Assembly (NCBI GenBank): GCA_905479625.1
Contig: CAJQNF010000078.1
Location: 1-61,138 of the forward strand
DNA: 61,138 nucleotides
Reading direction: 5' to 3'
DNA from: an uncultured Flavobacteriaceae bacterium
GTDB lineage: Bacteria > Bacteroidota > Bacteroidia > Flavobacteriales > Flavobacteriaceae
Shown here: piece after piece, positions 1-61,138 of the stretch
Layout: every line of letters begins with the position of its first letter
Position numbering within the stretch: the stretch's first letter is position 1
Position numbers and translations under genes: made by a program
Notes under the pieces: model-generated
What the model saw: the letters and a program-made list of their open reading frames with translations, nothing else
Databases searched by the model: none
What the model was told of the DNA's origin: nothing

Positions 1-1110
1 TTTTCCGTCATGACTTACATTTATCCTTTTATACAAACCCTTTGTTTTATTTTCAAAAACAATAGAATGACCTTTGCTAGCTGGCATGAAGGGTTCTCCA
101 AAACTCGCTACATCCACTCCGATCAGCTTTAATTTTGTAGATATATCGATATGTGATTCCATTTTTGAATCTACAGATCCAAGCATTTGTTCAACTGCTA
201 CACCCGCCATATCATACCCTGGAGCTACCAAACCATAGATCATTCCATTTAATAATGCTACTTCACCAATGGCCAAAATATTTGGGTCAGAAGTTCTCAT
301 AGAATTATCAACCAACACTCCTCCTCTTTCACCTGTCAACAGGCCACATGATTTAGCTAATTCATCTCTGGGTCTTATTCCTGCTGAAATCACTAACATG
401 TCAACTTCCAAATCAGATTCATCAGAAAAATCCATCCCTGTAATAACACCATTACCCTGAATCTTGCGTGTGGCTTTATTTAAATGGATTTTTATCCCCA
501 TACTTTCAAGCTTGTGTTGGAGTACATTACTACTTCTATGATCCAACTGTCTCGGCATTAATTTTGGAGCAAACTCAACAATATGCGCTTCTAAACCCAT
601 ATCCATTACTGCCTTACCAGCCTCCAATCCAAGTAAACCTCCACCCAAAACTGCAGCTTTTGGTTTTTCAGTACCTTTTTTAATAGTCTCAGCATAGGCA
701 AGCATTCCATCAAGATCTTCAATAGTTCTATAGACAAAAACACCCTTTTTATCCACCCCGCTAATTGGAGGCACAAAAGGAACTGAACCAGTAGCAAGCA
801 CTAGATAATCATATTGATAACTTCCAATATTTTCAGTAACAATTTGTTTAATCTCTCTCTCTATACCCACTACCCTTTCATTCGTAATCAATTCAATGCC
901 ATTGTTCTCATACCAGTCTCGTGGAGACAATTCTAATGAAGACGCATCACCATTTTCAAAGTACTCACTCAAATGAACCCTATCATAAGCTGGTCTAATT
1001 TCTTCACCAAAAACAAGTATTCTATAATTCTTGGCCTCTGTTCGCGCAACCAATTTTTCACAAAACTTATAGCCGACCATGCCATTTCCAACAACAATTA
1101 TAGTTTTCAT
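1..1110 (-). CDS. nirB: Nitrite reductase (NADH) large subunit, N-terminal part (partial)
   Basis: This is the first 370 codons of assimilatory nitrite reductase; the 3' end lies outside the window. NirB is the cytoplasmic subunit that takes electrons from NAD(P)H via FAD and reduces nitrite to ammonium at siroheme. The protein starts MKTIIVVGNGMVG, a typical NirB FAD-binding fingerprint. A second dinucleotide fingerprint (VLGGGLLGLEAG) lies near residue 150, followed by the conserved LMPRQLD segment. The BFD iron-sulfur and siroheme domains would lie in the missing part. It is divergent from the siroheme methyltransferase gene that supplies its cofactor. A TAnnTTTG -7 box (1139-1146) and a copy of the island operator (1145-1160) sit just upstream. 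An unrelated pyridine nucleotide oxidoreductase is unlikely given the nitrate island context. Confidence 0.93.
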   Translation of the reverse strand, partial: MKTIIVVGNGMVGYKFCEKLVARTEAKNYRILVFGEEIRPAYDRVHLSEYFENGDASSLELSPRDWYENNGIELITNERVVGIEREIKQIVTENIGSYQYDYLVLATGSVPFVPPISGVDKKGVFVYRTIEDLDGMLAYAETIKKGTEKPKAAVLGGGLLGLEAGKAVMDMGLEAHIVEFAPKLMPRQLDHRSSNVLQHKLESMGIKIHLNKATRKIQGNGVITGMDFSDESDLEVDMLVISAGIRPRDELAKSCGLLTGERGGVLVDNSMRTSDPNILAIGEVALLNGMIYGLVAPGYDMAGVAVEQMLGSVDSKMESHIDISTKLKLIGVDVASFGEPFMPASKGHSIVFENKTKGLYKRINVSHDGK

Positions 1111-1144
1111 AATTATAGAATACTTTAAGATTAAGTCTCAAAAC

Positions 1145-1160
1145 TAAGTATTTTTACGTA
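1145..1160. promoter_or_regulatory. Island operator copy 1 (nirB side of nirB/cobA intergenic region)
   Basis: The sequence TAAGTATTTTTACGTA fits the inverted repeat TAMGTATTTWTACKTA seen at five intergenic regions of the nitrate island. Read on the minus strand, its last two bases are also the TA of a perfect -7 box TAGTTTTG (1146 down to 1139) for nirB. Half-site spacing (G to C, 9 bases) matches Crp/Fnr-family sites, so the Crp/Fnr protein encoded beside narK is the likely ligand. This is inference. Confidence 0.6.
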
Positions 1161-1196
1161 TTATTGCAGGGAATTAATCAATTATTTTTAAATAAA

Positions 1197-1212
1197 TACG
1201 TATTTTTATCAT
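1197..1212. promoter_or_regulatory. Weaker operator-like site (cobA side)
   Basis: TACGTATTTTTATCAT has a good left half and a degenerate right half relative to the island operator. It lies inside a perfect 12-bp palindrome AAATACGTATTT (1194-1205). A -7-like TATATTTA follows at 1232-1239, 20 bases before the methyltransferase start codon. Confidence 0.4.
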
Positions 1213-1259
1213 AATTAAAATCTAAGCTGATTATATTTATGATTTATAATTAAAACAGC

Positions 1260-2027
1260 ATGAAAAATTCGAAAGTGATATTAGTAGGTGCCGGCCCAGG
1301 CGATAAAGAATTAATCACGTTAAAAGGTATTAAAGCCATTAAGGCAGCAGATATAATATTTTACGACGCCCTCGTAAATCCTGAACTTCTTGAATTCGCC
1401 AGAAAAAATACTGAACTTATATATGTAGGCAAACGCCGCAATGAAAAAAGATTTTCACAGGACGAAATCCACGAACTCCTTGCTTCAGCAGCATACAAAT
1501 ACGATGTAATAGTCAGGCTAAAAGGTGGGGATCCATTCGTGTTTGGCAGAGGTTCAGAGGAACTGAATTATTTGGAAAACAAAGGTATACAAACCGAAAT
1601 AATTCCCGGAATAAGCAGTGCGCTCGCAGTTCCTGCAACTCAGGGCATCCCTTTAACAAAGCGTGGATTAAACGAAAGTTTCTATGTAATCACGGGTACT
1701 ACATCCGATGGCTCAGTGTCGAAAGACCTGAAATACGGAGCTATGTCAAATGCGACTCTAGTCATATTAATGGGGCTGAAAAATATTGAACCTATCATTG
1801 AAGAAACTCTAAAATACAGGGATGAATCTACGCCCTTTGCTATTATTCAAAATGGCACTAGAGAAGGTGAATCAATCATCCTTGACATTATTCAAAATTA
1901 TGAAACCGCCACAAAAATGATAGACTATTCAAAACCTGGAATCATCGTTATCGGAGATACTGTGGCTGAGCATCCTGCATTTTTTGAGGAGGAAATTCAA
2001 CGTGTATTGGAATCCGTTTTAACATAA
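1260..2027 (+). CDS. cobA: Uroporphyrinogen-III C-methyltransferase (SUMT), nitrate-island copy
   Basis: This SAM-dependent enzyme methylates uroporphyrinogen III at C2 and C7 to give precorrin-2, the first committed step to siroheme, the cofactor of NirB. At 255 aa it is the single-domain form, not fused CysG. The family motifs VGAGPGDKELITLKG (near residue 9), YDALVNPELL, the SAM-binding segment RLKGGDPFVFGRGSEEL and PGISSALAVPATQGIPLTKRG are intact. It is transcribed away from nirB. A second, clearly paralogous copy sits at the end of the sulfite reductase operon (46052-46816), so each siroheme enzyme appears to have its own methyltransferase. The dehydrogenase/ferrochelatase partner is encoded at 15971-16567. 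Confidence 0.93.
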   Translation: MKNSKVILVGAGPGDKELITLKGIKAIKAADIIFYDALVNPELLEFARKNTELIYVGKRRNEKRFSQDEIHELLASAAYKYDVIVRLKGGDPFVFGRGSEELNYLENKGIQTEIIPGISSALAVPATQGIPLTKRGLNESFYVITGTTSDGSVSKDLKYGAMSNATLVILMGLKNIEPIIEETLKYRDESTPFAIIQNGTREGESIILDIIQNYETATKMIDYSKPGIIVIGDTVAEHPAFFEEEIQRVLESVLT

Positions 2028-2134
2028 TAAGCGAGAAGACCTAGGGTGCTTTAAATTGCATTATTATTAATTTTGAGGGCATCAATTTTGAAAATAAAAA
2101 AATTTAATTGCAATATTTTGGATTTTCATATTTC

Positions 2135-2150
2135 TACGTATTTATCATAC
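2135..2150. promoter_or_regulatory. Operator-like half site upstream of narK
   Basis: TACGTATTTATCATAC matches the left half of the island operator and lies 22 bp upstream of the full site at 2157-2172. The two sites start exactly 22 bp apart, roughly two helical turns. Confidence 0.4.
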
Positions 2151-2156
2151 ATAAAA

Positions 2157-2172
2157 TACGTATATATACTTA
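2157..2172. promoter_or_regulatory. Island operator upstream of narK
   Basis: TACGTATATATACTTA is the most symmetric copy, with a perfect GTATATATAC core. Its final TA opens a near-consensus -7 box (TAATTTTT). A perfect TAGTTTTG also lies at 2181-2188. The narK start codon is 40 bases downstream. Confidence 0.6.
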
Positions 2173-2211
2173 ATTTTTATTAGTTTTGTTATTCGTTTCA
2201 AAACAGTAGAT

Positions 2212-3618
2212 ATGATTTCATCGAAAGCAACCAAGCTAGAGCTTCTCAATTTTAAAAGTCTTCCAACAAGAACTTTCTGGATTACATCCATAGCCTTCTT
2301 TCTTTGTTTTTTCGCATGGTTTGGTATCGTACCATTTATGCCAGATGTTGTTAAAGATCTTGGATTAAGCCCAGATCAGAAATGGAACTCAATAATTCTT
2401 GCAGTTACAGGCACCGTATTTGCCCGACTATTGATTGGCAAGTTATGCGATACTCATGGACCAAGGCTAGTGTATACAGCATTACTTTTAACCGGCGCCA
2501 TTCCAGTTATTCTTATAGGGATGTCTCAAACCCCTCTTCAGTTCCTTATCTGTAGATTTTTCATAGGCTTTATAGGCGCCTCTTTTGTCATAACCCAGGT
2601 CCACACTTCATTGATGTTCGCTCCAAATGTTGTGGGTACAGCAAATGCAACTTCTGCGGGATGGGGTAATTTAGGAGGTGGAGCAAACAGATTAGGAATG
2701 CCAATTATTGCCTCTATAGTAGTTAGTTTTGGAATAGCCGAAACCGACTCTTGGCGTTACTCCATGATCATAGCAGGAATTATTTGCCTATTAATGGCTT
2801 TTATATACTATCACTTTACACAAGACACTCCTGAAGGGAATTATAAAGAATTAAGAGCTGCAGGTATAAAACCAATGCATAAAAAAAGTGACGCTGCAAC
2901 CAAAGAAGTACTTAAAGATTATCGCGTCTGGATTCTTTTCATAGTATATGCCTCTTGTTTCGGAGTTGAGCTCACAATATATGGAACCATGGATGATTAC
3001 CTTCAAAACACTTTTCACATCGACAGAATAACTGCGGGTAATATCGTACTCTCTTTTGCAATGATGAATATATTCGCCAGAACATTGGGCGGGTTCTTTG
3101 GCGATAAATTTGGTAAACTAAAAGGCCTTAGAGGTCGGGTAATGCTTCTCTCAATGCTATTAGCTCTTGAAGGTACCATGCTCATATTCTTTTCTAACAT
3201 AAACATTCTCGCACTTGCCATTGTCTTTCTAGTAGCCTTTAGCCTCACCGTTCAAATGGCCGAAGGAGCTACATTTTCAGTGGTGCCATTTATCAATAAA
3301 AAAGCAATCGGCTTAATTTCAGGTATTGTTGGTGCTGGAGGAAATGTTGGTGCCTTTCTAGCGGCAATTCTATTAAAATCTAAATCTGCCACGGCCGAGA
3401 AGATCGCCATAGAAGCAAACCAAGGCAGTAGTATTGACATCATTGACAGGGCACAAGCTACAGCGTCTTCCTTGGCCGTTTCTGACGGATATCTTGTTAT
3501 CGGCGGCCTAATCATTCTAAGCGCCGTAGCGTCTTTAGCTATTAAATTTTCTACAAAAGATGAAAAAGAAATAGCCACCGAAATGCAAATGATTTTAGAA
3601 GTAACTAGCACTAAATAG
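2212..3618 (+). CDS. narK: Nitrate/nitrite MFS transporter (NNP family)
   Basis: This inner-membrane major facilitator protein of the nitrate/nitrite porter family imports nitrate, or exchanges it with nitrite. At 468 aa with about 12 hydrophobic segments it matches the family size. Two nitrate-signature-like glycine-rich motifs are visible: AGWGNLGGG near residue 150 and GIVGAGGNVGA near residue 384. The N-terminal FFLCFFAWFGIVPFMP segment is also typical. The context (nirB, nitrate reductase, NrtABCD) supports assimilation, so a name such as nasA or nrtP would be equally fair. The stop codon lies 7 bases before the Crp/Fnr regulator, implying co-transcription. One full and one partial island operator precede it. 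Confidence 0.92.
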   Translation: MISSKATKLELLNFKSLPTRTFWITSIAFFLCFFAWFGIVPFMPDVVKDLGLSPDQKWNSIILAVTGTVFARLLIGKLCDTHGPRLVYTALLLTGAIPVILIGMSQTPLQFLICRFFIGFIGASFVITQVHTSLMFAPNVVGTANATSAGWGNLGGGANRLGMPIIASIVVSFGIAETDSWRYSMIIAGIICLLMAFIYYHFTQDTPEGNYKELRAAGIKPMHKKSDAATKEVLKDYRVWILFIVYASCFGVELTIYGTMDDYLQNTFHIDRITAGNIVLSFAMMNIFARTLGGFFGDKFGKLKGLRGRVMLLSMLLALEGTMLIFFSNINILALAIVFLVAFSLTVQMAEGATFSVVPFINKKAIGLISGIVGAGGNVGAFLAAILLKSKSATAEKIAIEANQGSSIDIIDRAQATASSLAVSDGYLVIGGLIILSAVASLAIKFSTKDEKEIATEMQMILEVTSTK

Positions 3619-3625
3619 ATAATTT

Positions 3626-4342
3626 ATGTACAGATCTCAAGTACAATGCGACACATGCTCTAACAATCTCTGTTTGATTAAAAAAAGTCTTATTTCTGAC
3701 GAAGACAAACGACTTTCTCAGCAAAAGGTCAATTTGAATTGCAAAAAAGGGCAGCAATTTATTATGGAAGGAACACCCGTTAGCGGTTTGTTTTTTATCT
3801 ACAAAGGAAAGGCCAAGGTTCTAAAAACAGGCATCTATGGCAAAGAACAGATCCTGAGGCTTGTCAAAAATGGGGAAACAATTGGTCATCGTGGTTTTGG
3901 AACAAAGAAGAAATACGGCATCAGTTCTGTGGCTCTTGAAGATTCAATTCTTTGCAACTTCAGCAATGAGACCCTAGAATTAATGATGAAAAAGATTCCA
4001 AAGCTAACCTATGAACTCATGCTCTTCTATGCAGATGAACTCAATCGATCAGAAACTAAAGTTAAAACTTTGGCTCAGATGACGGTTAGAGAAAAAGTCA
4101 TAGACGCCCTATTATTTATACATCGGAAATTTGGAACCAATCATAAAGGGTGTATCAACATTCAACTCAGCAGACAAGAAATTGCCGATTATTCAGGCAC
4201 AACGGTAGAACAAGTTATCAGAACAATTTCATCTTTAAAATCTGAAGGCCTGTTAACTTGCGTTGGAAAAACCATCTCTATAAACAATCAGGGCCAACTG
4301 AAAAACGAGATTTCCGAGCATAATTTCTACTTAGATCAATGA
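3626..4342 (+). CDS. Crp/Fnr-family transcription regulator
   Basis: This 238-aa regulator has a cyclic-nucleotide-binding-like beta-roll (about residues 36-140) and a C-terminal winged HTH (about 165-225). The recognition helix reads V194-E195-x3-R199, the FNR-type arrangement (V-E-x-x-x-R), but the Ser that FNR uses before the Arg is replaced by Ile198. The N-terminus has a C8-x2-C11-x4-C16 cluster and another Cys at 39, reminiscent of FNR [4Fe-4S] ligands, though the last spacing differs from FNR (x5). It is co-transcribed with narK and is the best candidate to bind the repeated 16-bp operator. The effector (oxygen, NO, nitrate-related or none) cannot be read from the sequence. Confidence 0.85.
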   Translation: MYRSQVQCDTCSNNLCLIKKSLISDEDKRLSQQKVNLNCKKGQQFIMEGTPVSGLFFIYKGKAKVLKTGIYGKEQILRLVKNGETIGHRGFGTKKKYGISSVALEDSILCNFSNETLELMMKKIPKLTYELMLFYADELNRSETKVKTLAQMTVREKVIDALLFIHRKFGTNHKGCINIQLSRQEIADYSGTTVEQVIRTISSLKSEGLLTCVGKTISINNQGQLKNEISEHNFYLDQ

Positions 4343-4381
4343 GCTAACACCCAACCTTCATCAAATATTCCGATAATGACT

Positions 4382-4406
4382 AAAACTACGTATTGAGCGT
4401 AGTTTT
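4382..4406 (+). terminator. Rho-independent terminator after narK-crp
   Basis: A perfect 9-bp stem, AAAACTACG with CGTAGTTTT, encloses a 7-base loop and runs into further T residues, 40 bases after the regulator stop codon. It contains a chance TACGTA, which is stem sequence rather than an operator. Confidence 0.75.
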
Positions 4407-4467
4407 TTATTTCTATGTGATTCAGTTGCTTAGTCAATTTTCCTGCCATTTGTCATGTTTAAAACTG

Positions 4468-4508
4468 ACTAAAAGATGATTTTTAGAGGGCATATCACAT
4501 CTTTTAGT
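4468..4508. repeat. Perfect 11-bp inverted repeat upstream of the nrt operon
   Basis: ACTAAAAGATG (4468-4478) is repeated in exact inversion as CATCTTTTAGT (4498-4508), with 19 bases between. Arm centres are 30 bp apart, about three helical turns. It lies just upstream of the predicted -7 box, a position suited to an activator dimer pair. No poly-T follows, so a terminator is less likely. Confidence 0.5.
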
Positions 4509-4522
4509 TCAACCATGGCCTA

Positions 4523-4530
4523 TACATTTG
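4523..4530 (+). promoter_or_regulatory. Predicted -7 promoter box for the nrt operon
   Basis: TACATTTG matches the Bacteroidota consensus TAnnTTTG exactly. A TTTAG at 4503-4507 could serve as the -33 element. The island operator follows immediately, which would place it around the transcription start. Confidence 0.5.
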
Positions 4531-4537
4531 CTTCAAC

Positions 4538-4553
4538 TAAGTATTTATACGTA
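4538..4553. promoter_or_regulatory. Island operator upstream of nrtA
   Basis: TAAGTATTTATACGTA is identical over all 16 bases to the copy upstream of the nitrate reductase gene (10946-10961). It ends 20 bases before the nrtA start codon and lies downstream of a perfect -7 box, so a repressive role at this promoter is plausible. Confidence 0.65.
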
Positions 4554-4573
4554 ATTAAACTAAATATCACATT

Positions 4574-5959
4574 ATGAGATCAACATTATTCGCTTTATGC
4601 CTGTTAATTCTGAGTAGCGCATTCTATTCTTGCGGTCAGAAAGAATCTAAAAAAACAAACCCTGAAGAAGAGGCTGTTCCTGAAACCAAATCACTTACTA
4701 AAACTCTTGATGTTGAAAAACCTCAATTAACTTTTGGCTTCATCAAATTAACTGATATGGCCCCTTTGGCCATCGCAAAAGAAAAAGGTTTTTTTGAAGA
4801 AGAAGGTCTTTTCGTTTCGGTAGAAGCTCAATCAAATTGGAAAAACATTCTAGACAGGGTAATTGACGGACAACTAGATGGATCTCATATGTTGGCCGGT
4901 CAACCTATTGCTGCCGGATCAGGTTTTGGACGTCAGGCTGAACTCGTCACCCCTTTTTCAATGGACTTAAATGGAAATGGAATAACAGTTTCAAACGACG
5001 TATGGTCCAAAATGAAACCACACATTCCAAAAGACGCTGATGGCAAACCCATACATCCGATAAAAGCCGAAACTTTGAAACCCGTAATTGACAGTTATAA
5101 ATCATCTGGAAAAGCCTTCAAAATGGGCATGGTATTTCCCGTATCAACCCATAATTATGAAATCCGATACTGGCTCGCGTCTGCCGGCATACACCCCGGA
5201 ATGTACACCAAAGACAATATCCAAGGACAGGTTGATGCTGAAGTACTACTATCAGTTACACCTCCACCTCAAATGCCCGCTACGCTGGAAGCCGGAACAA
5301 TTCATGGCTACTGCGTTGGAGAACCGTGGAATCAACAGGCTGTTTTTAAAGGAATCGGTGTTCCCGTTACTACGAATTATGACATCTGGAAAAACAATCC
5401 TGAAAAAGTATTTGTCATGACCAAAAAGTTTGTGGAAGAGAATCCTAACACTGCTATTGCAGTTACAAAAGCCCTCATCAGAGCCGGAAAATGGCTTGAT
5501 ACTCCTGGTAACAGAAAAGAAGCTGTTAAAATCTTGTCTATGCCTCAATATGTGGGTGCAGATGAAGTGGTCTTAGCAAACTCTATGACCGGAACATTTG
5601 AATTTGAAAAAGGTGATAAAAGATCTATGCCTGACTTCAATGTATTCTACAGGTATAACGCTACCTATCCTTTTTATTCAGACGGGGTTTGGTTTTTGAC
5701 TCAAATGAGAAGATGGGGTCAGATTCCTGATACAAAACCTGCTGATTGGTATGACTCAAAAATTAAGGAAATCTATCGCCCGGACATTTGGAAAAAAGCC
5801 GCTGAACTATTGGTTACTGAAGGGCATATCCCAGCTGTCGATATCCCTGAAACTGATGGCTACAAACCAGCGACAACTGACTTTATTGATGGAAAGAACT
5901 TCGACGCCAAAGATCCGATAGCTTATATAAACAGCTTTAAGATTGGAAACAAAGACTAA
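4574..5959 (+). CDS. nrtA: Nitrate ABC transporter substrate-binding lipoprotein (NrtA/CmpA family)
   Basis: This is the periplasmic solute receptor of a nitrate-type ABC importer. The first 20 residues form a lipoprotein signal ending in C20 (hydrophobic stretch, then AFYSC-GQ), so the mature protein is probably anchored to a membrane. An acidic/lysine-rich linker (about 22-50) precedes a two-lobed NrtA-like domain starting at [17 protein letters not shown]. At 461 aa it is the usual family length. Bicarbonate (CmpA) and nitrate (NrtA) receptors look alike; the surrounding nitrate genes favour nitrate. It is the first gene of a permease-ATPase-ATPase-porin operon. Confidence 0.88.
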
Positions 5960-6011
5960 GAACGAATTTGATCAAACACCTGATCAACAAACGGAATAAA
6001 AACATCACGTA

Positions 6012-7112
6012 ATGAGCAAAAAATTATCAAAGAGCATCCGTTTTATAGGATTGGGATTTTTAGAGCCTGTTATCTCCCTTATTCAAGGAAAGGAAACGAA
6101 AAAAAACCTGGTCCTGGTTCTCAAAAAAATAATCGCCCCTTTGGCTTCTTTTATATTATTTATAGGAGTATGGCAAACAGGAGCCCAGCTACTTTATGAC
6201 AAAGAAGCCGATTATAGAATTGAAAAAGCAAGGACAGAACAAGGGGATGAAGCAGCCATAAAAATGAAGGAATGCATCATTTCTGGTGATGTAAGTTGCC
6301 AGCCAAATACGCTGCCGTCACCTGCTCAAGTCAAGGTTTCCTTTTTTAAGCTATTTGAAGATCATAAAATCATCCGTCAGGACAAAAAAGATTTCAAGGA
6401 GAAAACGGCTTCCTTAAATCAAAAAAGAGTTGCTGATGGTAAAGAGGCCATTACCTATACCGGACGACCTTCGTTTGTGGATCAAATCATTACCAGTATT
6501 AAAACCGTATTTGCCGGTTTCTTACTTGCCATACTGATAGCAGTTCCTATAGGAATCATTATCGGTCTCAGCGAAACATTAAGAGATTCTTTTAACTGGC
6601 TTATTCAAATATTCAAACCTGTATCTCCTGTTGTCTGGCTGCTTTTGGTATTTATGATTGTAAAGACGCTTACAAAAGATTCAGAAACTGATAGTGCTTT
6701 TATCATATCCTTCATTAGCGTTGGTCTCTGCTCAATGTGGGCAACTTTAGTGAACACAACCATGGGAGTAGCAACCGTAGATCAGGATTTTCTTAACGTA
6801 GCAAAGGTGCTGAAACTTGGCTCTTTTCAAAAAGTGTTTAAGATCATTTTACCGTCTTCTCTTCCGTTGATATTCACTGGCTTGAGAATAACCTTATCTG
6901 TTGCCTGGATGGTGTTGATTGCCATCGAACTTCTTGCTCAGAGCCCTGGTTTAGGGTCATTTGTCTGGGAAGAATTTCAAAATGGAGCCAATGATTCGAA
7001 TTCCAAAATAATTGTGGCCATGTTCGTTATAGGAATCATAGGCTTCTTACTTGACAGGATCATGCTTACCATTCAAAAATTAATCTCCTTCAACAAAAAC
7101 GAAGGGAACTAA
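6012..7112 (+). CDS. nrtB: Nitrate ABC transporter permease with periplasmic insertion
   Basis: This inner-membrane subunit belongs to the NrtB/SsuC binding-protein-dependent permease family. At 366 aa it exceeds the usual 250-300. The first membrane segment (about residues 36-55) is separated from the remaining transmembrane core by roughly 90 extra hydrophilic residues (about 57-150), which contain two cysteines and many charged residues. The core shows [20 protein letters not shown] and the EAA-like loop region before the last helices ([20 protein letters not shown]). It sits 52 bases after nrtA and 10 bases before the first ATPase. Confidence 0.88.
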
Positions 7113-7122
7113 AATAAAATTC

Positions 7123-7989
7123 ATGGCCTATTTAGAACTTAAGAATGTACAGAAAAGCTATGGTCAAGGTATCGGAAGCCAAAGCGTACTGCAAGACATT
7201 AACCTTGAAATTGAAGAAGGAGAATTCGTTGCGATAGTAGGGTTTTCTGGTAGTGGAAAAACAACTCTGGTCAATCTTATCAGCGGCTTACAAGAACCGA
7301 GCTCAGGTGAAATTCTTTTTAAGGGGATTCCTGTATCTGGAACAAGCCATGAACGAGGTGTAATTTTTCAAAATTATTCATTACTGCCTTGGCTGACCGT
7401 CTATCAAAATGTATGGATTGCGGTAAAAGAATCTTTCCCAAACAAAGGTAAAAAGGAGCGAGACGAAATAGTCAGATCTTATCTAGATATGGTGAATCTC
7501 AGCCCCGCAATCGACAAACGCCCAAAAGAACTTTCGGGAGGTATGAAACAAAGAGTTGCTGTGGCCAGAACCTTGGCAATGGATCCTGAAATGATCCTTA
7601 TGGACGAACCGCTTGGAGCACTGGATGCTTTAACCAGAGGGAACCTCCAGGATGAAATCCTGCACATCTGGGAAAAAAACAAAAGAACGGCCTTACTCAT
7701 AACAAACGATGTGGATGAAGGAATATATATGGCTGACAGGATTATACCGCTTATACCAGGACCTAACGCAACCTTAGGGCCTGAATTCAAAATCAACATC
7801 AAACGTCCTAGAGATAAAACAGCATTGAACGACAACCCCGAATTTAAAAAGATCAGAAATGAGATCATTGCGTATCTAATGAAAATTGGGAATGAAAGCA
7901 ATGAATCGAATGAATCTTCATACATCCTGCCAGATCTGGAACCAAAGGATCTCAGATGGGATTTTCGCTCAAAATTAAAACTATCATAA
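7123..7989 (+). CDS. nrtC: Nitrate ABC transporter ATPase 1 (NrtC/D-like)
   Basis: This cytoplasmic ATPase energises nitrate import. Walker A (GFSGSGKTT), the Q-loop, the signature LSGGMKQR and Walker B with catalytic Glu (MILMDEPLG) are intact. The H-loop is unusual: where the family has ITHD this protein has ITND, with Asn at residue 195 (codon AAC at 7705-7707). It lacks the C-terminal NrtA-like domain found in cyanobacterial NrtC. Paired with the next ATPase, whose signature motif is altered, it would form a heterodimer with one non-consensus ATP site. The C-terminus has a short repetitive [10 protein letters not shown] stretch. Confidence 0.88.
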
Positions 7990-8000
7990 AAAATAATATC

Positions 8001-8789
8001 ATGGAAAAAGGATTTGCTCCTGCAGATATTATGCTTGATCTGCAAAATCTAAAAAAAGTTTACCCAACACCAAAGGGAGATTATATAGTTCTTGAAAATT
8101 TGAACTTACAAATCAAAAAAGAGGAATTTGTAACCATAATTGGACACTCAGGTTGCGGTAAAACGACAATGTTATCAATGATCGCCGGCCTAAACCCAAT
8201 ATCTGATGGAAAAATATCTATCCTCGGATCAGCAATTAGAGGACCTGGGCCTGATCGCGGTGTTATTTTTCAGGCACCTAGCCTGATGCCATGGCTTACA
8301 GCTATGGAAAATGTAATGCTGGGTGTTAAACAGGTATTCCCTCATGCCAATCGAAAGCAACGGGCAGATATCTGTAAATATTACTTAAGCCGTGTTGGTT
8401 TAGAAGGGTCTTTTCATAAAAAAGCTGCGGCCTTATCACAGGGAATGCAGCAAAGGGTTGGTATAGCTCGCGCTTTTGCCATCAAACCAAGAGTACTGCT
8501 TCTTGATGAACCATTTGGCATGCTTGATTCACTTACCAGAGGAAACCTGCAAGATGTACTTATTGAAATCTGGAACAAAGAGAAAATAACTGCTGTCATG
8601 ATTACGCATGATGTGGATGAAGCAATTTTTCTGGCAGATCGTGTGGTCATGATGACAAGTGGCCCCAAAGCCAAGATAGGTGATATCCTTAAGGTTGATT
8701 TTGAAAGACCAAGAACCCGTAAAACTGTTATCGAACACCCTGATTACTATAATTATAGAAAATACCTTATTGACTTTTTAGAACATTAA
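8001..8789 (+). CDS. nrtD: Nitrate ABC transporter ATPase 2 (NrtD-like)
   Basis: This is the second ATPase of the importer, 262 aa. I chose ATG 8001 ([11 protein letters not shown]) because the in-frame upstream ATG at 7956 would overlap the previous gene by 34 bases and adds no conserved sequence. Walker A (GHSGCGKTT), Walker B (LLLDEPFG) and the H-loop (ITHDVDEA) are intact. The signature motif, however, is LSQGMQQR, with Gln147 in place of the first Gly of LSGG. This complements the Asn in the H-loop of the first ATPase: both substitutions would fall in the same composite ATP site of a heterodimer. Confidence 0.87.
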
Positions 8790-8809
8790 CTCAACAAAAT
8801 ATTAAAAAA

Positions 8810-10078
8810 ATGAAAACAAAATTATTATTTGCCCTTTTGCTGTTTATAAGTATAAATGCAACGGCACAGTTTACAATTGACGGTGAATTCAGACCACGAA
8901 CAGAATACAGACATGGTTACGGAACGTTAATCGCTAAAGATGCAGATCCGGGATATGGTATTTCAACAAGGGCCAGACTAAACTTCGGATTTAAAAAAGA
9001 CAATTACAGTTTTTATATGAGTCTACAAGATGTGCTAGTATGGGGAGAGAACCGACAAATTCTTCCTAAAGATTTAAATAATTCCTTCGCTGTTTTTCAA
9101 GTTTGGGCCAAGATCGATTTTAGCGAAACCTGGAATACCAAAATTGGTAGACAAGTTCTTTCATATGATGACCAACGGATCATGGGTGGATTAGATTGGG
9201 CACAACAAGGCAGAAATCACGATGCCATATTGATCAAACACAAAAAAGATGACTTCCTTTTAGACCTCGGATTTGCCTATAATCAGGACTATGATAATAT
9301 TTCAGGATTTCAGTCAGTGGGAAATGCTTATAACACCAAAGGTTTCTTCTCCTATAAAACAATGCTTTATGGTTATATGAAAAAAACCTGGACCAGTTTT
9401 TCTGCAAGTCTTTTGTTTTTGAACAACGGTTTTCAAAATTTCGAAGATGACCTGGTTACGGCAGATGGCATCAGTAATCTTCAAACATTCGGAACCCATT
9501 TGAATTGGAAGAAGGGCAAATTTGGAGCCAGCTCAAATCTGTTTCTTCAGACGGGTGAACGACAAGGGAAAATTAGTGTTAAAGGAGCCTATTTAGCTAG
9601 TCTTGACCTCTCATTCAAACTGTCAGATAAAATTGGATTAGGACTTGGCTCGGAAATTATCAGTGGAAATGATGCTGAAGCCGGAGAAACCGGAGCTTTC
9701 TTTCCATTGTATGGTACAAATCACAAATTTAACGGATTTATGGATTATTTCTATGTAGGTAATCATGCCAATTCGATTGGATTGTTTGATGTGCATCTTG
9801 GTGCGAATTTTAAGATTTCTGAAAAATCAGGTTTGCTGGTTAAAGTGCTTAATTTCTCAGGAGAAAAAGCCCTTCCAAGTGGAGATAAATCATTAGGTAC
9901 TGAACTAGATTTAGTCTACACCCATAAATTCAAAGGATTTCTGATAAAAGGTGGCTATTCACATATGTTTGCCTCTGACGGCATGTACGAATTAAAAGGT
10001 CTCGACAAAGGTTTGGCGGCAGACACCCAAAATTGGGCCTGGGTTATGCTTGTTTTAAAACCGAAAATCCTAAATTAG
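8810..10078 (+). CDS. Outer-membrane porin, alginate-export-like beta barrel
   Basis: This 422-aa outer-membrane barrel has a cleavable signal peptide (MKTKLLFALLLFISINATAQ) and alternating aromatic/polar strands throughout, resembling the alginate_exp/porin family. Early motifs include FRPRTEYRHGYG and the strand TKIGRQVLSYDDQRIMGG. It ends in the aromatic-rich strand typical of barrels (WAWVMLVLKPKILN). As the last gene of the nrt operon, 20 bases after nrtD, it probably lets nitrate cross the outer membrane. Substrate specificity is inferred from context only. Confidence 0.78.
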   Translation: MKTKLLFALLLFISINATAQFTIDGEFRPRTEYRHGYGTLIAKDADPGYGISTRARLNFGFKKDNYSFYMSLQDVLVWGENRQILPKDLNNSFAVFQVWAKIDFSETWNTKIGRQVLSYDDQRIMGGLDWAQQGRNHDAILIKHKKDDFLLDLGFAYNQDYDNISGFQSVGNAYNTKGFFSYKTMLYGYMKKTWTSFSASLLFLNNGFQNFEDDLVTADGISNLQTFGTHLNWKKGKFGASSNLFLQTGERQGKISVKGAYLASLDLSFKLSDKIGLGLGSEIISGNDAEAGETGAFFPLYGTNHKFNGFMDYFYVGNHANSIGLFDVHLGANFKISEKSGLLVKVLNFSGEKALPSGDKSLGTELDLVYTHKFKGFLIKGGYSHMFASDGMYELKGLDKGLAADTQNWAWVMLVLKPKILN

Positions 10079-10082
10079 ATGC

Positions 10083-10128
10083 ATAAAACCTATGCATTTA
10101 TCAGTCAATGCATAGGTTTTATATTTTT
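10083..10128 (+). terminator. Strong rho-independent terminator after the nrt operon
   Basis: ATAAAACCTATGCAT (10083-10097) pairs perfectly with ATGCATAGGTTTTAT (10108-10122), a 15-bp stem with a 10-base loop, followed by a T run. It begins 4 bases after the porin stop codon. Confidence 0.88.
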
Positions 10129-10136
10129 TCTCAAAC

Positions 10137-10152
10137 AAGGTAAAAATACGTA
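10137..10152. promoter_or_regulatory. Island operator plus -7 box upstream of the response regulator
   Basis: AAGGTAAAAATACGTA is the reverse-oriented operator (TACGTATTTTTACCTT on the other strand). Its terminal TA is also the start of a perfect -7 box TACATTTG (10151-10158). This is the same overlap geometry seen at nirB. Confidence 0.6.
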
Positions 10153-10183
10153 CATTTGGTCTTTGGTATAAACAAACAGAATT

Positions 10184-10852
10184 TTGGAAAATAAAATAAC
10201 TATTGCCCTTGTCGATGACCATATGCTGGTTAGAAACGGAATCAAATCTTTACTGGAAGAAGAACGAGATTTACACGTTATCGCAGAAGGCTCAAATGGT
10301 TATGAAGCCATTGAAATAGTGGAAAAACATAAACCTGATATTCTGATCATTGATGTTCGTATGCCTGAATTAAATGGCATCGATGCCGTTCAAAAAATTC
10401 AAGAAAAAGGTAACAAGTCCAGATCAATTGTACTTTCAATGCATGACTCTGAAGAATATATTCTACAGTCAATAAAAGCTGGAGCTTTTGGTTATCTTTT
10501 AAAAGACACGGATAAAAAAGAATTCATAAAAGCTATCCATACCGTGCATTCCGGAGAGAAGTATTTTAGTGGAGATATTTCTAATATCATCGTTTCCAAC
10601 TTACTTCAAAATGATAATACGTCTAAGGTTTCAACCAGTTCAAATCAAAATGATGATCCATTCAGCCTTACAAAAAAGGAAAAGCAAATCCTAAAATTAA
10701 TCCTGACAGGAAAGACCAACTCAGAAATTTCTGATGCATTGCAAAACAGCAAAAGAACAATAGAAACACATCGTTTTAATCTTATGAAGAAAATGAATGT
10801 GAAAAACCTGATCGAGCTTTCAACAAAAGCTTCTCAATTTGGCTTAAATTAA
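10184..10852 (+). CDS. NarL/LuxR-family response regulator (orphan)
   Basis: This 222-aa protein has an N-terminal receiver domain with the acidic pair D11-D12 and phospho-acceptor D57 (LIIDVRMPELNG), and a conserved Lys in YLLKD. The C-terminal LuxR-type HTH (about 157-215) contains LTKKEKQILKLILTGKTNSE. No histidine kinase is encoded in the window, so its sensor is elsewhere. The start appears to be TTG, because no ATG lies upstream in frame and the next in-frame ATG (M14) would remove the acidic pair. It sits between the nrt operon and the nitrate reductase, with an island operator at its promoter. It probably controls this island, but the signal is unknown. Confidence 0.87.
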   Translation: MENKITIALVDDHMLVRNGIKSLLEEERDLHVIAEGSNGYEAIEIVEKHKPDILIIDVRMPELNGIDAVQKIQEKGNKSRSIVLSMHDSEEYILQSIKAGAFGYLLKDTDKKEFIKAIHTVHSGEKYFSGDISNIIVSNLLQNDNTSKVSTSSNQNDDPFSLTKKEKQILKLILTGKTNSEISDALQNSKRTIETHRFNLMKKMNVKNLIELSTKASQFGLN

Positions 10853-10945
10853 AACCTAAATCTTCCATTTTAAGACTTTGTCAATATATACCTCAATTAA
10901 TATGGATATATCAATATTAGGCAGGCATTTTTGAATTATAATTTC

Positions 10946-10961
10946 TAAGTATTTATACGTA
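10946..10961. promoter_or_regulatory. Island operator upstream of nitrate reductase
   Basis: TAAGTATTTATACGTA is identical to the nrtA copy. Its last TA starts a near-consensus -7 box TATTTATG (10960-10967). The distance to the nitrate reductase start codon is 31 bases. Confidence 0.65.
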
Positions 10962-10992
10962 TTTATGTAATTTAGCAACTAGTTAAATCTAC

Positions 10993-13900
10993 ATGACTAT
11001 GGCTGTTCAAAAGTCTTATAAATCAACTTGTTCCTATTGTGGTGTTGGCTGCGGTATCATTGTTCATAAGGATACCAAAGACAATCTCTCTATTCAAGGA
11101 GATCCGGATCACCCTGTGAACAAGGGAATGCTATGTTCCAAGGGAATGAATTTGAATTATGTTGTACAAAACACTTCGGAAAGAATTCTATATCCTGAAA
11201 TGCGCTGGAACAGAAATCACCCAATGCAGAGAGTGTCCTGGGATGTAGCTCTTAAAAGAGCTACTGCCATATTTAAATCATTAATAAATAAATACGGCCC
11301 TGACAGTGTTGGTTTTTATATTTCAGGTCAATGCCTGACAGAAGAATACTATATCATTAACAAACTCGCAAAGGGCTTTATTGGAACTAACAATATTGAT
11401 ACGAATTCCAGACTTTGTATGAGCTCTGCAGTTGTTGGATACAAAAAAGCAGTTGGAGAAGATTCTGTCCCTATTTCGTACGAAGATATCGAACTTGCAG
11501 ACTGCTTTATGATCGCTGGTGCAAACCCTGCCTGGTGCCACCCCATTTTATTTAGAAGATTAGAAAAACACAAAGAAGATAATCCCAAAGTAAAGATCAT
11601 AGCTGTAGATCCCAGAAAAACGGCTACTACCGCAATGGCTGATCTACATCTTCAGATCATCCCCGGGACAGATGTAGTCTTGTTTAATGCAATTGCCAAG
11701 AGACTTATAGAAAAGAATAAAATTGACAAGCGGTTTATTAAGAACCATACTGATAATTTCGAAGCCTTAAAAGAGCTGGTTTTTAAGACCTCATTGAGCC
11801 AGGCAGCAAAAATTTGCGGCATTACAGTTAATGAAATTAAAAAAGCTGCTCAATATATTGGTCATTCGATGAATTTCATCAGTATGTGGACCATGGGGTT
11901 GAATCAAAGTGTGATCGGCGTAGACAAAAATGTCTCATTACTTAATATTTCCTTATTGACAGGACAAATCGGAAGACCTGGAGCGGGCCCTTTTTCATTA
12001 ACTGGTCAACCGAATGCGATGGGTGGAAGAGAAGTTGGTGGCATGGCTAACTTATTAGCGGCTCATAAAGACCTTTCAAATGACTTACACAGAAAAGAAG
12101 TACAAGATTATTGGGGCAGCAACGAAATCCAAAAAGAGCCGGGCTTAACGGCTACAGAGATGTTTGATGCGCTTCATGAAGGCAAACTCAAAGCCATATG
12201 GATCGTTTGTACAAACCCTGTAGTTAGCCTTCCGGAATCCAAAAAAGTTGAAGCCGCTTTGGAAAAAGCCAAATTCGTCATTGTTCAGGATATCTCCCAT
12301 GATTCGGAAACCTGCAAATATGCTGACTTGTTGCTACCCGCAGCTGGATGGTTAGAAAAAGAAGGCGTCATGACAAATTCTGAAAGAAGGTTAAGTTATC
12401 TGGAAAAAGGAGTAGAACCTCCCGGAGAGGCCCTTCCCGATGCTGAAATCTTTGCCAGATTTGCTCAGGAAATGGACTATAAAGGCTTTAATTATGAAAA
12501 TTCAAGCGACATTTTTGATGAGCATTGCAGGCTTACTAAAAATACAAATATTGATATTTCAGGTCTTAGTTACGATCGACTAAAAAAAGAAGGCAGCAAA
12601 CAATGGCCGGTTCCTGACAAAGAACATCAGGGCACACCCAGGTTATTTACTGATCGAAAATTCTACACACCAAACGAGAAGGCCCAATTTAACATCCCTA
12701 AACAAACGATAAATCAATCAGAAAAGGTTTCAAAAGAATATCCACTGATACTAACTACAGGCAGAATCAGAGACCAATGGCATACCAGAACCAGAACAGG
12801 TAAAGTTAAAAAATTAGGTACTCATATTCCAAAACCTTTTCTTGAAATGAATAGTGTTGATGCTTATGAGCGAAAGATTAAAGATGGAGATGTTGTCATT
12901 ATTAATAACCCAAGAGGTGAAGTGAGGGTGACCGCCCAACTAAGTTTTGAGATCAGAAAGGGTGTTGTTTTTATGCCTATGCATTGGGGAAAGATTCTCA
13001 ATAATGATTTTGGCCGAGCAAATAATCTTACCAATAACCTGATCGATCCCGTATCAAAAGAGCCCGATTTTAAATTTAGCGCCGTTGAAGTAAATAAGTT
13101 TGAAAAACCAGTGCAAAAAATATGCGTAATTGGCGCCGGAGCCGCTGCTTACAGATTTGTACAGTCTTACCGTGAAGCAAATGAGACAGATGAAATTATC
13201 ATATTTTCAAGAGAAGCTGAACCCTTCTATAACAGAGTCCTTTTGCCAGAATATGTTAGTGATGAATTATCCTGGGAAGCACTGAAAAAAATCAAAAAAG
13301 GAGAAATAGATAAACTAAAATTAACATTGCATCCTGAAATCTCTGTCAATCATGTTGATAAAAAACATAAGGTAATTACTGATAGTTTGGGTCAGGAACA
13401 TTCTTATGACATACTGATTATGGCTATGGGAAGCCGTGCCTTTGTTCCTTCAAATGCACAATTAGAGCAACCCGGAAGGTTCACTCTGAGAAACAGATTA
13501 GATGCTGAAAGATTAAAAAAACACCTTAACAATACAAATTTAAATCCTGCAGAACAGCATGTAGTCATAGTTGGTGGTGGTCTTCTAGGATTAGAATTAG
13601 CAGCAACGCTGAATAAAAAGAACATACAGATCACCATTATCCAAAGAGCTTCAAGACTTATGGAGCGACAACTTGATCTGGTTGCAAGTAGAATTTTAGC
13701 AGAGGACGTTCAAGAAAGAGGAATTCAAATCTATTTTGACAATGAAGTAAGCACCGTGTTCCAAGATAACAAACCAAATTCTTTAGAAGTAACACTTAAG
13801 ACAGGTAAGGTTATTTACAGCAATGCTATTGTATATGCGATAGGCACTATTCCCAATGTTGAAATTGCAAAAAGCGCAAAAATTGATTGCAGAAGAGGTG

Positions 13901-14535
13901 CCATAGTCAATCAGCACATGCAAACTAACGATCCGTCTATATTCGCCTTGGGCGAAATAGCAGAATTCAACAATTCCCTTTACGGTATAACCTCAGCAGC
14001 TGAACAACAAGCAGATATCGCAGTTAAATATCTTCTTGGTGACTTAAGCAGCATTTATAACGGTTCTGTTTTAATGAACATTCTTAAATTCGAGGACCTG
14101 GATCTTTGCAGCATAGGAACAGTCAATATCCCAAAAAATGACAATAACTATGAAGAAGTCGTCTTTACGGATTTGAATAAGCGGTATTATAAAAAATGTA
14201 TTATTCATAATGATCGACTGATTGGAGCAGTGCTCATAGGCGACAAAAATGAATTTGCTGAATACAAGACATTAATTGAAGAAAGAATTGAGCTGGGTGA
14301 CAAGAGAGATGAGATTTTAAGGTCAAATGAAGTATCAGAACCTGTTAAAGGAAAACTTGTTTGCTCCTGTAGTCAAATTGGACAGGGAAATTTAGAAGAA
14401 ACAGTTCTTTCAGGTTGTTCAGATTTTAATGAATTATGCAAACTGACTGGTGCCGGGTTAGGATGTGGAAGCTGTAAACCCGAAGTTAAAGATATATTCA
14501 GTCAAACCGTCTCGTCAAGAGTTTTAACCGTTTAA
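10993..14535 (+). CDS. nasA: Assimilatory nitrate reductase fused to NirB-like FAD and BFD domains
   Basis: This is a cytoplasmic molybdopterin nitrate reductase of 1180 aa, far longer than plain NasA/NarB (about 700-900). Residues 1-700 are the Mo-bisMGD catalytic part. It has the [4Fe-4S] ligands C13-x2-C16-x3-C20-x27-C48, the probable Mo-ligand C142 in NSRLCMSSAV, and the C-terminal molybdopterin-binding domain starting near LILTTGRIRDQWH. Residues from about 708 form a FAD/NAD(P)-dependent oxidoreductase like the NirB/NasC N-terminus (KICVIGAGAAAYRF; VVIVGGGLLGLELA). A BFD-like [2Fe-2S] domain closes the protein (C1124-S-C1126 and C1158-x2-C1161). One polypeptide may thus carry electrons from NAD(P)H to nitrate. 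M1 or M3 could be the start. A rubredoxin-bearing gene follows 4 bases later. Confidence 0.92.
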   Translation: MTMAVQKSYKSTCSYCGVGCGIIVHKDTKDNLSIQGDPDHPVNKGMLCSKGMNLNYVVQNTSERILYPEMRWNRNHPMQRVSWDVALKRATAIFKSLINKYGPDSVGFYISGQCLTEEYYIINKLAKGFIGTNNIDTNSRLCMSSAVVGYKKAVGEDSVPISYEDIELADCFMIAGANPAWCHPILFRRLEKHKEDNPKVKIIAVDPRKTATTAMADLHLQIIPGTDVVLFNAIAKRLIEKNKIDKRFIKNHTDNFEALKELVFKTSLSQAAKICGITVNEIKKAAQYIGHSMNFISMWTMGLNQSVIGVDKNVSLLNISLLTGQIGRPGAGPFSLTGQPNAMGGREVGGMANLLAAHKDLSNDLHRKEVQDYWGSNEIQKEPGLTATEMFDALHEGKLKAIWIVCTNPVVSLPESKKVEAALEKAKFVIVQDISHDSETCKYADLLLPAAGWLEKEGVMTNSERRLSYLEKGVEPPGEALPDAEIFARFAQEMDYKGFNYENSSDIFDEHCRLTKNTNIDISGLSYDRLKKEGSKQWPVPDKEHQGTPRLFTDRKFYTPNEKAQFNIPKQTINQSEKVSKEYPLILTTGRIRDQWHTRTRTGKVKKLGTHIPKPFLEMNSVDAYERKIKDGDVVIINNPRGEVRVTAQLSFEIRKGVVFMPMHWGKILNNDFGRANNLTNNLIDPVSKEPDFKFSAVEVNKFEKPVQKICVIGAGAAAYRFVQSYREANETDEIIIFSREAEPFYNRVLLPEYVSDELSWEALKKIKKGEIDKLKLTLHPEISVNHVDKKHKVITDSLGQEHSYDILIMAMGSRAFVPSNAQLEQPGRFTLRNRLDAERLKKHLNNTNLNPAEQHVVIVGGGLLGLELAATLNKKNIQITIIQRASRLMERQLDLVASRILAEDVQERGIQIYFDNEVSTVFQDNKPNSLEVTLKTGKVIYSNAIVYAIGTIPNVEIAKSAKIDCRRGAIVNQHMQTNDPSIFALGEIAEFNNSLYGITSAAEQQADIAVKYLLGDLSSIYNGSVLMNILKFEDLDLCSIGTVNIPKNDNNYEEVVFTDLNKRYYKKCIIHNDRLIGAVLIGDKNEFAEYKTLIEERIELGDKRDEILRSNEVSEPVKGKLVCSCSQIGQGNLEETVLSGCSDFNELCKLTGAGLGCGSCKPEVKDIFSQTVSSRVLTV

Positions 14536-14539
14536 TATT

Positions 14540-15964
14540 ATGAGTGAGTTGAAAAGAATATTTGTAAAAGGTGGCATACTTTCACCTAATGAATTAAAAC
14601 AAATTATTCACCATGCAAAATCCTTAGGACTTGATGCATTGCATTTTGGATCAAGACAGGACATCATTCTTCCTGCACATATTGAGAATAGTAATGGTTC
14701 GGAAATCGTAAACAAAAAAAATTTCAATACGGTTGCCGATACTGATCTGCAAAACATTGTTTGCTCCTATGTTTCCGCCGATATTTTCCCTTCTACAACC
14801 TGGCTGAACGGCTCAACTTACCTTTATATCCTGGAAAGCTTTAAACACCAGCCAAAAATAAAAATAAACATCACAGATCCTGAACAAGGCCTGACTCCCC
14901 TATTCAGTGGAGAATTAAATTTCATTGCCTCCCCCCATGAAGATTACTGGTATTTGCATCTAAATTTGTCACATTGGGAGGAGCCGGTATATTACCCTGT
15001 CTTGATTTATAGTTGGGATATTTCAAAAATATCTCAAGCGATAGAAGAAACATGTCGGGATGCCGAAGATGTGGAGGAATTATTTTTATTGGTCAATGAT
15101 ATTGTTGAAGCAAATAATCGAACAATAGAAAAAGAGCTGATAGTTCCATACAAGCCCTTCCCTTATTATGAAGGTATGAACAAAATGGGCATCAAACAAT
15201 ACTGGTTAGGCCTTTATTGGCGTAACAACAAATATTACTTGAACTTTCTTAAAGAGTTTTGTGACTTTTGCCTTGAAAACAGGATTGGAAAAATTTGCAT
15301 TACTCCTTGGAAATCGTTTATCGTCAAAGGTATTCCAACTGAAAGCAAATTACTCCTTGAAAAATTTCTTGGCAAATCAGGAATCAACGTCAGACATTCG
15401 CTTCTTGAATTGAATTGGCATCTTCCCGTAGCAGACGAAGAGGCTTTAGCTTTGAAAAAATTCATCGTAATGAATTTTGACCAAAACGACATAAGCACAT
15501 ATGGACTTACCTTTGCAATTGTTACTAGAGCTACCCGAAAAATCTACTTTACTTCCATTGTTATCGAAAAGAATAAAGTTCCTGATATGATGAAACAATA
15601 TACAGTAAGGCCCACTTACAATGTATTGTTTAGTGAAAAATTTGATCCAAATTCTCAAAAATATCAGATTTATGCACAGGATGTTGATCAAATAGAACTA
15701 CCTGGGCTACTTATGGAGTTAAGTAAACTTTATTTTGAACAATTAGGAGAAAACGAAGATGATGGCCCTAGCCATAAAGAAGATGAAGCACCTGAGAAAA
15801 AGCAGGTTCACCAATGTTCAAATTGTTTAACTGTCTATGATACAGATTTTGGAGACTCTTTAAATGAAATACTTCCAGGAACATCTTTTGAAGATCTTCC
15901 GGACGACTACCTTTGTTCAGTTTGTGCTTCAGCAAAGGAAGCCTTTATAATGGCTACTATCTAA
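14540..15964 (+). CDS. Siroheme-reductase-like protein lacking cluster cysteines, with C-terminal rubredoxin
   Basis: This 474-aa protein is probably translationally coupled to the nitrate reductase (4-base gap). The N-terminal part (about 1-80) resembles the ferredoxin-like half domain of nitrite/sulfite reductases (VKGGILSPNELKQII; LHFGSRQDIILPA). A later segment KICITPWKSFIVKG resembles the second repeat of that fold. The paired siroheme/[4Fe-4S] motifs (C-x5-C and C-x3-C) are missing, so catalysis of the normal kind is unlikely. Residues about 425-470 are a rubredoxin domain: C-x2-C near its start, GDSLNEILPGTSFEDLPDD, and a second C-x2-C. It may be an electron carrier or assembly partner for the nitrate reductase. 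The function is inferred. Confidence 0.7.
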   Translation: MSELKRIFVKGGILSPNELKQIIHHAKSLGLDALHFGSRQDIILPAHIENSNGSEIVNKKNFNTVADTDLQNIVCSYVSADIFPSTTWLNGSTYLYILESFKHQPKIKINITDPEQGLTPLFSGELNFIASPHEDYWYLHLNLSHWEEPVYYPVLIYSWDISKISQAIEETCRDAEDVEELFLLVNDIVEANNRTIEKELIVPYKPFPYYEGMNKMGIKQYWLGLYWRNNKYYLNFLKEFCDFCLENRIGKICITPWKSFIVKGIPTESKLLLEKFLGKSGINVRHSLLELNWHLPVADEEALALKKFIVMNFDQNDISTYGLTFAIVTRATRKIYFTSIVIEKNKVPDMMKQYTVRPTYNVLFSEKFDPNSQKYQIYAQDVDQIELPGLLMELSKLYFEQLGENEDDGPSHKEDEAPEKKQVHQCSNCLTVYDTDFGDSLNEILPGTSFEDLPDDYLCSVCASAKEAFIMATI

Positions 15965-15970
15965 AAAAAG

Positions 15971-16567
15971 TTAATCAGTCTTTTTGATCTTGATCATTTC
16001 TTTGGTAATCTCATTCATTTTTGACACTTTTTCTTCAAAATCACCTTTGATGGTTTTCCTATAACTGTTTAAATTCTCAACCAATTCATTTAGGTTTTCA
16101 GGAAGAATTTCTTCGAAAAACTGCCTTAACCTCTTGGCCGCAGTTGGTGATTTACCATTGGTCGAAATTGCAATTTTGACATTTCCTTTGGTGACGATCC
16201 CTCCCATGTAAAAATCACAATAGGTTGGGTTATCAGCTAAATTCACTAATATATTTTCTTTTTTGCAATCATGATATACCTGTAGATTAACATCGAGATC
16301 ATCAGTAGTGGCGATGACCATCTGTCTTCCTTTTAAATAACTGGTTTTATAGGCATCCTCCACTAAGGAAACATGATGTCCTTTGGCAAGAGAAATAACT
16401 TCCGGTATAAATGCTTTTGAAACCATGGTAACATTGGCAGATGGACTGGATTTCAAAAGAAAGGTTAATTTCTCCAAACCCACATTTCCTCCTCCTACAA
16501 TCAGCACGTCTAATACAGCAACTTTTAAAAATACAGGATACAATTCATTTTTTTCCAAACCAAACAA
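15971..16567 (-). CDS. Precorrin-2 dehydrogenase / sirohydrochlorin ferrochelatase (Met8/CysG N-domain)
   Basis: This stand-alone enzyme of 198 aa oxidises precorrin-2 with NAD+ and inserts iron to complete siroheme. The Rossmann motif VLIVGGGNVGLEKL begins near residue 18. The family signatures VNLADNPTYCDF and ISTNGKSPTAAKRLRQ are present. It equals the N-terminal third of CysG; the methyltransferase activity is encoded separately in this window (1260-2027 and 46052-46816). The gene is convergent with the rubredoxin gene, 6 bases apart. It probably serves both nitrite and sulfite reductase. Confidence 0.9.
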   Translation of the reverse strand: MFGLEKNELYPVFLKVAVLDVLIVGGGNVGLEKLTFLLKSSPSANVTMVSKAFIPEVISLAKGHHVSLVEDAYKTSYLKGRQMVIATTDDLDVNLQVYHDCKKENILVNLADNPTYCDFYMGGIVTKGNVKIAISTNGKSPTAAKRLRQFFEEILPENLNELVENLNSYRKTIKGDFEEKVSKMNEITKEMIKIKKTD

Positions 16568-16714
16568 TTTTAATTTATACTCTTTACTGAGAAAAACAGA
16601 TGCGGCCTCAAAAATACTTGAATTTTATCAAAAGTCGAACCTGAATATTTCAATATTATTCATTCAATCCACAAAAGCATGATGAAAATCATAAAAAATA
16701 CTGGACTTTACTTT

Positions 16715-16722
16715 TACATTTA
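16715..16722 (+). promoter_or_regulatory. Candidate -7 box for the iorAB operon
   Basis: TACATTTA differs from the TAnnTTTG consensus at one base and lies 27 bases before the iorA start codon. No convincing -33 element was seen. Confidence 0.3.
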
Positions 16723-16749
16723 CCAGACTTTAACTTGAAAAAATAGAGA

Positions 16750-18363
16750 ATGAAGAATCTAGTTCTAGGAAATGAAGCATTGGCACAAGGCGCCATTGAC
16801 TCTGGTATTTCAGGAGTCTACGCCTATCCCGGGACACCTTCTACAGAAATAACTCAATATATTCAGAAGTCTAAAGTCGCCAAAGAGTGCGGTATACGTT
16901 CCAACTGGTCTGTCAACGAAAAGACTGCGATGGAGGCGGCTCTTGGTATGTCCTATTGTGGCAAAAGATCCCTTACCGTAATGAAACATGTCGGGTTGAA
17001 TGTAGCTTCGGATGTATTTATGAATATGTCAGTTTCGGGAATTAACGGTGGACTGGTTGTAGTAGTGGCAGATGATCCGGCGATGCACTCCTCACAAAAT
17101 GAACAGGACTCTCGTTTTTATGGAAAGTTTGCCAAGGTTCCTATTTTGGAACCCTCAAATCAGCAAGAGGCTTACAATATGATGCACTATGCGTTTGATC
17201 TTTCTGAAAACACGCAGCTTCCTGTTTTATTGCGAATGGTGACTCGCCTGTCACATTCACGTTCAGGGGTTACATTTAAAGAAAGAAGGGCGCAAAATGG
17301 TATTCAGTTACCTGTAAATACGGATCGTTTTGCTCTGGTTCCTTCAAATGCAAGGAAACAATATGATAAATTGGTGCATAAAAAAAATGATTTATTAGCC
17401 GCTTCTGAAAAATCTCCATTTAATAAAATAGGGCAACATAAAGATCGTTCTCTAGGTATTGTCGCCTGCGGTATTGGGTACAATTATGTGATGGAAAACC
17501 TGGCCGATGACCTGGAATTCTTTTCGTTGCTAAAAATATCTCAATATCCGATACCCAAAGAAAAACTTAAAAAATTATATAAGGATTGTGACGAAGTGCT
17601 AGTTGTAGAAGAAGGGTATCCTTTGGTGGAAGAATTAATTCATGATTATTTTGATGAAAATCAAAAAGTTACGGGAAAACTTAGTGGCCACCTGCCGCTT
17701 ACCGGTGAACTGACTCCTAATATAGTTGCCAAAGCTATTGGTTTATACAGAAAGGAGCCGGCCCCTGTTTCAGATCTTGTTGTTGGAAGACCTCCGCAAC
17801 TTTGTGAAGGGTGCGGGCACATTGATCTTTTTAACGTTATACAGGAGATACTCCCTGAAATAGGACAAAAAAAAGTATTTGGTGATATCGGTTGTTACGC
17901 TCTTGGGGCATTGACACCTCTGAAAACGATCAATACACTCATTGACATGGGAGCTTCGATTACTATGGCCAAAGGAGCTGCAGATGCCGGCATTGAAAAT
18001 GCTATTGCCATTATAGGTGATTCAACCTTTACCCATTCTGGAATGACGGGTTTATTAGAGGCCATTAATGACCAGTCTCCGATTACGGTCATTATTTCAG
18101 ATAATTCTACGGTCGCCATGACAGGTGCACAGGAATCAGCGGCCACGGGTCGCCTTAAAGAGATTTGTCTTGGGCTTGGAGTCCCACCTGATCATTTAAA
18201 AATAATAGTGCCTTTAAAAAAGAATTTTGCTCAAAATCTCGAGCTTATGAGAAAAGAAATCCATTATAAAGGTGTATCCGTTATCATATCGGAAAGACCC
18301 TGTGTAAGACTAAGCAGGGACAGTAAAGAACAAATCAAACAAAAAATAGCCTCTCTTAACTAA
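16750..18363 (+). CDS. iorA: Indolepyruvate:ferredoxin oxidoreductase alpha subunit, lacking the ferredoxin domain
   Basis: This is a TPP-dependent oxidoreductase that decarboxylates aryl-2-oxoacids to acyl-CoA. At 537 aa it contains the pyrimidine-binding domain (MKNLVLGNEALAQGAIDSG, AYPGTPSTEI), a middle domain, and the TPP-binding domain with CEGCGH near residue 355, then IGDSTFTHSGMTG and ISDNSTVAMTG. Canonical IorA (about 600-650 aa) ends in a two-cluster ferredoxin domain. That domain is absent here; the protein stops soon after ISERPCVRLSR. Electrons must therefore leave by a separate carrier. It is co-transcribed with iorB, 9 bases downstream. Confidence 0.88.
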   Translation: MKNLVLGNEALAQGAIDSGISGVYAYPGTPSTEITQYIQKSKVAKECGIRSNWSVNEKTAMEAALGMSYCGKRSLTVMKHVGLNVASDVFMNMSVSGINGGLVVVVADDPAMHSSQNEQDSRFYGKFAKVPILEPSNQQEAYNMMHYAFDLSENTQLPVLLRMVTRLSHSRSGVTFKERRAQNGIQLPVNTDRFALVPSNARKQYDKLVHKKNDLLAASEKSPFNKIGQHKDRSLGIVACGIGYNYVMENLADDLEFFSLLKISQYPIPKEKLKKLYKDCDEVLVVEEGYPLVEELIHDYFDENQKVTGKLSGHLPLTGELTPNIVAKAIGLYRKEPAPVSDLVVGRPPQLCEGCGHIDLFNVIQEILPEIGQKKVFGDIGCYALGALTPLKTINTLIDMGASITMAKGAADAGIENAIAIIGDSTFTHSGMTGLLEAINDQSPITVIISDNSTVAMTGAQESAATGRLKEICLGLGVPPDHLKIIVPLKKNFAQNLELMRKEIHYKGVSVIISERPCVRLSRDSKEQIKQKIASLN

Positions 18364-18372
18364 ATCTACATT

Positions 18373-18966
18373 ATGAAGTCTAATATCATCTTATCCGGAG
18401 TTGGTGGACAAGGGATTCTTACCTTGGCTTCCATTATTGATACTGCAGCGCTTTATCAAAATCTTTTTGTCAAACAATCTGAAGTTCATGGAATGAGTCA
18501 GCGCGGAGGAGCCGTGCAATGCCATGTCAGGATCTCAGATAAACAGATTTATTCTGACTTGATCCCTGAAGGGGAAACTGACCTGATCTTATCAGCAGAA
18601 CCAATGGAGCTTTTAAGACATATCCCCTTTCTTAAAAAAAATGGTTGGATCATCACTGATTCAAGCACTTTTGAAAACATCGTGAACTATCCTGATAAGC
18701 ACGACTTGTACAAACAGATAAAAACGCATTATAACCACATCATCATTAACGCCAAAAGTTGTGCAAAAGACATGGGGAACTCTAAGGTCTGTAATATGAT
18801 CTTACTAGGTGCTGCGTCTGAACACCTTCCTCTCGAGGAAGAAAAATTACTGCGGGCCATCAGGCATCTTTTCAAAGATAAAAGTGAAAAGATCATTTTA
18901 AAAAATATTGAAGCCTTTAAAGAAGGGCAAAAAAAGGCAAAAGATTTTATCAATTTTGTCTACTAA
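18373..18966 (+). CDS. iorB: Indolepyruvate:ferredoxin oxidoreductase beta subunit
   Basis: This 197-aa gamma/catalytic-type subunit partners with IorA. The N-terminal signature NIILSGVGGQGILTLASII and VHGMSQRGGAVQCHVRI are characteristic of the IorB/pyruvate oxidoreductase gamma family. Its 3' end overlaps the convergent aminotransferase gene by 17 bases. The substrate range (indolepyruvate, phenylpyruvate or other 2-oxoacids) cannot be fixed from sequence. Confidence 0.9.
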   Translation: MKSNIILSGVGGQGILTLASIIDTAALYQNLFVKQSEVHGMSQRGGAVQCHVRISDKQIYSDLIPEGETDLILSAEPMELLRHIPFLKKNGWIITDSSTFENIVNYPDKHDLYKQIKTHYNHIIINAKSCAKDMGNSKVCNMILLGAASEHLPLEEEKLLRAIRHLFKDKSEKIILKNIEAFKEGQKKAKDFINFVY

Positions 18967-20179
18967 ATTCAAGGCGCTCAATATCCTTCATATGACTCGA
19001 GATAACCTTAGAAAGAAGCATCACGCCTTTTTCTATAGTATCTTTAGGCATATTGGAAAAGGATAATCTTAAATGGTCATCTTTTATATTGTCAGGATCA
19101 AAGGTTCTGCCTGTAACGAAAATGACCCCTTTATTTAAACAGTCTGTAAACAAAGAAGTCGCCTTGATGTTATCCGGCAAGCGAAGCCACATATAGAATC
19201 CGCCCTGAGGCTCAACCCATTGTATGCCCTTTGGCATATGCTTTTTCAGACTTTTCTGAAGGATATTTTTCCTTTCGCTGTATTCCTTTCTTAAAAAATT
19301 GAGATAAGGTTCCAGATAGCCCCCAATGATGAATTCGTTGGCAAGAATTTGCATAAAATTAGACGTACAGGCATCGAGAGCCTGCTTTATAGACTCGGCC
19401 TTTTCGAATATTTCAGGGGAAGATAACATATATCCCAACCGGAAACCAGGGCCAAGTATTTTTGAGAATGATCCGGTATATATGATCTCAACATTATGAC
19501 CACCATATGATTTAATGGGTTTCGTTAGCATTTCATCTCTTGGATCAAAATACAGGTCTCCATAGGCATCGTCTTCAATTAATATAATGTCCGTTCCTGA
19601 TAAAACATCCAGTAGGGCCCTTCTTCGTTTCTCAGAATAAATGATCCCTGCAGGGTTATGAAAATTAGGAGTTATATAAAGAAATTTAGGTGGCGTTTTT
19701 AATGAATCAATTACATTTTTTAAAGCCGAAATGTCAATTCCGTCAGCATCTATAGGGATCCCAATAATCTTTGCTCCATACGTTTCAAATACCGAAATAG
19801 CACCAACAAAACAAGGCCTCTCAGTTAAGATAACGTCTCCCTCATTCACAAACTCCTGCGTGATAATACTTATGGCCTGCAATGAGCCTGTTGTAATTAG
19901 AATCTTGTCGTTTTTTACAGGTAATCCTTTCCTTAGCATTATTTTTTGCAGAGATCCCACCAAAGGCGGATATCCTGATGTTGGACCATATTGAAAACAA
20001 AGTTTCTTTAAATGATGGCTTACATTGTTATAAACCTCATCTATTTCTTTAACAGGAAAAAGGTTGTTATTTGGCATTCCGCCGGCAAAAGAAATCAAAC
20101 CCTCCCGGGAAGACTGTTTCATTAATAATTTAATGTCTTCCGAGTGCATTGAATTAACAGCTCGCGAGAATTCATACAT
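18950..20179 (-). CDS. PLP-dependent fold-I aminotransferase (2-aminoadipate/aromatic type)
   Basis: This 409-aa class I/II aminotransferase has the Schiff-base Lys at residue 240 in TGSFSKILGPGFRLGY, and IEDDAYGDLYF upstream of it. It looks like the LysN/AAT-I subgroup related to MocR proteins but has no N-terminal GntR-type HTH. Convergent with iorAB and divergent from the ADP-forming acyl-CoA synthetase, it fits as the first step that turns an amino acid into the 2-oxoacid used by IorAB. Specificity for aromatic amino acids is inferred from the neighbourhood. Confidence 0.83.
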   Translation of the reverse strand: MYEFSRAVNSMHSEDIKLLMKQSSREGLISFAGGMPNNNLFPVKEIDEVYNNVSHHLKKLCFQYGPTSGYPPLVGSLQKIMLRKGLPVKNDKILITTGSLQAISIITQEFVNEGDVILTERPCFVGAISVFETYGAKIIGIPIDADGIDISALKNVIDSLKTPPKFLYITPNFHNPAGIIYSEKRRRALLDVLSGTDIILIEDDAYGDLYFDPRDEMLTKPIKSYGGHNVEIIYTGSFSKILGPGFRLGYMLSSPEIFEKAESIKQALDACTSNFMQILANEFIIGGYLEPYLNFLRKEYSERKNILQKSLKKHMPKGIQWVEPQGGFYMWLRLPDNIKATSLFTDCLNKGVIFVTGRTFDPDNIKDDHLRLSFSNMPKDTIEKGVMLLSKVISSHMKDIERLEFSRQN

Positions 20180-20301
20180 ACTACCTAAACTTAGATTACG
20201 CTATTCAAAGTAAGCACATTTTAAGCTTAAAAGACTTGATAAATATCAGCTAATGCGTCATTTTTTTTGCCTTATTTTACTTACACCAATATTGAATCCT
20301 T

Positions 20302-22359
20302 ATGCTGCACGAAAAACTACTCAAACCTTCAAGTATTGCAGTCATTGGTGGCTCTGATCATATTGACCATATAGGAGGGAGCGTTCTCAAGAACCTAATC
20401 GATCATGGGTTTAATGGACAGCTATTTGTTGTTAACCCTAAAAGAGATATCGTTCAAGGTATCCCATCATTCATTGATGTCACTCTCTTGCCTCAAACCG
20501 ATCTTGCCATCATAGCCATACCGGCTAAAGACATACTTGAAGTAGTCAAAGAGTTAGTCGCAAAAAAGGAAACCAAGGGTTTCATTATTTACGCTGCCGG
20601 TTTCTCAGAGCTTGATGATACGGGCGCCGCCATTGAAAAAGAAATCACTGAACTGATAAGTACAGCTGGAGGAAGTCTTTTGGGGCCGAATAATATTGGT
20701 ATGATCAATGAGCATTATGCCGGAATTTTTACAAGACCACTTCCCTTGATGGATAAAAAAGGAGTAGATTTTATATCAGCTTCCGGGGCAACAGCCGTAT
20801 TTACTTTAGAAGCTGCCAAGCAGATTGGATTGCGTTTCTCAAACCTGTTCACAGTTGGAAACAGTGCCCAAATCGGCGTAGAAGATGTATTGGAACACTT
20901 GGATGAAACATTCATACCAGAAGAAAGCAGTCTGGTTAAAATCCTGTATCTGGAAGGCATTAAAAACCCTGCGAAACTACTTAAACATGCACTTTCATTA
21001 AGGCAAAAAGGTTGCGACATAGTCGCACTAAAATCTGGTGTCACCGAAAAAGGAAACGCCGCTGCAGCCTCTCATACGGGTGCCATGGCCAACTCGGACC
21101 TCTTCGTACAAGCCTTGTTTAATAAGGCTGGAATCATTAGATGTCGAAGTCGGTATGAACTGATTACTTTTGGAGCGATATTACAAATAACCCAATTAAA
21201 ACTCAAGAATTTTGCTGTGATCACCCATGCCGGAGGTCCGGGAGTTATCGTAACAGACACACTTACACAAAACGGTCTTTTTGTACCTGATCTCGATGAC
21301 AAACATCAGAATGCCCTCAAGCAGCTTTTATACCCTGGGGCGGCTACCGCAAATCCGATTGACATTCTCGCTACAGGCACAGCAGAGCAATTGGAACAGG
21401 TTATGGTTTATTGTGAGGATGACCTAGAGGAGATTGACGCCATGATTGTTATTTTTGGAAGTCCTGGTTTGGGAAGCGTGAAGGAGGCCTATCAGGTCAT
21501 CCATAACATGATGCAAACTTGCAGTAAACCAATATTCCCCATTTTTCCATCTGTGGTCAATGTACAAGAAGAGATCAACCTATTCATGCAGAAAGGTCAT
21601 ATGGCATTTTCGGATGAATACATTTTTGCAAAAAGTCTCGCTAAAATTATGGGCAATAAGACACTCGTTATTGAACCTTATCAAAACCCAAATGTTAACG
21701 ATGCCAAAATAAGATCTCTGATCAATGGTTTCACTGATGGATTCCTAGGACCACAGCAAGCAAACACATTGATGGAATTAGCCGGGATCCATACGCCCGG
21801 ACAAGTGCTTGTAAAAACAGAAAATGAATTGTTTCAAGCGGCTAAAATTTTGCATTATCCCTTGGTTCAAAAAATCATAGGGCCTCTGCACAAAAGTGAT
21901 CAACAAGGGGTTATTGTTAACGTTGCAAACGATGTTGAATTAATCCATAACTTTAAAAAACTGATGCGAATTGATGACGTTACCGGGGTTATGGTTCAGG
22001 AAATGATCAAAGGAAAAGAGGTTTTTATAGGCGCTAAAAGAGAAACTGGTTTTCCACCATTGATCATGTGTGGTGCCGGTGGAATCTATATAGAAGCACT
22101 TAAGGACCATCAGAGCGTCTTAGCACCAATCGGAAAAACCGAAGCCATTGGTATGGTCAGCAAACTTAAAATCAAACCCATTCTTGAAGGGATGAGAGGT
22201 GAACCATCCAGTAATTTGGAAGCCTTTTACGATGCCATACAAAAAGTGTCAAATTTGCTGGAAATTGCGCCTGAAATTACTGAATTGGATCTCAATCCTT
22301 TGATCCTGACAGAACAGGATATTATTGCTGTGGATACCCGAATAAAAATAGAAAAATAA
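20302..22359 (+). CDS. Acyl-CoA synthetase (ADP/NDP-forming), fused alpha-beta
   Basis: This 685-aa enzyme hydrolyses acyl-CoA to the free acid while making ATP from ADP and phosphate. The N-terminal CoA-binding domain (IAVIGGSDHIDHIGGSVLKN) and succinyl-CoA-ligase-like domains lead to the catalytic phospho-His H258 in AASHTGAMANSD. The C-terminal part (about 470-685) is the ATP-grasp beta subunit, fused in the same chain. Beside IorAB and an aminotransferase it would capture energy from amino-acid-derived acyl-CoA. This layout is best known from peptide-fermenting archaea. The divergent 122-bp spacer to the aminotransferase probably holds both promoters. Confidence 0.88.
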   Translation: MLHEKLLKPSSIAVIGGSDHIDHIGGSVLKNLIDHGFNGQLFVVNPKRDIVQGIPSFIDVTLLPQTDLAIIAIPAKDILEVVKELVAKKETKGFIIYAAGFSELDDTGAAIEKEITELISTAGGSLLGPNNIGMINEHYAGIFTRPLPLMDKKGVDFISASGATAVFTLEAAKQIGLRFSNLFTVGNSAQIGVEDVLEHLDETFIPEESSLVKILYLEGIKNPAKLLKHALSLRQKGCDIVALKSGVTEKGNAAAASHTGAMANSDLFVQALFNKAGIIRCRSRYELITFGAILQITQLKLKNFAVITHAGGPGVIVTDTLTQNGLFVPDLDDKHQNALKQLLYPGAATANPIDILATGTAEQLEQVMVYCEDDLEEIDAMIVIFGSPGLGSVKEAYQVIHNMMQTCSKPIFPIFPSVVNVQEEINLFMQKGHMAFSDEYIFAKSLAKIMGNKTLVIEPYQNPNVNDAKIRSLINGFTDGFLGPQQANTLMELAGIHTPGQVLVKTENELFQAAKILHYPLVQKIIGPLHKSDQQGVIVNVANDVELIHNFKKLMRIDDVTGVMVQEMIKGKEVFIGAKRETGFPPLIMCGAGGIYIEALKDHQSVLAPIGKTEAIGMVSKLKIKPILEGMRGEPSSNLEAFYDAIQKVSNLLEIAPEITELDLNPLILTEQDIIAVDTRIKIEK

Positions 22360-22363
22360 AAGA

Positions 22364-23485
22364 TCAAAGTGTCACAACTTCTCCTTTTTCATCGGAAGCA
22401 TCACTACCCAAATAAAATGAGTGGTCACGGTAGATTATTCTTTTCTTAGCCTTTTCAATGAGCGGATTGGAAATTGCTTCGATAATATCATGAAAGGTCG
22501 AAAAATTGCTGTCAAAAAAAACGATGTCACCATCTTTAATTTCATCCGAAATAGCTTTAAAAATCACTCCTTTAGAAGAAGGTAATTTCAGTTTCAACTG
22601 CTCAAAAAATTGTTCATTTTCTCCCAAATAAACCCAAGTATCAAGTTTTAACTGAGCTTTTGAGCTACCCGGGGCCGAAATCGATTTTAAAGAAATGATG
22701 GTATTGATCAAGGCATCAATCAGAATATATAATGCGGTATTATTTGGAAAATGCTTCTTATAAAAGATACTGAGTGCCCCATAAAAATTACTTAAGTAAA
22801 ATTTGTCTTTAACGGTACTTTCTCCTTTAAAATGTAAAACTTTGCAGCTTCCTACATAGTAGTTTTTATAGCCTGCTTGACTGATGCGATAACTCAAATC
22901 AATATCTTCACCATACATAAAGAAGTCCTCGTCGAATCCTCCCACTTCTTCATACACCCTCTTTTTTATAAACATAAACGCACCTGTCAGTATATCTACC
23001 TCTGCTGTGGTTTCCTTTTGAAGATGGTTGGCGTAATAATACTTGGAAAAACCCAGGAGCTTGGCTCCTGCCACTTTTAGATTTGGGAAATTCCTCTTGC
23101 TTTCAGGAAGAAATTTACCCGATCCGTCCATAAACTGAACCCCTGCTGCGCCGAAGAAAGTTTGACTTTCGCTAAAATCTAGCATGTCAGACAGGGTCGT
23201 TTCACTTATGACGGTATCAGGATTTAAAATAAGCACATAGTCTCCCTTCGCCATAGCAACACCTCTGTTATTGGCTTTTGAAAAACCTAGGTTTTCAGTA
23301 TTACGCAAACATGCAACCTCGGGAAAATCCTTTTGCAGCATTTCACTGCTGCCATCTACGGAATTATTATCCACAACGATGATCTCGACTTTGTCAATTA
23401 TATCAGAACTCAAAATACTGCTAATACAGTTTTTCAAGAAATACCTGGCGTTAAAATTGACAATTATAATAGAGATGCTGACCAA
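22364..23485 (-). CDS. Family 2 glycosyltransferase
   Basis: This 373-aa GT-A enzyme is of the rhamnosyltransferase-like type, probably acting in surface polysaccharide synthesis. The N-terminus SIIIVNFNARYFLKNCI, the nucleotide-binding NNSVDGS, the metal-binding LNPDTVIS (DxD-like) and FDEDFFMYGEDIDLSYR are all typical. The C-terminal ~100 residues are not recognised and contain no clear membrane span. It stands alone, convergent with the acyl-CoA synthetase, 4 bases apart. Confidence 0.87.
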   Translation of the reverse strand: MVSISIIIVNFNARYFLKNCISSILSSDIIDKVEIIVVDNNSVDGSSEMLQKDFPEVACLRNTENLGFSKANNRGVAMAKGDYVLILNPDTVISETTLSDMLDFSESQTFFGAAGVQFMDGSGKFLPESKRNFPNLKVAGAKLLGFSKYYYANHLQKETTAEVDILTGAFMFIKKRVYEEVGGFDEDFFMYGEDIDLSYRISQAGYKNYYVGSCKVLHFKGESTVKDKFYLSNFYGALSIFYKKHFPNNTALYILIDALINTIISLKSISAPGSSKAQLKLDTWVYLGENEQFFEQLKLKLPSSKGVIFKAISDEIKDGDIVFFDSNFSTFHDIIEAISNPLIEKAKKRIIYRDHSFYLGSDASDEKGEVVTL

Positions 23486-23542
23486 TCGAAGTAGATTTTC
23501 GGTAAAAATATGACAATTTCTTATTTAGTCAAGACATAGCTC

Positions 23543-23550
23543 TATATTTG
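23543..23550 (+). promoter_or_regulatory. -7 promoter box
   Basis: TATATTTG matches TAnnTTTG exactly, 19 bases before the start codon of the next gene. TTTAG at 23524-23528 could act as the -33 element. Confidence 0.5.
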
Positions 23551-23569
23551 TGTAGCATAATTAATACTC

Positions 23570-24046
23570 ATGAAATCAGCTACTGTCAGAGAACTCAAAT
23601 CAGAACTTCAGGAAAGGTCTCCTAAGGAGATTCTGGACCTGTGTTTAAGGTTGTCACGATTTAAAAAAGAAAACAAAGAGTTGCTCACTTACTTACTTTT
23701 TGAATCGGCCGATGAACAAGCCTATATTGAAAGTGTCAAGGAAGGAATCGATGAAAGATTTGAGCTCGTCAATCGAAAAAGCCCTTATTTCCTTAAAAAA
23801 AGTATTCGCGCTGTTCTCAATCATACAAAAAAATACATCCGGTATTCCCAAAGTAAGGAAACGGAATTGGAACTACTGATCTATTTTTGCCAGAAACTAA
23901 ATGCCTTCGAACCTTCCATCCACAGAAACAGAAAAGTAGAAACGATTTATTACCGCCTTATTGAAGAATGTAGAAAGAAAACAGGTGCACTTCACGAAGA
24001 CTTACAATACGATTATTTCAGAGAATTGGAAGGCTTGCAAAAGTAA
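23570..24046 (+). CDS. Hypothetical protein, conserved helical, 158 aa
   Basis: I do not recognise this protein. It is a soluble, charge-rich, almost entirely helical chain without signal peptide or membrane segment. It starts MKSATVRELKSELQERSPKE and contains many Lys, Glu and Arg residues. A perfect -7 box precedes it, which supports expression. It stands between a glycosyltransferase on the other strand and an S9 peptidase gene; neither suggests a role. Confidence 0.6.
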   Translation: MKSATVRELKSELQERSPKEILDLCLRLSRFKKENKELLTYLLFESADEQAYIESVKEGIDERFELVNRKSPYFLKKSIRAVLNHTKKYIRYSQSKETELELLIYFCQKLNAFEPSIHRNRKVETIYYRLIEECRKKTGALHEDLQYDYFRELEGLQK

Positions 24047-24125
24047 GCTTCAATAAAACTAACAGGGTCAATATTTAGTTTAGATTATTGTTTTTTTTAC
24101 CTTAGCCTATCTAAAAATTCCCTTT

Positions 24126-26555
24126 ATGAAATATTATGCTATTGTCCTTATTTTTTTATTGAGTTTAACAGCCTTTTCTCAGGAAAATGTAAACTATCAA
24201 AAGCCTTCGAAAGAGATACTTGACCTTGTTGATGTGGAAAGAGCTCCAGGGGTTCTTTTTGACGATAAGAAAGAATTTATGATCCTTTTGTATCGAGATG
24301 CTTATAAATCTATACAGGAATTATCGCAGGAAGAAATGAGGCTGGGTGGTCTTCGCATAGATCCTAAGACCAATATTGGAAGTCGAACTACGTATTATAA
24401 CAATATTAAGATCAAAGATCTAAAGGGTAAAGGCAATCAACCAACTGAAGTTTCAGGGATGCCTGAAAATCCCAGGTTAGCCAATTTTTCATTTTCTCCA
24501 GACGAAAAAATGCTTTCCATGACACATACTACAAGTGAAGGTGTTGAGCTTTGGGTGATAGAAGTAGAATCGGCGAAAGCCATAAAACTCACAGAAGCAA
24601 CGATCAATGCGAACTTAAGAGATGTGATTAATTGGTTTGAAGACGGAAAAAATTTATTGGTTAAAATGATACCATCCTCCAAACAGGAACTGATCAATAC
24701 CAAAACAGCTGTTCCATCAGGGCCTACGATATCTCTAAATGAAGGAAAAAAAGCACAGAACAGAACTTATCAGGACCTGCTCAAAAATAAAACTGATGAA
24801 TTTAATTTTGAGCAACTGGCATATGCAGAATTAGTTAAAGTGTCACTTGACGGCAAACAGGAAAAATGGCTCGCAAGTGATATGTTTACGAATATTAATT
24901 TTTCACCAGACGGAAACTATGTGATGGTGACTACCATCAAAAAACCGTTTTCATATTTGGTACCCTATTACCGGTTTCCTTCAGAAACTGTTATATACGC
25001 TAAAAACGCACAAAAAATTCAATCGGTGGTCAATGTTCCGCTGATAGAGGACCTTCCTAAAGGATTTATGGCGGTCAGAAAAGGGAAAAGAAATTTTTCA
25101 TGGAGAGCTGACCAGGCCGCTACGCTAGTTTACGCGGTGGCGCTGGATGACGGAGATCCACAAAAAGAAGTTCCTTTTCGGGATGAGATCTTTGAATTAG
25201 AAGCCCCTTTTAATAGCACCCCCAAAAGCCTTCTTAAAACCATTAACCGCATTTCTCGATTGGAATGGGCCGATAAAAATACAGCCATAGCAAGAGATCG
25301 ATGGTTTAGTTCAAGAAATGAAAAAACCTATCTGTTTGACCCTAGCGATCCTGGTAAAACTCCAATAGTACTATTCGATAGAAATTATCAGGATGTTTAT
25401 AGTGATCCGGGGAATTTTGTTAAAAGTCGAAATGAGTTTGGATCAAATGTGGTTCAAATACAAAAAGGAAACGCTTTTTTAGTAGGAAGAGGTTTTACGA
25501 AGGATGGTCAGTTTCCGTTTATAGAGAAGTTGGGACTTTCCACAGAAAAAAAGACACGAATTTATACCTCGCCTTATACTGACAAAAAAGAAACCATAAG
25601 CGATTATGATCCCAAAAAAAATGAGATGATTACCCGCTTGGAATCACCAAAAATATATCCCAATTATTATACACAAAATCTAAAATCAAAAAAAGCCACT
25701 CAGTTGACTTTTTTCCAAAATCCTTTTAAGAGTATACAGAATGTGCATAAAGAGGTGATCAAATATAAAAGAGAAGATGGGATTGACTTATCAGGAACTT
25801 TATACCTCCCTGTTGGCTACAACATGGAAAGCAAAGAGAAAATGCCCATGATCATGTGGGCCTATCCAACAGAATTCAAGGATAAAGCAACAGCAGGTCA
25901 AAACACCCAAAACCCAAATGAATTTACTTATCCCTATTATGGGTCGATGATATACTGGGTAAGTAAAGGATATGTTGTTTTGGATGATGCCTCTTTCCCT
26001 ATAGTGGGAGTAGGTAGTGAAGAACCCAATGACTCTTTCAGAAAACAACTGGTTGGCAATGCGAAAGCAGCGATTGACGCAGTGGATCAAATGGGCTATA
26101 TAGACAGAAATAAAGTAGCAGTTGGAGGCCATAGCTATGGCGCATTTATGGTGGCAAATCTACTTTCTCATTCTGATTTATTCGCGGCGGGTATAGCCAG
26201 AAGCGGGGCTTATAACAGAACGCTTACACCCTTTGGCTTCCAAAGAGAAGAAAGATCCTACTGGGAAGCGCCTGAAGTTTATTATACCATGTCACCATTT
26301 ATGCATGCTGAGAAAATGAAAACACCTCTCTTGCTTATTCATGGAGAAGCTGATAATAATTCTGGTACATATCCTATGCAAAGTGAACGCTATTTTAATG
26401 CATTAAAAGGTCTGGGTGCCACAACGCGCCTGGTGATACTCCCCAAAGAAAGTCATGGGTACAGAGCAAAAGAAAGTATTCTGCACTTATTATGGGAACA
26501 GGATCAATGGCTGGATAAATACGTTAAAAACAACGATTTGCAAACAACTAAGTAA
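24126..26555 (+). CDS. Secreted S9-family prolyl oligopeptidase-like peptidase
   Basis: This is an 809-aa serine peptidase with signal peptide (MKYYAIVLIFLLSLTAFSQ). A WD40/beta-propeller-like region (about 80-540) includes SFSPDEKMLSMT and NFSPDGNYVMV. The C-terminal alpha/beta-hydrolase domain has the catalytic triad S670 (GGHSYGAF), D743 (HGEADNNSG) and H777 (ESHGYR). It resembles the flavobacterial glutamyl-/dipeptidyl-peptidase group of S9 and likely trims peptides in the periplasm. Together with the amino-acid catabolic module upstream it suggests a peptide-consuming lifestyle. Confidence 0.9.
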   Translation: MKYYAIVLIFLLSLTAFSQENVNYQKPSKEILDLVDVERAPGVLFDDKKEFMILLYRDAYKSIQELSQEEMRLGGLRIDPKTNIGSRTTYYNNIKIKDLKGKGNQPTEVSGMPENPRLANFSFSPDEKMLSMTHTTSEGVELWVIEVESAKAIKLTEATINANLRDVINWFEDGKNLLVKMIPSSKQELINTKTAVPSGPTISLNEGKKAQNRTYQDLLKNKTDEFNFEQLAYAELVKVSLDGKQEKWLASDMFTNINFSPDGNYVMVTTIKKPFSYLVPYYRFPSETVIYAKNAQKIQSVVNVPLIEDLPKGFMAVRKGKRNFSWRADQAATLVYAVALDDGDPQKEVPFRDEIFELEAPFNSTPKSLLKTINRISRLEWADKNTAIARDRWFSSRNEKTYLFDPSDPGKTPIVLFDRNYQDVYSDPGNFVKSRNEFGSNVVQIQKGNAFLVGRGFTKDGQFPFIEKLGLSTEKKTRIYTSPYTDKKETISDYDPKKNEMITRLESPKIYPNYYTQNLKSKKATQLTFFQNPFKSIQNVHKEVIKYKREDGIDLSGTLYLPVGYNMESKEKMPMIMWAYPTEFKDKATAGQNTQNPNEFTYPYYGSMIYWVSKGYVVLDDASFPIVGVGSEEPNDSFRKQLVGNAKAAIDAVDQMGYIDRNKVAVGGHSYGAFMVANLLSHSDLFAAGIARSGAYNRTLTPFGFQREERSYWEAPEVYYTMSPFMHAEKMKTPLLLIHGEADNNSGTYPMQSERYFNALKGLGATTRLVILPKESHGYRAKESILHLLWEQDQWLDKYVKNNDLQTTK

Positions 26556-26564
26556 TTTAACTAT

Positions 26565-26596
26565 ACCGGATAACTTTTGTTGTCCGGTTTTTTTTC
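26565..26596 (+). terminator. Rho-independent terminator after the S9 peptidase
   Basis: ACCGGA (26565-26570) pairs with TCCGGT (26583-26588); the stem extends inward through TAAC/GTTG. A run of eight or more T residues follows. It lies between the convergent peptidase and recR genes and overlaps the last codon of recR. Confidence 0.8.
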
Positions 26597-27212
26597 AACT
26601 TTTGAGTCCTTGTTCAAATGGCACCCTGTTAAGAATACTTCGACCTAATGTAACCTCATCTGCATATTCAATTTCATCTCCTACCGAGATCCCTCTGGCA
26701 ATAGTTGTCAAATTGACGTCAAACTTTTGTAGTTGTCTGTAAATATAAAAATTAGTGGTATCACCTTCCATTGTTGAACTCAACGCTAAAATAATCTCTT
26801 TGACCCCACCCTGCCCTACTTTTTCAACGAGATTTTCAATGGTAAGATTATGCGGACCAATTCCCTCGATAGGAGATATTTTTCCCCCTAACACATGATA
26901 TAGGCCCTTAAATTGCGACGTGTTTTCAATGGCCATGACGTCTCTGATATCTTCCACCACACAAATTAGTTCAGGATCTCTCCGAGTATTTGTGCAAATC
27001 TCACACAATTCAACATCAGAGATATTGTGACAGTTTTTGCATAACTTGATCTCATCTCTAAAACTTTTCAAAGCCTCAGCAAGGTAACTCGTTTGTTCCT
27101 TGGGCTGTTTTAATAAGTGTAATACCAGCCTAAGTGCCGTGCGTTTACCAATTCCCGGTAACTGCGCCATTTCATTGACTGCACTTTCCAATAATTTTGA
27201 AGAAAAATCCAT
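26595..27212 (-). CDS. recR: Recombination protein RecR
   Basis: RecR forms a ring with RecF/RecO partners and loads RecA at gaps during repair. At 205 aa it has standard length. The helix-hairpin-helix region ([17 protein letters not shown]), the C4 zinc finger (CKNC then CEIC) and the Toprim domain ([14 protein letters not shown]) are all present. On the minus strand a perfect -7 box TACATTTG (27224 down to 27217) lies only 5 bases before the start codon, so the transcript may be leaderless or nearly so. Confidence 0.95.
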
Positions 27213-27300
27213 GATGCAAATGTAATGTTTTTAATTTTTTACAAGCCGTCTACAAATTCAAAAAGCCTCCATGTCAATTAAATATTTTTAAGTTGATCTC

Positions 27301-28815
27301 ATGTCAAAATCTGTTACTTTTACGGCTCAATTAATAACCATGTCACCTTTTTTACTCTTAGGTATTGTACTGATCTATTTTGCCTTGCTTATTGCTATTA
27401 CTTATGCAACCTCAAAAGACGATAGCAACCAGGTTTTTTTCAAGGCCAATAGAAATTCTCCCTGGTATATCGTAGCTTTTGGTATGATCGGAGCCTCTCT
27501 TTCAGGGGTTACTTTTATTTCAGTACCCGGCTGGGTCAATAGTACACAATTCAGTTATTTACAGATCGTCATCGGTTACTTTCTAGGATACCTTGCTATT
27601 GCGATTGTATTACTCCCCCTTTATTATAAAATGAACCTTACTTCTATTTATGAATATCTCCTGCATAGATTCGGTCCAAAAAGTCATAAAACAGGTGCTT
27701 TTTTCTTTTTATTGTCACGGATTTTAATCGCTTCCTTTAGGTTGTTCCTCGTGGTTTCAGTTTTGCAATATTTTATTCTGGATACCTGGCAAATTCCTTT
27801 TGAATTCACTGTTGTTCTCTCTGTATTGTTTATTTGGTTATACACCTATAGAGGCGGGATCAAAACGATTGTCTGGACAGATATCTTACAAACATTTTTC
27901 ATGCTGGCAGCTGTTATTTTTGCTGTGGTCATTCTTCTTCAGCATTTACCCTATAATTTTAGGGAATTTTTAGGATCCGATGATTTTGCTCAATACAGTA
28001 AAACTATTTTTTATGAAGATATAAATGACCGTAAACATTGGTTAAAAGGCATACTTGGCGGTATGTTTATTGCAATAGCGATGACGGGGCTTGATCAAGA
28101 CAACATGCAAAAAAATCTCAGTTGTAAAAACCTTAAAGATGCCCAAAAAAATATCATCTCCCTGGGTTTGGTATTGATACCGGTCAATTTGATCTTTCTC
28201 TTTCTTGGCGCACTGCTTTTCACCTATGCTCAAAAGTATCAAGTCGACATCCCAGTCATTGATGGCAAAGTCAAAACGGATTTGCTTTTTCCGAAAATCG
28301 CATTAGATCAAGGACTTGGAACCGGTTTTGGTGTTATATTTATTCTAGGACTGATTGCCGCAGCTTATTCAAGTGCAGATAGTGCCCTAACCTCTTTGAC
28401 GACTTCTTTTAGTATTGATTTCCTGAATATGGATGCAAAAGAAAAGGGGGTAAAAAAGAAATTGCGAAAAAAGATTCACCTGCTATTTTCAGGATTACTT
28501 GTACTCATCATAATAGCGTATAGATACCTTCTTCAGGATAATATTATTAGTAGCCTGCTGCAAGTATCATCTTATACCTACGGACCCTTACTGGGGCTTT
28601 TCACCTTTGGTCTCTTTACAAAATATAAAATCAATGAAAAGTGGGTTTGGCTGGTAGCCATCTTATCTGTGTTGATGAGCTATATATTAAATACGTATGC
28701 TGCATACTTGTTTAATGGCTATAACTTTGGGTATGAAATTTTGATACTGAATGGATCATTTACTTATATCGGACTATTCCTTATCCGTCAAAAAAACAAT
28801 CAAAGGAAAAATTAA
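27301..28815 (+). CDS. Sodium:solute symporter (SSS family)
   Basis: This inner-membrane transporter has 504 aa and about 13 hydrophobic helices, consistent with the SSS/LeuT fold. Visible landmarks are the TM1 region, [36 protein letters not shown] (the classic SSS motif) and [18 protein letters not shown] near the sodium site. The substrate is unknown; related Bacteroidota proteins are often labelled proline, sialic acid or vitamin transporters without proof. pdxH follows after 14 bases, so the two may share a transcript. Confidence 0.88.
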
Positions 28816-28829
28816 CGTATTTTTGAAAC

Positions 28830-29477
28830 ATGGAAAAAGACCTCAGCCATTATAGAAAAAATTACGAACGAAATCCATTATTCAGGGAAGATTTACCTAA
28901 AAACCCGATGGAGTTATTTCAAAAGTGGTTCCTTGAAGCTGATGAATCTGATGGCTTGGATGAAGCCAATGCCATGAGCGTTTCGACCATTGGCCTTGAC
29001 GGGTTTCCTAAAACTCGTGTCGTTTTATTGAAAAAAATTACCTGGGAGGGTTTTATTTTTTACACCAACTATAACAGTGAAAAGGGTAAAGCGATCCAGG
29101 CGAATCCAAATGTATGTCTGAATCTTTTCTGGCACGGGCTTGAAAGGCAAATCATTATTAAGGGAAAGGCAGAGAAAATTGCGCCCAACCTATCTGATGG
29201 ATATTTTGAATCAAGACCTGATGGAAGTAAACTTGGTGCCTTGGCCTCTGATCAGAGTCAGGAAATTGAGTCAAGAGAAGCCATGGATTCAAAACTTAAA
29301 CAATTAGAAGAGACATACGCTCATAAAGAAATTCCCAGGCCGAAACATTGGGGTGGTTATATGGTTAGGCCTGAATCCATAGAGTTTTGGCAGGGAAGGC
29401 CAAATAGAATGCATGACAGGATTCTCTATGCCTTGCAGAAAGATTACAATTGGAAAATCTCAAGACTTCAGCCCTAG
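28830..29477 (+). CDS. pdxH: Pyridoxamine/pyridoxine 5'-phosphate oxidase
   Basis: This FMN enzyme makes the cofactor PLP from pyridoxine or pyridoxamine phosphate. At 215 aa it is typical. Motifs include the N-terminal NPMELFQKWF, RVVLLKKITWEGFIFYTNYN, GLERQIIIKGKAEK and the C-terminal signature FWQGRPNRMHDR with the substrate-contacting RxxH region. It follows the symporter closely. Confidence 0.95.
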   Translation: MEKDLSHYRKNYERNPLFREDLPKNPMELFQKWFLEADESDGLDEANAMSVSTIGLDGFPKTRVVLLKKITWEGFIFYTNYNSEKGKAIQANPNVCLNLFWHGLERQIIIKGKAEKIAPNLSDGYFESRPDGSKLGALASDQSQEIESREAMDSKLKQLEETYAHKEIPRPKHWGGYMVRPESIEFWQGRPNRMHDRILYALQKDYNWKISRLQP

Positions 29478-29545
29478 ACTTCATCAAAAATATTGGGGAA
29501 AATCAAAAAAATCAGAAATCAAAAATTTAGGTTCTCTAATTTGAT

Positions 29546-29553
29546 TATATTTG
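29546..29553 (+). promoter_or_regulatory. -7 promoter box for the SixA-like gene
   Basis: TATATTTG is a perfect TAnnTTTG, 24 bases before the start codon, with TTTAG at 29526-29530 as a possible -33 element. Confidence 0.5.
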
Positions 29554-29576
29554 ATTATAATTGTGATCTATAAAAA

Positions 29577-30065
29577 ATGAAAACACTCTTCATTGTTCGT
29601 CATGCCAAATCCTCCTGGAAATACGAAGGCATTAAAGACATAGACCGGCCCCTCAAAAAAAGGGGTATCAACGATGCCTATTTGGTTTCCAAAGTTTTAC
29701 AAAAAAAGATTGAGACACCTTCTGTTTTTGTATCGAGTTGTGCGAATCGAGCACTTCATACGGCGATGATCTTTAGTTATTCTTTTAATTATCCTTTGGC
29801 AAATTTAAAAATCAGTAAGTCACTGTATAGCTTTAGTGATGGTTATTTGATCAAAACAGTAAAGGCCCTTGATAACGGATTTGACTCAGCAATTATATTC
29901 AGCCATGACCATGGTATCAATGATTTTGTCAATAAATTCGGAAACAGGAAGATAGAACATGTTCCAACCTGCGGTGTCGTTGCCATTGAATTCAATACCA
30001 AACACTGGAAAAACATCAAAGACGGAAAGACTCTTTTTACGGAATTCCCAGCTTACCATAAATAG
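29577..30065 (+). CDS. SixA-type phosphohistidine phosphatase
   Basis: This 162-aa histidine phosphatase (phosphoglycerate-mutase fold) begins with the catalytic motif VRHAKSSWKY and has DRPLKKRG and SHDHGINDF downstream, the SixA arrangement. SixA-like enzymes dephosphorylate phosphohistidine on signalling or PTS proteins. The target here is unknown. A 30-bp tandem repeat begins 15 bases after its stop codon. Confidence 0.85.
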   Translation: MKTLFIVRHAKSSWKYEGIKDIDRPLKKRGINDAYLVSKVLQKKIETPSVFVSSCANRALHTAMIFSYSFNYPLANLKISKSLYSFSDGYLIKTVKALDNGFDSAIIFSHDHGINDFVNKFGNRKIEHVPTCGVVAIEFNTKHWKNIKDGKTLFTEFPAYHK

Positions 30066-30080
30066 ATGCTGCGAAGGTTA

Positions 30081-30175
30081 CGAAACTCATCACCTCACTT
30101 CCGAGGGCTTCACGACTCATCACCTCACCTCCGATCACCTCGCAACTGATCACCTCACTTCCGAGGGCCTCGGAA
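30081..30175. repeat. 30-bp tandem repeat, three copies, ending in a palindrome
   Basis: The core CTCATCACCTCAC recurs with exact 30-base spacing at 30086, 30116 and 30146 (the last as CTGATCACCTCAC). Copies 1 and 3 share CACTTCCGAGGGC. The block closes with TTCCGAGG-G-CCTCGGAA (30159-30175), a perfect palindrome that could fold as a hairpin between the convergent SixA and L,D-transpeptidase genes. Confidence 0.75.
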
Positions 30176-30183
30176 TTTCGAAT

Positions 30184-31821
30184 TTATTTCGCCTCCTTGA
30201 ACTCAAATGGTTTATTCATCGCATTCAGCACGGCTTTATCCCTCTTATAAATGTCTTTCATAAACATTAAGTTATTTTCTTGATCAACGGCTGCTGTGAA
30301 GTAAATCAGGTAAATATTAATGGGTTTAGGTAAGTTTATCGTCGTTGTTTTTCCTGATTCTAAAATTTCATTGATCTTATCCATATTCCAGACTTCCGGG
30401 TCATCCATCAAACTCATTAGTAATCCCCATTTGTCTTCTGTCCTGATGCAACCATGGCTAAATGCCCTATCCTGCCGATTGAACAAGCCTCTTGAAGGAG
30501 TGTCATGAAGATATACTGCATACTTATTTGGAAAAATAAATTTCACTTCACCCAGTGCATTCCAGGGGCCTGCCTTCTGCCTGATGATAAAGGGGAAATT
30601 TCCAGCAGAATACTCACTCCAGTCAATAGTGGTCGGGTTCAGCACCTTTCCGTTTCTATCCATAACCTCCATATGCTTTGCTGCCAGGTATCCCGGATCC
30701 TTTTTCAACCTTGGTAAAGTTTCGTGGGTCGCAATTGAATAGGGTAAGGTCCAGGTGGGGTTCATAACGATATATTTCATCACGCCTTTAAAAACCGGAG
30801 TTTCCTTATGGTACTTCCCTACAATGACTCTTGAATCAAATACCTCCTTTTTATTGGTAATTCTTATTACTTCAAAACCTGCAATGTTCACCAACAAAAA
30901 GTCATCATCCGGTTGTTGAAAAATCCATCGTGCTCTCTCAAGATTTAAGACAAGCATATCAATTCTATCCTCAATAGGGACTTTCATTTGTTCAATAGTT
31001 CCTTTACCAATAATCCCATCGTCAGTCAATTTATGTCTCCTTTGAAATTTTTTAACGGCATCCTCTAATTCTTTATCAAATACTTCTTCATTATCGACTG
31101 CTTTCACCTTTAAATCTCCAACAGCTATCAGAAATTTTCTAATGGCAATAATTCTTTGGTCTGAATCTCCAGGCTTTAAAGTCTCACCCTCACTTACCTC
31201 AGGCCAGCCACCTTTCTCCGCTTCAGCTCTTAATTTCTTTAAATGAAATTTCATGAGCTTATACATATAATTATTAGGTTTAAACTGCTCCAGAATGGGT
31301 TTAATATTCCTATTATGCAAGGTAGCTGTCAAAAGGCTATCCGGATTTGAAGGTCCTTGGTTTCTCTTAACATCCCATTTTTTCCGAAGATCCGATTGCT
31401 CAAGTTTCCCTTCAAACAAATGGGAAGTGTATAAGATCAGCGCATCGGTCATCAAGAGATCTATCACCACCAAGTCGGTATGGCTCAATTTGCTCTTTTT
31501 AGATTTTTCCATTAAATTTTGAATCTGTTCAAGATGGTAATCTTTCGGATCAAGACCTTCGTCATAGGCAGATTCAATACTTTCAATAAGGTCCATTTTA
31601 TTTTTATGATTCGTCCAGGCAGGCTCAAAATCTCTATTGATATAGAATCGTGGCAATTCAGTTTGTGAGAATAATTCTATTCCATTGACAACAACTGCTC
31701 CTTGTGAATCTTCCGGTAGCACTATACTTTCCATCACCTCTTCTATAGTAGGTTCCTGGGCCTTCAGCATACCATATGAAACAAGACATAAAAGCAGGGT
31801 AAGATAAAAATGGTTCTTCAT
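30184..31821 (-). CDS. Periplasmic L,D-transpeptidase (YcbB-like)
   Basis: This 545-aa enzyme of peptidoglycan 3-3 cross-linking or remodelling starts with a signal peptide (MKNHFYLTLLLCLVSYGMLKAQ). It has a scaffold domain, a PG_binding_1 domain (about 215-275, with FQRRHKLTDDGIIGKGT) and the YkuD catalytic domain. The active-site motif SHGCIR carries Cys458 with His456. The length and domain order match LdtD/YcbB. Confidence 0.92.
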   Translation of the reverse strand: MKNHFYLTLLLCLVSYGMLKAQEPTIEEVMESIVLPEDSQGAVVVNGIELFSQTELPRFYINRDFEPAWTNHKNKMDLIESIESAYDEGLDPKDYHLEQIQNLMEKSKKSKLSHTDLVVIDLLMTDALILYTSHLFEGKLEQSDLRKKWDVKRNQGPSNPDSLLTATLHNRNIKPILEQFKPNNYMYKLMKFHLKKLRAEAEKGGWPEVSEGETLKPGDSDQRIIAIRKFLIAVGDLKVKAVDNEEVFDKELEDAVKKFQRRHKLTDDGIIGKGTIEQMKVPIEDRIDMLVLNLERARWIFQQPDDDFLLVNIAGFEVIRITNKKEVFDSRVIVGKYHKETPVFKGVMKYIVMNPTWTLPYSIATHETLPRLKKDPGYLAAKHMEVMDRNGKVLNPTTIDWSEYSAGNFPFIIRQKAGPWNALGEVKFIFPNKYAVYLHDTPSRGLFNRQDRAFSHGCIRTEDKWGLLMSLMDDPEVWNMDKINEILESGKTTTINLPKPINIYLIYFTAAVDQENNLMFMKDIYKRDKAVLNAMNKPFEFKEAK

Positions 31822-31992
31822 GGTGATCAGTTTAATTGAATCACAAAAATATCTAATTATCTTTAAAACAGCATCATTATGAAAACCTTAGTTAAATTTT
31901 GCCATGGATTACCTGGGTATCTTTCAATAATCCCGATGGGATTTTTAGCCAATTAAAAAATTTCTATATTAGTTGGCCCCAAGAAAAAATAA

Positions 31993-32253
31993 ATGGTCAT
32001 GCCAAATAGAGATCTTAAAAAATACTGGAAAACAAACTTAAAATATTTGGGAATCCTATTGTCTATCTGGTTTCTTGTATCCTATGTTCTGGGAATTATT
32101 TTAGTAGAAGAATTGAATACGATCAGATTTGGCGGCTTCAAACTTGGTTTTTGGTTTGCACAACAGGGTTCAATTTATTTCTTTGTACTGATCATCCTGG
32201 TTTACATAAAACTAATGAATAAGCTGGACAAAAAATACGGCGTAAACGAATAA
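31993..32253 (+). CDS. DUF4212 small subunit of a sodium/solute symporter
   Basis: This is an 86-aa membrane protein with two hydrophobic helices, matching the DUF4212 family that accompanies VC_2705-type SSS symporters. It begins MVMPNRDLKKYWKTNLKYLG; the third codon (ATG 31999) is an alternative start. It lies 3 bases before the large subunit. The pair sits next to acetyl-CoA synthetase, which suggests a short-chain acid such as acetate as substrate. Confidence 0.85.
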   Translation: MVMPNRDLKKYWKTNLKYLGILLSIWFLVSYVLGIILVEELNTIRFGGFKLGFWFAQQGSIYFFVLIILVYIKLMNKLDKKYGVNE

Positions 32254-32256
32254 ATC

Positions 32257-33945
32257 ATGACCCTACAAATCTGGACTTGGCTATTGATTGCCATCACATT
32301 TTCTATATACATTGGAATTGCAATCTGGTCAAGAGCCTCTTCTACCAAAGAATTTTATGTCGCTGGGGGAGGCGTCTCTCCTCTTGCAAACGGATTGGCA
32401 ACCGCTGCTGACTGGATGTCGGCAGCTTCATTTATTTCAATGGCCGGATTGATCTCCTTTAGTGGCTACGACGGGTCCGTATATCTGATGGGATGGACCG
32501 GGGGCTATGTTTTACTGGCCCTTTTGCTAGCACCTTATCTGCGTAAATTCGGAAAATTTACAGTTCCTGATTTTATTGGTGACCGTTATTATTCAAATGT
32601 TGCCAGATCAGTGGCTGTATTTTGTGCTCTAATTGTTTCCTTCACTTATGTTGCAGGACAGATGAGAGGTGTAGGACTGGTTTTTTCCAGGTTCCTGGAA
32701 GTTGATATTACAACTGGGGTACTCATTGGAATGATCATCGTTCTGTTTTATGCTGTACTGGGAGGTATGAAAGGAATTACATATACTCAGGTAGCTCAGT
32801 ACTGTGTGCTCATATTTGCATTTATGGTGCCCGCTATATTTATTTCTATACAGATGACAGGAATCCCGATTCCACAACTTGGCTTTGGAAGCACAGGGAC
32901 TGATGGGATCTATTTACTGGATAAGTTAGATGGATTGCACCGAGAACTAGGATTTCACGAATATACTACAGGTTCAAAAAGTAAGCTGGATGTGTTTTTT
33001 ATAACAGCAGCCCTAATGGTCGGAACCGCAGGACTGCCTCATGTGATCGTTCGATTTTTTACCGTTAAAAAAGTAAGTGATGCACGTAAATCTGCAGGAT
33101 GGGCCCTTCTTTTTATTGCTATTCTGTATACAACTGCACCTGCTATTGCTGTATTTGCCAGAACCAATCTTATCGAGACCGTGTCCAATAAGCCATATAA
33201 ACAATTACCTCCGTGGTTTGAAAACTGGGAAAAAACCGGCTTGATGACATTCGATGACAAAAACAATGACGGTTTGGTGCAATATGTAGCTGATCCAATA
33301 CTTAATGAACTCACAGTGGATAAAGACATCATAGTACTGGCCAATCCTGAAATTGCAAATTTACCCAATTGGGTGATTGCTCTGGTCGCTGCCGGAGGAC
33401 TAGCCGCAGCTTTATCAACAGCCGCAGGGTTATTGCTCGTTATTTCAGCCTCTGTATCACATGACCTTATTAAAAAAATGATCAATCCTGAAATATCTGA
33501 AAAGTCCGAATTGATTGCTGCGAGAGTTTCAGCAGTTATTGCGGTATCAATAGCAGGATATTTTGGTATTAACCCTCCCGATTTTGTCGCTGCCACTGTG
33601 GCCTTGGCATTTGGCCTTGCAGCTGCTTCATTTTTTCCGGCAATTATTTTAGGAATTTTTGTAAAACGAATGAACAAAGAAGGTGCAGTAGCAGGAATGA
33701 TCATCGGGATGCTTTGCATGCTCTTCTATATGGTTAAATTTAAATTTGACTGGTTTGGAGGTGGAACCCAGGAGGATTGGTGGTTTGGCATCTCACCTGA
33801 AGGTTTTGGAACTGTTGCCATGATGATCAATTTTACAACATCAATTGGCATTGCATTTATGTTTCCTAAACCCCCTATAGAGATTCAGGAATTAGTTGAA
33901 AATATTCGAATTCCTTCCGGTTCAGGGAAAGCCCATGTGCATTAA
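32257..33945 (+). CDS. SSS-family symporter large subunit (VC_2705/ActP-like)
   Basis: This 562-aa polytopic inner-membrane transporter has about 13 helices. Family landmarks include KEFYVAGGGVSPLANGLATA, GYVLLALLLAPYLRKFGKFT, HVIVRFFTVKKVSDARKSAG and AGGLAAALSTAAGLLLVIS. It is coupled to the DUF4212 subunit and followed 139 bases later by acs. Related proteins include the acetate permease ActP, so acetate uptake is plausible but unproven. Confidence 0.88.
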   Translation: MTLQIWTWLLIAITFSIYIGIAIWSRASSTKEFYVAGGGVSPLANGLATAADWMSAASFISMAGLISFSGYDGSVYLMGWTGGYVLLALLLAPYLRKFGKFTVPDFIGDRYYSNVARSVAVFCALIVSFTYVAGQMRGVGLVFSRFLEVDITTGVLIGMIIVLFYAVLGGMKGITYTQVAQYCVLIFAFMVPAIFISIQMTGIPIPQLGFGSTGTDGIYLLDKLDGLHRELGFHEYTTGSKSKLDVFFITAALMVGTAGLPHVIVRFFTVKKVSDARKSAGWALLFIAILYTTAPAIAVFARTNLIETVSNKPYKQLPPWFENWEKTGLMTFDDKNNDGLVQYVADPILNELTVDKDIIVLANPEIANLPNWVIALVAAGGLAAALSTAAGLLLVISASVSHDLIKKMINPEISEKSELIAARVSAVIAVSIAGYFGINPPDFVAATVALAFGLAAASFFPAIILGIFVKRMNKEGAVAGMIIGMLCMLFYMVKFKFDWFGGGTQEDWWFGISPEGFGTVAMMINFTTSIGIAFMFPKPPIEIQELVENIRIPSGSGKAHVH

Positions 33946-33976
33946 GATCATTTTTTAGTCGTTCGTCGAATTTTTT

Positions 33977-34006
33977 TTTGATTATTTATCATTAATTTTA
34001 TATTCG
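33977..34006 (+). promoter_or_regulatory. Predicted promoter of acs
   Basis: TTTG (33977-33980) is followed after 18 bases by TATATTCG (33999-34006), one mismatch from TAnnTTTG. The spacing fits the Bacteroidota housekeeping promoter. Confidence 0.4.
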
Positions 34007-34084
34007 TCGTGTTTGTCGAATGAACTTGTTTTGATAACCTTCAACTACCCCATTCAGGAGTTGAATAATTTAATTTGATATTTT

Positions 34085-35995
34085 ATGAAGTCCTTACAAA
34101 TCAACACTTTTAAAGAATATAAAGAGAAGTATGAGCAAAGCGTTTCTGACCCGGAAGGTTTTTGGGCCGAAGTAGCAGAGCATTTTCAATGGAAGCGAAA
34201 ATGGGATACGGTGTTGGAATGGGACTTTAACAAACCTGAGATCAAATGGTTTAAGGGTGCAAAGTTGAATATTACAGAGAACTGTCTTGACCGTCATTTA
34301 GAAACCATCGGCAATAAAACCGCGATTATATGGGAACCCAATGATCCAGATGAAGAATCAAGATATATTTCTTATCGTCAATTGTATGTAAAGGTATCTC
34401 GTTTTGCAAATGTTCTGAAAAATAATGGCATCAAAAAAGGAGATCGGGTCTGTTTGTATATGCCCATGATTCCTGAATTGGCTATTGCTATGTTGGCATG
34501 TGCCAGGATTGGAGCTGTTCATTCTATCGTTTTTGCAGGATTCTCCTCTTCTGCCTTATCGAGCAGGATCAACGATTCTGAATGTAAGATGTTGATCACC
34601 GCAAACGAAGTATACAGGGGTACAAAACCAATCAACTTGAAACAAGTTTGTGACCAAGCTTTGGAAAACTCACCTTCAGTGGAAACGGTGATTGTATATC
34701 GCAGAACCGTTGAGCCAACTGAGATGACCGAGGGAAGAGATAAATTCTGGTTTGATGAACTTCAAAAAGCTGAAAAATTCTGTGAGGCTGAGTCCATGGA
34801 TGCAGAAGATTTGCTATTTATTCTATATACTTCCGGTTCAACCGGAAAACCTAAAGGAATGGTGCATACGACAGGAGGCTATATGGTCGGTTCAACCTAT
34901 ACCTTTGAAAATGTATTTCAATGTAAAAAAGATGATGTTTACTGGTGTACAGCCGATATTGGCTGGGTTACAGGTCACTCATACATCATTTACGGCCCCT
35001 TGTGCGCAGGTGCTACGACTGTCATGTTTGAAGGCGTTCCTTCATATCCTGATTACGGAAGATTCTGGGAAATTGTTGACAAGCTCAATGTAACGCATTT
35101 TTACACCGCTCCAACGGCCATTAGAGCCTTGGCAAAACATCCCCTGAGCCTGGTTGAAAAGCATGATCTTTCCAGTTTAAAAGTATTGGGGTCAGTTGGA
35201 GAACCAATTAATGAAGAGGCATGGCACTGGTATAATGACAATATTGGGAAAAACAACTGCCCAATTGTGGATACCTGGTGGCAAACGGAAACAGGTGCGA
35301 TGATGATCTCTCCTATAGCAGGGATTACGCCAACAAGACCAACTTTTGCTACACTTCCATTACCTGGGGTTCAACCGGTATTGATGGATGAGCACGGAAA
35401 TGAAGTGGTTCAGAAAAGTATGGAACCATCCGAAGGCAGGCTGGCTATGAAAGGTCCCTGGCCGTCAATTGCGAGAACCATTTATGGTGATCATCAAAGA
35501 TATAAAGACACGTATTTCTCAACGTATAAGAACATGTATTTTACTGGTGATGGAGCTTACCGAGATGCAAGTGGAAACTATAGAATTACAGGTAGAGTTG
35601 ACGATGTTGTCATCGTATCTGGTCATAACTTAGGCACTGCTCCTATTGAAAATGCTATTGATGAACACAATGATATTGTTGAATGTGCAGTTGTAGGGTT
35701 TCCCCATGATGTGAAGGGAAATGCACTTTACGCATTTGTTACAAAATATGATGATTCCAAAACTTCTGATGAAGATCTGAGAATTGAAATTAATAAATTA
35801 ATCTCAAGTACTATTGGAGCCATTGCCAAACTGGATAAAGTGCAATTCGTATCAGGCCTCCCAAAAACAAGATCTGGAAAAATCATGCGTAGAATCCTGA
35901 GAAAAATTGCATCAAAAGAAGCGGATAATCTGGGAGACATTTCGACACTTTTAAACCCGGATGTGGTTGAAGAAATAAAAGCAGGAGTACTTTAA
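34085..35995 (+). CDS. acs: Acetyl-CoA synthetase (AMP-forming)
   Basis: This cytoplasmic enzyme activates acetate with ATP and CoA. At 636 aa it has full length. The AMP-binding loop YTSGSTGKPKG, the A5-type WWQTETG, the hinge region YRITGRVDDVV and the C-terminal SGKIMRR, whose Lys is the acetylation-regulated residue in the family, are intact. The gene follows the symporter pair, fitting acetate import and activation. It is distinct from the ADP-forming synthetase at 20302-22359. Confidence 0.95.
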   Translation: MKSLQINTFKEYKEKYEQSVSDPEGFWAEVAEHFQWKRKWDTVLEWDFNKPEIKWFKGAKLNITENCLDRHLETIGNKTAIIWEPNDPDEESRYISYRQLYVKVSRFANVLKNNGIKKGDRVCLYMPMIPELAIAMLACARIGAVHSIVFAGFSSSALSSRINDSECKMLITANEVYRGTKPINLKQVCDQALENSPSVETVIVYRRTVEPTEMTEGRDKFWFDELQKAEKFCEAESMDAEDLLFILYTSGSTGKPKGMVHTTGGYMVGSTYTFENVFQCKKDDVYWCTADIGWVTGHSYIIYGPLCAGATTVMFEGVPSYPDYGRFWEIVDKLNVTHFYTAPTAIRALAKHPLSLVEKHDLSSLKVLGSVGEPINEEAWHWYNDNIGKNNCPIVDTWWQTETGAMMISPIAGITPTRPTFATLPLPGVQPVLMDEHGNEVVQKSMEPSEGRLAMKGPWPSIARTIYGDHQRYKDTYFSTYKNMYFTGDGAYRDASGNYRITGRVDDVVIVSGHNLGTAPIENAIDEHNDIVECAVVGFPHDVKGNALYAFVTKYDDSKTSDEDLRIEINKLISSTIGAIAKLDKVQFVSGLPKTRSGKIMRRILRKIASKEADNLGDISTLLNPDVVEEIKAGVL

Positions 35996-36090
35996 AATTC
36001 ATAAACAGTTTTTAGAGAGAAGACCTTTTGAGCTTATGATAAAGTTAAGGCAATGAGTCTGTTTTCTTATTTTTAATCTCTCAATTAATT

Positions 36091-36120
36091 AGTGATGAGG
36101 TGATTAAAGGTGAGGTAATT
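36091..36120. repeat. Isolated relative of the 30-bp repeat (inverted)
   Basis: GTGATGAGGTGATTAAAGGT and the following GAGGTAATT read on the minus strand as CTCACCTTTAATCACCTCATCAC. This shares the CTCATCAC and TCACCTC words with the tandem block at 30081-30175. It lies in the acs-napD intergenic region. The similarity is short and may reflect a dispersed family or chance. Confidence 0.3.
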
Positions 36121-36220
36121 AGTAATATTCTCTTTCGAAATTTCATTGTTTATACAATACTAAATTTTTACTCGGTTTTTCATTGGTTTTATGTAACTTT
36201 ATTGACACCAAACCTAAACC

Positions 36221-36454
36221 ATGCCAATAAAAAGTTACCTAGCCCATCCTATTGATGGCAAATTCAGTGAACTTCTTAATGAATTATCTCATTTAAATGG
36301 CTGTGATATCATCCCTTCAACAAATCAGGAAATAGCCGTTCTGGTAACTGATACCCAAAACGAAATTGAAGACAACAAACTCCTTTCGCAGATTAATGCT
36401 ATTGGCAGTTTAAAGATGCTATCCATGGTTTCAGGATTCGATGTTGATTCTTAA
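36221..36454 (+). CDS. napD: NapD chaperone
   Basis: This 77-aa cytoplasmic chaperone binds the twin-arginine signal of NapA and holds it until the cofactor is inserted. The start MPIKSYLAHPIDGKFSELLNEL and the INAIGSLKMLSMVSGFD end fit the small ferredoxin-like NapD fold. It is the first gene of the nap operon, 15 bases before napA. A -7-like TAACTTTA (36194-36201) precedes it. No island operator was found here. Confidence 0.85.
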   Translation: MPIKSYLAHPIDGKFSELLNELSHLNGCDIIPSTNQEIAVLVTDTQNEIEDNKLLSQINAIGSLKMLSMVSGFDVDS

Positions 36455-36469
36455 TAATGATATCATATT

Positions 36470-38797
36470 ATGATTAAAAAAGTTACAAGCAGAAGAGCGT
36501 TTTTAAAAAAGATGGCAGCAGCGTCCGCGATGACTGCAGCTGCCTCATTTTTTCCAGGCATCGTATTCGCCGCAGAACAAATTAGCAACGCTGAATCATT
36601 CGGTGATCTGAAATGGAACAAAGCACCTTGCAGGTTTTGTGGGGTTGGTTGTGGCGTGTTAATTGGAATGGAAAACAATAAGGCAGTTGCGGTTAAAGGT
36701 GATCCAAATTCCAGCGTAAACAAAGGACTATGCTGCGTTAAAGGGTATCACCAAACCATCTGTATGTATGCCGAAGACAGACTAACAAAACCTCTTGTCA
36801 AGAAAAATGGAACCTATGTAGAGACCTCGATGGAAGAGGCCCTGGATCTTGTTGCCTCAAAAATGAAAGAAACCATTGAATTACACGGTAAAGATGCCGT
36901 GGCAATGTATACTTCAGGTCAATCGACAATTCCTGAAGGTTATGTCGCTTCAAAATTTATGAAGGGAGCCATAGGCACCAACAACTTAGACTGTAATGCC
37001 CGGTTGTGTATGGCGAGCGCCGTAACGGGATTCCTTACATCATTTGGAGCGGATGAACCTATGGGCTGCTATGATGATATTGATGAAGCGGATGTTTTTA
37101 TCACCTGGGGTAATAATATGGCTGAAATGCATCCCGTATTATTCTCAAGAATGTTGGACCAACAACTGAAAAGAGGTGCTGAAATAATTGATTTTGCGAC
37201 AAGAACTACCAGATCCAGCACAGCGTCAGACAGATCTATCTTATTTCATCCACAAACCGATCTTGCGGTGGCAAATGCCATATGCTATGAAATCATAAAT
37301 AATGGCTGGGTAAATGAAAAATTTGTTGAAGACCATTGCAGTTTTAACAAAGGACTCACCAATATAGGTTATGGCACTGAAGACTATTTCAATTTCAAGG
37401 ACAAACCTGAAAAGATAGATTTTGAAGCTTATAAAGAGTTTTTAAAAGATTACACCCCTGAAAAAGTTTCCGGAATGTCTGGTGTATCAGTTAAGGATAT
37501 TAAATTTTTAGCGCATCTGTATGGTGATCCTAACAAAAAAGTAGTGTCTTACTGGTGTATGGGTGTTAACCAACACACCCGAGGCACATGGATGAACAAC
37601 CTGATTTATAATATTCATCTACTTACAGGGAAAATATCTCAACCCGGCAATGGACCATTTTCACTTACGGGTCAACCAAGTGCTTGTGGTACTGCAAGAG
37701 AAGTTGGAACATTTACGCACAAATTGCCAAAAGGGGTCGTTACCAATGAGAAAAACAGAGAACTTGCCGCAAAAATATGGAAAGTTCCTGTTGAAAGAAT
37801 TCCGGCAAAGCCTACCTATCACGCCACAGAAATGTTCCGGGCACTTGACCGAGGGGATATCAAATTTATATGGACACAAGTTACCAACCCTTTAGTATCG
37901 TTGCCAAACGTAGGAAGGTATACAAAAGGAGCACAAAAAGAAGATCGTTTTATCGTAGTTTCTGATGTTTTTCCAACACCAACCTCAGATGTTGCAGATG
38001 TTATTCTACCTGCTGCATGGCATATTGAAAAGAGTGGGATGTACGGAAATTCGGAAAGAAGAACCCAACATTGGGATAAGATGATTGATCCTCCGGGCGA
38101 GGCAATTCCTGATGCATGGCAAACGATTGAAGTAGCCAGAAGAATGGGATTCGAAGATCTTTTCCCCTACTCGGAAGAAAATCATGCGGAAGAAATATTT
38201 AACGAATACAGGCAGTTTCATGAAGGAAAAAAACATGGGATGGCGCCTTTAGAAGTACTAAAAGAAAAATCTGGTGTCATATGGCCTTTTGTTGACGGTA
38301 AGGAGACGAAATGGAGGTATAATGCCACTTACGATCCTGCATGCGAAAATGGAAAGCAGTTTGATTTTTATGGAAAACCGGATGGTCGCGCTGTAATTTG
38401 GCAAAGGCCTTATGAACCGGCAGCTGAATCTCCTGATAATGAATACCCATTCTGGTTAAATACAGGAAGGGTAATAGAGCATTGGCATACAGGTTCAATG
38501 ACAAGAAGGATTCCTGTTTTGCATCAAGCCGTTCCTAATGCATATGTTGAATTGCACCCAGACGATGCGGCAGCATACGGAATAAATAATGGTGAAAAAG
38601 TAAAGGTCATTTCAAGAAGAGGAACTACAATTCTTCCGGCTTCCATAAATGAAAGAGGCTTACCTACAAAAGGTCAGGTTTTTGTACCTTTTTTCGATGA
38701 AAACATGATGATCAACGACACTACATTAGATGCCTTTTGTCCTATTTCAAAGGAACCTGATTATAAAAAATGTGCCGTTAAAATAGAAAAAGTATAA
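36470..38797 (+). CDS. napA: Periplasmic nitrate reductase catalytic subunit
   Basis: This is the periplasmic Mo-bisMGD nitrate reductase of dissimilatory or redox-balancing nitrate reduction. A twin-arginine signal opens the 775-aa protein (SRRAFLKKMAAASAMTAAA, cleavage probably after VFA). The [4Fe-4S] motif is C54-x2-C57-x3-C61 plus a later Cys in KGLCCVKGY. The probable Mo-ligand is C180 in NARLCMASAV. The molybdopterin-binding domain begins near FWLNTGRVIEHWHTGSMTRR. It is somewhat shorter than proteobacterial NapA (about 830 aa). It is separate in kind and location from the assimilatory enzyme at 10993-14535. Confidence 0.93.
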   Translation: MIKKVTSRRAFLKKMAAASAMTAAASFFPGIVFAAEQISNAESFGDLKWNKAPCRFCGVGCGVLIGMENNKAVAVKGDPNSSVNKGLCCVKGYHQTICMYAEDRLTKPLVKKNGTYVETSMEEALDLVASKMKETIELHGKDAVAMYTSGQSTIPEGYVASKFMKGAIGTNNLDCNARLCMASAVTGFLTSFGADEPMGCYDDIDEADVFITWGNNMAEMHPVLFSRMLDQQLKRGAEIIDFATRTTRSSTASDRSILFHPQTDLAVANAICYEIINNGWVNEKFVEDHCSFNKGLTNIGYGTEDYFNFKDKPEKIDFEAYKEFLKDYTPEKVSGMSGVSVKDIKFLAHLYGDPNKKVVSYWCMGVNQHTRGTWMNNLIYNIHLLTGKISQPGNGPFSLTGQPSACGTAREVGTFTHKLPKGVVTNEKNRELAAKIWKVPVERIPAKPTYHATEMFRALDRGDIKFIWTQVTNPLVSLPNVGRYTKGAQKEDRFIVVSDVFPTPTSDVADVILPAAWHIEKSGMYGNSERRTQHWDKMIDPPGEAIPDAWQTIEVARRMGFEDLFPYSEENHAEEIFNEYRQFHEGKKHGMAPLEVLKEKSGVIWPFVDGKETKWRYNATYDPACENGKQFDFYGKPDGRAVIWQRPYEPAAESPDNEYPFWLNTGRVIEHWHTGSMTRRIPVLHQAVPNAYVELHPDDAAAYGINNGEKVKVISRRGTTILPASINERGLPTKGQVFVPFFDENMMINDTTLDAFCPISKEPDYKKCAVKIEKV

Positions 38798-38809
38798 GGG
38801 AATTGAATT

Positions 38810-39487
38810 ATGAAAAGATTATTCATCATATTTTTATTCGTTTTACTCCTCGGGGCAACCATAGGAGTATGGAGCTACAGCTATTTTGAATCGCTTGAAG
38901 AAGCGACAATAGAAACCAGTAGAATTACAGAATCTTCATCTATCCCGTCAGAATCCGGTATGTTTGAGAGATCTGGATTTGCTATGGAATACGCCATTAT
39001 GCCTCTTGATACAGATTATCAGAGAAATTTAAAAAGTTATTATGACAATAGAGCATTTTACGGAGCTCCTCCAACAATTCCACATCATGTTGAGCAAAGT
39101 GGTATAGGTTCAAATGCCTGTCTTAAGTGTCATGAAAATGGAGGCTTCGTGGATAAGTTTCAGGCCTATACACCTGTAACACCGCATCCGGATAAATCAA
39201 ATTGCGTACAATGCCATGTACAAGTGAAGTCCAAATCATTTTTTGTGCCTTCCGGATGGGCAAAAAATAATGCTCCATCTATTGGGAACCAAGCACTTGA
39301 AGGAAGTCCTCCAATTGTCCCCCATCCACTACAACTAAGGGAGAATTGTTTGTCTTGTCATGCCGGACCCAGTGCCGTTAAAGAGATTCGAACGACGCAT
39401 CCGGATAGAATAAATTGCAGGCAATGTCATGTCATCAATCAGAAAAAAACAGTTGACATTGGAACGTTTAAAAGAGAAATAAAATAA
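38810..39487 (+). CDS. NapB-like tetraheme cytochrome c
   Basis: This 225-aa protein has an N-terminal membrane anchor or uncleaved signal (KRLFIIFLFVLLLGATIGVW) and four CxxCH heme motifs: CLKCH, CVQCH, CLSCH and CRQCH. Two internal repeats each resemble NapB, beginning GAPPTIPHHVE and GSPPIVPHPLQ, the second followed by RENCLSCH. Classical NapB has only two hemes, so this looks like an expanded or duplicated NapB that passes electrons to NapA. It lies 12 bases after napA. Confidence 0.82.
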   Translation: MKRLFIIFLFVLLLGATIGVWSYSYFESLEEATIETSRITESSSIPSESGMFERSGFAMEYAIMPLDTDYQRNLKSYYDNRAFYGAPPTIPHHVEQSGIGSNACLKCHENGGFVDKFQAYTPVTPHPDKSNCVQCHVQVKSKSFFVPSGWAKNNAPSIGNQALEGSPPIVPHPLQLRENCLSCHAGPSAVKEIRTTHPDRINCRQCHVINQKKTVDIGTFKREIK

Positions 39488-39495
39488 TAAAGCAT

Positions 39496-40119
39496 ATGCT
39501 TAGTAGTTCACAGTTTAAAATATTGGCTATTACCATATTAATTTCTGCTTCTTCCTGCAAAGGCAAGAAAAAAGAATATCACAATCTTATCCATAAAATT
39601 GAAGCACAAAGCATTCAATATGATCGTGATAGCATTCAAAATCACAACTTGTTTGACATGAATGAGTTGGTGGAAATCGATGAAAACGACATTCATTTTT
39701 ATATCGAAAAACGCAAGACAAACATCAAATCATATGCTTGCAACGAGTGTCATAATAAGCCAGTAGGTCAATTGCAGAAGGAAGGGCTCGGAAAAAAAGC
39801 CCACTGGGATATCACAATCAATCATGCGGACACAAAAACAATGGCTTGTCTATCTTGTCATAATTCTCAAGACATGAACAACCTGCAAAGTATAACTGGT
39901 GATCCTATTGATTTTAATTATAGTTATAAACTCTGTAGCCAATGCCATCATTCACAGGTCAAGGATTGGATCGGAGGGGCTCATGGTAAAAACATTAGTG
40001 GTTGGAAAAGTGAAAGGGTATCAAAATTATGTGTAGAATGTCATAATCCACATGCACCACAAATTGCCAAAAGATGGCCATCAAGATATAACTCTACCAT
40101 GGTAGATGAACGTAAATAA
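39496..40119 (+). CDS. Tetraheme cytochrome c lipoprotein
   Basis: This 207-aa protein has a lipoprotein-type signal (LAITILISASSCKGKK) and four CxxCH motifs: CNECH, CLSCH, CSQCH and CVECH, the last in CVECHNPHAPQIAKRW. It resembles soluble multiheme cytochromes of the c3/NapM/NrfB kind rather than NapC, which has a membrane helix and binds quinol. Between the NapB-like protein and the Fe-S subunit, it probably relays electrons in the periplasm. Its exact partner is inferred. Confidence 0.78.
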   Translation: MLSSSQFKILAITILISASSCKGKKKEYHNLIHKIEAQSIQYDRDSIQNHNLFDMNELVEIDENDIHFYIEKRKTNIKSYACNECHNKPVGQLQKEGLGKKAHWDITINHADTKTMACLSCHNSQDMNNLQSITGDPIDFNYSYKLCSQCHHSQVKDWIGGAHGKNISGWKSERVSKLCVECHNPHAPQIAKRWPSRYNSTMVDERK

Positions 40120-40133
40120 ACAGGTTTAAAAGT

Positions 40134-41186
40134 ATGATAAAAAAGAGCATAAAGAAGTTTTTCACATTAGACCTAGGTCAAAAGGAGGAGAAGAAATGTG
40201 GCTGTTCCGGTCAGTCTTGTGATAGCACACCTTCAAAACCTAAAGATGGTTTCGACCAGGTATTTGATGTAAATATGAGCAGAAGGTCGGCCTTTAGAAA
40301 ACTTACAGCAGGTCTTTTAATTGGAGCAGGTGCTGCTAATGCCTCTTGTTCTGTTGCCTCGGATGATACCCATAAAGAAAAATCAGAAATAGAATGGGAA
40401 GAGTACTTTAAAGGCAACTACAAGTTAATGTCTGAAGGTGAAAAGGATAAAACAGTAGACAGACTAGTCAGGTCATATGAATTGCGGACCGGTAAAAAAA
40501 TAGATATTTCTTCTGAAGATGCCAGTCCCGATGTTTTATTCGGTTACGCGTTTAATATCTCAAAATGTCAAGGTTATATGGATTGCGTGAATGCCTGTGT
40601 CGAGGAAAATAATCAAGACAGGAACTCAGAAATGCAGTATATACGGATTCATGAAATGAAAGATGGACAGGGACTCAATTTTGGCGAAGCTGATGACACT
40701 TACTACCATGAAGTTCCTGCCGCTGGTCATTTTTATATGGGTACTCAATGTTACCACTGTGACAATCCTCCTTGCATCGAAGTTTGCCCTGTGGAAGCCA
40801 CCTGGAAAGAAAAAGACGGATTAGTTGTCATAGACTACGACTGGTGTATTGGTTGCCGTTATTGCATGGCTGCTTGCCCTTATGACGGTAGAAGATTCAA
40901 TTGGAGCACTCCTGAAGTCCCTGAAGAAGAAGTGAATAAAAACCAACATTATTTAGGAAATAGACTAAGAAAAAAAGGCGTGATGGAAAAATGTACTTTT
41001 TGCATTCAGCGCAGTAGAAAAGGTCAGAATCCTGCATGTGTAGATGCTTGCCCGACCGGGGCTAGAGTTTTTGGAAATCTGCTCGATCCGGAAAGCGAAA
41101 TAAGATGGGTTTTAGCAAATAAAAAAGTTTTCAGACTCAAGGAAGACCTGGGAACAGAGCCTAAATTTTGGTATTATATGGATTAA
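40134..41186 (+). CDS. Four-cluster Fe-S protein, PsrB/NrfC/ActB-like, with Tat signal
   Basis: This 350-aa ferredoxin-type subunit accepts electrons from the following membrane protein. Four cysteine groups typical of the DMSO-reductase Fe-S family are present: CQGYMDCVNAC, CYHCDNPPCIEVC, CIGCRYCMAAC and the CTFC...CVDAC pair. A twin-arginine motif SRRSAFRK occurs at residues 49-56, followed by a hydrophobic segment and a possible lipobox Cys at 72. The 48 residues before it contain KKCGCSGQSC. ATG 40275 (MSRRSA) is an alternative start that would give a normal Tat signal. It differs from NapG in its four-cluster PsrB-like pattern and its NrfD-like partner. Confidence 0.85.
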   Translation: MIKKSIKKFFTLDLGQKEEKKCGCSGQSCDSTPSKPKDGFDQVFDVNMSRRSAFRKLTAGLLIGAGAANASCSVASDDTHKEKSEIEWEEYFKGNYKLMSEGEKDKTVDRLVRSYELRTGKKIDISSEDASPDVLFGYAFNISKCQGYMDCVNACVEENNQDRNSEMQYIRIHEMKDGQGLNFGEADDTYYHEVPAAGHFYMGTQCYHCDNPPCIEVCPVEATWKEKDGLVVIDYDWCIGCRYCMAACPYDGRRFNWSTPEVPEEEVNKNQHYLGNRLRKKGVMEKCTFCIQRSRKGQNPACVDACPTGARVFGNLLDPESEIRWVLANKKVFRLKEDLGTEPKFWYYMD

Positions 41187-41203
41187 TCTCTGGAATATAA
41201 ATT

Positions 41204-42430
41204 ATGAAGGTATTTAAAAAATTAGTCAAAGATAGCATCGTGTATATGACACACGGAGGCCTTTATTACCATATTTGGATGGCAGTACTCACCGCACTGA
41301 TGTTAGTTGGTATGTATTGTTATTTTTTACAAATTGATCAGGGACTTAGTGTTACCGGGATGAATGATCGTGTAAGTTGGGGCCTATATATCTCTAATTT
41401 CACATTTTTAGTTGGTGTAGCAGCTGCTGCCGTTATGCTTGTTTTACCTACTTATGTGCTGCATGATGTCGATTTCAAACAAGCCGTACTTATCGGAGAG
41501 GGACTTGCCGTTGCGGCACTTATCATGTGCCTCGCATTTGTAGTAGCAGACATGGGTGGACCAGCCAGATTATGGCACATCATACCCTTTATTGGGGTCT
41601 TCAATTTCCCTAATTCTATGCTGACTTGGGATGTACTGGTTTTGAATGGTTATCTTTTTATCAACTTATCTATTCCGTTTTATATACTTTTTCAGAGATA
41701 TCAAGGAAAAACCCCTAATCCTAAAATTTATATTCCAGGTGTTATTATATCGGTTTTTTGGGCCTTTGCCATTCATCTTGTCACCGCATTTCTTTATCAG
41801 GGTTTACAGGCACGCCCATTTTGGAATAATGCACTTTTGGGACCAAAATTTTTGGCTTCTGCCTTTGCCGCTGGACCCTCATTAATTATTATTATTCTGG
41901 CTATTATCAGAAAATTTACAGAATTTAAGATAGAAGATAAAACGATTAAAAAAATTGCCATGGTGGTTACTGTTGCAGCCCAGATCAATCTTATCATGCT
42001 GATATCTGAGTTATTTAAAGAATTTTATGCGCCAACGCATCACAGTGAAAGCGCCTATTATTTGTACTTTGGATTGCATGGCAAAGCCAAACTTGTTCCT
42101 TGGATTTGGGCGGCGATTTCGATGAATGTTATTGCAACTGTAACACTTACCATCCATAAACTAAGGAACAACCTGACTATCTTGTATATGGCATGTGGTA
42201 TGCTTTTCTTAGCCATTTGGATAGAGAAAGGGTTTGGTTTAATCGTCCCCGGTTTTATTCCGGGTCCCTGGGGAAAAATAGCAGAATATTTTCCAACTTT
42301 GGTGGAAGTAGGTGTGACTATAGGAATATGGGCGATGGGTGCTTTTATATTTTCAATTCTTGCCAGAACAGGAATTGCTATTGAAATGGGATTACTAAGT
42401 TTTAAAAAATCGTCATCTTCAGATTTATAA
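41204..42430 (+). CDS. NrfD/PsrC-family quinol-interacting membrane protein
   Basis: This 408-aa integral membrane protein has about ten hydrophobic helices. The N-terminal YYHIWMAVLTALMLVGMYCY and SWGLYISNFTFLVGVAAAAV resemble PsrC/NrfD and the ActC/F subunits, which oxidise or reduce quinones. Together with the preceding Fe-S protein it probably takes electrons from menaquinol for NapA, replacing the NapC or NapGH route. It is the last gene of the nap operon, 17 bases after the Fe-S gene. Confidence 0.87.
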   Translation: MKVFKKLVKDSIVYMTHGGLYYHIWMAVLTALMLVGMYCYFLQIDQGLSVTGMNDRVSWGLYISNFTFLVGVAAAAVMLVLPTYVLHDVDFKQAVLIGEGLAVAALIMCLAFVVADMGGPARLWHIIPFIGVFNFPNSMLTWDVLVLNGYLFINLSIPFYILFQRYQGKTPNPKIYIPGVIISVFWAFAIHLVTAFLYQGLQARPFWNNALLGPKFLASAFAAGPSLIIIILAIIRKFTEFKIEDKTIKKIAMVVTVAAQINLIMLISELFKEFYAPTHHSESAYYLYFGLHGKAKLVPWIWAAISMNVIATVTLTIHKLRNNLTILYMACGMLFLAIWIEKGFGLIVPGFIPGPWGKIAEYFPTLVEVGVTIGIWAMGAFIFSILARTGIAIEMGLLSFKKSSSSDL

Positions 42431-42514
42431 ACAAATTTTAACGATTTTTTGCTAGACGATATGTTTCTTCTAATAAATTGGTATAGAATCATTTAGTTAA
42501 TCAGCAATTTCAGT

Positions 42515-42544
42515 TATCTTTACAAAACTAGAATAATCGGATCA
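42515..42544 (+). promoter_or_regulatory. Promoter and operator-like element of the Rrf2 gene
   Basis: TATCTTTA (42515-42522) is one mismatch from the -7 consensus, with TTTA at 42492-42495 as a -33 candidate. CTAGAATAATCGGATC (42528-42543) just downstream resembles CTAGTATTCCGATAGG near the start of the cysH operon and could be an autoregulatory site. The likeness is partial. Confidence 0.35.
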
Positions 42545-42555
42545 AAAGCGAATTC

Positions 42556-42960
42556 ATGATTTCCAAAAAAACCAAATACGGTTTAAAAGCCTTGACTTAT
42601 ATTGCTCGAAATAGCGAGCACATGGTTCCGATAGCACTGATTGCTAAAAGTGAAAACATTCCGCATAAATTTTTGGAAAGTATACTCTTGCTTTTGAGAA
42701 AGTCAGGATTTCTGGGTTCTAAGAAAGGTAAAGGTGGTGGCTATTACCTGCTTAAGGAAGCATCAGATATCTATATGACCGACGTGATGCGTATTCTCGA
42801 AGGGCCTATTGCACCTGTGGCTTGTGTCAGTTTGAATTACTATGAAAAATGCGATGACTGCGACGATGAAACTACTTGTAGTCTCAATAAATTAATGATC
42901 CAGGTTAGAGATGCCAATCTACATGTTTTTAGAAATACTACGCTGGAAGACCTAAAATAA
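42556..42960 (+). CDS. Rrf2-family transcription regulator
   Basis: This 134-aa winged-helix regulator starts MISKKTKYGLKALTYIA, the standard Rrf2 opening, with GKGGGYYLLKEASDIYM in the wing. A cysteine group follows (one Cys after PVA, then C-x2-C and a fourth Cys, within YEKCDDCDDETTC), suggesting a metal or Fe-S cluster as in IscR/NsrR. However, the spacing differs from IscR. It lies directly upstream of the sulfate-reduction operon and after the nap operon. Control of sulfur assimilation, as by CymR, is the best guess. Confidence 0.87.
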   Translation: MISKKTKYGLKALTYIARNSEHMVPIALIAKSENIPHKFLESILLLLRKSGFLGSKKGKGGGYYLLKEASDIYMTDVMRILEGPIAPVACVSLNYYEKCDDCDDETTCSLNKLMIQVRDANLHVFRNTTLEDLK

Positions 42961-42982
42961 TTCAATTTTAACATTTCAAAAT

Positions 42983-43012
42983 TTTGCCAATTCAATATTT
43001 TTTCTACATTTG
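42983..43012 (+). promoter_or_regulatory. Promoter of the DUF2061-cysH operon
   Basis: TTTG (42983-42986), 18 bases of spacer and a perfect TACATTTG (43005-43012) make this the best housekeeping-type promoter in the window. About 33 bases of spacer follow it before an untranslated leader ends at the start codon. Confidence 0.65.
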
Positions 43013-43020
43013 CATCTTTA

Positions 43021-43039
43021 TCCTAGTATTCCGATAGGA
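43021..43039. promoter_or_regulatory. Inverted-repeat element at the cysH operon start
   Basis: TCCTAGTATTCCGATAGGA has outer arms TCCTA/TAGGA and an inner near-repeat ATTCC/AGGA. Placed just after the predicted transcription start, it could be an operator for the adjacent Rrf2 protein or a small leader hairpin. Confidence 0.35.
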
Positions 43040-43064
43040 GTTAAATGTTAATCAATGTTAAAGT

Positions 43065-43298
43065 ATGTTAGTTGATAAAATCTATTCGTCAAAATCCGAA
43101 AATAGTGATGCTCCTGCCAAAAGTATGGTCAAGGCCATCAGTTGGAGAATCATAGGAACAATCGATACGATTCTGATCTCCTGGCTTTTGACAGGAACGC
43201 TGAGTATAGCCCTTTCAATAGGGTCAATAGAAGTATTTTCTAAATTTTTTCTCTATTACGGACATGAGAGAATTTGGAATATGATAAAATGGAAGTAA
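43065..43298 (+). CDS. DUF2061 small membrane protein
   Basis: This 77-aa protein with two membrane segments matches DUF2061, often found beside sulfate assimilation genes in Bacteroidota. It begins MLVDKIYSSKSENSDAPAKS and contains KAISWRIIGTIDTILISWLL and IEVFSKFFLYYGHERIWN. Its function is unknown; a role in sulfate or sulfite handling is inferred only from repeated neighbourhood. It heads the operon, 2 bases before cysH. Confidence 0.82.
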   Translation: MLVDKIYSSKSENSDAPAKSMVKAISWRIIGTIDTILISWLLTGTLSIALSIGSIEVFSKFFLYYGHERIWNMIKWK

Positions 43299-43300
43299 AT

Positions 43301-43930
43301 ATGAAAAACAATAGTCTAAACATAGATATCGAAAGAGCCAATGAATTATTGAGGGACAAAAACCCAATAGAAATTATTCAGTGGGCCCTGGCACAATCAA
43401 AAAGGCCAATTCTTACCACTAATTTTGGCCCCTTTTCAGCAAGTCTTGTCCATGCGGTTAGCTGCGTAAAAAAGGACATCAAAGTGGTTTGGTGTGACAC
43501 CGGATACAACACTCCACACACCTACAGATACGCCCATGAATTAATCCAAAGATTCGCTTTGAATTTAGATATCTACACTCCGAAATCAACAGCTGGTTTT
43601 AGAAATGTGACAACCGGAATTCCTCAAGTAGACACATTGGAGCATAAAATATTTACGGATGAAGTCAAACTGGAACCTTTTAGAAGGGCTTTGGCAGATC
43701 ATAGTCCTGATGTCTGGTTTACGAATCTACGAGCCGACCAGAACGAATTCAGAAGGAGTCTTGATATACTTCATGTTGATAAAAAGGGAATTCTAAAGGT
43801 TAGTCCGTTCTTCTATTATTCAGAATTCGATATGGAACTATACCTTCAAGAGTTTGGACTTCCAAATGAAAAAAAATACTACGATCCAACTAAAGTATTA
43901 GCTAAAAGAGAATGTGGATTACACTTATAA
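43301..43930 (+). CDS. cysH: Phosphoadenylyl-sulfate reductase
   Basis: This cytoplasmic enzyme reduces PAPS (or APS) to sulfite. I chose ATG 43301, two bases after the previous stop, giving 209 aa; ATG 43289 and TTG 43274 are in frame but overlap DUF2061. The catalytic C-terminal motif KRECGLH (Cys205) is present, and VVWCDTGYNTPHTY lies in the nucleotide-binding fold. The paired CC and C-x2-C cysteines that bind [4Fe-4S] in APS reductases are absent, which points to a PAPS-type thioredoxin-dependent enzyme. cysDNC are not in the window. Confidence 0.88.
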   Translation: MKNNSLNIDIERANELLRDKNPIEIIQWALAQSKRPILTTNFGPFSASLVHAVSCVKKDIKVVWCDTGYNTPHTYRYAHELIQRFALNLDIYTPKSTAGFRNVTTGIPQVDTLEHKIFTDEVKLEPFRRALADHSPDVWFTNLRADQNEFRRSLDILHVDKKGILKVSPFFYYSEFDMELYLQEFGLPNEKKYYDPTKVLAKRECGLHL

Positions 43931-43953
43931 ATTAAATCATTTAAATACATCAA

Positions 43954-46062
43954 ATGTTAAGCTTCAGAACTGAAATAGAAAACCCACTGGTTCAAAAAGA
44001 TATTATAGAGTTAGACCGAAAGATCCAATTACACCAAAATGGTAAAATTGATGAAGATGGTTTTAGGTCGCTTCGCCTAGCCCGTGGCATATATGGTCAA
44101 AGACAGGAAGGTGTTCAGATGATCAGGATCAAATTGCCTTTCGGAAGATTAAACTCCGAACAACTCCATAGAATCGCAGATGTTTCAGACGAATATTCTA
44201 CGGGGAGATTACACATCACCACCAGGCAGGATATACAGATTCATTATGTGAGTCTCGATCGCACCCCTGAACTTTGGGCTGAACTTGAGAAAAGTGATAT
44301 CACTTTAAGAGAAGCATGTGGGAATGCGGTTCGAAATATAACTGCTTCTGAAACAGCAGGAATCGACCCTGAAGAGCCTTTTGACGTTTCGCCTTATGCC
44401 GATGCCGTTTTTAAATTCTTTTTAAGAAACCCTATTTGTCAGGAATTGGGTCGGAAATTTAAAATTTCTTTTTCTTCAAGCGAGCAGGATAGTGCCTTAA
44501 GTTTTATACATGATCTTGGTTTTATTGCTAAGAAAAAATTGGTTAATGGAAAGGAAGTCAGAGGGTTTAAGGTCATGATTGCTGGAGGTCTTGGTGCCCA
44601 ACCAAGAGCAGCCGAAACAGTTTTTGATTTTTTGGAAACCGATAAAATTATCCCTTTTATAGAGAGCACGCTTAGAATATTTGATAGATACGGGGAAAGA
44701 AACAGAAGAGCCAAAGCCAGATTAAAACATCTGATATCAAACATCGGATTGATCAAATTTCTAAATCTGATTGTGGAAGAACAGGCAGCTATTTCAAATA
44801 GCTCGGTACCCATCAGTATCCATGGTTTTGAGATCACTTCAGGTAAGGTTGGTATAGATATACCGGCAGTCAGCATTGAGGATCAATCAGCGTTTAACAG
44901 CTGGAAACAAAGTAATGTATTCGCCCAAAAACAAACTGGATTGTTTGCCATTGGCATCAAAGTCAGGCTCGGTGATTTTTATACCGACAAAGCAAGGATT
45001 TTAGCGGATCTCATCAAAGAATATGCACAGGATGAATTGAGACTTACTATACGACAAGGTATACTCATCAGAGGCGTACAAGAGGCTTTATTGCCGTTTT
45101 TCTATGAAAAATTGAGCGAACTAGGTTTTGCAGATATTGGATATGACAGCACCCTTGATATCACTTCTTGTCCAGGCACTGACACCTGTAATCTTGGAAT
45201 TGCAAGTAGTACAGGTTTAGCAAGAGAACTGGAAAATACATTGAGAAATGAATTCCCAAAGTACGTGCATAATAAGGATATTTCAATCAAAATAAGTGGC
45301 TGCATGAATGCCTGCGGACAGCACAGCATTGCACAGATCGGATTCTATGGAATGTCAATGAAAAAAGGAGCTTTGGTTATACCTGCTTTTCAGGTACTCT
45401 TAGGTGGAGGAACTCTAGGGGACGGAAATGGAAGGTTTGCAGATAAGGTGATCAAAATTCCGAGTAAAAAAGGCCCAGATGCCTTAAGAATACTGATCAA
45501 TGATTATGAAGACAATAGGAACAATGAAAATACTTTCAATGAATATTACCTCAAAAAGGGAAAATCTCATTTTTACAATTTGCTAAAACCCCTGGCTGAT
45601 ATCTCTGAAGTGGATAAGGACATATTTATTGATTGGGGGCACAGCGAATCCTATATCAAAGCTATCGGCGTTGGAGAATGTGCCGGTGTCGTCATTGATC
45701 TGGTAAGCACGCTATTCTTCGAAACAGAAGAAAAACTGGAAAATGCAAAGCTTGACCTCGAGGCTGAAAAATGGTCAGATAGTATTTATCACAGTTATTC
45801 TTCGATAATCAATACTGCTAAAGCCGTACTGATTGGAGAAAATATTAAAACCAATACGCAGGCCGGTATTGTGAAGGATTTCGATCAATATTTTGTTGAA
45901 AGCGGTTTGATCAAAATTGGTAGCACTTTGAGTGAATTGATCTATCAGATCAAATCGAACAAAGCTGATGAAGCATTTTCAAAACAATATTTTACAGATG
46001 CCCAAAATTTCTACAAACTCGTAGATAACTTAAGAACTAATGCCCTGAATAATGAATCCTAA
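43954..46062 (+). CDS. Siroheme sulfite (or nitrite) reductase with C-terminal HEPN domain
   Basis: This assimilatory siroheme reductase is predicted to make sulfide from sulfite, given cysH upstream. Residues 1-560 have the two-repeat fold: TGRLHITTRQDIQIHYV near residue 84, then the siroheme/[4Fe-4S] ligands C406-x5-C412 and C450-x3-C454 (CPGTDTC; CMNAC). The chain of 702 aa is longer than ferredoxin-type reductases (about 500-580). The extra C-terminal part (about 595-695) resembles HEPN domains: SIYHSYSSIINTAKAVLIG, then TQAGIVKDFDQYFVESG. HEPN domains bind nucleotides or act as RNases; here the Rx4-6H motif is not seen. The gene overlaps the methyltransferase by 11 bases. Confidence 0.87.
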   Translation: MLSFRTEIENPLVQKDIIELDRKIQLHQNGKIDEDGFRSLRLARGIYGQRQEGVQMIRIKLPFGRLNSEQLHRIADVSDEYSTGRLHITTRQDIQIHYVSLDRTPELWAELEKSDITLREACGNAVRNITASETAGIDPEEPFDVSPYADAVFKFFLRNPICQELGRKFKISFSSSEQDSALSFIHDLGFIAKKKLVNGKEVRGFKVMIAGGLGAQPRAAETVFDFLETDKIIPFIESTLRIFDRYGERNRRAKARLKHLISNIGLIKFLNLIVEEQAAISNSSVPISIHGFEITSGKVGIDIPAVSIEDQSAFNSWKQSNVFAQKQTGLFAIGIKVRLGDFYTDKARILADLIKEYAQDELRLTIRQGILIRGVQEALLPFFYEKLSELGFADIGYDSTLDITSCPGTDTCNLGIASSTGLARELENTLRNEFPKYVHNKDISIKISGCMNACGQHSIAQIGFYGMSMKKGALVIPAFQVLLGGGTLGDGNGRFADKVIKIPSKKGPDALRILINDYEDNRNNENTFNEYYLKKGKSHFYNLLKPLADISEVDKDIFIDWGHSESYIKAIGVGECAGVVIDLVSTLFFETEEKLENAKLDLEAEKWSDSIYHSYSSIINTAKAVLIGENIKTNTQAGIVKDFDQYFVESGLIKIGSTLSELIYQIKSNKADEAFSKQYFTDAQNFYKLVDNLRTNALNNES

Positions 46063-46816
46063 TGCAAAACTTACCCTAGTTGGTGCGGGTCCTGGCGACC
46101 CGGACCTTATCACTTTAAAAGGATTGAATGCCTTAAAAGCTGCAGATGTCATTCTATATGATGCTTTGGTCAACCCCCTGCTTTTGGATCATGCGCCTCA
46201 AGCAAAAAGAATATTCGTTGGTAAGAGAAAAGGTTTCCATCGTTATTCTCAAGATGAGATCAACAGTTTGATTATTGAGCAAGCTTTTTTATATGGACAT
46301 GTCATACGATTAAAAGGAGGTGATCCATTTGTATTTGGAAGAGGTTCAGAAGAACTAGATCACGCTGAAAATTTTGGTTTACACACCGATATAATTCCTG
46401 GAATTTCTTCCAGTATTGCTGTTCCCTCGAGTATTGGTATTCCACTTACCAAACGAGGTGTGTCGGAAAGTTTTTGGGTAATCACGGGTTGCACATCCAG
46501 CAGACAACTCAGTCTAGACGTTGGATTAGCAGCCCAGTCTTCTGCCACAGTTGTCATACTCATGGGCATGCATAAACTTGCCCAGATCACAACTATTTTT
46601 AAGGAGCTTGGCAAAGGTAATACTCCCGCAGCCGTGATACAAAATGGTACCATGGAAAGTCAGAATAGCGGAGTTGGAACAGTAAAGGATATTGAAGATA
46701 TCGTTGCCCAAAAAAAATTATCCAACCCTGCCATTATCATTATTGGAGATGTAGTCTCATCAGCGAGTACTGCAGAAGACCTGAGTCAGAAACTAGAGTT
46801 GCATTTAGCCTCATAG
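46052..46816 (+). CDS. cobA: Uroporphyrinogen-III C-methyltransferase, sulfur-operon copy
   Basis: This second SUMT (254 aa) is translationally coupled to the sulfite reductase by an 11-base overlap and would feed its siroheme cofactor. VGAGPGDPDLITLKG, RLKGGDPFVFGRGSEEL and PGISSSIAVPSSIGIPLTKRG match the island copy closely in the SAM and substrate regions, while the C-terminal thirds diverge. The copies share ancestry but are not recent duplicates, judging by that divergence. Confidence 0.93.
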   Translation: MNPNAKLTLVGAGPGDPDLITLKGLNALKAADVILYDALVNPLLLDHAPQAKRIFVGKRKGFHRYSQDEINSLIIEQAFLYGHVIRLKGGDPFVFGRGSEELDHAENFGLHTDIIPGISSSIAVPSSIGIPLTKRGVSESFWVITGCTSSRQLSLDVGLAAQSSATVVILMGMHKLAQITTIFKELGKGNTPAAVIQNGTMESQNSGVGTVKDIEDIVAQKKLSNPAIIIIGDVVSSASTAEDLSQKLELHLAS

Positions 46817-46832
46817 AACATAAGTATATCGT

Positions 46833-47663
46833 TTAAAAATGAAACTCAACTCCCAGTACCGGACCGGCTAGTTGAATCCCCAAATTCAAGTTACTAAATT
46901 CAAAATCCTGATCATAATTGAAATTCAGAAAATTCCACCCAGCACCTAAAGCGAAGAGACGCGTAAAGCGATAAGTAGCAATGACATTCACATTCCATGA
47001 CCAATGATTATTAATACCAAGTCCCCCGACATCCATTTGGGTTGAAAAAAACCATCGTTTGTATTGTATAGGAACTTCCATACCAATGATAGGTTCGAAC
47101 CAAGAAGGTCGCAAACTCAGAAAGTCTCGATTTTCACTGTAAATATCTAAGTCAATATACCTTACACCTACATATGGATATATTTGAGCCTTAAAATAAG
47201 TATCCTTATTCCATCTTTCAAAAACACGATATCCAAGAAAACCTCTAAGAATTGTACCGTCAATTCCTACATCAAATTCTACTTTATCAATATTCTGAAA
47301 TTTGAGATTACTTGCCAAATTTGTATGAAAACCATCAACCCCGAAAAACCATTTCTTATGTCGAAATTCGATATCACCTATTAGATAAAACGATACCCCT
47401 AATTCACCTTCAAGACGATCAATGATATTAAAGTCATTACCGCCTTCTTCTGTGGGCAAATTAGTAATTCCTCCATAGGCAAAAGTTCCAGCGAAACCAG
47501 GTACCCAGAGAGGTATCTTTATCATCCATTTTCTTTGATCGATTTCATGTAGAAAGTCTAAACGAGAATTTTTATTGACGATTGAATCCTGAGCATATAA
47601 GTCAGTATCTGTTATGACAAATAACAGTGCACAGAAAATAAAAATTGATTTTACGTAATTCAT
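46833..47663 (-). CDS. Outer-membrane beta-barrel protein of unknown function
   Basis: I recognise no specific family. The 276-aa protein has a signal peptide (KSIFIFCALLFVITDTDLYAQ) and alternating aromatic strands typical of small outer-membrane barrels, ending in aromatic FHF (GVEFHF). Segments such as KWFFGVDGFHTNLASNL and KRWFFSTQMDVGGLG look like adjacent strands. Its start codon overlaps the stop of the M42 peptidase by one base (TAATG), so it is probably the second gene of that operon. Confidence 0.7.
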   Translation of the reverse strand: MNYVKSIFIFCALLFVITDTDLYAQDSIVNKNSRLDFLHEIDQRKWMIKIPLWVPGFAGTFAYGGITNLPTEEGGNDFNIIDRLEGELGVSFYLIGDIEFRHKKWFFGVDGFHTNLASNLKFQNIDKVEFDVGIDGTILRGFLGYRVFERWNKDTYFKAQIYPYVGVRYIDLDIYSENRDFLSLRPSWFEPIIGMEVPIQYKRWFFSTQMDVGGLGINNHWSWNVNVIATYRFTRLFALGAGWNFLNFNYDQDFEFSNLNLGIQLAGPVLGVEFHF

Positions 47664-48751
47664 TAATCAAAATAACCAAACCCTTTCTTAGGATCTATAT
47701 TTAGTAAAGTTTCATAAATAAGTTTAATCACATTTTCGACATCATCTCTATGAACCATTTCCACAGTGGTATGCATATATCTAAGCGCCAATGAAATTAA
47801 TGCAGAAGGAACTCCTCCATTTGAATAAGCAAACGCATCCGTATCTGTTCCAGTTGCCCGAGAAGCAGCTAAACGCTGAAATGGAATTTTATGCTTTTCT
47901 GCTGTATTGATGACCAATTCCCGTACATTGTTTTGTACAGCCGGAGCATATGAAATAACCGGCCCATCTCCTGATTTCGTTTCTCCTTCTTTCTTTTTAT
48001 CGATCATAGGAGTTGTAGTATCATGACAAACATCCGTAATAATAGCCATACTTGGCTGAATCGTGTGTGTGATCATTTCTGCTCCCCTTAAACCTATTTC
48101 CTCTTGAACAGAGTTGGTTATATATAATCCAAATGGTAATTTCTTCTTGTTCTCTTTTAATAATCTGGCCACTTCAGCAATCATAAAACCTCCCATACGA
48201 TTGTCTAAGGCTCGACAAACAAAATTATTTTCATTGAGAATCATAAATTCATCAGGATAAGTAATCACACAACCAACATGCACACCCAATGCTAAAACCT
48301 CATCCTTGGTTTTACAACCTACATCAATAAAAATATTATCCAATTTTGGTGGCTCTTCCTTTCCTTTATTTCTGGTATGTATGGCCGGCCATCCAAAAAT
48401 ACCTTTTACGATCCCCTTTTTGGTATGAATATTAACGCGTTTTGAAGGCGCTATTTGATGATCGCTACCTCCGTTTCGGATCACATAAATCAAACCCTCT
48501 TCAGTAATATAATTTACATACCAGGAAATTTCATCGGCATGTCCTTCAATAACTACCCTAAAATCTGCTTCCGGATTTATAACACCTACCGCTGTACCGT
48601 AATTGTCTGTAATAAACTCATCCACGTAAGGCCTTAAATATTCCATCCAGATCTTTTGTCCTTCCGATTCATAACCGGTTGGAGATGGGTTATTCAAATA
48701 TTTTTCTAAAAACGATATTGATTTTTTATTGAGGATCTTCTTGCTTGCCAT
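47663..48751 (-). CDS. M42-family metallo-aminopeptidase
   Basis: This 362-aa cytoplasmic dizinc aminopeptidase is of the M42 (FrvX/glutamyl aminopeptidase, TET) family. Metal ligands are visible in VIEGHADEISWYV (His, Asp), in ALDNRMGGF, in SVQEEIGLRGAEM (catalytic and ligand Glu pair) and near RYMHTTVEMVH. Such enzymes usually form large self-compartmentalised dodecamers that finish peptide degradation. It is divergent from the DUF4294 gene and translationally coupled to the barrel protein downstream. Confidence 0.9.
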   Translation of the reverse strand: MASKKILNKKSISFLEKYLNNPSPTGYESEGQKIWMEYLRPYVDEFITDNYGTAVGVINPEADFRVVIEGHADEISWYVNYITEEGLIYVIRNGGSDHQIAPSKRVNIHTKKGIVKGIFGWPAIHTRNKGKEEPPKLDNIFIDVGCKTKDEVLALGVHVGCVITYPDEFMILNENNFVCRALDNRMGGFMIAEVARLLKENKKKLPFGLYITNSVQEEIGLRGAEMITHTIQPSMAIITDVCHDTTTPMIDKKKEGETKSGDGPVISYAPAVQNNVRELVINTAEKHKIPFQRLAASRATGTDTDAFAYSNGGVPSALISLALRYMHTTVEMVHRDDVENVIKLIYETLLNIDPKKGFGYFD

Positions 48752-48885
48752 TATTTTAGTTTTCTACGAAATTAAGAAATATCAGATAATATTAAAGGAA
48801 AACATCTTACATATTCATAAATTTGTACTGTCAAATTAACCGGCAATATGTTAAAGTAAAAGCTTTATGATTTGAGATCGATACT

Positions 48886-49584
48886 ATGAAAAAGAGTTTA
48901 GTCATATTACTGTTCATTTTCCCAGTCATACTATTTTCACAAAACGATAAGAAAAAGCAGTCTCTGGAGGATTTTTACATTATTAGAAACGACTCCCTGA
49001 CGATTCCCTTGGATGAAGTCGTGATCTTTGACAAACGACATTTCAATTCAAATAAAGAAAAGCGCTATTACTACTGGTATTTTAAAAAAGTCCATAAAGC
49101 ATACCCTTTTGCAAGAATTGCTTCTGATACACTCGTGGAGATCAATGAGCAGCTGGAAGGTATCAAATCGAAAAGGAAAAGAAAAAGAAAGATCAAAAAT
49201 ATCCAGGAATACATGGAAGGTGAGTTTTCAGATCAATTGAAAAAGCTCACAAAAACTGAAGGTCGCATCCTGATCAAGCTTGTTCACAGACAAACAGGCG
49301 AAACAATGTATGAACTGATCAAGGAGTACCGAAGTGGCTGGAAGGCATTCTGGTATAACTCAACAGCAAATATGTTCAGGCTATCGCTAAAAAAAGAATA
49401 CAATCCCAGTGAGGAAGCACTGGATTTTATTGTGGAAGATATCCTTCAACGATCTTTTAACAATGCTACCCTTGAAAGAAGAGAACCAAAAATGGAAATT
49501 GATTATTTCCAGCTTTTAAATCAATATCATGACATCGATATAGAAAAAGAGATCACTGAATATATTGATAAATATATGAAATAG
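48886..49584 (+). CDS. DUF4294 secreted protein
   Basis: This 232-aa protein of the Bacteroidota-specific DUF4294 family has a signal peptide (KKSLVILLFIFPVILFSQ). The domain shows AYPFARIASDTLVEINEQL, a lysine/arginine-rich patch, KTEGRILIKLVHRQTGETMY and LIKEYRSGWKAFWYN. Its function is unknown. It is convergent with the MscS channel gene with a 2-base gap. Confidence 0.82.
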   Translation: MKKSLVILLFIFPVILFSQNDKKKQSLEDFYIIRNDSLTIPLDEVVIFDKRHFNSNKEKRYYYWYFKKVHKAYPFARIASDTLVEINEQLEGIKSKRKRKRKIKNIQEYMEGEFSDQLKKLTKTEGRILIKLVHRQTGETMYELIKEYRSGWKAFWYNSTANMFRLSLKKEYNPSEEALDFIVEDILQRSFNNATLERREPKMEIDYFQLLNQYHDIDIEKEITEYIDKYMK

Positions 49585-49586
49585 GA

Positions 49587-51257
49587 TTAACCCCCGGGTA
49601 AGGTAGAAGCATTTGGATCCATCCTGTGTTCCCGATCATCAAAATCATCAGTAATTTTTTTTATCTCCTTATTAATTTCTGCTTTATCCCTAATGTATTT
49701 TGGTGCCAATGATTCCTTTCCAGGAAACTCTTCTATCATCATAGTTGTTGATGGAAAAGCAAATTGAACACCAAGTGCAGCAGCAAGCCTTACAATTCCC
49801 AGATGCAAAATATGTTTTGATTCTTGTTCCTGCCCCCAATCAAGTCCTTTAAAATAAACATTGACCATGATATTCAGAGAAGAGGCACCAAAAGAAATAA
49901 AATCAACATTGTAGGATTGACTTTTGGTTGATGGATGCAAGGCTATTAATTTTTTGATTCCTTCAACAAAAGCCTCGATAAGCTCCGGTGGTGTATCATA
50001 CCTTACTCCTATTTCAGTTGTATATCTTCTAAAAACCCTTAGCCCTTTATTATTGATGTCTGCTTCTGAGATCTTACTGTTTGGGACCTGGAATAAAGTT
50101 GTGTCAGCAGCTCGAATCTTTGTTGATCTGAAACCCACTTCTTCAACTGAACCTTCAACAGCGCCAAATTGCACCCAATCACCAAGTTGAAATGGTTTGT
50201 CAAGAAAAATAACCATCGTGCCTATCAAATTCTTTACTGAGTCCTGAGCTGCAAATGCAACCGCTATTCCACCAATTGATGCCCCTGCTAAAACTGTTGC
50301 CGGATCTACTCCAAATACAGTTAATATATGCAAAAATCCAATGAGGATTAAAATACCCTGTAAGACCTTATTCAAAATAGGAGCCAACTGCTCGTCTAAC
50401 TTTGATCTGTTTTCGGGCTTGCGATTATGGTAAAAATTTAAGACCGTTTTAAGCAACTTTAAAAAGACAACGATCCAAAATACAGTAAGGGCTATTTTTA
50501 AACCCGTTAACAATAATGCATTCCAATCCACCAATTGAAATGATGGTAAGATCTTCTTGAAAAATCTTAAAATTATAATAAACACCACTGGCCTGGCCAA
50601 TTCATGCAGAACCTTCATGGTTTTCCCGTCATTGATTTTTCTAAAAAATATTCGCTGAACGATTTTTAATAAATAAAACATTAAGGGCTCGAGAATATAA
50701 AAGAGAATAATACAAATGATCAGTGTGAGTAATAAAGCAATTGGTTTCCAAATTAAAACATCTGAAACAGTAGTTTTAAAAAATTCCGGGAACCTTTCGT
50801 TAAACCAGGTAAATTCTAATGGAAATGTTTCTTTATGTAGTTGATCAAGGTTATTTATGGTTTCTTCAGAAAAATACCAATTTCTTCCAGTTTTTTCCAA
50901 ATAAATTTCGGGTAAGCGAATGGGAAAAGGTGCATATTTGAATGCCTGATTGTTGACTCTATTCGTTGCAAATTTTAATGTATCTTTATAATTAGGATCA
51001 ATTGGAATCTTTGAAAAATTTAAAACAAGCCCGTTACCATCCAATATTTCCTTAATTCGCTTGGCCTGTATTTGGGCTTCAGGCCTGGGTAAATTACGAA
51101 TTGTTGCTGCAGATTTACTTACATCGTAACTCTTGGGCATTAAAAAATGCTGATGCGTATACAAGGTCGAATTTGGAGAGCTCAAATCAACTTTAACCTT
51201 GGTTTGAGAATAACTATAAACTGAAATGAAAAGTAATAAGTAGATTAGTTTTTTCAT
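49587..51257 (-). CDS. MscS-family mechanosensitive channel
   Basis: This 556-aa inner-membrane channel opens under membrane tension. A signal peptide (KKLIYLLLFISVYSYSQ) leads a periplasmic domain of about 160 residues, followed by several helices. The pore-lining TM3 GASIGGIAVAFAAQDSVKN and the MscS beta domain (FLDKPFQLGDWVQFGAVEGS) come next. The C-terminal alpha/beta domain is intact. The large N-terminal extension is longer than in E. coli MscS (286 aa). Confidence 0.9.
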   Translation of the reverse strand: MKKLIYLLLFISVYSYSQTKVKVDLSSPNSTLYTHQHFLMPKSYDVSKSAATIRNLPRPEAQIQAKRIKEILDGNGLVLNFSKIPIDPNYKDTLKFATNRVNNQAFKYAPFPIRLPEIYLEKTGRNWYFSEETINNLDQLHKETFPLEFTWFNERFPEFFKTTVSDVLIWKPIALLLTLIICIILFYILEPLMFYLLKIVQRIFFRKINDGKTMKVLHELARPVVFIIILRFFKKILPSFQLVDWNALLLTGLKIALTVFWIVVFLKLLKTVLNFYHNRKPENRSKLDEQLAPILNKVLQGILILIGFLHILTVFGVDPATVLAGASIGGIAVAFAAQDSVKNLIGTMVIFLDKPFQLGDWVQFGAVEGSVEEVGFRSTKIRAADTTLFQVPNSKISEADINNKGLRVFRRYTTEIGVRYDTPPELIEAFVEGIKKLIALHPSTKSQSYNVDFISFGASSLNIMVNVYFKGLDWGQEQESKHILHLGIVRLAAALGVQFAFPSTTMMIEEFPGKESLAPKYIRDKAEINKEIKKITDDFDDREHRMDPNASTLPGG

Positions 51258-51366
51258 AAAGATTCCATTTTAACATAGGCTAATTTAGCAATATTAAGGT
51301 AAAAAACAGGGCTCGTTCTTTGCAAAAAAAAAATAATTCTATCAATCTAACATATATCAAACCACA

Positions 51367-53307
51367 TTAACGTGCGGACTTGCGTTTATTTTTTAAAACA
51401 CTCGTATATCCTCTGGTATCTTTAGATCCGTAGTTTTTATTTTTCTTAGATAATTTGCTAATCCTCTTATTTTCAGTTGGCAGTAATCTTTCTAACAAGT
51501 CATTTTGACCAACTTTTTGTAGTGTATTTCTGATCCAATTATGATTTTCCTTTTTATACCAAAAAAAGAAACGATGTTGTTCATCCTTATCCTTTTTTGA
51601 TTTAGGCACATAGGATTTCTTTAATGTATATGGATGGTAGCCACTATAGTATATCACAGTGGCAACTGTCATAGGAGTAGGTGTAAATCCTTGAACCTGT
51701 TCCAATTGAAATCCCATATCTTTTGTCTCAGCGGCAAGATTTGCCATATCTTCCAATTGACTTTCCGGATGATTTGAAATAAAGTATGGTATGAGTTGAA
51801 GGTTTAATTTTTTACGCAAATTGATCTTATCAAAAGTCTCCTTAAACTTATGAAAATAGGTGAATGAAGGTTTTCTCATTAATTTTAATACAGGATCTGA
51901 GGTATGTTCAGGAGCCACTTTAAGCCTACCTGAAACATGCTTTGTCAACACCTCCTCAGTATAATCATCCAATTCCTTAGGATCTGCATTTTTATTAAAT
52001 TCCGGAACCAGCATATCATATCTGATTCCACTACCAATAAATGATTTTTTTATTTTTGGATTCTTATCAATGGCTTGATACAGCTCGGTCATTGGCTTAT
52101 GACTCGTATCAAGGTTATGACAAATCACAGGAGAGATGCACGAAGGAGCAACACAACTGTCGCAAATACTTTGCACTTTTCCTTTCATTTGATACATGTT
52201 AGCTGAAGGGCCTCCAACATCAGATAAGTAACCCTTAAAATCATCCATTTCAGTAACAGCTTGAACCTCTTTTAAAACTGACTCCTGACTTCTGCTGGCA
52301 ATAAATTTCCCCTGATGTGCTGAAATAGTACAAAAACTGCATCCTCCAAAACATCCACGGTGCGTATTGATCGAAAACTTGATCATCTCATAGGCTGGAA
52401 TCGGGCCCCTTTTATCGTACTTAGGATGCGGTAATCTGGTAAAAGGAAGGTCATAGGAAGCATCAATTTCCTTTTCAGTCATAGTTGGAAAAACCGGATT
52501 GATGACCAATAACTTTCTTCCACATTTCTGAAGAATTCTCCTGCCTTTAATTTTATTGGATTCTTGTTCAATCACCTTAAAATTAGATGCAAAAGTTTTT
52601 TTATCACCTAAACAGGCTTCATGAGAATTGATCTCTATATCATCCCAGTGTTTATTTCGAGGTAGTTGCTCTCCATCATCCAACAAAAATGCAGTCTGCT
52701 TGATCGTTTTTATTGCTGAGAATGGAACACCTTTTTTCAAAAGGGTTATCAACTCCCTCAATGGCTGTTCACCCATTCCGTAAACCAACAGATCCGCCTT
52801 CGAGTCTACCAAAATATTTGGCTTTAAAGAATCACTCCAAAAATCATAATGTGTCACACGTCTTAATGAAGCTTCAATCCCACCAATAACAACTGGTACA
52901 TCCGGAAACTTCTCCTTAAGTATTTTACTATACACAGTTGTCGCATAATCAGGCCGAAAACCTTTATCACCGTTTGGCGTATAAGCATCCTTATCACGTC
53001 TTCTTTTGTTAGCCGTATAATTACTCACCATAGAATCCATGGCTCCTGAAGTCACTGCAAAAAACAAATTTGGGGTTCCCAGCTTTTCAAAGTCCTGCAA
53101 ATTATCATTGACGTTGGGTTGAGGAACAATAGCTACTCTAAGCCCATAGCTCTCCAAGATGCGGCCTAAAGCTGCAGGCCCGAAAGCCGCGTGATCCACA
53201 TAAGCGTCTCCACTAAAGATGATTACATCAAGATCTTCCCACCCTCTGATCTTCATCTCTCTTCTAGTTGTGGGCAACCAATCTGTTAATTGAGGTGTTT
53301 TTTGCAT
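51367..53307 (-). CDS. YgiQ-family radical SAM protein (UPF0313)
   Basis: This 646-aa radical SAM enzyme is of the YgiQ/UPF0313 family, whose reaction is not established. The cluster motif C-x3-C-x2-C is in HRGCFGGCSFCTISAHQG. The N-terminal cobalamin-binding-like region contains DVIIFSGDAYVDHAAFG, and VVIGGIEASLRRVTHYDFWS is a family hallmark. The C-terminus is strongly basic. It stands alone between the MscS and dipeptidase genes. Confidence 0.9.
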   Translation of the reverse strand: MQKTPQLTDWLPTTRREMKIRGWEDLDVIIFSGDAYVDHAAFGPAALGRILESYGLRVAIVPQPNVNDNLQDFEKLGTPNLFFAVTSGAMDSMVSNYTANKRRRDKDAYTPNGDKGFRPDYATTVYSKILKEKFPDVPVVIGGIEASLRRVTHYDFWSDSLKPNILVDSKADLLVYGMGEQPLRELITLLKKGVPFSAIKTIKQTAFLLDDGEQLPRNKHWDDIEINSHEACLGDKKTFASNFKVIEQESNKIKGRRILQKCGRKLLVINPVFPTMTEKEIDASYDLPFTRLPHPKYDKRGPIPAYEMIKFSINTHRGCFGGCSFCTISAHQGKFIASRSQESVLKEVQAVTEMDDFKGYLSDVGGPSANMYQMKGKVQSICDSCVAPSCISPVICHNLDTSHKPMTELYQAIDKNPKIKKSFIGSGIRYDMLVPEFNKNADPKELDDYTEEVLTKHVSGRLKVAPEHTSDPVLKLMRKPSFTYFHKFKETFDKINLRKKLNLQLIPYFISNHPESQLEDMANLAAETKDMGFQLEQVQGFTPTPMTVATVIYYSGYHPYTLKKSYVPKSKKDKDEQHRFFFWYKKENHNWIRNTLQKVGQNDLLERLLPTENKRISKLSKKNKNYGSKDTRGYTSVLKNKRKSAR

Positions 53308-53432
53308 TTTGCAAAGGTAAGGCTATTTATTATATCATCTACAGGCAGTGAAGTTGAACAAATTGTCAATAAAAGATGATTCAATTTCCGACATCAAAAA
53401 TATCCAAACCTGCACAATAGAAGATTTTTTGA

Positions 53433-54848
53433 TCAATAATGTTTTTCTAAAAAATTAATTGTATTGCCATAAATAAATTTCTCTACGATTTCTTCTGGCC
53501 TTATTCTTTTATTTTCCTCCAATTTTAAACTATTGGTATTCTCACAAAACAACTGTGCTTCTGACAGTAAGGCCTGAGCCAATATAGGCAAATATTCGGC
53601 TGTCCACACCCCGTTAAGAGGATTAATCGTGCCATCAAAATCGCTACCAATACAGGCCGTGTTCCAAGCATAAAGTTTCTCTTTATCCAACACTTCTGCG
53701 ATGTGTTGTATTTGCCGCCAAATAATTAAAGCTGAATATCTTAATGCCTCTTTACTGTCTAAATTAAATATCGATTTTTTTATTATACTTCTATTTGCCA
53801 ATCTATTCGCGTCCATTTGCAAAGCGAAAAGACCTTCTGTTTTCGATATTACAACGATTTCTTCATCAAAAAAGTTAATGTCATCCCCACTAAACAAAGA
53901 AGGGTCTAGTGTTCCATTTTTTTGACCAGAAATGCCGGTTCCCGTAACGGCCCCATGGCTAACAATAATGGGTATTTTATTGTCATATTCATTTTCAATA
54001 AGTGAAAAATACTGCAATCTTGATTTTAAGCTCATATGTTTTATGTCTATAAATATGGGCTTACCATCATTATTTATCAAGGCTCTAACTACTTTATGTC
54101 CTAATTCAGAAAATCCATTGTTCAAATTTTCAAATTGATTCACCAGTGGCCCTAATCGATCCAGACTTCTGGCATGACCACATAAATCATTGTTAAAATT
54201 ATGTGCAAGCGTAATAAAAAGAGGAGGGAATTCCCATTTTTTAATCTGTCTGATATTATTTAATACTTCCTCATCATCTGTAGTATGCCCATATGGCCTC
54301 AAACCTGAATTAAAAACGTGTGCCCCTTCAATAGTGCTAATTACTGCTAAAGTATTTTCTGATTTTAAAATTCGCTCTGTCTCTGACCAGGAAGCAGCAA
54401 AATTCCATTTTTTAACGGTGCCATCAACCATCTGTTCTTTACGGCTGTTTAGTAAAAAAGTATATTCATTCTCTAAGTCCTGAAAATAATTGCCATGCTT
54501 TTGTAGGTAGCGAATTCTTTTATAGCCAATACTTGTTATCATATTCGCAAGTCTTGCTGAAACAGGTCCGTTTAAAAATCCATTGATAAAGAATCCTTTT
54601 TCAAAAGGATAAAGTGAAACAAAAGCGACCCTAATATTTGCATTTGACATGGTTGTGAAATCTGCCTGGCTAAACTTAGTCATTCCGGTTAGCGCATTAA
54701 AAGCTTTTGAAATCCATGTTGGAGGATTTGCATACCAAAGGTCAGATTTATGATTTTTCCTGCCAGACCTGCCCGAGAATGAATGTCCAAATGTTTTTAG
54801 ATTTGGGTGGCAGTGGAGGTCAGTAAATTTGAATTGTAATGACTTCAT
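53433..54848 (-). CDS. M19-family membrane dipeptidase
   Basis: This 471-aa metallo-dipeptidase belongs to the amidohydrolase superfamily. The zinc-binding FTDLHCHPN opens the domain, with IEGAHVFNSG, LFITLAHNFNNDLCGH, IDIKHMSLKSR, PIIVSHGAVTG and IGSDFDGTINP further on. No signal peptide is obvious at its start (MKSLQFKFTDL), unlike many secreted relatives, so a cytoplasmic location is possible. It may cleave dipeptides, including D-amino-acid ones. Confidence 0.85.
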   Translation of the reverse strand: MKSLQFKFTDLHCHPNLKTFGHSFSGRSGRKNHKSDLWYANPPTWISKAFNALTGMTKFSQADFTTMSNANIRVAFVSLYPFEKGFFINGFLNGPVSARLANMITSIGYKRIRYLQKHGNYFQDLENEYTFLLNSRKEQMVDGTVKKWNFAASWSETERILKSENTLAVISTIEGAHVFNSGLRPYGHTTDDEEVLNNIRQIKKWEFPPLFITLAHNFNNDLCGHARSLDRLGPLVNQFENLNNGFSELGHKVVRALINNDGKPIFIDIKHMSLKSRLQYFSLIENEYDNKIPIIVSHGAVTGTGISGQKNGTLDPSLFSGDDINFFDEEIVVISKTEGLFALQMDANRLANRSIIKKSIFNLDSKEALRYSALIIWRQIQHIAEVLDKEKLYAWNTACIGSDFDGTINPLNGVWTAEYLPILAQALLSEAQLFCENTNSLKLEENKRIRPEEIVEKFIYGNTINFLEKHY

Positions 54849-54886
54849 TTTTCTATTCTTGATACCAAGAGCTGCTATTCATTAGG

Positions 54887-55969
54887 CTACTGTTCTAACT
54901 CGGAAGCATTGTTTTTTATGAGTTGATAATGATAATTTAAGGCTTCATTCAATGAATAAGACCGATACCCCAGGTTATTTTCATTTGCATAATTTTCTAC
55001 GATTTGTGTTAACTCTGGAGCAAATACGGAACTAACTCTAGGGAAAAGATGATGAATCAAATGATAATTAAAATTACCCAAAAGGTTATTACCTAACCAT
55101 TTATTTATTCTTACATCATTTGTTGTATTGAATTGATGTCTGAGCCAACTGTCAGACAACCTTCCCTGAGCATCAGGAAGAGGAAAATCATTGGTATTGT
55201 TGGCATGAGGTGTTAACAGTATTAACAAAGCGAAAATCCCTGCAATGACTATCATTATAAGCATTGCTCCTACAGCACTAATAATAGACATGCCATTTAA
55301 TACGGGTACGACAACCGAATAAAAAATAAAGAATAGTTTAAAACTAAAAAGTTTCACATACTCAACGATTGGGATCTTAATAACTTTTCGAATGAGCTGT
55401 CCTTCACTAAAAAAATCCTTAAAATCTCTTATAAAAACCCAGTTAACCAAATAGAGCGGATAAAACAAAAAGATTAAAAAATGTTGATAGGAATGAAGTT
55501 TTGTTTTCTTATCGTGAGGATATATCCTAAATAAACTTGCTTGTTCAATATCAGAATCCCATCCGGCTATATTTTGATATCCATGATGCAATCGCATATG
55601 CCTCTTTTTCCATATAAAGCTGTTAGAACCTATCAAGTCAAAAAAATACAATAACATTCGATTATATTTTCTTGTCTCAAAAATATTATCATGAACAGCT
55701 TCATGTACCATGTTAAGAAAGATCAATACCGTAGTCATACCCATCAATCCATAGATAATAAAGAATGCTATATGATTGGTATAAAATTTTGTTGAAATGA
55801 GATAAAGAATTATATAAAGAACAGGAAAAAATATCGCTCTTATTTTGGCATGCATCTTCCTACTATTTGGCAGTTTTAATAATTCTAGATTAACCCTGTC
55901 TTTAAGAATGTTAAAATGAAGTTTATCCTTATCGTCTTGGATAAAAGTTACTTTTTTAATCATCTTCAC
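54887..55969 (-). CDS. Membrane fatty-acid desaturase
   Basis: This 360-aa di-iron membrane desaturase has the three histidine boxes HEAVHDN (HxxxH), HMRLHHGY (HxxxHH) and HLIHHLFP (HxxHH). Four or so hydrophobic helices surround them. It introduces double bonds into acyl lipids and so affects membrane fluidity; regioselectivity cannot be told. Met3 is an alternative start. About 200 bases without genes precede it, in which I see no clear signal. Confidence 0.88.
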   Translation of the reverse strand: MKMIKKVTFIQDDKDKLHFNILKDRVNLELLKLPNSRKMHAKIRAIFFPVLYIILYLISTKFYTNHIAFFIIYGLMGMTTVLIFLNMVHEAVHDNIFETRKYNRMLLYFFDLIGSNSFIWKKRHMRLHHGYQNIAGWDSDIEQASLFRIYPHDKKTKLHSYQHFLIFLFYPLYLVNWVFIRDFKDFFSEGQLIRKVIKIPIVEYVKLFSFKLFFIFYSVVVPVLNGMSIISAVGAMLIMIVIAGIFALLILLTPHANNTNDFPLPDAQGRLSDSWLRHQFNTTNDVRINKWLGNNLLGNFNYHLIHHLFPRVSSVFAPELTQIVENYANENNLGYRSYSLNEALNYHYQLIKNNASELEQ

Positions 55970-56177
55970 CTCAATTTTATCAATTCAAAACAACACAACC
56001 AAATCCGATAATTTGCTTTAATTTTTGAAACCATCCGAAAGGGAGCTATCACTGGAAATGATCATATTCGATATATGTCGAATAACTCAAATTTACTAAA
56101 AATAAACCAAAAGTCAAATTTACACCTCAATACCAGTGGTTTACATTTGATTGTAAAATAGAATTAGAAACAAGTTC

Positions 56178-57338
56178 TTAAAAAGACCATTTGAATCTGA
56201 CAAAAATTGCAGTACCACTGTTCACTAATGGGTCCCCATTCTGATCCTCGACTTCATCCATATTATAATATTGCCCTATACCTGCTAATTCCATGGAGTC
56301 TGATATAGAATAGGTCAAGGTGGGTCCTACATACATAAAATTCCCTTCAGGCCCATACATCCCTGCCAGCATGACTCTAAATAACGGACTAACATCATAC
56401 CCACCACTTCCAAAAATTGCCAGTTTGGTAGGGAACAAGTTTTTTGGACTTAGATCCTGAAATAAAAGATCTCCCAATCCACTTGAGAAATTCTCGGCTC
56501 CAAAGCCATTGTACAAAGTCTCAAATTGAACATTAAGTGAGCTTTTAAAAGTGTAATCATAATGAATAGTAGCAGTAGCTTTACCTCCTCCATCATCTTT
56601 GTCCATTGGGTGATAATAAGTCATTTCTCCACTAAAACCTCCTCCGGCAATACTTCCGGAAAAACCACCTCCAAGTACATAATCCGATTCAGTGTATACC
56701 CCTCCCAAAAACTGTATATCATATCCTTTTGTATTAAACCTGTAAAGCATCACCGAAGTAATTTCACTTGCTGAATTAAGTGAAGTGGAAAGTTCTAACT
56801 TACTGGATTGGCCGATGTAGTATTGCAACCTGACCGCATCACTGCCTGGTTTCTCTTCATAGTCAAAATCAAAATAGGAGTAAGTATTGAAAAGATCATT
56901 TGGGTTCCATACGAAAGACTGTCCCCAATTGATTCTTTGTCGACCAACAGTTATTTGAAGATTTCCTGCAGTATAATCTAACATAAAGCGATCAAGTTGA
57001 GAAAGACCAATCCAGGAAGTATTTTCAGCCCAAACCCAGGACAAATCAAAATACCCATTATCTCTTGATACATAGTCTGCATATCCCGGAATCAAACTAA
57101 CATTATTACCGATGATCACCCTGTTTCTCAATCCTCCTGTAAAAGTCAGTTTGTCACTGATAAACCAATTGACATCAAATCGATTATGAAGAACGTTCTC
57201 TAAGGCCATTTCTCCATCTTCTCCAATTGTCTGCATAATAGCCATTCCTTTCACGTAGCCTTTGACCATCCATTTTTCTTGCGATAATGCAGTACAGCTT
57301 AGAAGGAGCATCATGAAAAAAAGTAGTTTTTTCAGCAT
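56178..57338 (-). CDS. Outer-membrane beta-barrel protein of the ABC efflux/sorting operon
   Basis: This 386-aa outer-membrane protein has a signal peptide (LKKLLFFMMLLLSCTALSQ). Its strands resemble DUF1302-like or porin-like barrels, e.g. LQITVGRQRINWGQSFVW and GLRNRVIIGNNVSLIPG, and it ends in FVRFKWSF. It is last in an operon with LolD-like ATPase, two FtsX permeases and a lipoprotein-sorting-like protein. It may be the outer-membrane end of that system; direct evidence is lacking. Confidence 0.75.
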   Translation of the reverse strand: MLKKLLFFMMLLLSCTALSQEKWMVKGYVKGMAIMQTIGEDGEMALENVLHNRFDVNWFISDKLTFTGGLRNRVIIGNNVSLIPGYADYVSRDNGYFDLSWVWAENTSWIGLSQLDRFMLDYTAGNLQITVGRQRINWGQSFVWNPNDLFNTYSYFDFDYEEKPGSDAVRLQYYIGQSSKLELSTSLNSASEITSVMLYRFNTKGYDIQFLGGVYTESDYVLGGGFSGSIAGGGFSGEMTYYHPMDKDDGGGKATATIHYDYTFKSSLNVQFETLYNGFGAENFSSGLGDLLFQDLSPKNLFPTKLAIFGSGGYDVSPLFRVMLAGMYGPEGNFMYVGPTLTYSISDSMELAGIGQYYNMDEVEDQNGDPLVNSGTAIFVRFKWSF

Positions 57339-57374
57339 AATTTAACGCTTATAAGGCCAAGGTTTAAAATAAAA

Positions 57375-58061
57375 TCAAGATTTTACGATATCTGATATCA
57401 CCTTACCATCATCCAAGGTAACCACCCTTCTTGCCTTATCCATAACTCTTTGGTCATGTGTTGCAAAAATAAAGGTGATATGCTCTTCTTTATTCAATTG
57501 CTCCATGATATCTAAGAGCTGGTTTGTTGCTGTTGAATCCAAATTGGCTGTAGGTTCATCAGCCAGAATGAACTTTGGTTTTGAGGCCAACGCTCTGGCA
57601 ACCGCAACTCGTTGTTGCTGACCTCCTGAAAGTTGGTTTGGCTTACTGTTTAATTTTTCTCCCAATCCTACAGATTCTAAAAGCGTGATCGTACGCTCAT
57701 CCATTTCTTTCTTATTCCAGTTCTGCAGCTGCATGATAAATTCAACATTCTCCTTAGCGGTTAATACAGGAATCAGGTTATAAGCCTGAAAAACAAATCC
57801 AATATTTCTCAATCTAAAATCAATCAATTTATTGGAAGACAATTCAGACATGACACTTCCGTCAACAACCACATTTCCTGATGTGGGAACTTCCAGCCCC
57901 CCAATCATGTTCATCAAAGTTGTCTTTCCACAGCCTGAAGGCCCAACTATAGCAGCAAACTCGCCTTCCTCAAAACTGAGATCAATACCATTGACGGCAT
58001 ACACCGGCACTTCTGTATCATGATAGGTTTTCGTTAAATTGTTGATATGAATGATACTCAT
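57375..58061 (-). CDS. LolD/MacB-type ABC ATPase
   Basis: This 228-aa ATPase belongs to the LolD/MacB/FtsE class that drives extrusion of lipoproteins or small molecules without transporting through its own channel. Walker A GPSGCGKTT, signature LSGGQQQR, Walker B FILADEPTANLD and H-loop FATHDQRVM are intact. It is 21 bases downstream of the permease gene and pairs with both upstream permeases. Confidence 0.92.
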   Translation of the reverse strand: MSIIHINNLTKTYHDTEVPVYAVNGIDLSFEEGEFAAIVGPSGCGKTTLMNMIGGLEVPTSGNVVVDGSVMSELSSNKLIDFRLRNIGFVFQAYNLIPVLTAKENVEFIMQLQNWNKKEMDERTITLLESVGLGEKLNSKPNQLSGGQQQRVAVARALASKPKFILADEPTANLDSTATNQLLDIMEQLNKEEHITFIFATHDQRVMDKARRVVTLDDGKVISDIVKS

Positions 58062-58082
58062 AATATTTAATTTCCTGATTAA

Positions 58083-59309
58083 TTAAATGGACCTTATCGC
58101 CTCTGCCGGATGTAATTTTAATGCTTTTAAGGCTGGATAGATCGATGCTATTATTCCGGTAAAAATGACCAAGACTGTGATCTGCATATATCTATATCCT
58201 TCCAACATGGGATAGGTAATCGCGGCATAACCCACACTTTCCATTCCTTCTGCATAAGAAGACAAATCTATTCCTGCTTTACTGAAATAATTGATCAATA
58301 ACACACTTAAGATCTCTCCTAATACTGCACCCACAAGCGCTAAAAATATAGTCTCTAGCATGATCATAAAAAACACCCTTCTTTTATTCATACCAATGGC
58401 CATGAGCATTCCCAATTCTCTAGTTCGTTCCAGAACTACCATGAGCATAGTATTCACTATCCCAAATCCTAAGGCCCCTAAAATAATGACCATAAACAAG
58501 CCCATCATTGTATCCATATAGCCTGACATCAAGCTTAAATAAGGTGAAACTTCAGCCCAGTCTTCTATCTTTTCATCTGGAAATTTGTTTTGTAATTCCC
58601 CTGCCAGCAATTCGGCTTTCTCGAAATCATCCAGCAAAAGCACGATTTCATGTGCTTCATCTTTAGGCAAGGCCAATACCCTTCGCAGGTCATCATTTTT
58701 TACAAAAACATGCATTTTATCCCATGGATTGTTATCGGTTCTAAATATACCTACCACTTTAAAAGCTGCTCCCGTAATCTCCCCGTTATAATCTTGAAAA
58801 GTAAGTACGATTTTTGACTTTAATCGAGCCTTAAGTTCATCTGCAAGGGCTCGGGAAATCACAATAGAATTCTTCTTTTCAGCCTCAAAAAAATCTCCTG
58901 ATGCCGTATCAATCTTTTTATAAATTTCAAAAACCTGCTTTTCTTGTATTGGATCTACCCCAATAATATTAACGCCCATATTCTTATTAGCTGTCGCAGA
59001 CATCCCTGTTACAAGAATTCTCTCGGTTACGCCAATAACATCTGTTTTATCTTGAAGATACTTTAATTTTTCTGCGGTGTTTTTTATGGTTTTTTTGACA
59101 TCAGTGTTTTCATTATAAACAGGATTATGCAATTGTACATGTCCAATTTCATAAGCAAAAGTATTCTTTACCCGTTGTTGGGCCATTCCATTCATCCAGG
59201 CACTTGAAAACAATCCTCCAACCAGACCAGAGGCAATGGCAAAAATGACTACAGCACTTCTCATCTTGCTGCGCCACAAACTTCTCCAGGCTATCTTGAT
59301 TAAAACCAT
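58083..59309 (-). CDS. FtsX/MacB-type ABC permease 1
   Basis: This 408-aa permease has one N-terminal helix (IAWRSLWRSKMRSAVVIFAIASG), a large periplasmic MacB_PCD domain and three C-terminal FtsX helices, including MLMVVLERTRELGMLMAIGM. This is the LolC/LolE topology. It forms a heteromer with the next-upstream permease, which has the same layout. The two genes are 2 bases apart. Confidence 0.9.
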   Translation of the reverse strand: MVLIKIAWRSLWRSKMRSAVVIFAIASGLVGGLFSSAWMNGMAQQRVKNTFAYEIGHVQLHNPVYNENTDVKKTIKNTAEKLKYLQDKTDVIGVTERILVTGMSATANKNMGVNIIGVDPIQEKQVFEIYKKIDTASGDFFEAEKKNSIVISRALADELKARLKSKIVLTFQDYNGEITGAAFKVVGIFRTDNNPWDKMHVFVKNDDLRRVLALPKDEAHEIVLLLDDFEKAELLAGELQNKFPDEKIEDWAEVSPYLSLMSGYMDTMMGLFMVIILGALGFGIVNTMLMVVLERTRELGMLMAIGMNKRRVFFMIMLETIFLALVGAVLGEILSVLLINYFSKAGIDLSSYAEGMESVGYAAITYPMLEGYRYMQITVLVIFTGIIASIYPALKALKLHPAEAIRSI

Positions 59310-59311
59310 AA

Positions 59312-60535
59312 TTATGTTCTTAAGCCTTTAACAACTTCTAAATTCAATATCTTAATTGTGGGGTATGACATCGCGATCAAACTAAGTATACTAATGGCTA
59401 TTCCCTGAAAAACGAAAATATTCCCTTCCATACTCATGGGTAAAACAGGTTCAAAATTAAAGTCCTGCATCACTTCAACCGCATCCCCAGAAAATTCAAT
59501 CGGGTTATAATAAAAATAGAACATCACGGGCAGACTAATCATAATTCCTGCAGCTACTGCCATGGCTGTAAGAATAAATAATTCAACAATCACAACTTTG
59601 GCCAGTTGCATTTTTTGCATACCTATAGCCACCATCACTGAGAATTCGCGTATTCTCTCATTGGTCATCATGAGCACTGTTCCAAATATGCCAAAGGCAA
59701 TAACCATATACAAAATTGCGATCATGATGACACCACCCGCATTATCGGTTTCAATCATCTGAATCAATTCTTTATTCATGACTTCCCAACCTAAAACCTG
59801 GTATTGTTGTGGATCTATTTTCTGTTTCACATCTATTTCGACCGCATTAGTTTGATCCATATCTTTCAAATCAAACACCAACGCTGTATACCTGTCATAG
59901 GCTGAAAACAGTTCTTGCGCCTCTTTAACAGCCAGATAAACAGTACTTCTATTCATCTCAGGAGTAGGAAGTTTTAAAATTCCTTTGATTGGGTATAAAC
60001 CTGCTGCAGTTGCTCCATGATAACCTGAAGAAAACAACACTAGTGTATCGTTGACACCGACCTTTAAAAAGATCGCCAATCCTTGGGCAACCAGTATACT
60101 TTTGTCTTCTGAGTCAATGAATTCACCTTCCTTAAGAAAAGATTTGACCTTGGTCATTTTATTTTCTTTTTCCGGATCGATTCCCATCACGGCAACTCCT
60201 TTTGTGGATTCACCAGAAGAAGCTAGTGCAAATGATTCAAGCCTAGGAATAATCTGATTAATTTCAGGATTCTTAGATAAATCATCAACTATAGATGGGT
60301 CAATAGTCATTGTGTTATTGATCGTCTTATCATCCCAATAATCCTTGTTTTGAACCTGTAAATATCCTGTATAGGATTCAACCGCGTTCGTTTTCATCTT
60401 GGCATAGGATCCCCTTTGGAAACCCCTCATAATAATGGCAAAGAACAAAGCGAACATGATCGAAGCAACCGTGATCATAGTCCTTCTCTTATTCCTCCAG
60501 ATATTTCTCCAGGCTATTTTAACAATAGTATTCAT
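59312..60535 (-). CDS. FtsX/MacB-type ABC permease 2
   Basis: This 407-aa paralogue of the neighbouring permease has the same topology (IAWRNIWRNKRRTMITVASIMF; C-terminal MMTNERIREFSVMVAIGMQK). With the LolD-like ATPase it would form a LolCDE-like or MacB-like extruder. Substrate is unknown. The gene follows the lipoprotein-sorting-like gene by 15 bases. Confidence 0.9.
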   Translation of the reverse strand: MNTIVKIAWRNIWRNKRRTMITVASIMFALFFAIIMRGFQRGSYAKMKTNAVESYTGYLQVQNKDYWDDKTINNTMTIDPSIVDDLSKNPEINQIIPRLESFALASSGESTKGVAVMGIDPEKENKMTKVKSFLKEGEFIDSEDKSILVAQGLAIFLKVGVNDTLVLFSSGYHGATAAGLYPIKGILKLPTPEMNRSTVYLAVKEAQELFSAYDRYTALVFDLKDMDQTNAVEIDVKQKIDPQQYQVLGWEVMNKELIQMIETDNAGGVIMIAILYMVIAFGIFGTVLMMTNERIREFSVMVAIGMQKMQLAKVVIVELFILTAMAVAAGIMISLPVMFYFYYNPIEFSGDAVEVMQDFNFEPVLPMSMEGNIFVFQGIAISILSLIAMSYPTIKILNLEVVKGLRT

Positions 60536-60550
60536 TGAATATTCGTTAGT

Positions 60551-61138
60551 TTACCTAATTCGTTTCATATTCTGCTGCGAGAAGTAAGTTGTTGGTAATT
60601 CTACATCATACTGTACTTCCTTTAAAAAGATAACCGTCTTTTTTCCTTCTCCATCGGCCGGAACAATTTCTATTCTACTTGGAATCAGCCTGCCGTCCAT
60701 TTTCTTAAAGTCATATCCAAAATCACTTTTGACCAAATCATCATCCTCATCATAATATTCTGATTTGATCTGAATGAATTCATCTTTAGTAATCCATTTA
60801 TACACTTTTGCCCATATAACTGCAGCTTCTTCTTTGGGGATCATTTTTATTTTATAACATGCCAATCCCTCAATTGTTTCTTCTTTATCAATACTGTGAT
60901 TGTAATCCCTTACGATTGAACTTTCCTTAAGTATATCGTCATTGGTATAATCGGATCCCATCCATCCCTGTGACATCATAGACGCCGGAATTTTGATCAT
61001 ACGACCAATGCTCGGCATCCAATTCCACATCTCTGTTTCTCTTTTCATAAAAACCTGGCCTTTATCCTTTGCGGGAGCTGTGATAAAGGTCATCGAATAA
61101 TCCAATCCGTTCGACCAACTTTTCATCGAGATAGTACG
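60551..61138 (-). CDS. Outer-membrane lipoprotein-sorting protein-like (5' partial)
   Basis: The reading frame is open through the window edge: four more in-frame codons (R-T-I-S) precede the first visible Met. The true start, and presumably a signal peptide, therefore lies outside. The visible part resembles LolA-like outer-membrane lipoprotein-sorting proteins of the kind found with FtsX permeases: FMKRETEMWNWMPSIGRMIK, SMMSQGWMGSDYTNDDI, LACYKIKMIPKEEAAVIW. It is the first visible gene of the operon and probably a periplasmic carrier. Confidence 0.82.
   Translation of the reverse strand, partial: RTISMKSWSNGLDYSMTFITAPAKDKGQVFMKRETEMWNWMPSIGRMIKIPASMMSQGWMGSDYTNDDILKESSIVRDYNHSIDKEETIEGLACYKIKMIPKEEAAVIWAKVYKWITKDEFIQIKSEYYDEDDDLVKSDFGYDFKKMDGRLIPSRIEIVPADGEGKKTVIFLKEVQYDVELPTTYFSQQNMKRIR

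Follow-up and report, generated by a model that had tools for sequence, protein, structure and literature searches.

The closest described systems belong to two regulator families. Among NarL-type response regulators, the heptamer consensus is TACYNMT, and phosphorylation by a NarX-like kinase normally takes place in nitrate. Within the Crp/Fnr family, FNR targets TTGAT-N4-ATCAA, and the cyanobacterial NtcA exerts control of nitrate assimilation through GTA-N8-TAC sites. As described in PMC4549865, NarL sites are 16 bp long in a 7-2-7 arrangement, for instance TACCCCTAAAGGGGTA, and one such site at -4/+6 serves frdA repression; the inverted-heptamer layout is also reported in PMC2718512. For marine Flavobacteriaceae, the titles and opening lines of abstracts of the open-licence papers listed in aimed searches gave no description of nitrate-assimilation control.

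The window analysed here, a stretch of 61,138 nucleotides from an uncultured Flavobacteriaceae bacterium, contains a nitrate island whose promoters share a 16-bp inverted repeat. Comparison with relatives points to a NarL-like two-component regulator as the most probable reader of this operator in marine Flavobacteriaceae, in preference to the neighbouring Crp/Fnr protein. With a regulator pair, a scannable operator, a target list and natural crp-less relatives at hand, this control becomes directly testable.

A shared repeat in the nitrate island

A genome-wide scan with TAMGTA-N4-TACKTA returned exactly four exact matches in the bacterium's own genome (2,671,614 bases, 84% complete) against 0.28 expected under a first-order Markov model. 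All four lie in the nitrate island, at the promoters of nirB/cobA, narK, nrtA and nasA; single-mismatch copies occur in eight more places. Specifically, TAMGTANNNNTACKTA is found at 1145-1160 (minus strand) before nirB (1-1110, minus strand, cut by the contig edge), which is divergent to cobA, and at 2157-2172 before narK, a gene for a nitrate/nitrite MFS transporter (2212-3618; NCBIfam TIGR00886, 2.6e-90, 303.2 bits, narrowly missing the cut-off of 311.7); these narK features and all those that follow are on the plus strand unless stated. The third copy, at 4538-4553, precedes the nrtA, nrtB, nrtC, nrtD-type nitrate ABC transporter genes (open reading frames at 4574-8789, the first matching NMT1_2), whose nrtB, nrtC and nrtD labels we assume from gene order. 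The fourth, at 10946-10961, precedes nasA (10993-14535), whose product, by Pfam, joins a molybdopterin nitrate reductase in one chain with NirB-like reductase and BFD [2Fe-2S] domains. Between the transporter genes and nasA lie an open reading frame that we take to be an outer-membrane or porin-like gene (omp, 8810-10078) and the gene of the response regulator (RR, 10184-10852), with a degenerate operator at 10137-10152 that has two mismatches.

The preliminary description had proposed a shared repeat at the island promoters, and the copies found, four exact and one degenerate, agree with it. As it had said, the copies at nrtA and nasA match letter for letter (both TAAGTATTTATACGTA), and the sites that it had called weak or half each prove to be a single TACGTA half-site, at 1197-1202 on the cobA side (the 16-mer at 1193 has three mismatches) and at 2135-2140 5' of narK (the 16-mer at 2125 has two). 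When up to three mismatches are allowed, the window holds 72 matches where 71 are expected, which is chance level, so that near-exact copies alone are meaningful.

Because the consensus was built from the window's own sites and is thus partly circular, orthologous promoters provide the independent test. Across 91 related loci, the exact motif is present upstream of nirB in 32/32, cobA in 4/4, narK in 33/34, nrtA in 68/72 and nasA in 24/32 cases, and at the crp promoter of relatives in 46 of the 91 loci. RR promoters carry it in 12 of 41 cases, rising to 28 of 41 with at most one mismatch. It is absent upstream of nrtB (0/62), nrtC (0/67), nrtD (0/65) and the gene after nasA (0/22), and occurs in 1 of 65 omp upstream regions; these counts omit matches below set identities (40-60% by gene), those starting past query residue 40 and those with less than 250 bp upstream. 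The control, 179 permuted palindromes, gave class means of 0.00-0.38. Single permuted palindromes reached at most 31/72 at nrtA and 25/91 at crp, peaks that weigh against the motif reading.

The last 130 bp upstream of nirB, narK and nrtA contain 144 GTA-N4-TAC seeds, of which 140-143 are flanked by the outer T and A and 141 have A or C at position 3. Of 438 heptamers, 340 have T at position 7, and position 3 divides between A (217) and C (221). A survey of site neighbours covered 126 loci with 341 exact sites, including extra genome stretches chosen because they contain sites; the adjoining genes include those for globin (30 loci), MoeA (19) and crp (40), the first two labels having been checked by Pfam on one representative each, and for 23 of the 341 sites no gene begins close by, which counts against the reading. 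As further regulon members, sdhC, odhA and peroxiredoxin were rejected (3, 3 and 2 loci; odhA and peroxiredoxin within one genus only). Taken together, the genome scan, the orthologous promoters, at which the motif recurs in the same places, and the gene neighbours of the sites bear out the earlier proposal, and a nitrate-island regulon defined by the repeat is well supported.

The response regulator and its proposed mode of control

The RR protein carries the Pfam domains Response_reg (5.9e-29) and GerE (3.8e-18), and the best solved structure for its family profile is NarL (1a04, 2.4e-44). It falls below the NCBIfam equivalog cut-offs for NarL (163.7 bits vs 250) and NarP (128.3 vs 343), and also misses that of its best NCBIfam model, MctR (180.8 vs 300); judged by sequence, it is a member of the NarL family and not NarL itself. 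In a close relative (L087), the nirB operon continues with nirD, DUF4202 and a sensor kinase, and the two kinases scanned have PilJ, PAS, HisKA_3 and HATPase domains. A family search of the window's own fragmentary genome did not find the kinase.

Among 249 family genomes, RR was recorded in 60, the kinase in 59 and Crp in 44, all of the latter within the 60; some recorded absences may be misses, since the best 11 Crp, 12 RR and 5 kinase candidates were scored, with G128 and G332 rechecked using all candidates. The kinase profile thus matches every RR genome except the fragmentary one from which the window comes, and 54 of the 59 matches cover the PilJ region, the other 5 beginning after it. 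At least two sites with an AT spacer are present in 44/44 genomes with RR and Crp, 15/16 with RR and no Crp, and 15/189 with neither (means 4.91, 2.88 and 0.39; Mann-Whitney p 4e-14). This form was picked after the data were seen and serves as the main statistic because repeats inflate raw counts of TAMGTA-N4-TACKTA; sites with any spacer follow the same order more weakly (44/44, 16/16 and 73/189; means 7.86, 5.12 and 2.34; p 5e-6).

Raw genome counts of the motif were rejected as a sign of the regulon, being misleading on their own: many any-spacer sites of the 73 RR-less genomes are repeats, and inflation was traced to TACGTATTTATACGTA pairs with a 32-33 bp spacing in both G064 and G191, to TACGTAACTTTACGTA in G163 and to TACGTAGTTCTACGTA in G300. 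Seven RR-less genomes have at least three AT-spacer sites, which counts against RR as the reader, as do the 15 (AT spacer) and 73 (any spacer) of 189 that have at least two. Genomes with both RR and Crp hold more sites than those with RR and no Crp (p 1e-5), as a Crp reader would likewise predict; crp and globin promoters account for part of this excess. In G591 (61% GC, RR 51%) there is no full motif match, and 10 of the 12 TACGTA words in its 20-kb locus fall in two promoter regions.

We consider it likely, as a whole explanation, that RR reads the 16-bp operator and represses, and that Crp forms a second layer on another dyad. The repeat would be the operator of RR, which would pair with the PilJ/PAS/HisKA_3 kinase of the relatives' nirB operon, and it can be read as two inverted heptamers, TAMGTAT, with two bases between them, in the 7-2-7 layout of NarL. 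An RR dimer would occupy the core promoter: at nirB, crp, the window's RR and part of the narK and nasA promoters it would cover the -33/-7 spacer together with the -7 TA, at the remaining narK and nasA promoters it would lie about one turn further upstream, and at nrtA of Crp-bearing islands just past the start site. Operator-bearing promoters would be repressed until nitrate, the predicted signal, is sensed; its lifting of repression would therefore release the genes for transport, nitrate and nitrite reductase, sirohaem, molybdenum cofactor, globin and crp together. In turn, Crp, which 44 of the 60 RR genomes in the sample carry, would bind TG-N8-CA at about -41.5 and activate nrtA, as well as omp where omp has its own promoter.

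The sign of this control is predicted from promoter geometry. At nirB and RR, the operator ends in the very TA that belongs to the -7 box (TAGTTTTG at 1139-1146, minus strand, and TACATTTG at 10151-10158), and at nrtA the operator (about +4 to +19) follows the box (TACATTTG, 4523-4530), all as the preliminary description had stated. In alignments from which near-identical rows had been taken out, 31 of the 32 nirB orthologs share this offset of a -7-like box, and TAnnTTTG, the form of the nrtA box in relatives, precedes the operator by 13-18 bp in 68/68 operator-bearing nrtA promoters. The window's narK box (TAGTTTTG, 2181-2188) lies at offset 24 from the operator and the -7-like TAATTTAG of nasA (10968-10975) at offset 22; in orthologs the offsets are 14 or 26 for narK and mainly 14 or 22-25 for nasA, and some RR promoters have the operator after the box (6 at offset -8). 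PMC9723704 places the TA of the -7 box at -12/-11, so that offset-14 operators span about -26 to -11. Such operator positions, over the -7 box, immediately 5' of it or, at nrtA, behind it, suggest mainly repression. Repression by RR needs the opposite sign to that expected of a NarX-like kinase, since such kinases normally phosphorylate in nitrate.

It is possible, though doubtful, that RR binds the operator and activates inside the core promoter, replacing the -33 element as spacer-binding activators do. Offset-14 promoters are nearly devoid of TTG at the -33 place, which fits activator-dependent promoters and speaks against repression, and activation would also suit the grouping of offsets into two sets separated by roughly one helical turn (14 and 22-26), the overlapping operator pairs 10 bp apart that adjoin the -7 box, and nitrate induction through a NarX-like kinase. 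However, activation is hard to picture from behind the -7 box, where the operator lies in all 68 nrtA promoters, which belong to Crp-bearing islands, and in the six RR promoters at offset -8; moreover, NarL bound near +1 represses frdA according to PMC4549865. Unlikely, too, is a mixed form in which RR activates from about -18.5, the operator acting as upstream half of the -7 box and as a -33 substitute, movable by one helical turn, and in which nrtA of Crp-bearing lineages is activated by an Fe-S Crp at -41.5 and keeps the operator as a brake. If true, a response regulator would turn on Bacteroidota sigma-A promoters from a position of about -18.5; to our knowledge, MerR-type activators are the only ones known to work with this geometry.

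The Crp/Fnr protein and a second dyad

The Crp/Fnr-family protein (3626-4342; Pfam cNMP_binding and HTH_Crp_2), the proposed second regulator, has four FNR-type cysteines, C8, C11, C16 and C110, kept in 92, 93, 92 and 90 of 93 sequences; in alignment, C8, C11 and C110 coincide with cysteines of FNR and C16 is one residue off, and the set, of the [4Fe-4S] kind, suggests putative Fe-S sensing. The protein is below the cut-off of the NCBIfam Fnr model (74 bits vs 228).

The preliminary description had named this protein as binder of the 16-bp repeat, citing the 9-base G-to-C spacing as a CRP/FNR sign and Ile198 in place of the FNR Ser. Both details are correct, Ile198 being kept in 90 of 93 sequences, but the spacing also fits the 16-bp NarL layout, so a neighbouring crp gene and this spacing are insufficient to assign the palindrome, and a different dyad is the better candidate for the Crp site. 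The 80 named loci were found via their Crp, as the best 80 of 105, and thus cannot test dependence on it, whereas the 249-genome sample and Crp-less loci can. In the sample, 16 of the 60 RR genomes have no detected Crp ortholog and keep the sites at the same promoters; Crp-less islands have exact operators at nirB, narK, nasA, nrtA, cobA, omp and RR, and one of these genomes (G128) has no Crp even though congeneric relatives carry it. G606, from another family, has RR, kinase and operators and no Crp within 20 kb, and the loci of distant Crp homologs (L055, 42-43%; L056, 38-39%) show no sites with 0-1 mismatch within 20 kb. As such, the assignment is not borne out: binding of TAMGTA-N4-TACKTA by Crp/Fnr, with Ile198 shifting specificity away from the FNR half-site, is improbable, even with crp inside the island, the operator in half of the crp promoters and more sites in Crp-bearing genomes.

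What tracks the Crp instead is TG-N8-CA, also with 9-base spacing and centred at about -41.5 in Crp-bearing islands. This dyad occurs in 51/72 nrtA promoters and, as its second place in relatives, in 12/65 omp promoters, with none in ten other gene classes, and is absent from 20 Crp-less promoters (nrtA 0/6, omp 0/14). Its general candidate form is ATG-N8-CAT, and the stronger form ATGA-N6-TCAT is seen in omp promoters. The window's candidate at nrtA, GAGGGCATATCACATC (4486-4501), has the right half CAT and a degenerate left half, with its centre 29.5 bp ahead of the -7 TA, matching the place of the dyad in the 51 nrtA promoters. Under a weight matrix, the window's best scores are within the range of random sequence with none outstanding, and this dyad is outside the 15 best, so it is credible through its place relative to the -7 box only. 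Crp is more likely to read this second dyad than the 16-bp repeat.

It is highly improbable that the repeat, instead of being an operator, belongs to an extended promoter recognised by one specific sigma factor: its last TA is the -7 TA in many promoters and some nasA TAnnTTGC boxes resemble the SM5 class of F. psychrophilum, but both halves show dyad symmetry and the offsets vary (14, 22-26, -15), leaving no fixed start-relative place.

Comparison with known systems

Like HcpR, whose nitrogen-oxide regulons were derived from comparative genomics and which as HcpR2 also occurs in Bacteroides according to PMC1274295, the window's Crp belongs with FNR-family regulators; the HcpR motifs given there (GTAACnnnnGTTAC or TTGACnnnnGTCAA) and the hcp targets differ. 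By sequence, the best solved relative of the Crp is 2gau of the Crp/Fnr family (1.8e-29, residues 20-224), a match that omits the N-terminal cysteines and a structure entry that gives no function. With FNR the Crp shares the family, cysteines at aligned places (FNR-type structures such as 9qlt and 5e44) and a candidate class II position at -41.5; it differs in CX2CX4C instead of CX2CX5C, in a recognition helix with Ile where FNR has Ser, in being island-specific and in its putative target, with a candidate half-site ATGA rather than TTGAT. Control of nitrate assimilation by a Crp-family protein also recalls NtcA, from which the GTA-N8-TAC sites and the score of the NCBIfam NtcA model (41.4 bits against a cut-off of 244.95) set it apart.

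The preferred reader, RR, resembles NarX-NarL and NarQ-NarP of E. coli in its family, in a kinase with PilJ and HisKA_3, in having nirB among its targets and in 16-bp 7-2-7 inverted heptamers, here TAMGTAT-NN-ATACKTA. The heptamer itself departs from TACYNMT, with position 4 a G by motif definition and not a pyrimidine. Unlike E. coli NarX-NarL, the system would govern assimilatory genes, with operators inside the core promoter and a PAS-bearing kinase encoded in the nirB operon.

The proposed operator in the nitrate island and its relatives

The left end of the window holds, in order, nirB (minus strand, cut by the contig edge), cobA, narK, the Crp/Fnr gene (crp, 3626-4342), four nrt genes, an outer-membrane gene (omp), the gene for a NarL-type response regulator (RR, 10184-10852) and a nasA fusion, as assigned from open reading frames, Pfam and NCBIfam; the nrtB, nrtC, nrtD and omp labels are presumptive. 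Exact copies of the 16-bp inverted repeat TAMGTANNNNTACKTA (TAMGTA-N4-TACKTA, the proposed operator) stand at 1145, 2157, 4538 and 10946, where the preliminary description had placed them, and a scan of the source genome (2.67 Mb, 84% complete, with the window as its contig C78) found no exact copy outside these four positions, with 0.28 expected under a first-order model. The additional copy proposed at 10137 is present but carries two mismatches, and those at 1197 and 2135, already described as weak and half, are half-sites. Downstream, the nasA fusion (10993-14535) includes, by Pfam, a NirB-like pyridine nucleotide reductase together with a BFD domain, and directly after it lies the gene for a protein that has a nitrite/sulfite-reductase half domain and ends in a rubredoxin (14540-15964), which also adjoins nasA in several relatives. 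At 4382-4406, 3' of crp, an inverted repeat AAAACTACG...CGTAGTTTT followed by T is a likely terminator and includes a decoy TACGTA.

The comparison set comprised 91 loci, namely the best 80 of 105 from a scan with the Crp protein, plus 11 from a gene-order search. The nearest relative is a Flavobacteriaceae bacterium with 80% Crp identity, and a few of the 80 bear other titles, such as L088 (Labilibaculum). A Crp ortholog at 50-80% identity occurs in 89 loci and a distant homolog in two (L055, L056). Orthologous promoters share the motif, with exact matches within 300 bp upstream of nirB (32/32), cobA (4/4), narK (33/34), nrtA (68/72) and nasA (24/32). The corresponding counts are 46/91 for crp, 12/41 for RR and 1/65 for omp, and none were found for nrtB (0/62), nrtC (0/67), nrtD (0/65) or the gene after nasA (0/22). 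Across 179 permuted palindromes, the means were 0.00-0.38; the highest counts for any one permutation were 31/72 (nrtA) and 25/91 (crp). When seeds were restricted to GTA-N4-TAC, the outer letters proved almost fixed and position 3 was A or C.

Among 341 exact sites in 126 loci, 23 had no gene start within reach; further site-adjacent genes encode globin (30 loci), MoeA (19) and truncated globin (2), with one representative each checked by Pfam. Exact operator-like sites also precede sdhC (L181, L189, L208), odhA (L182, L188, L192) and a peroxiredoxin gene (L183, L187) in some genomes. Pairs of TACGTATTTATACGTA, 32-33 bp apart, recur at many places in G064 and G191 (L085, L169, L171, L173, L175), two genomes without a close Crp ortholog, and resemble a dispersed repeat.

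The probable reader of the operator

Among 249 sampled genomes of the family, searches placed Crp in at least 44, a PilJ/PAS/HisKA_3 sensor kinase in at least 59 (54 of the 59 matches spanning the PilJ region) and RR in at least 60. RR accompanies Crp in all 44 Crp genomes, and the only RR genome in which the kinase was not found is the window's own, whose contig ends within the nirB operon. The narrower AT-spacer form of the motif averages 4.91 sites (minimum 2) in the 44 genomes with both regulators, 2.88 in the 16 with RR in which Crp was not found (at least one site in 16, at least two in 15) and 0.39 in the 189 in which neither was found (at least one in 47, at least two in 15). With any spacer, at least two sites occur in 44/44, 16/16 and 73/189 genomes, respectively, the last class being inflated by repeats; the means are 7.86, 5.12 and 2.34, and RR-only genomes differ from those with neither at p 5e-6. 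As members of a single family, these genomes do not form independent samples.

The preliminary description had assigned the repeat to the Crp/Fnr protein, a reading that is improbable because operators persist at the same promoters in genomes in which no Crp ortholog was found. Specifically, G128 and G332 carry operator-bearing islands and yielded no Crp ortholog when all candidates were scored; in both, RR lies next to a large protein, the kinase, adjoining DUF4202, nirD and nirB (kinase and DUF4202 domains confirmed by Pfam in G332). Both Crp states occur within three genera (G128 versus G002, G124, G148 and others; G133 versus G420; G429 versus G208). Depending on the locus, exact operators in Crp-less loci (L227-L242, L201, L202, L217) precede nirB, narK, nasA, nrtA, cobA, omp or RR. 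G606, from another family, combines RR and kinase with operators at omp, narK and nirB, with no Crp within 20 kb. G591 (61% GC) yielded no full motif match, yet its 20-kb locus has 12 TACGTA words, of which 10 fall in the promoter regions of nirB and nasA/omp. The common factor is therefore RR, the putative reader of the operator. In many islands a DUF4202 protein lies between nirD and the kinase (L202 3487-4071; close relative L087 3972-4559). Two crp orthologs stand in tandem in G015 (L046 10636-12212), and G196 and G421 have two matches each.

The RR profile has the NarL structure 1a04 as its best solved relative (2.4e-44), and the kinase, in two examples scanned, comprises PilJ, PAS, HisKA_3 and ATPase domains, with a sensor box that we take to resemble that of NarX. 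The 16-bp operator layout agrees with that of NarL, which favours inverted heptamers with a 2-base gap, 16 bp in total, such as TACCCCTAAAGGGGTA (PMC4549865; PMC2718512).

Promoter architecture and the sign of control

In a flavobacterium, the sigma-A -7 box TAnnTTTG spans -12 to -5 (PMC9723704). Measured from operator start to the TA of this box, with slightly loose boxes allowed, the offset is 14 at nirB in 31/32 promoters (a strict box in 13/32) and at crp in 34/46; narK divides between 14 (14/33) and 26 (15/33), nasA between 14 (8/24) and 22-25 (14/24), and RR is mixed (-8 in 6/28, 22-25 in 7/28). At nrtA the operator follows the box, as previously noted, at -13 to -18 in all 68 operator-bearing promoters. 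Several relatives (e.g. L141, L147, L148) have nasA boxes reading TAnnTTGC, similar to SM5, a F. psychrophilum motif ascribed in the original study to an alternative sigma factor (PMC9723704).

By these offsets, the operator would span about -26 to -11, or about one turn further upstream, or about +4 to +19 at nrtA. Repression is the plainest reading and a reasonably probable one, since all these places overlap the polymerase-covered stretch and since NarL represses frdA from a site at -4/+6 (PMC4549865). Activation by RR is less probable, even though three points count against repression: TTG is almost absent at -33, the offsets are spaced roughly by the helical turn, and the usual sign of control of NarX-like kinases is the other one.

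In 50 non-redundant nrtA promoters aligned on the -7 box, a second dyad reads T-35 G-34 ... C-25 A-24 T-23, G and C being nine apart. Its centre lies 29.5 bp before the TA and therefore near -41.5, the place of a class II activator. TG-N8-CA occurs there in 51/72 promoters of nrtA and 12/65 of omp; the ten other gene classes lack it, and slid controls gave no more than 1. The omp form is close to ATGA-N6-TCAT, which is present in 20/65 omp regions, 2/72 nrtA regions and no other class. Crp-less loci lack the dyad (0/6 nrtA, 0/14 omp); four of their six nrtA promoters have a TAnnTTTG box, at or after the operator end. The window's own copy of the dyad (4486-4501) is degenerate in one half. Crp is thus best seen as a putative second layer for uptake and a candidate reader of this dyad, and in about half of the loci its own gene would be subject to the operator. 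Its cysteines C8, C11, C16 and C110 are kept in 90-93 of 93 sequences, as is the Ile198 pointed out earlier (90/93), and FNR of known structure aligns with it at C8, C11 and C110. In Crp-bearing islands, the nrtA promoters (L101, for example, and the window at 4471-4480) also have a block AAAAAGAGGT at -52 to -43 from the -7 TA, and 98-100% of the 50 rows share each of the four A with which it begins; a form of this block occurs in 34/72 nrtA regions and in 3 regions across all other classes.

Comparison with known systems

Literature searches aimed at this regulon, covering titles and abstract starts of mainly open-licence papers and in some cases the first 8 or 12 matches, gave none about it among those listed. 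The kinds of component, a NarL-type system and an FNR-type protein, are already known. As far as we can tell, the heptamer is new, as are its position on the -7 box, the existence of such a regulon for nitrate assimilation in Bacteroidota, and the putative two-layer build of the nrtA promoter.
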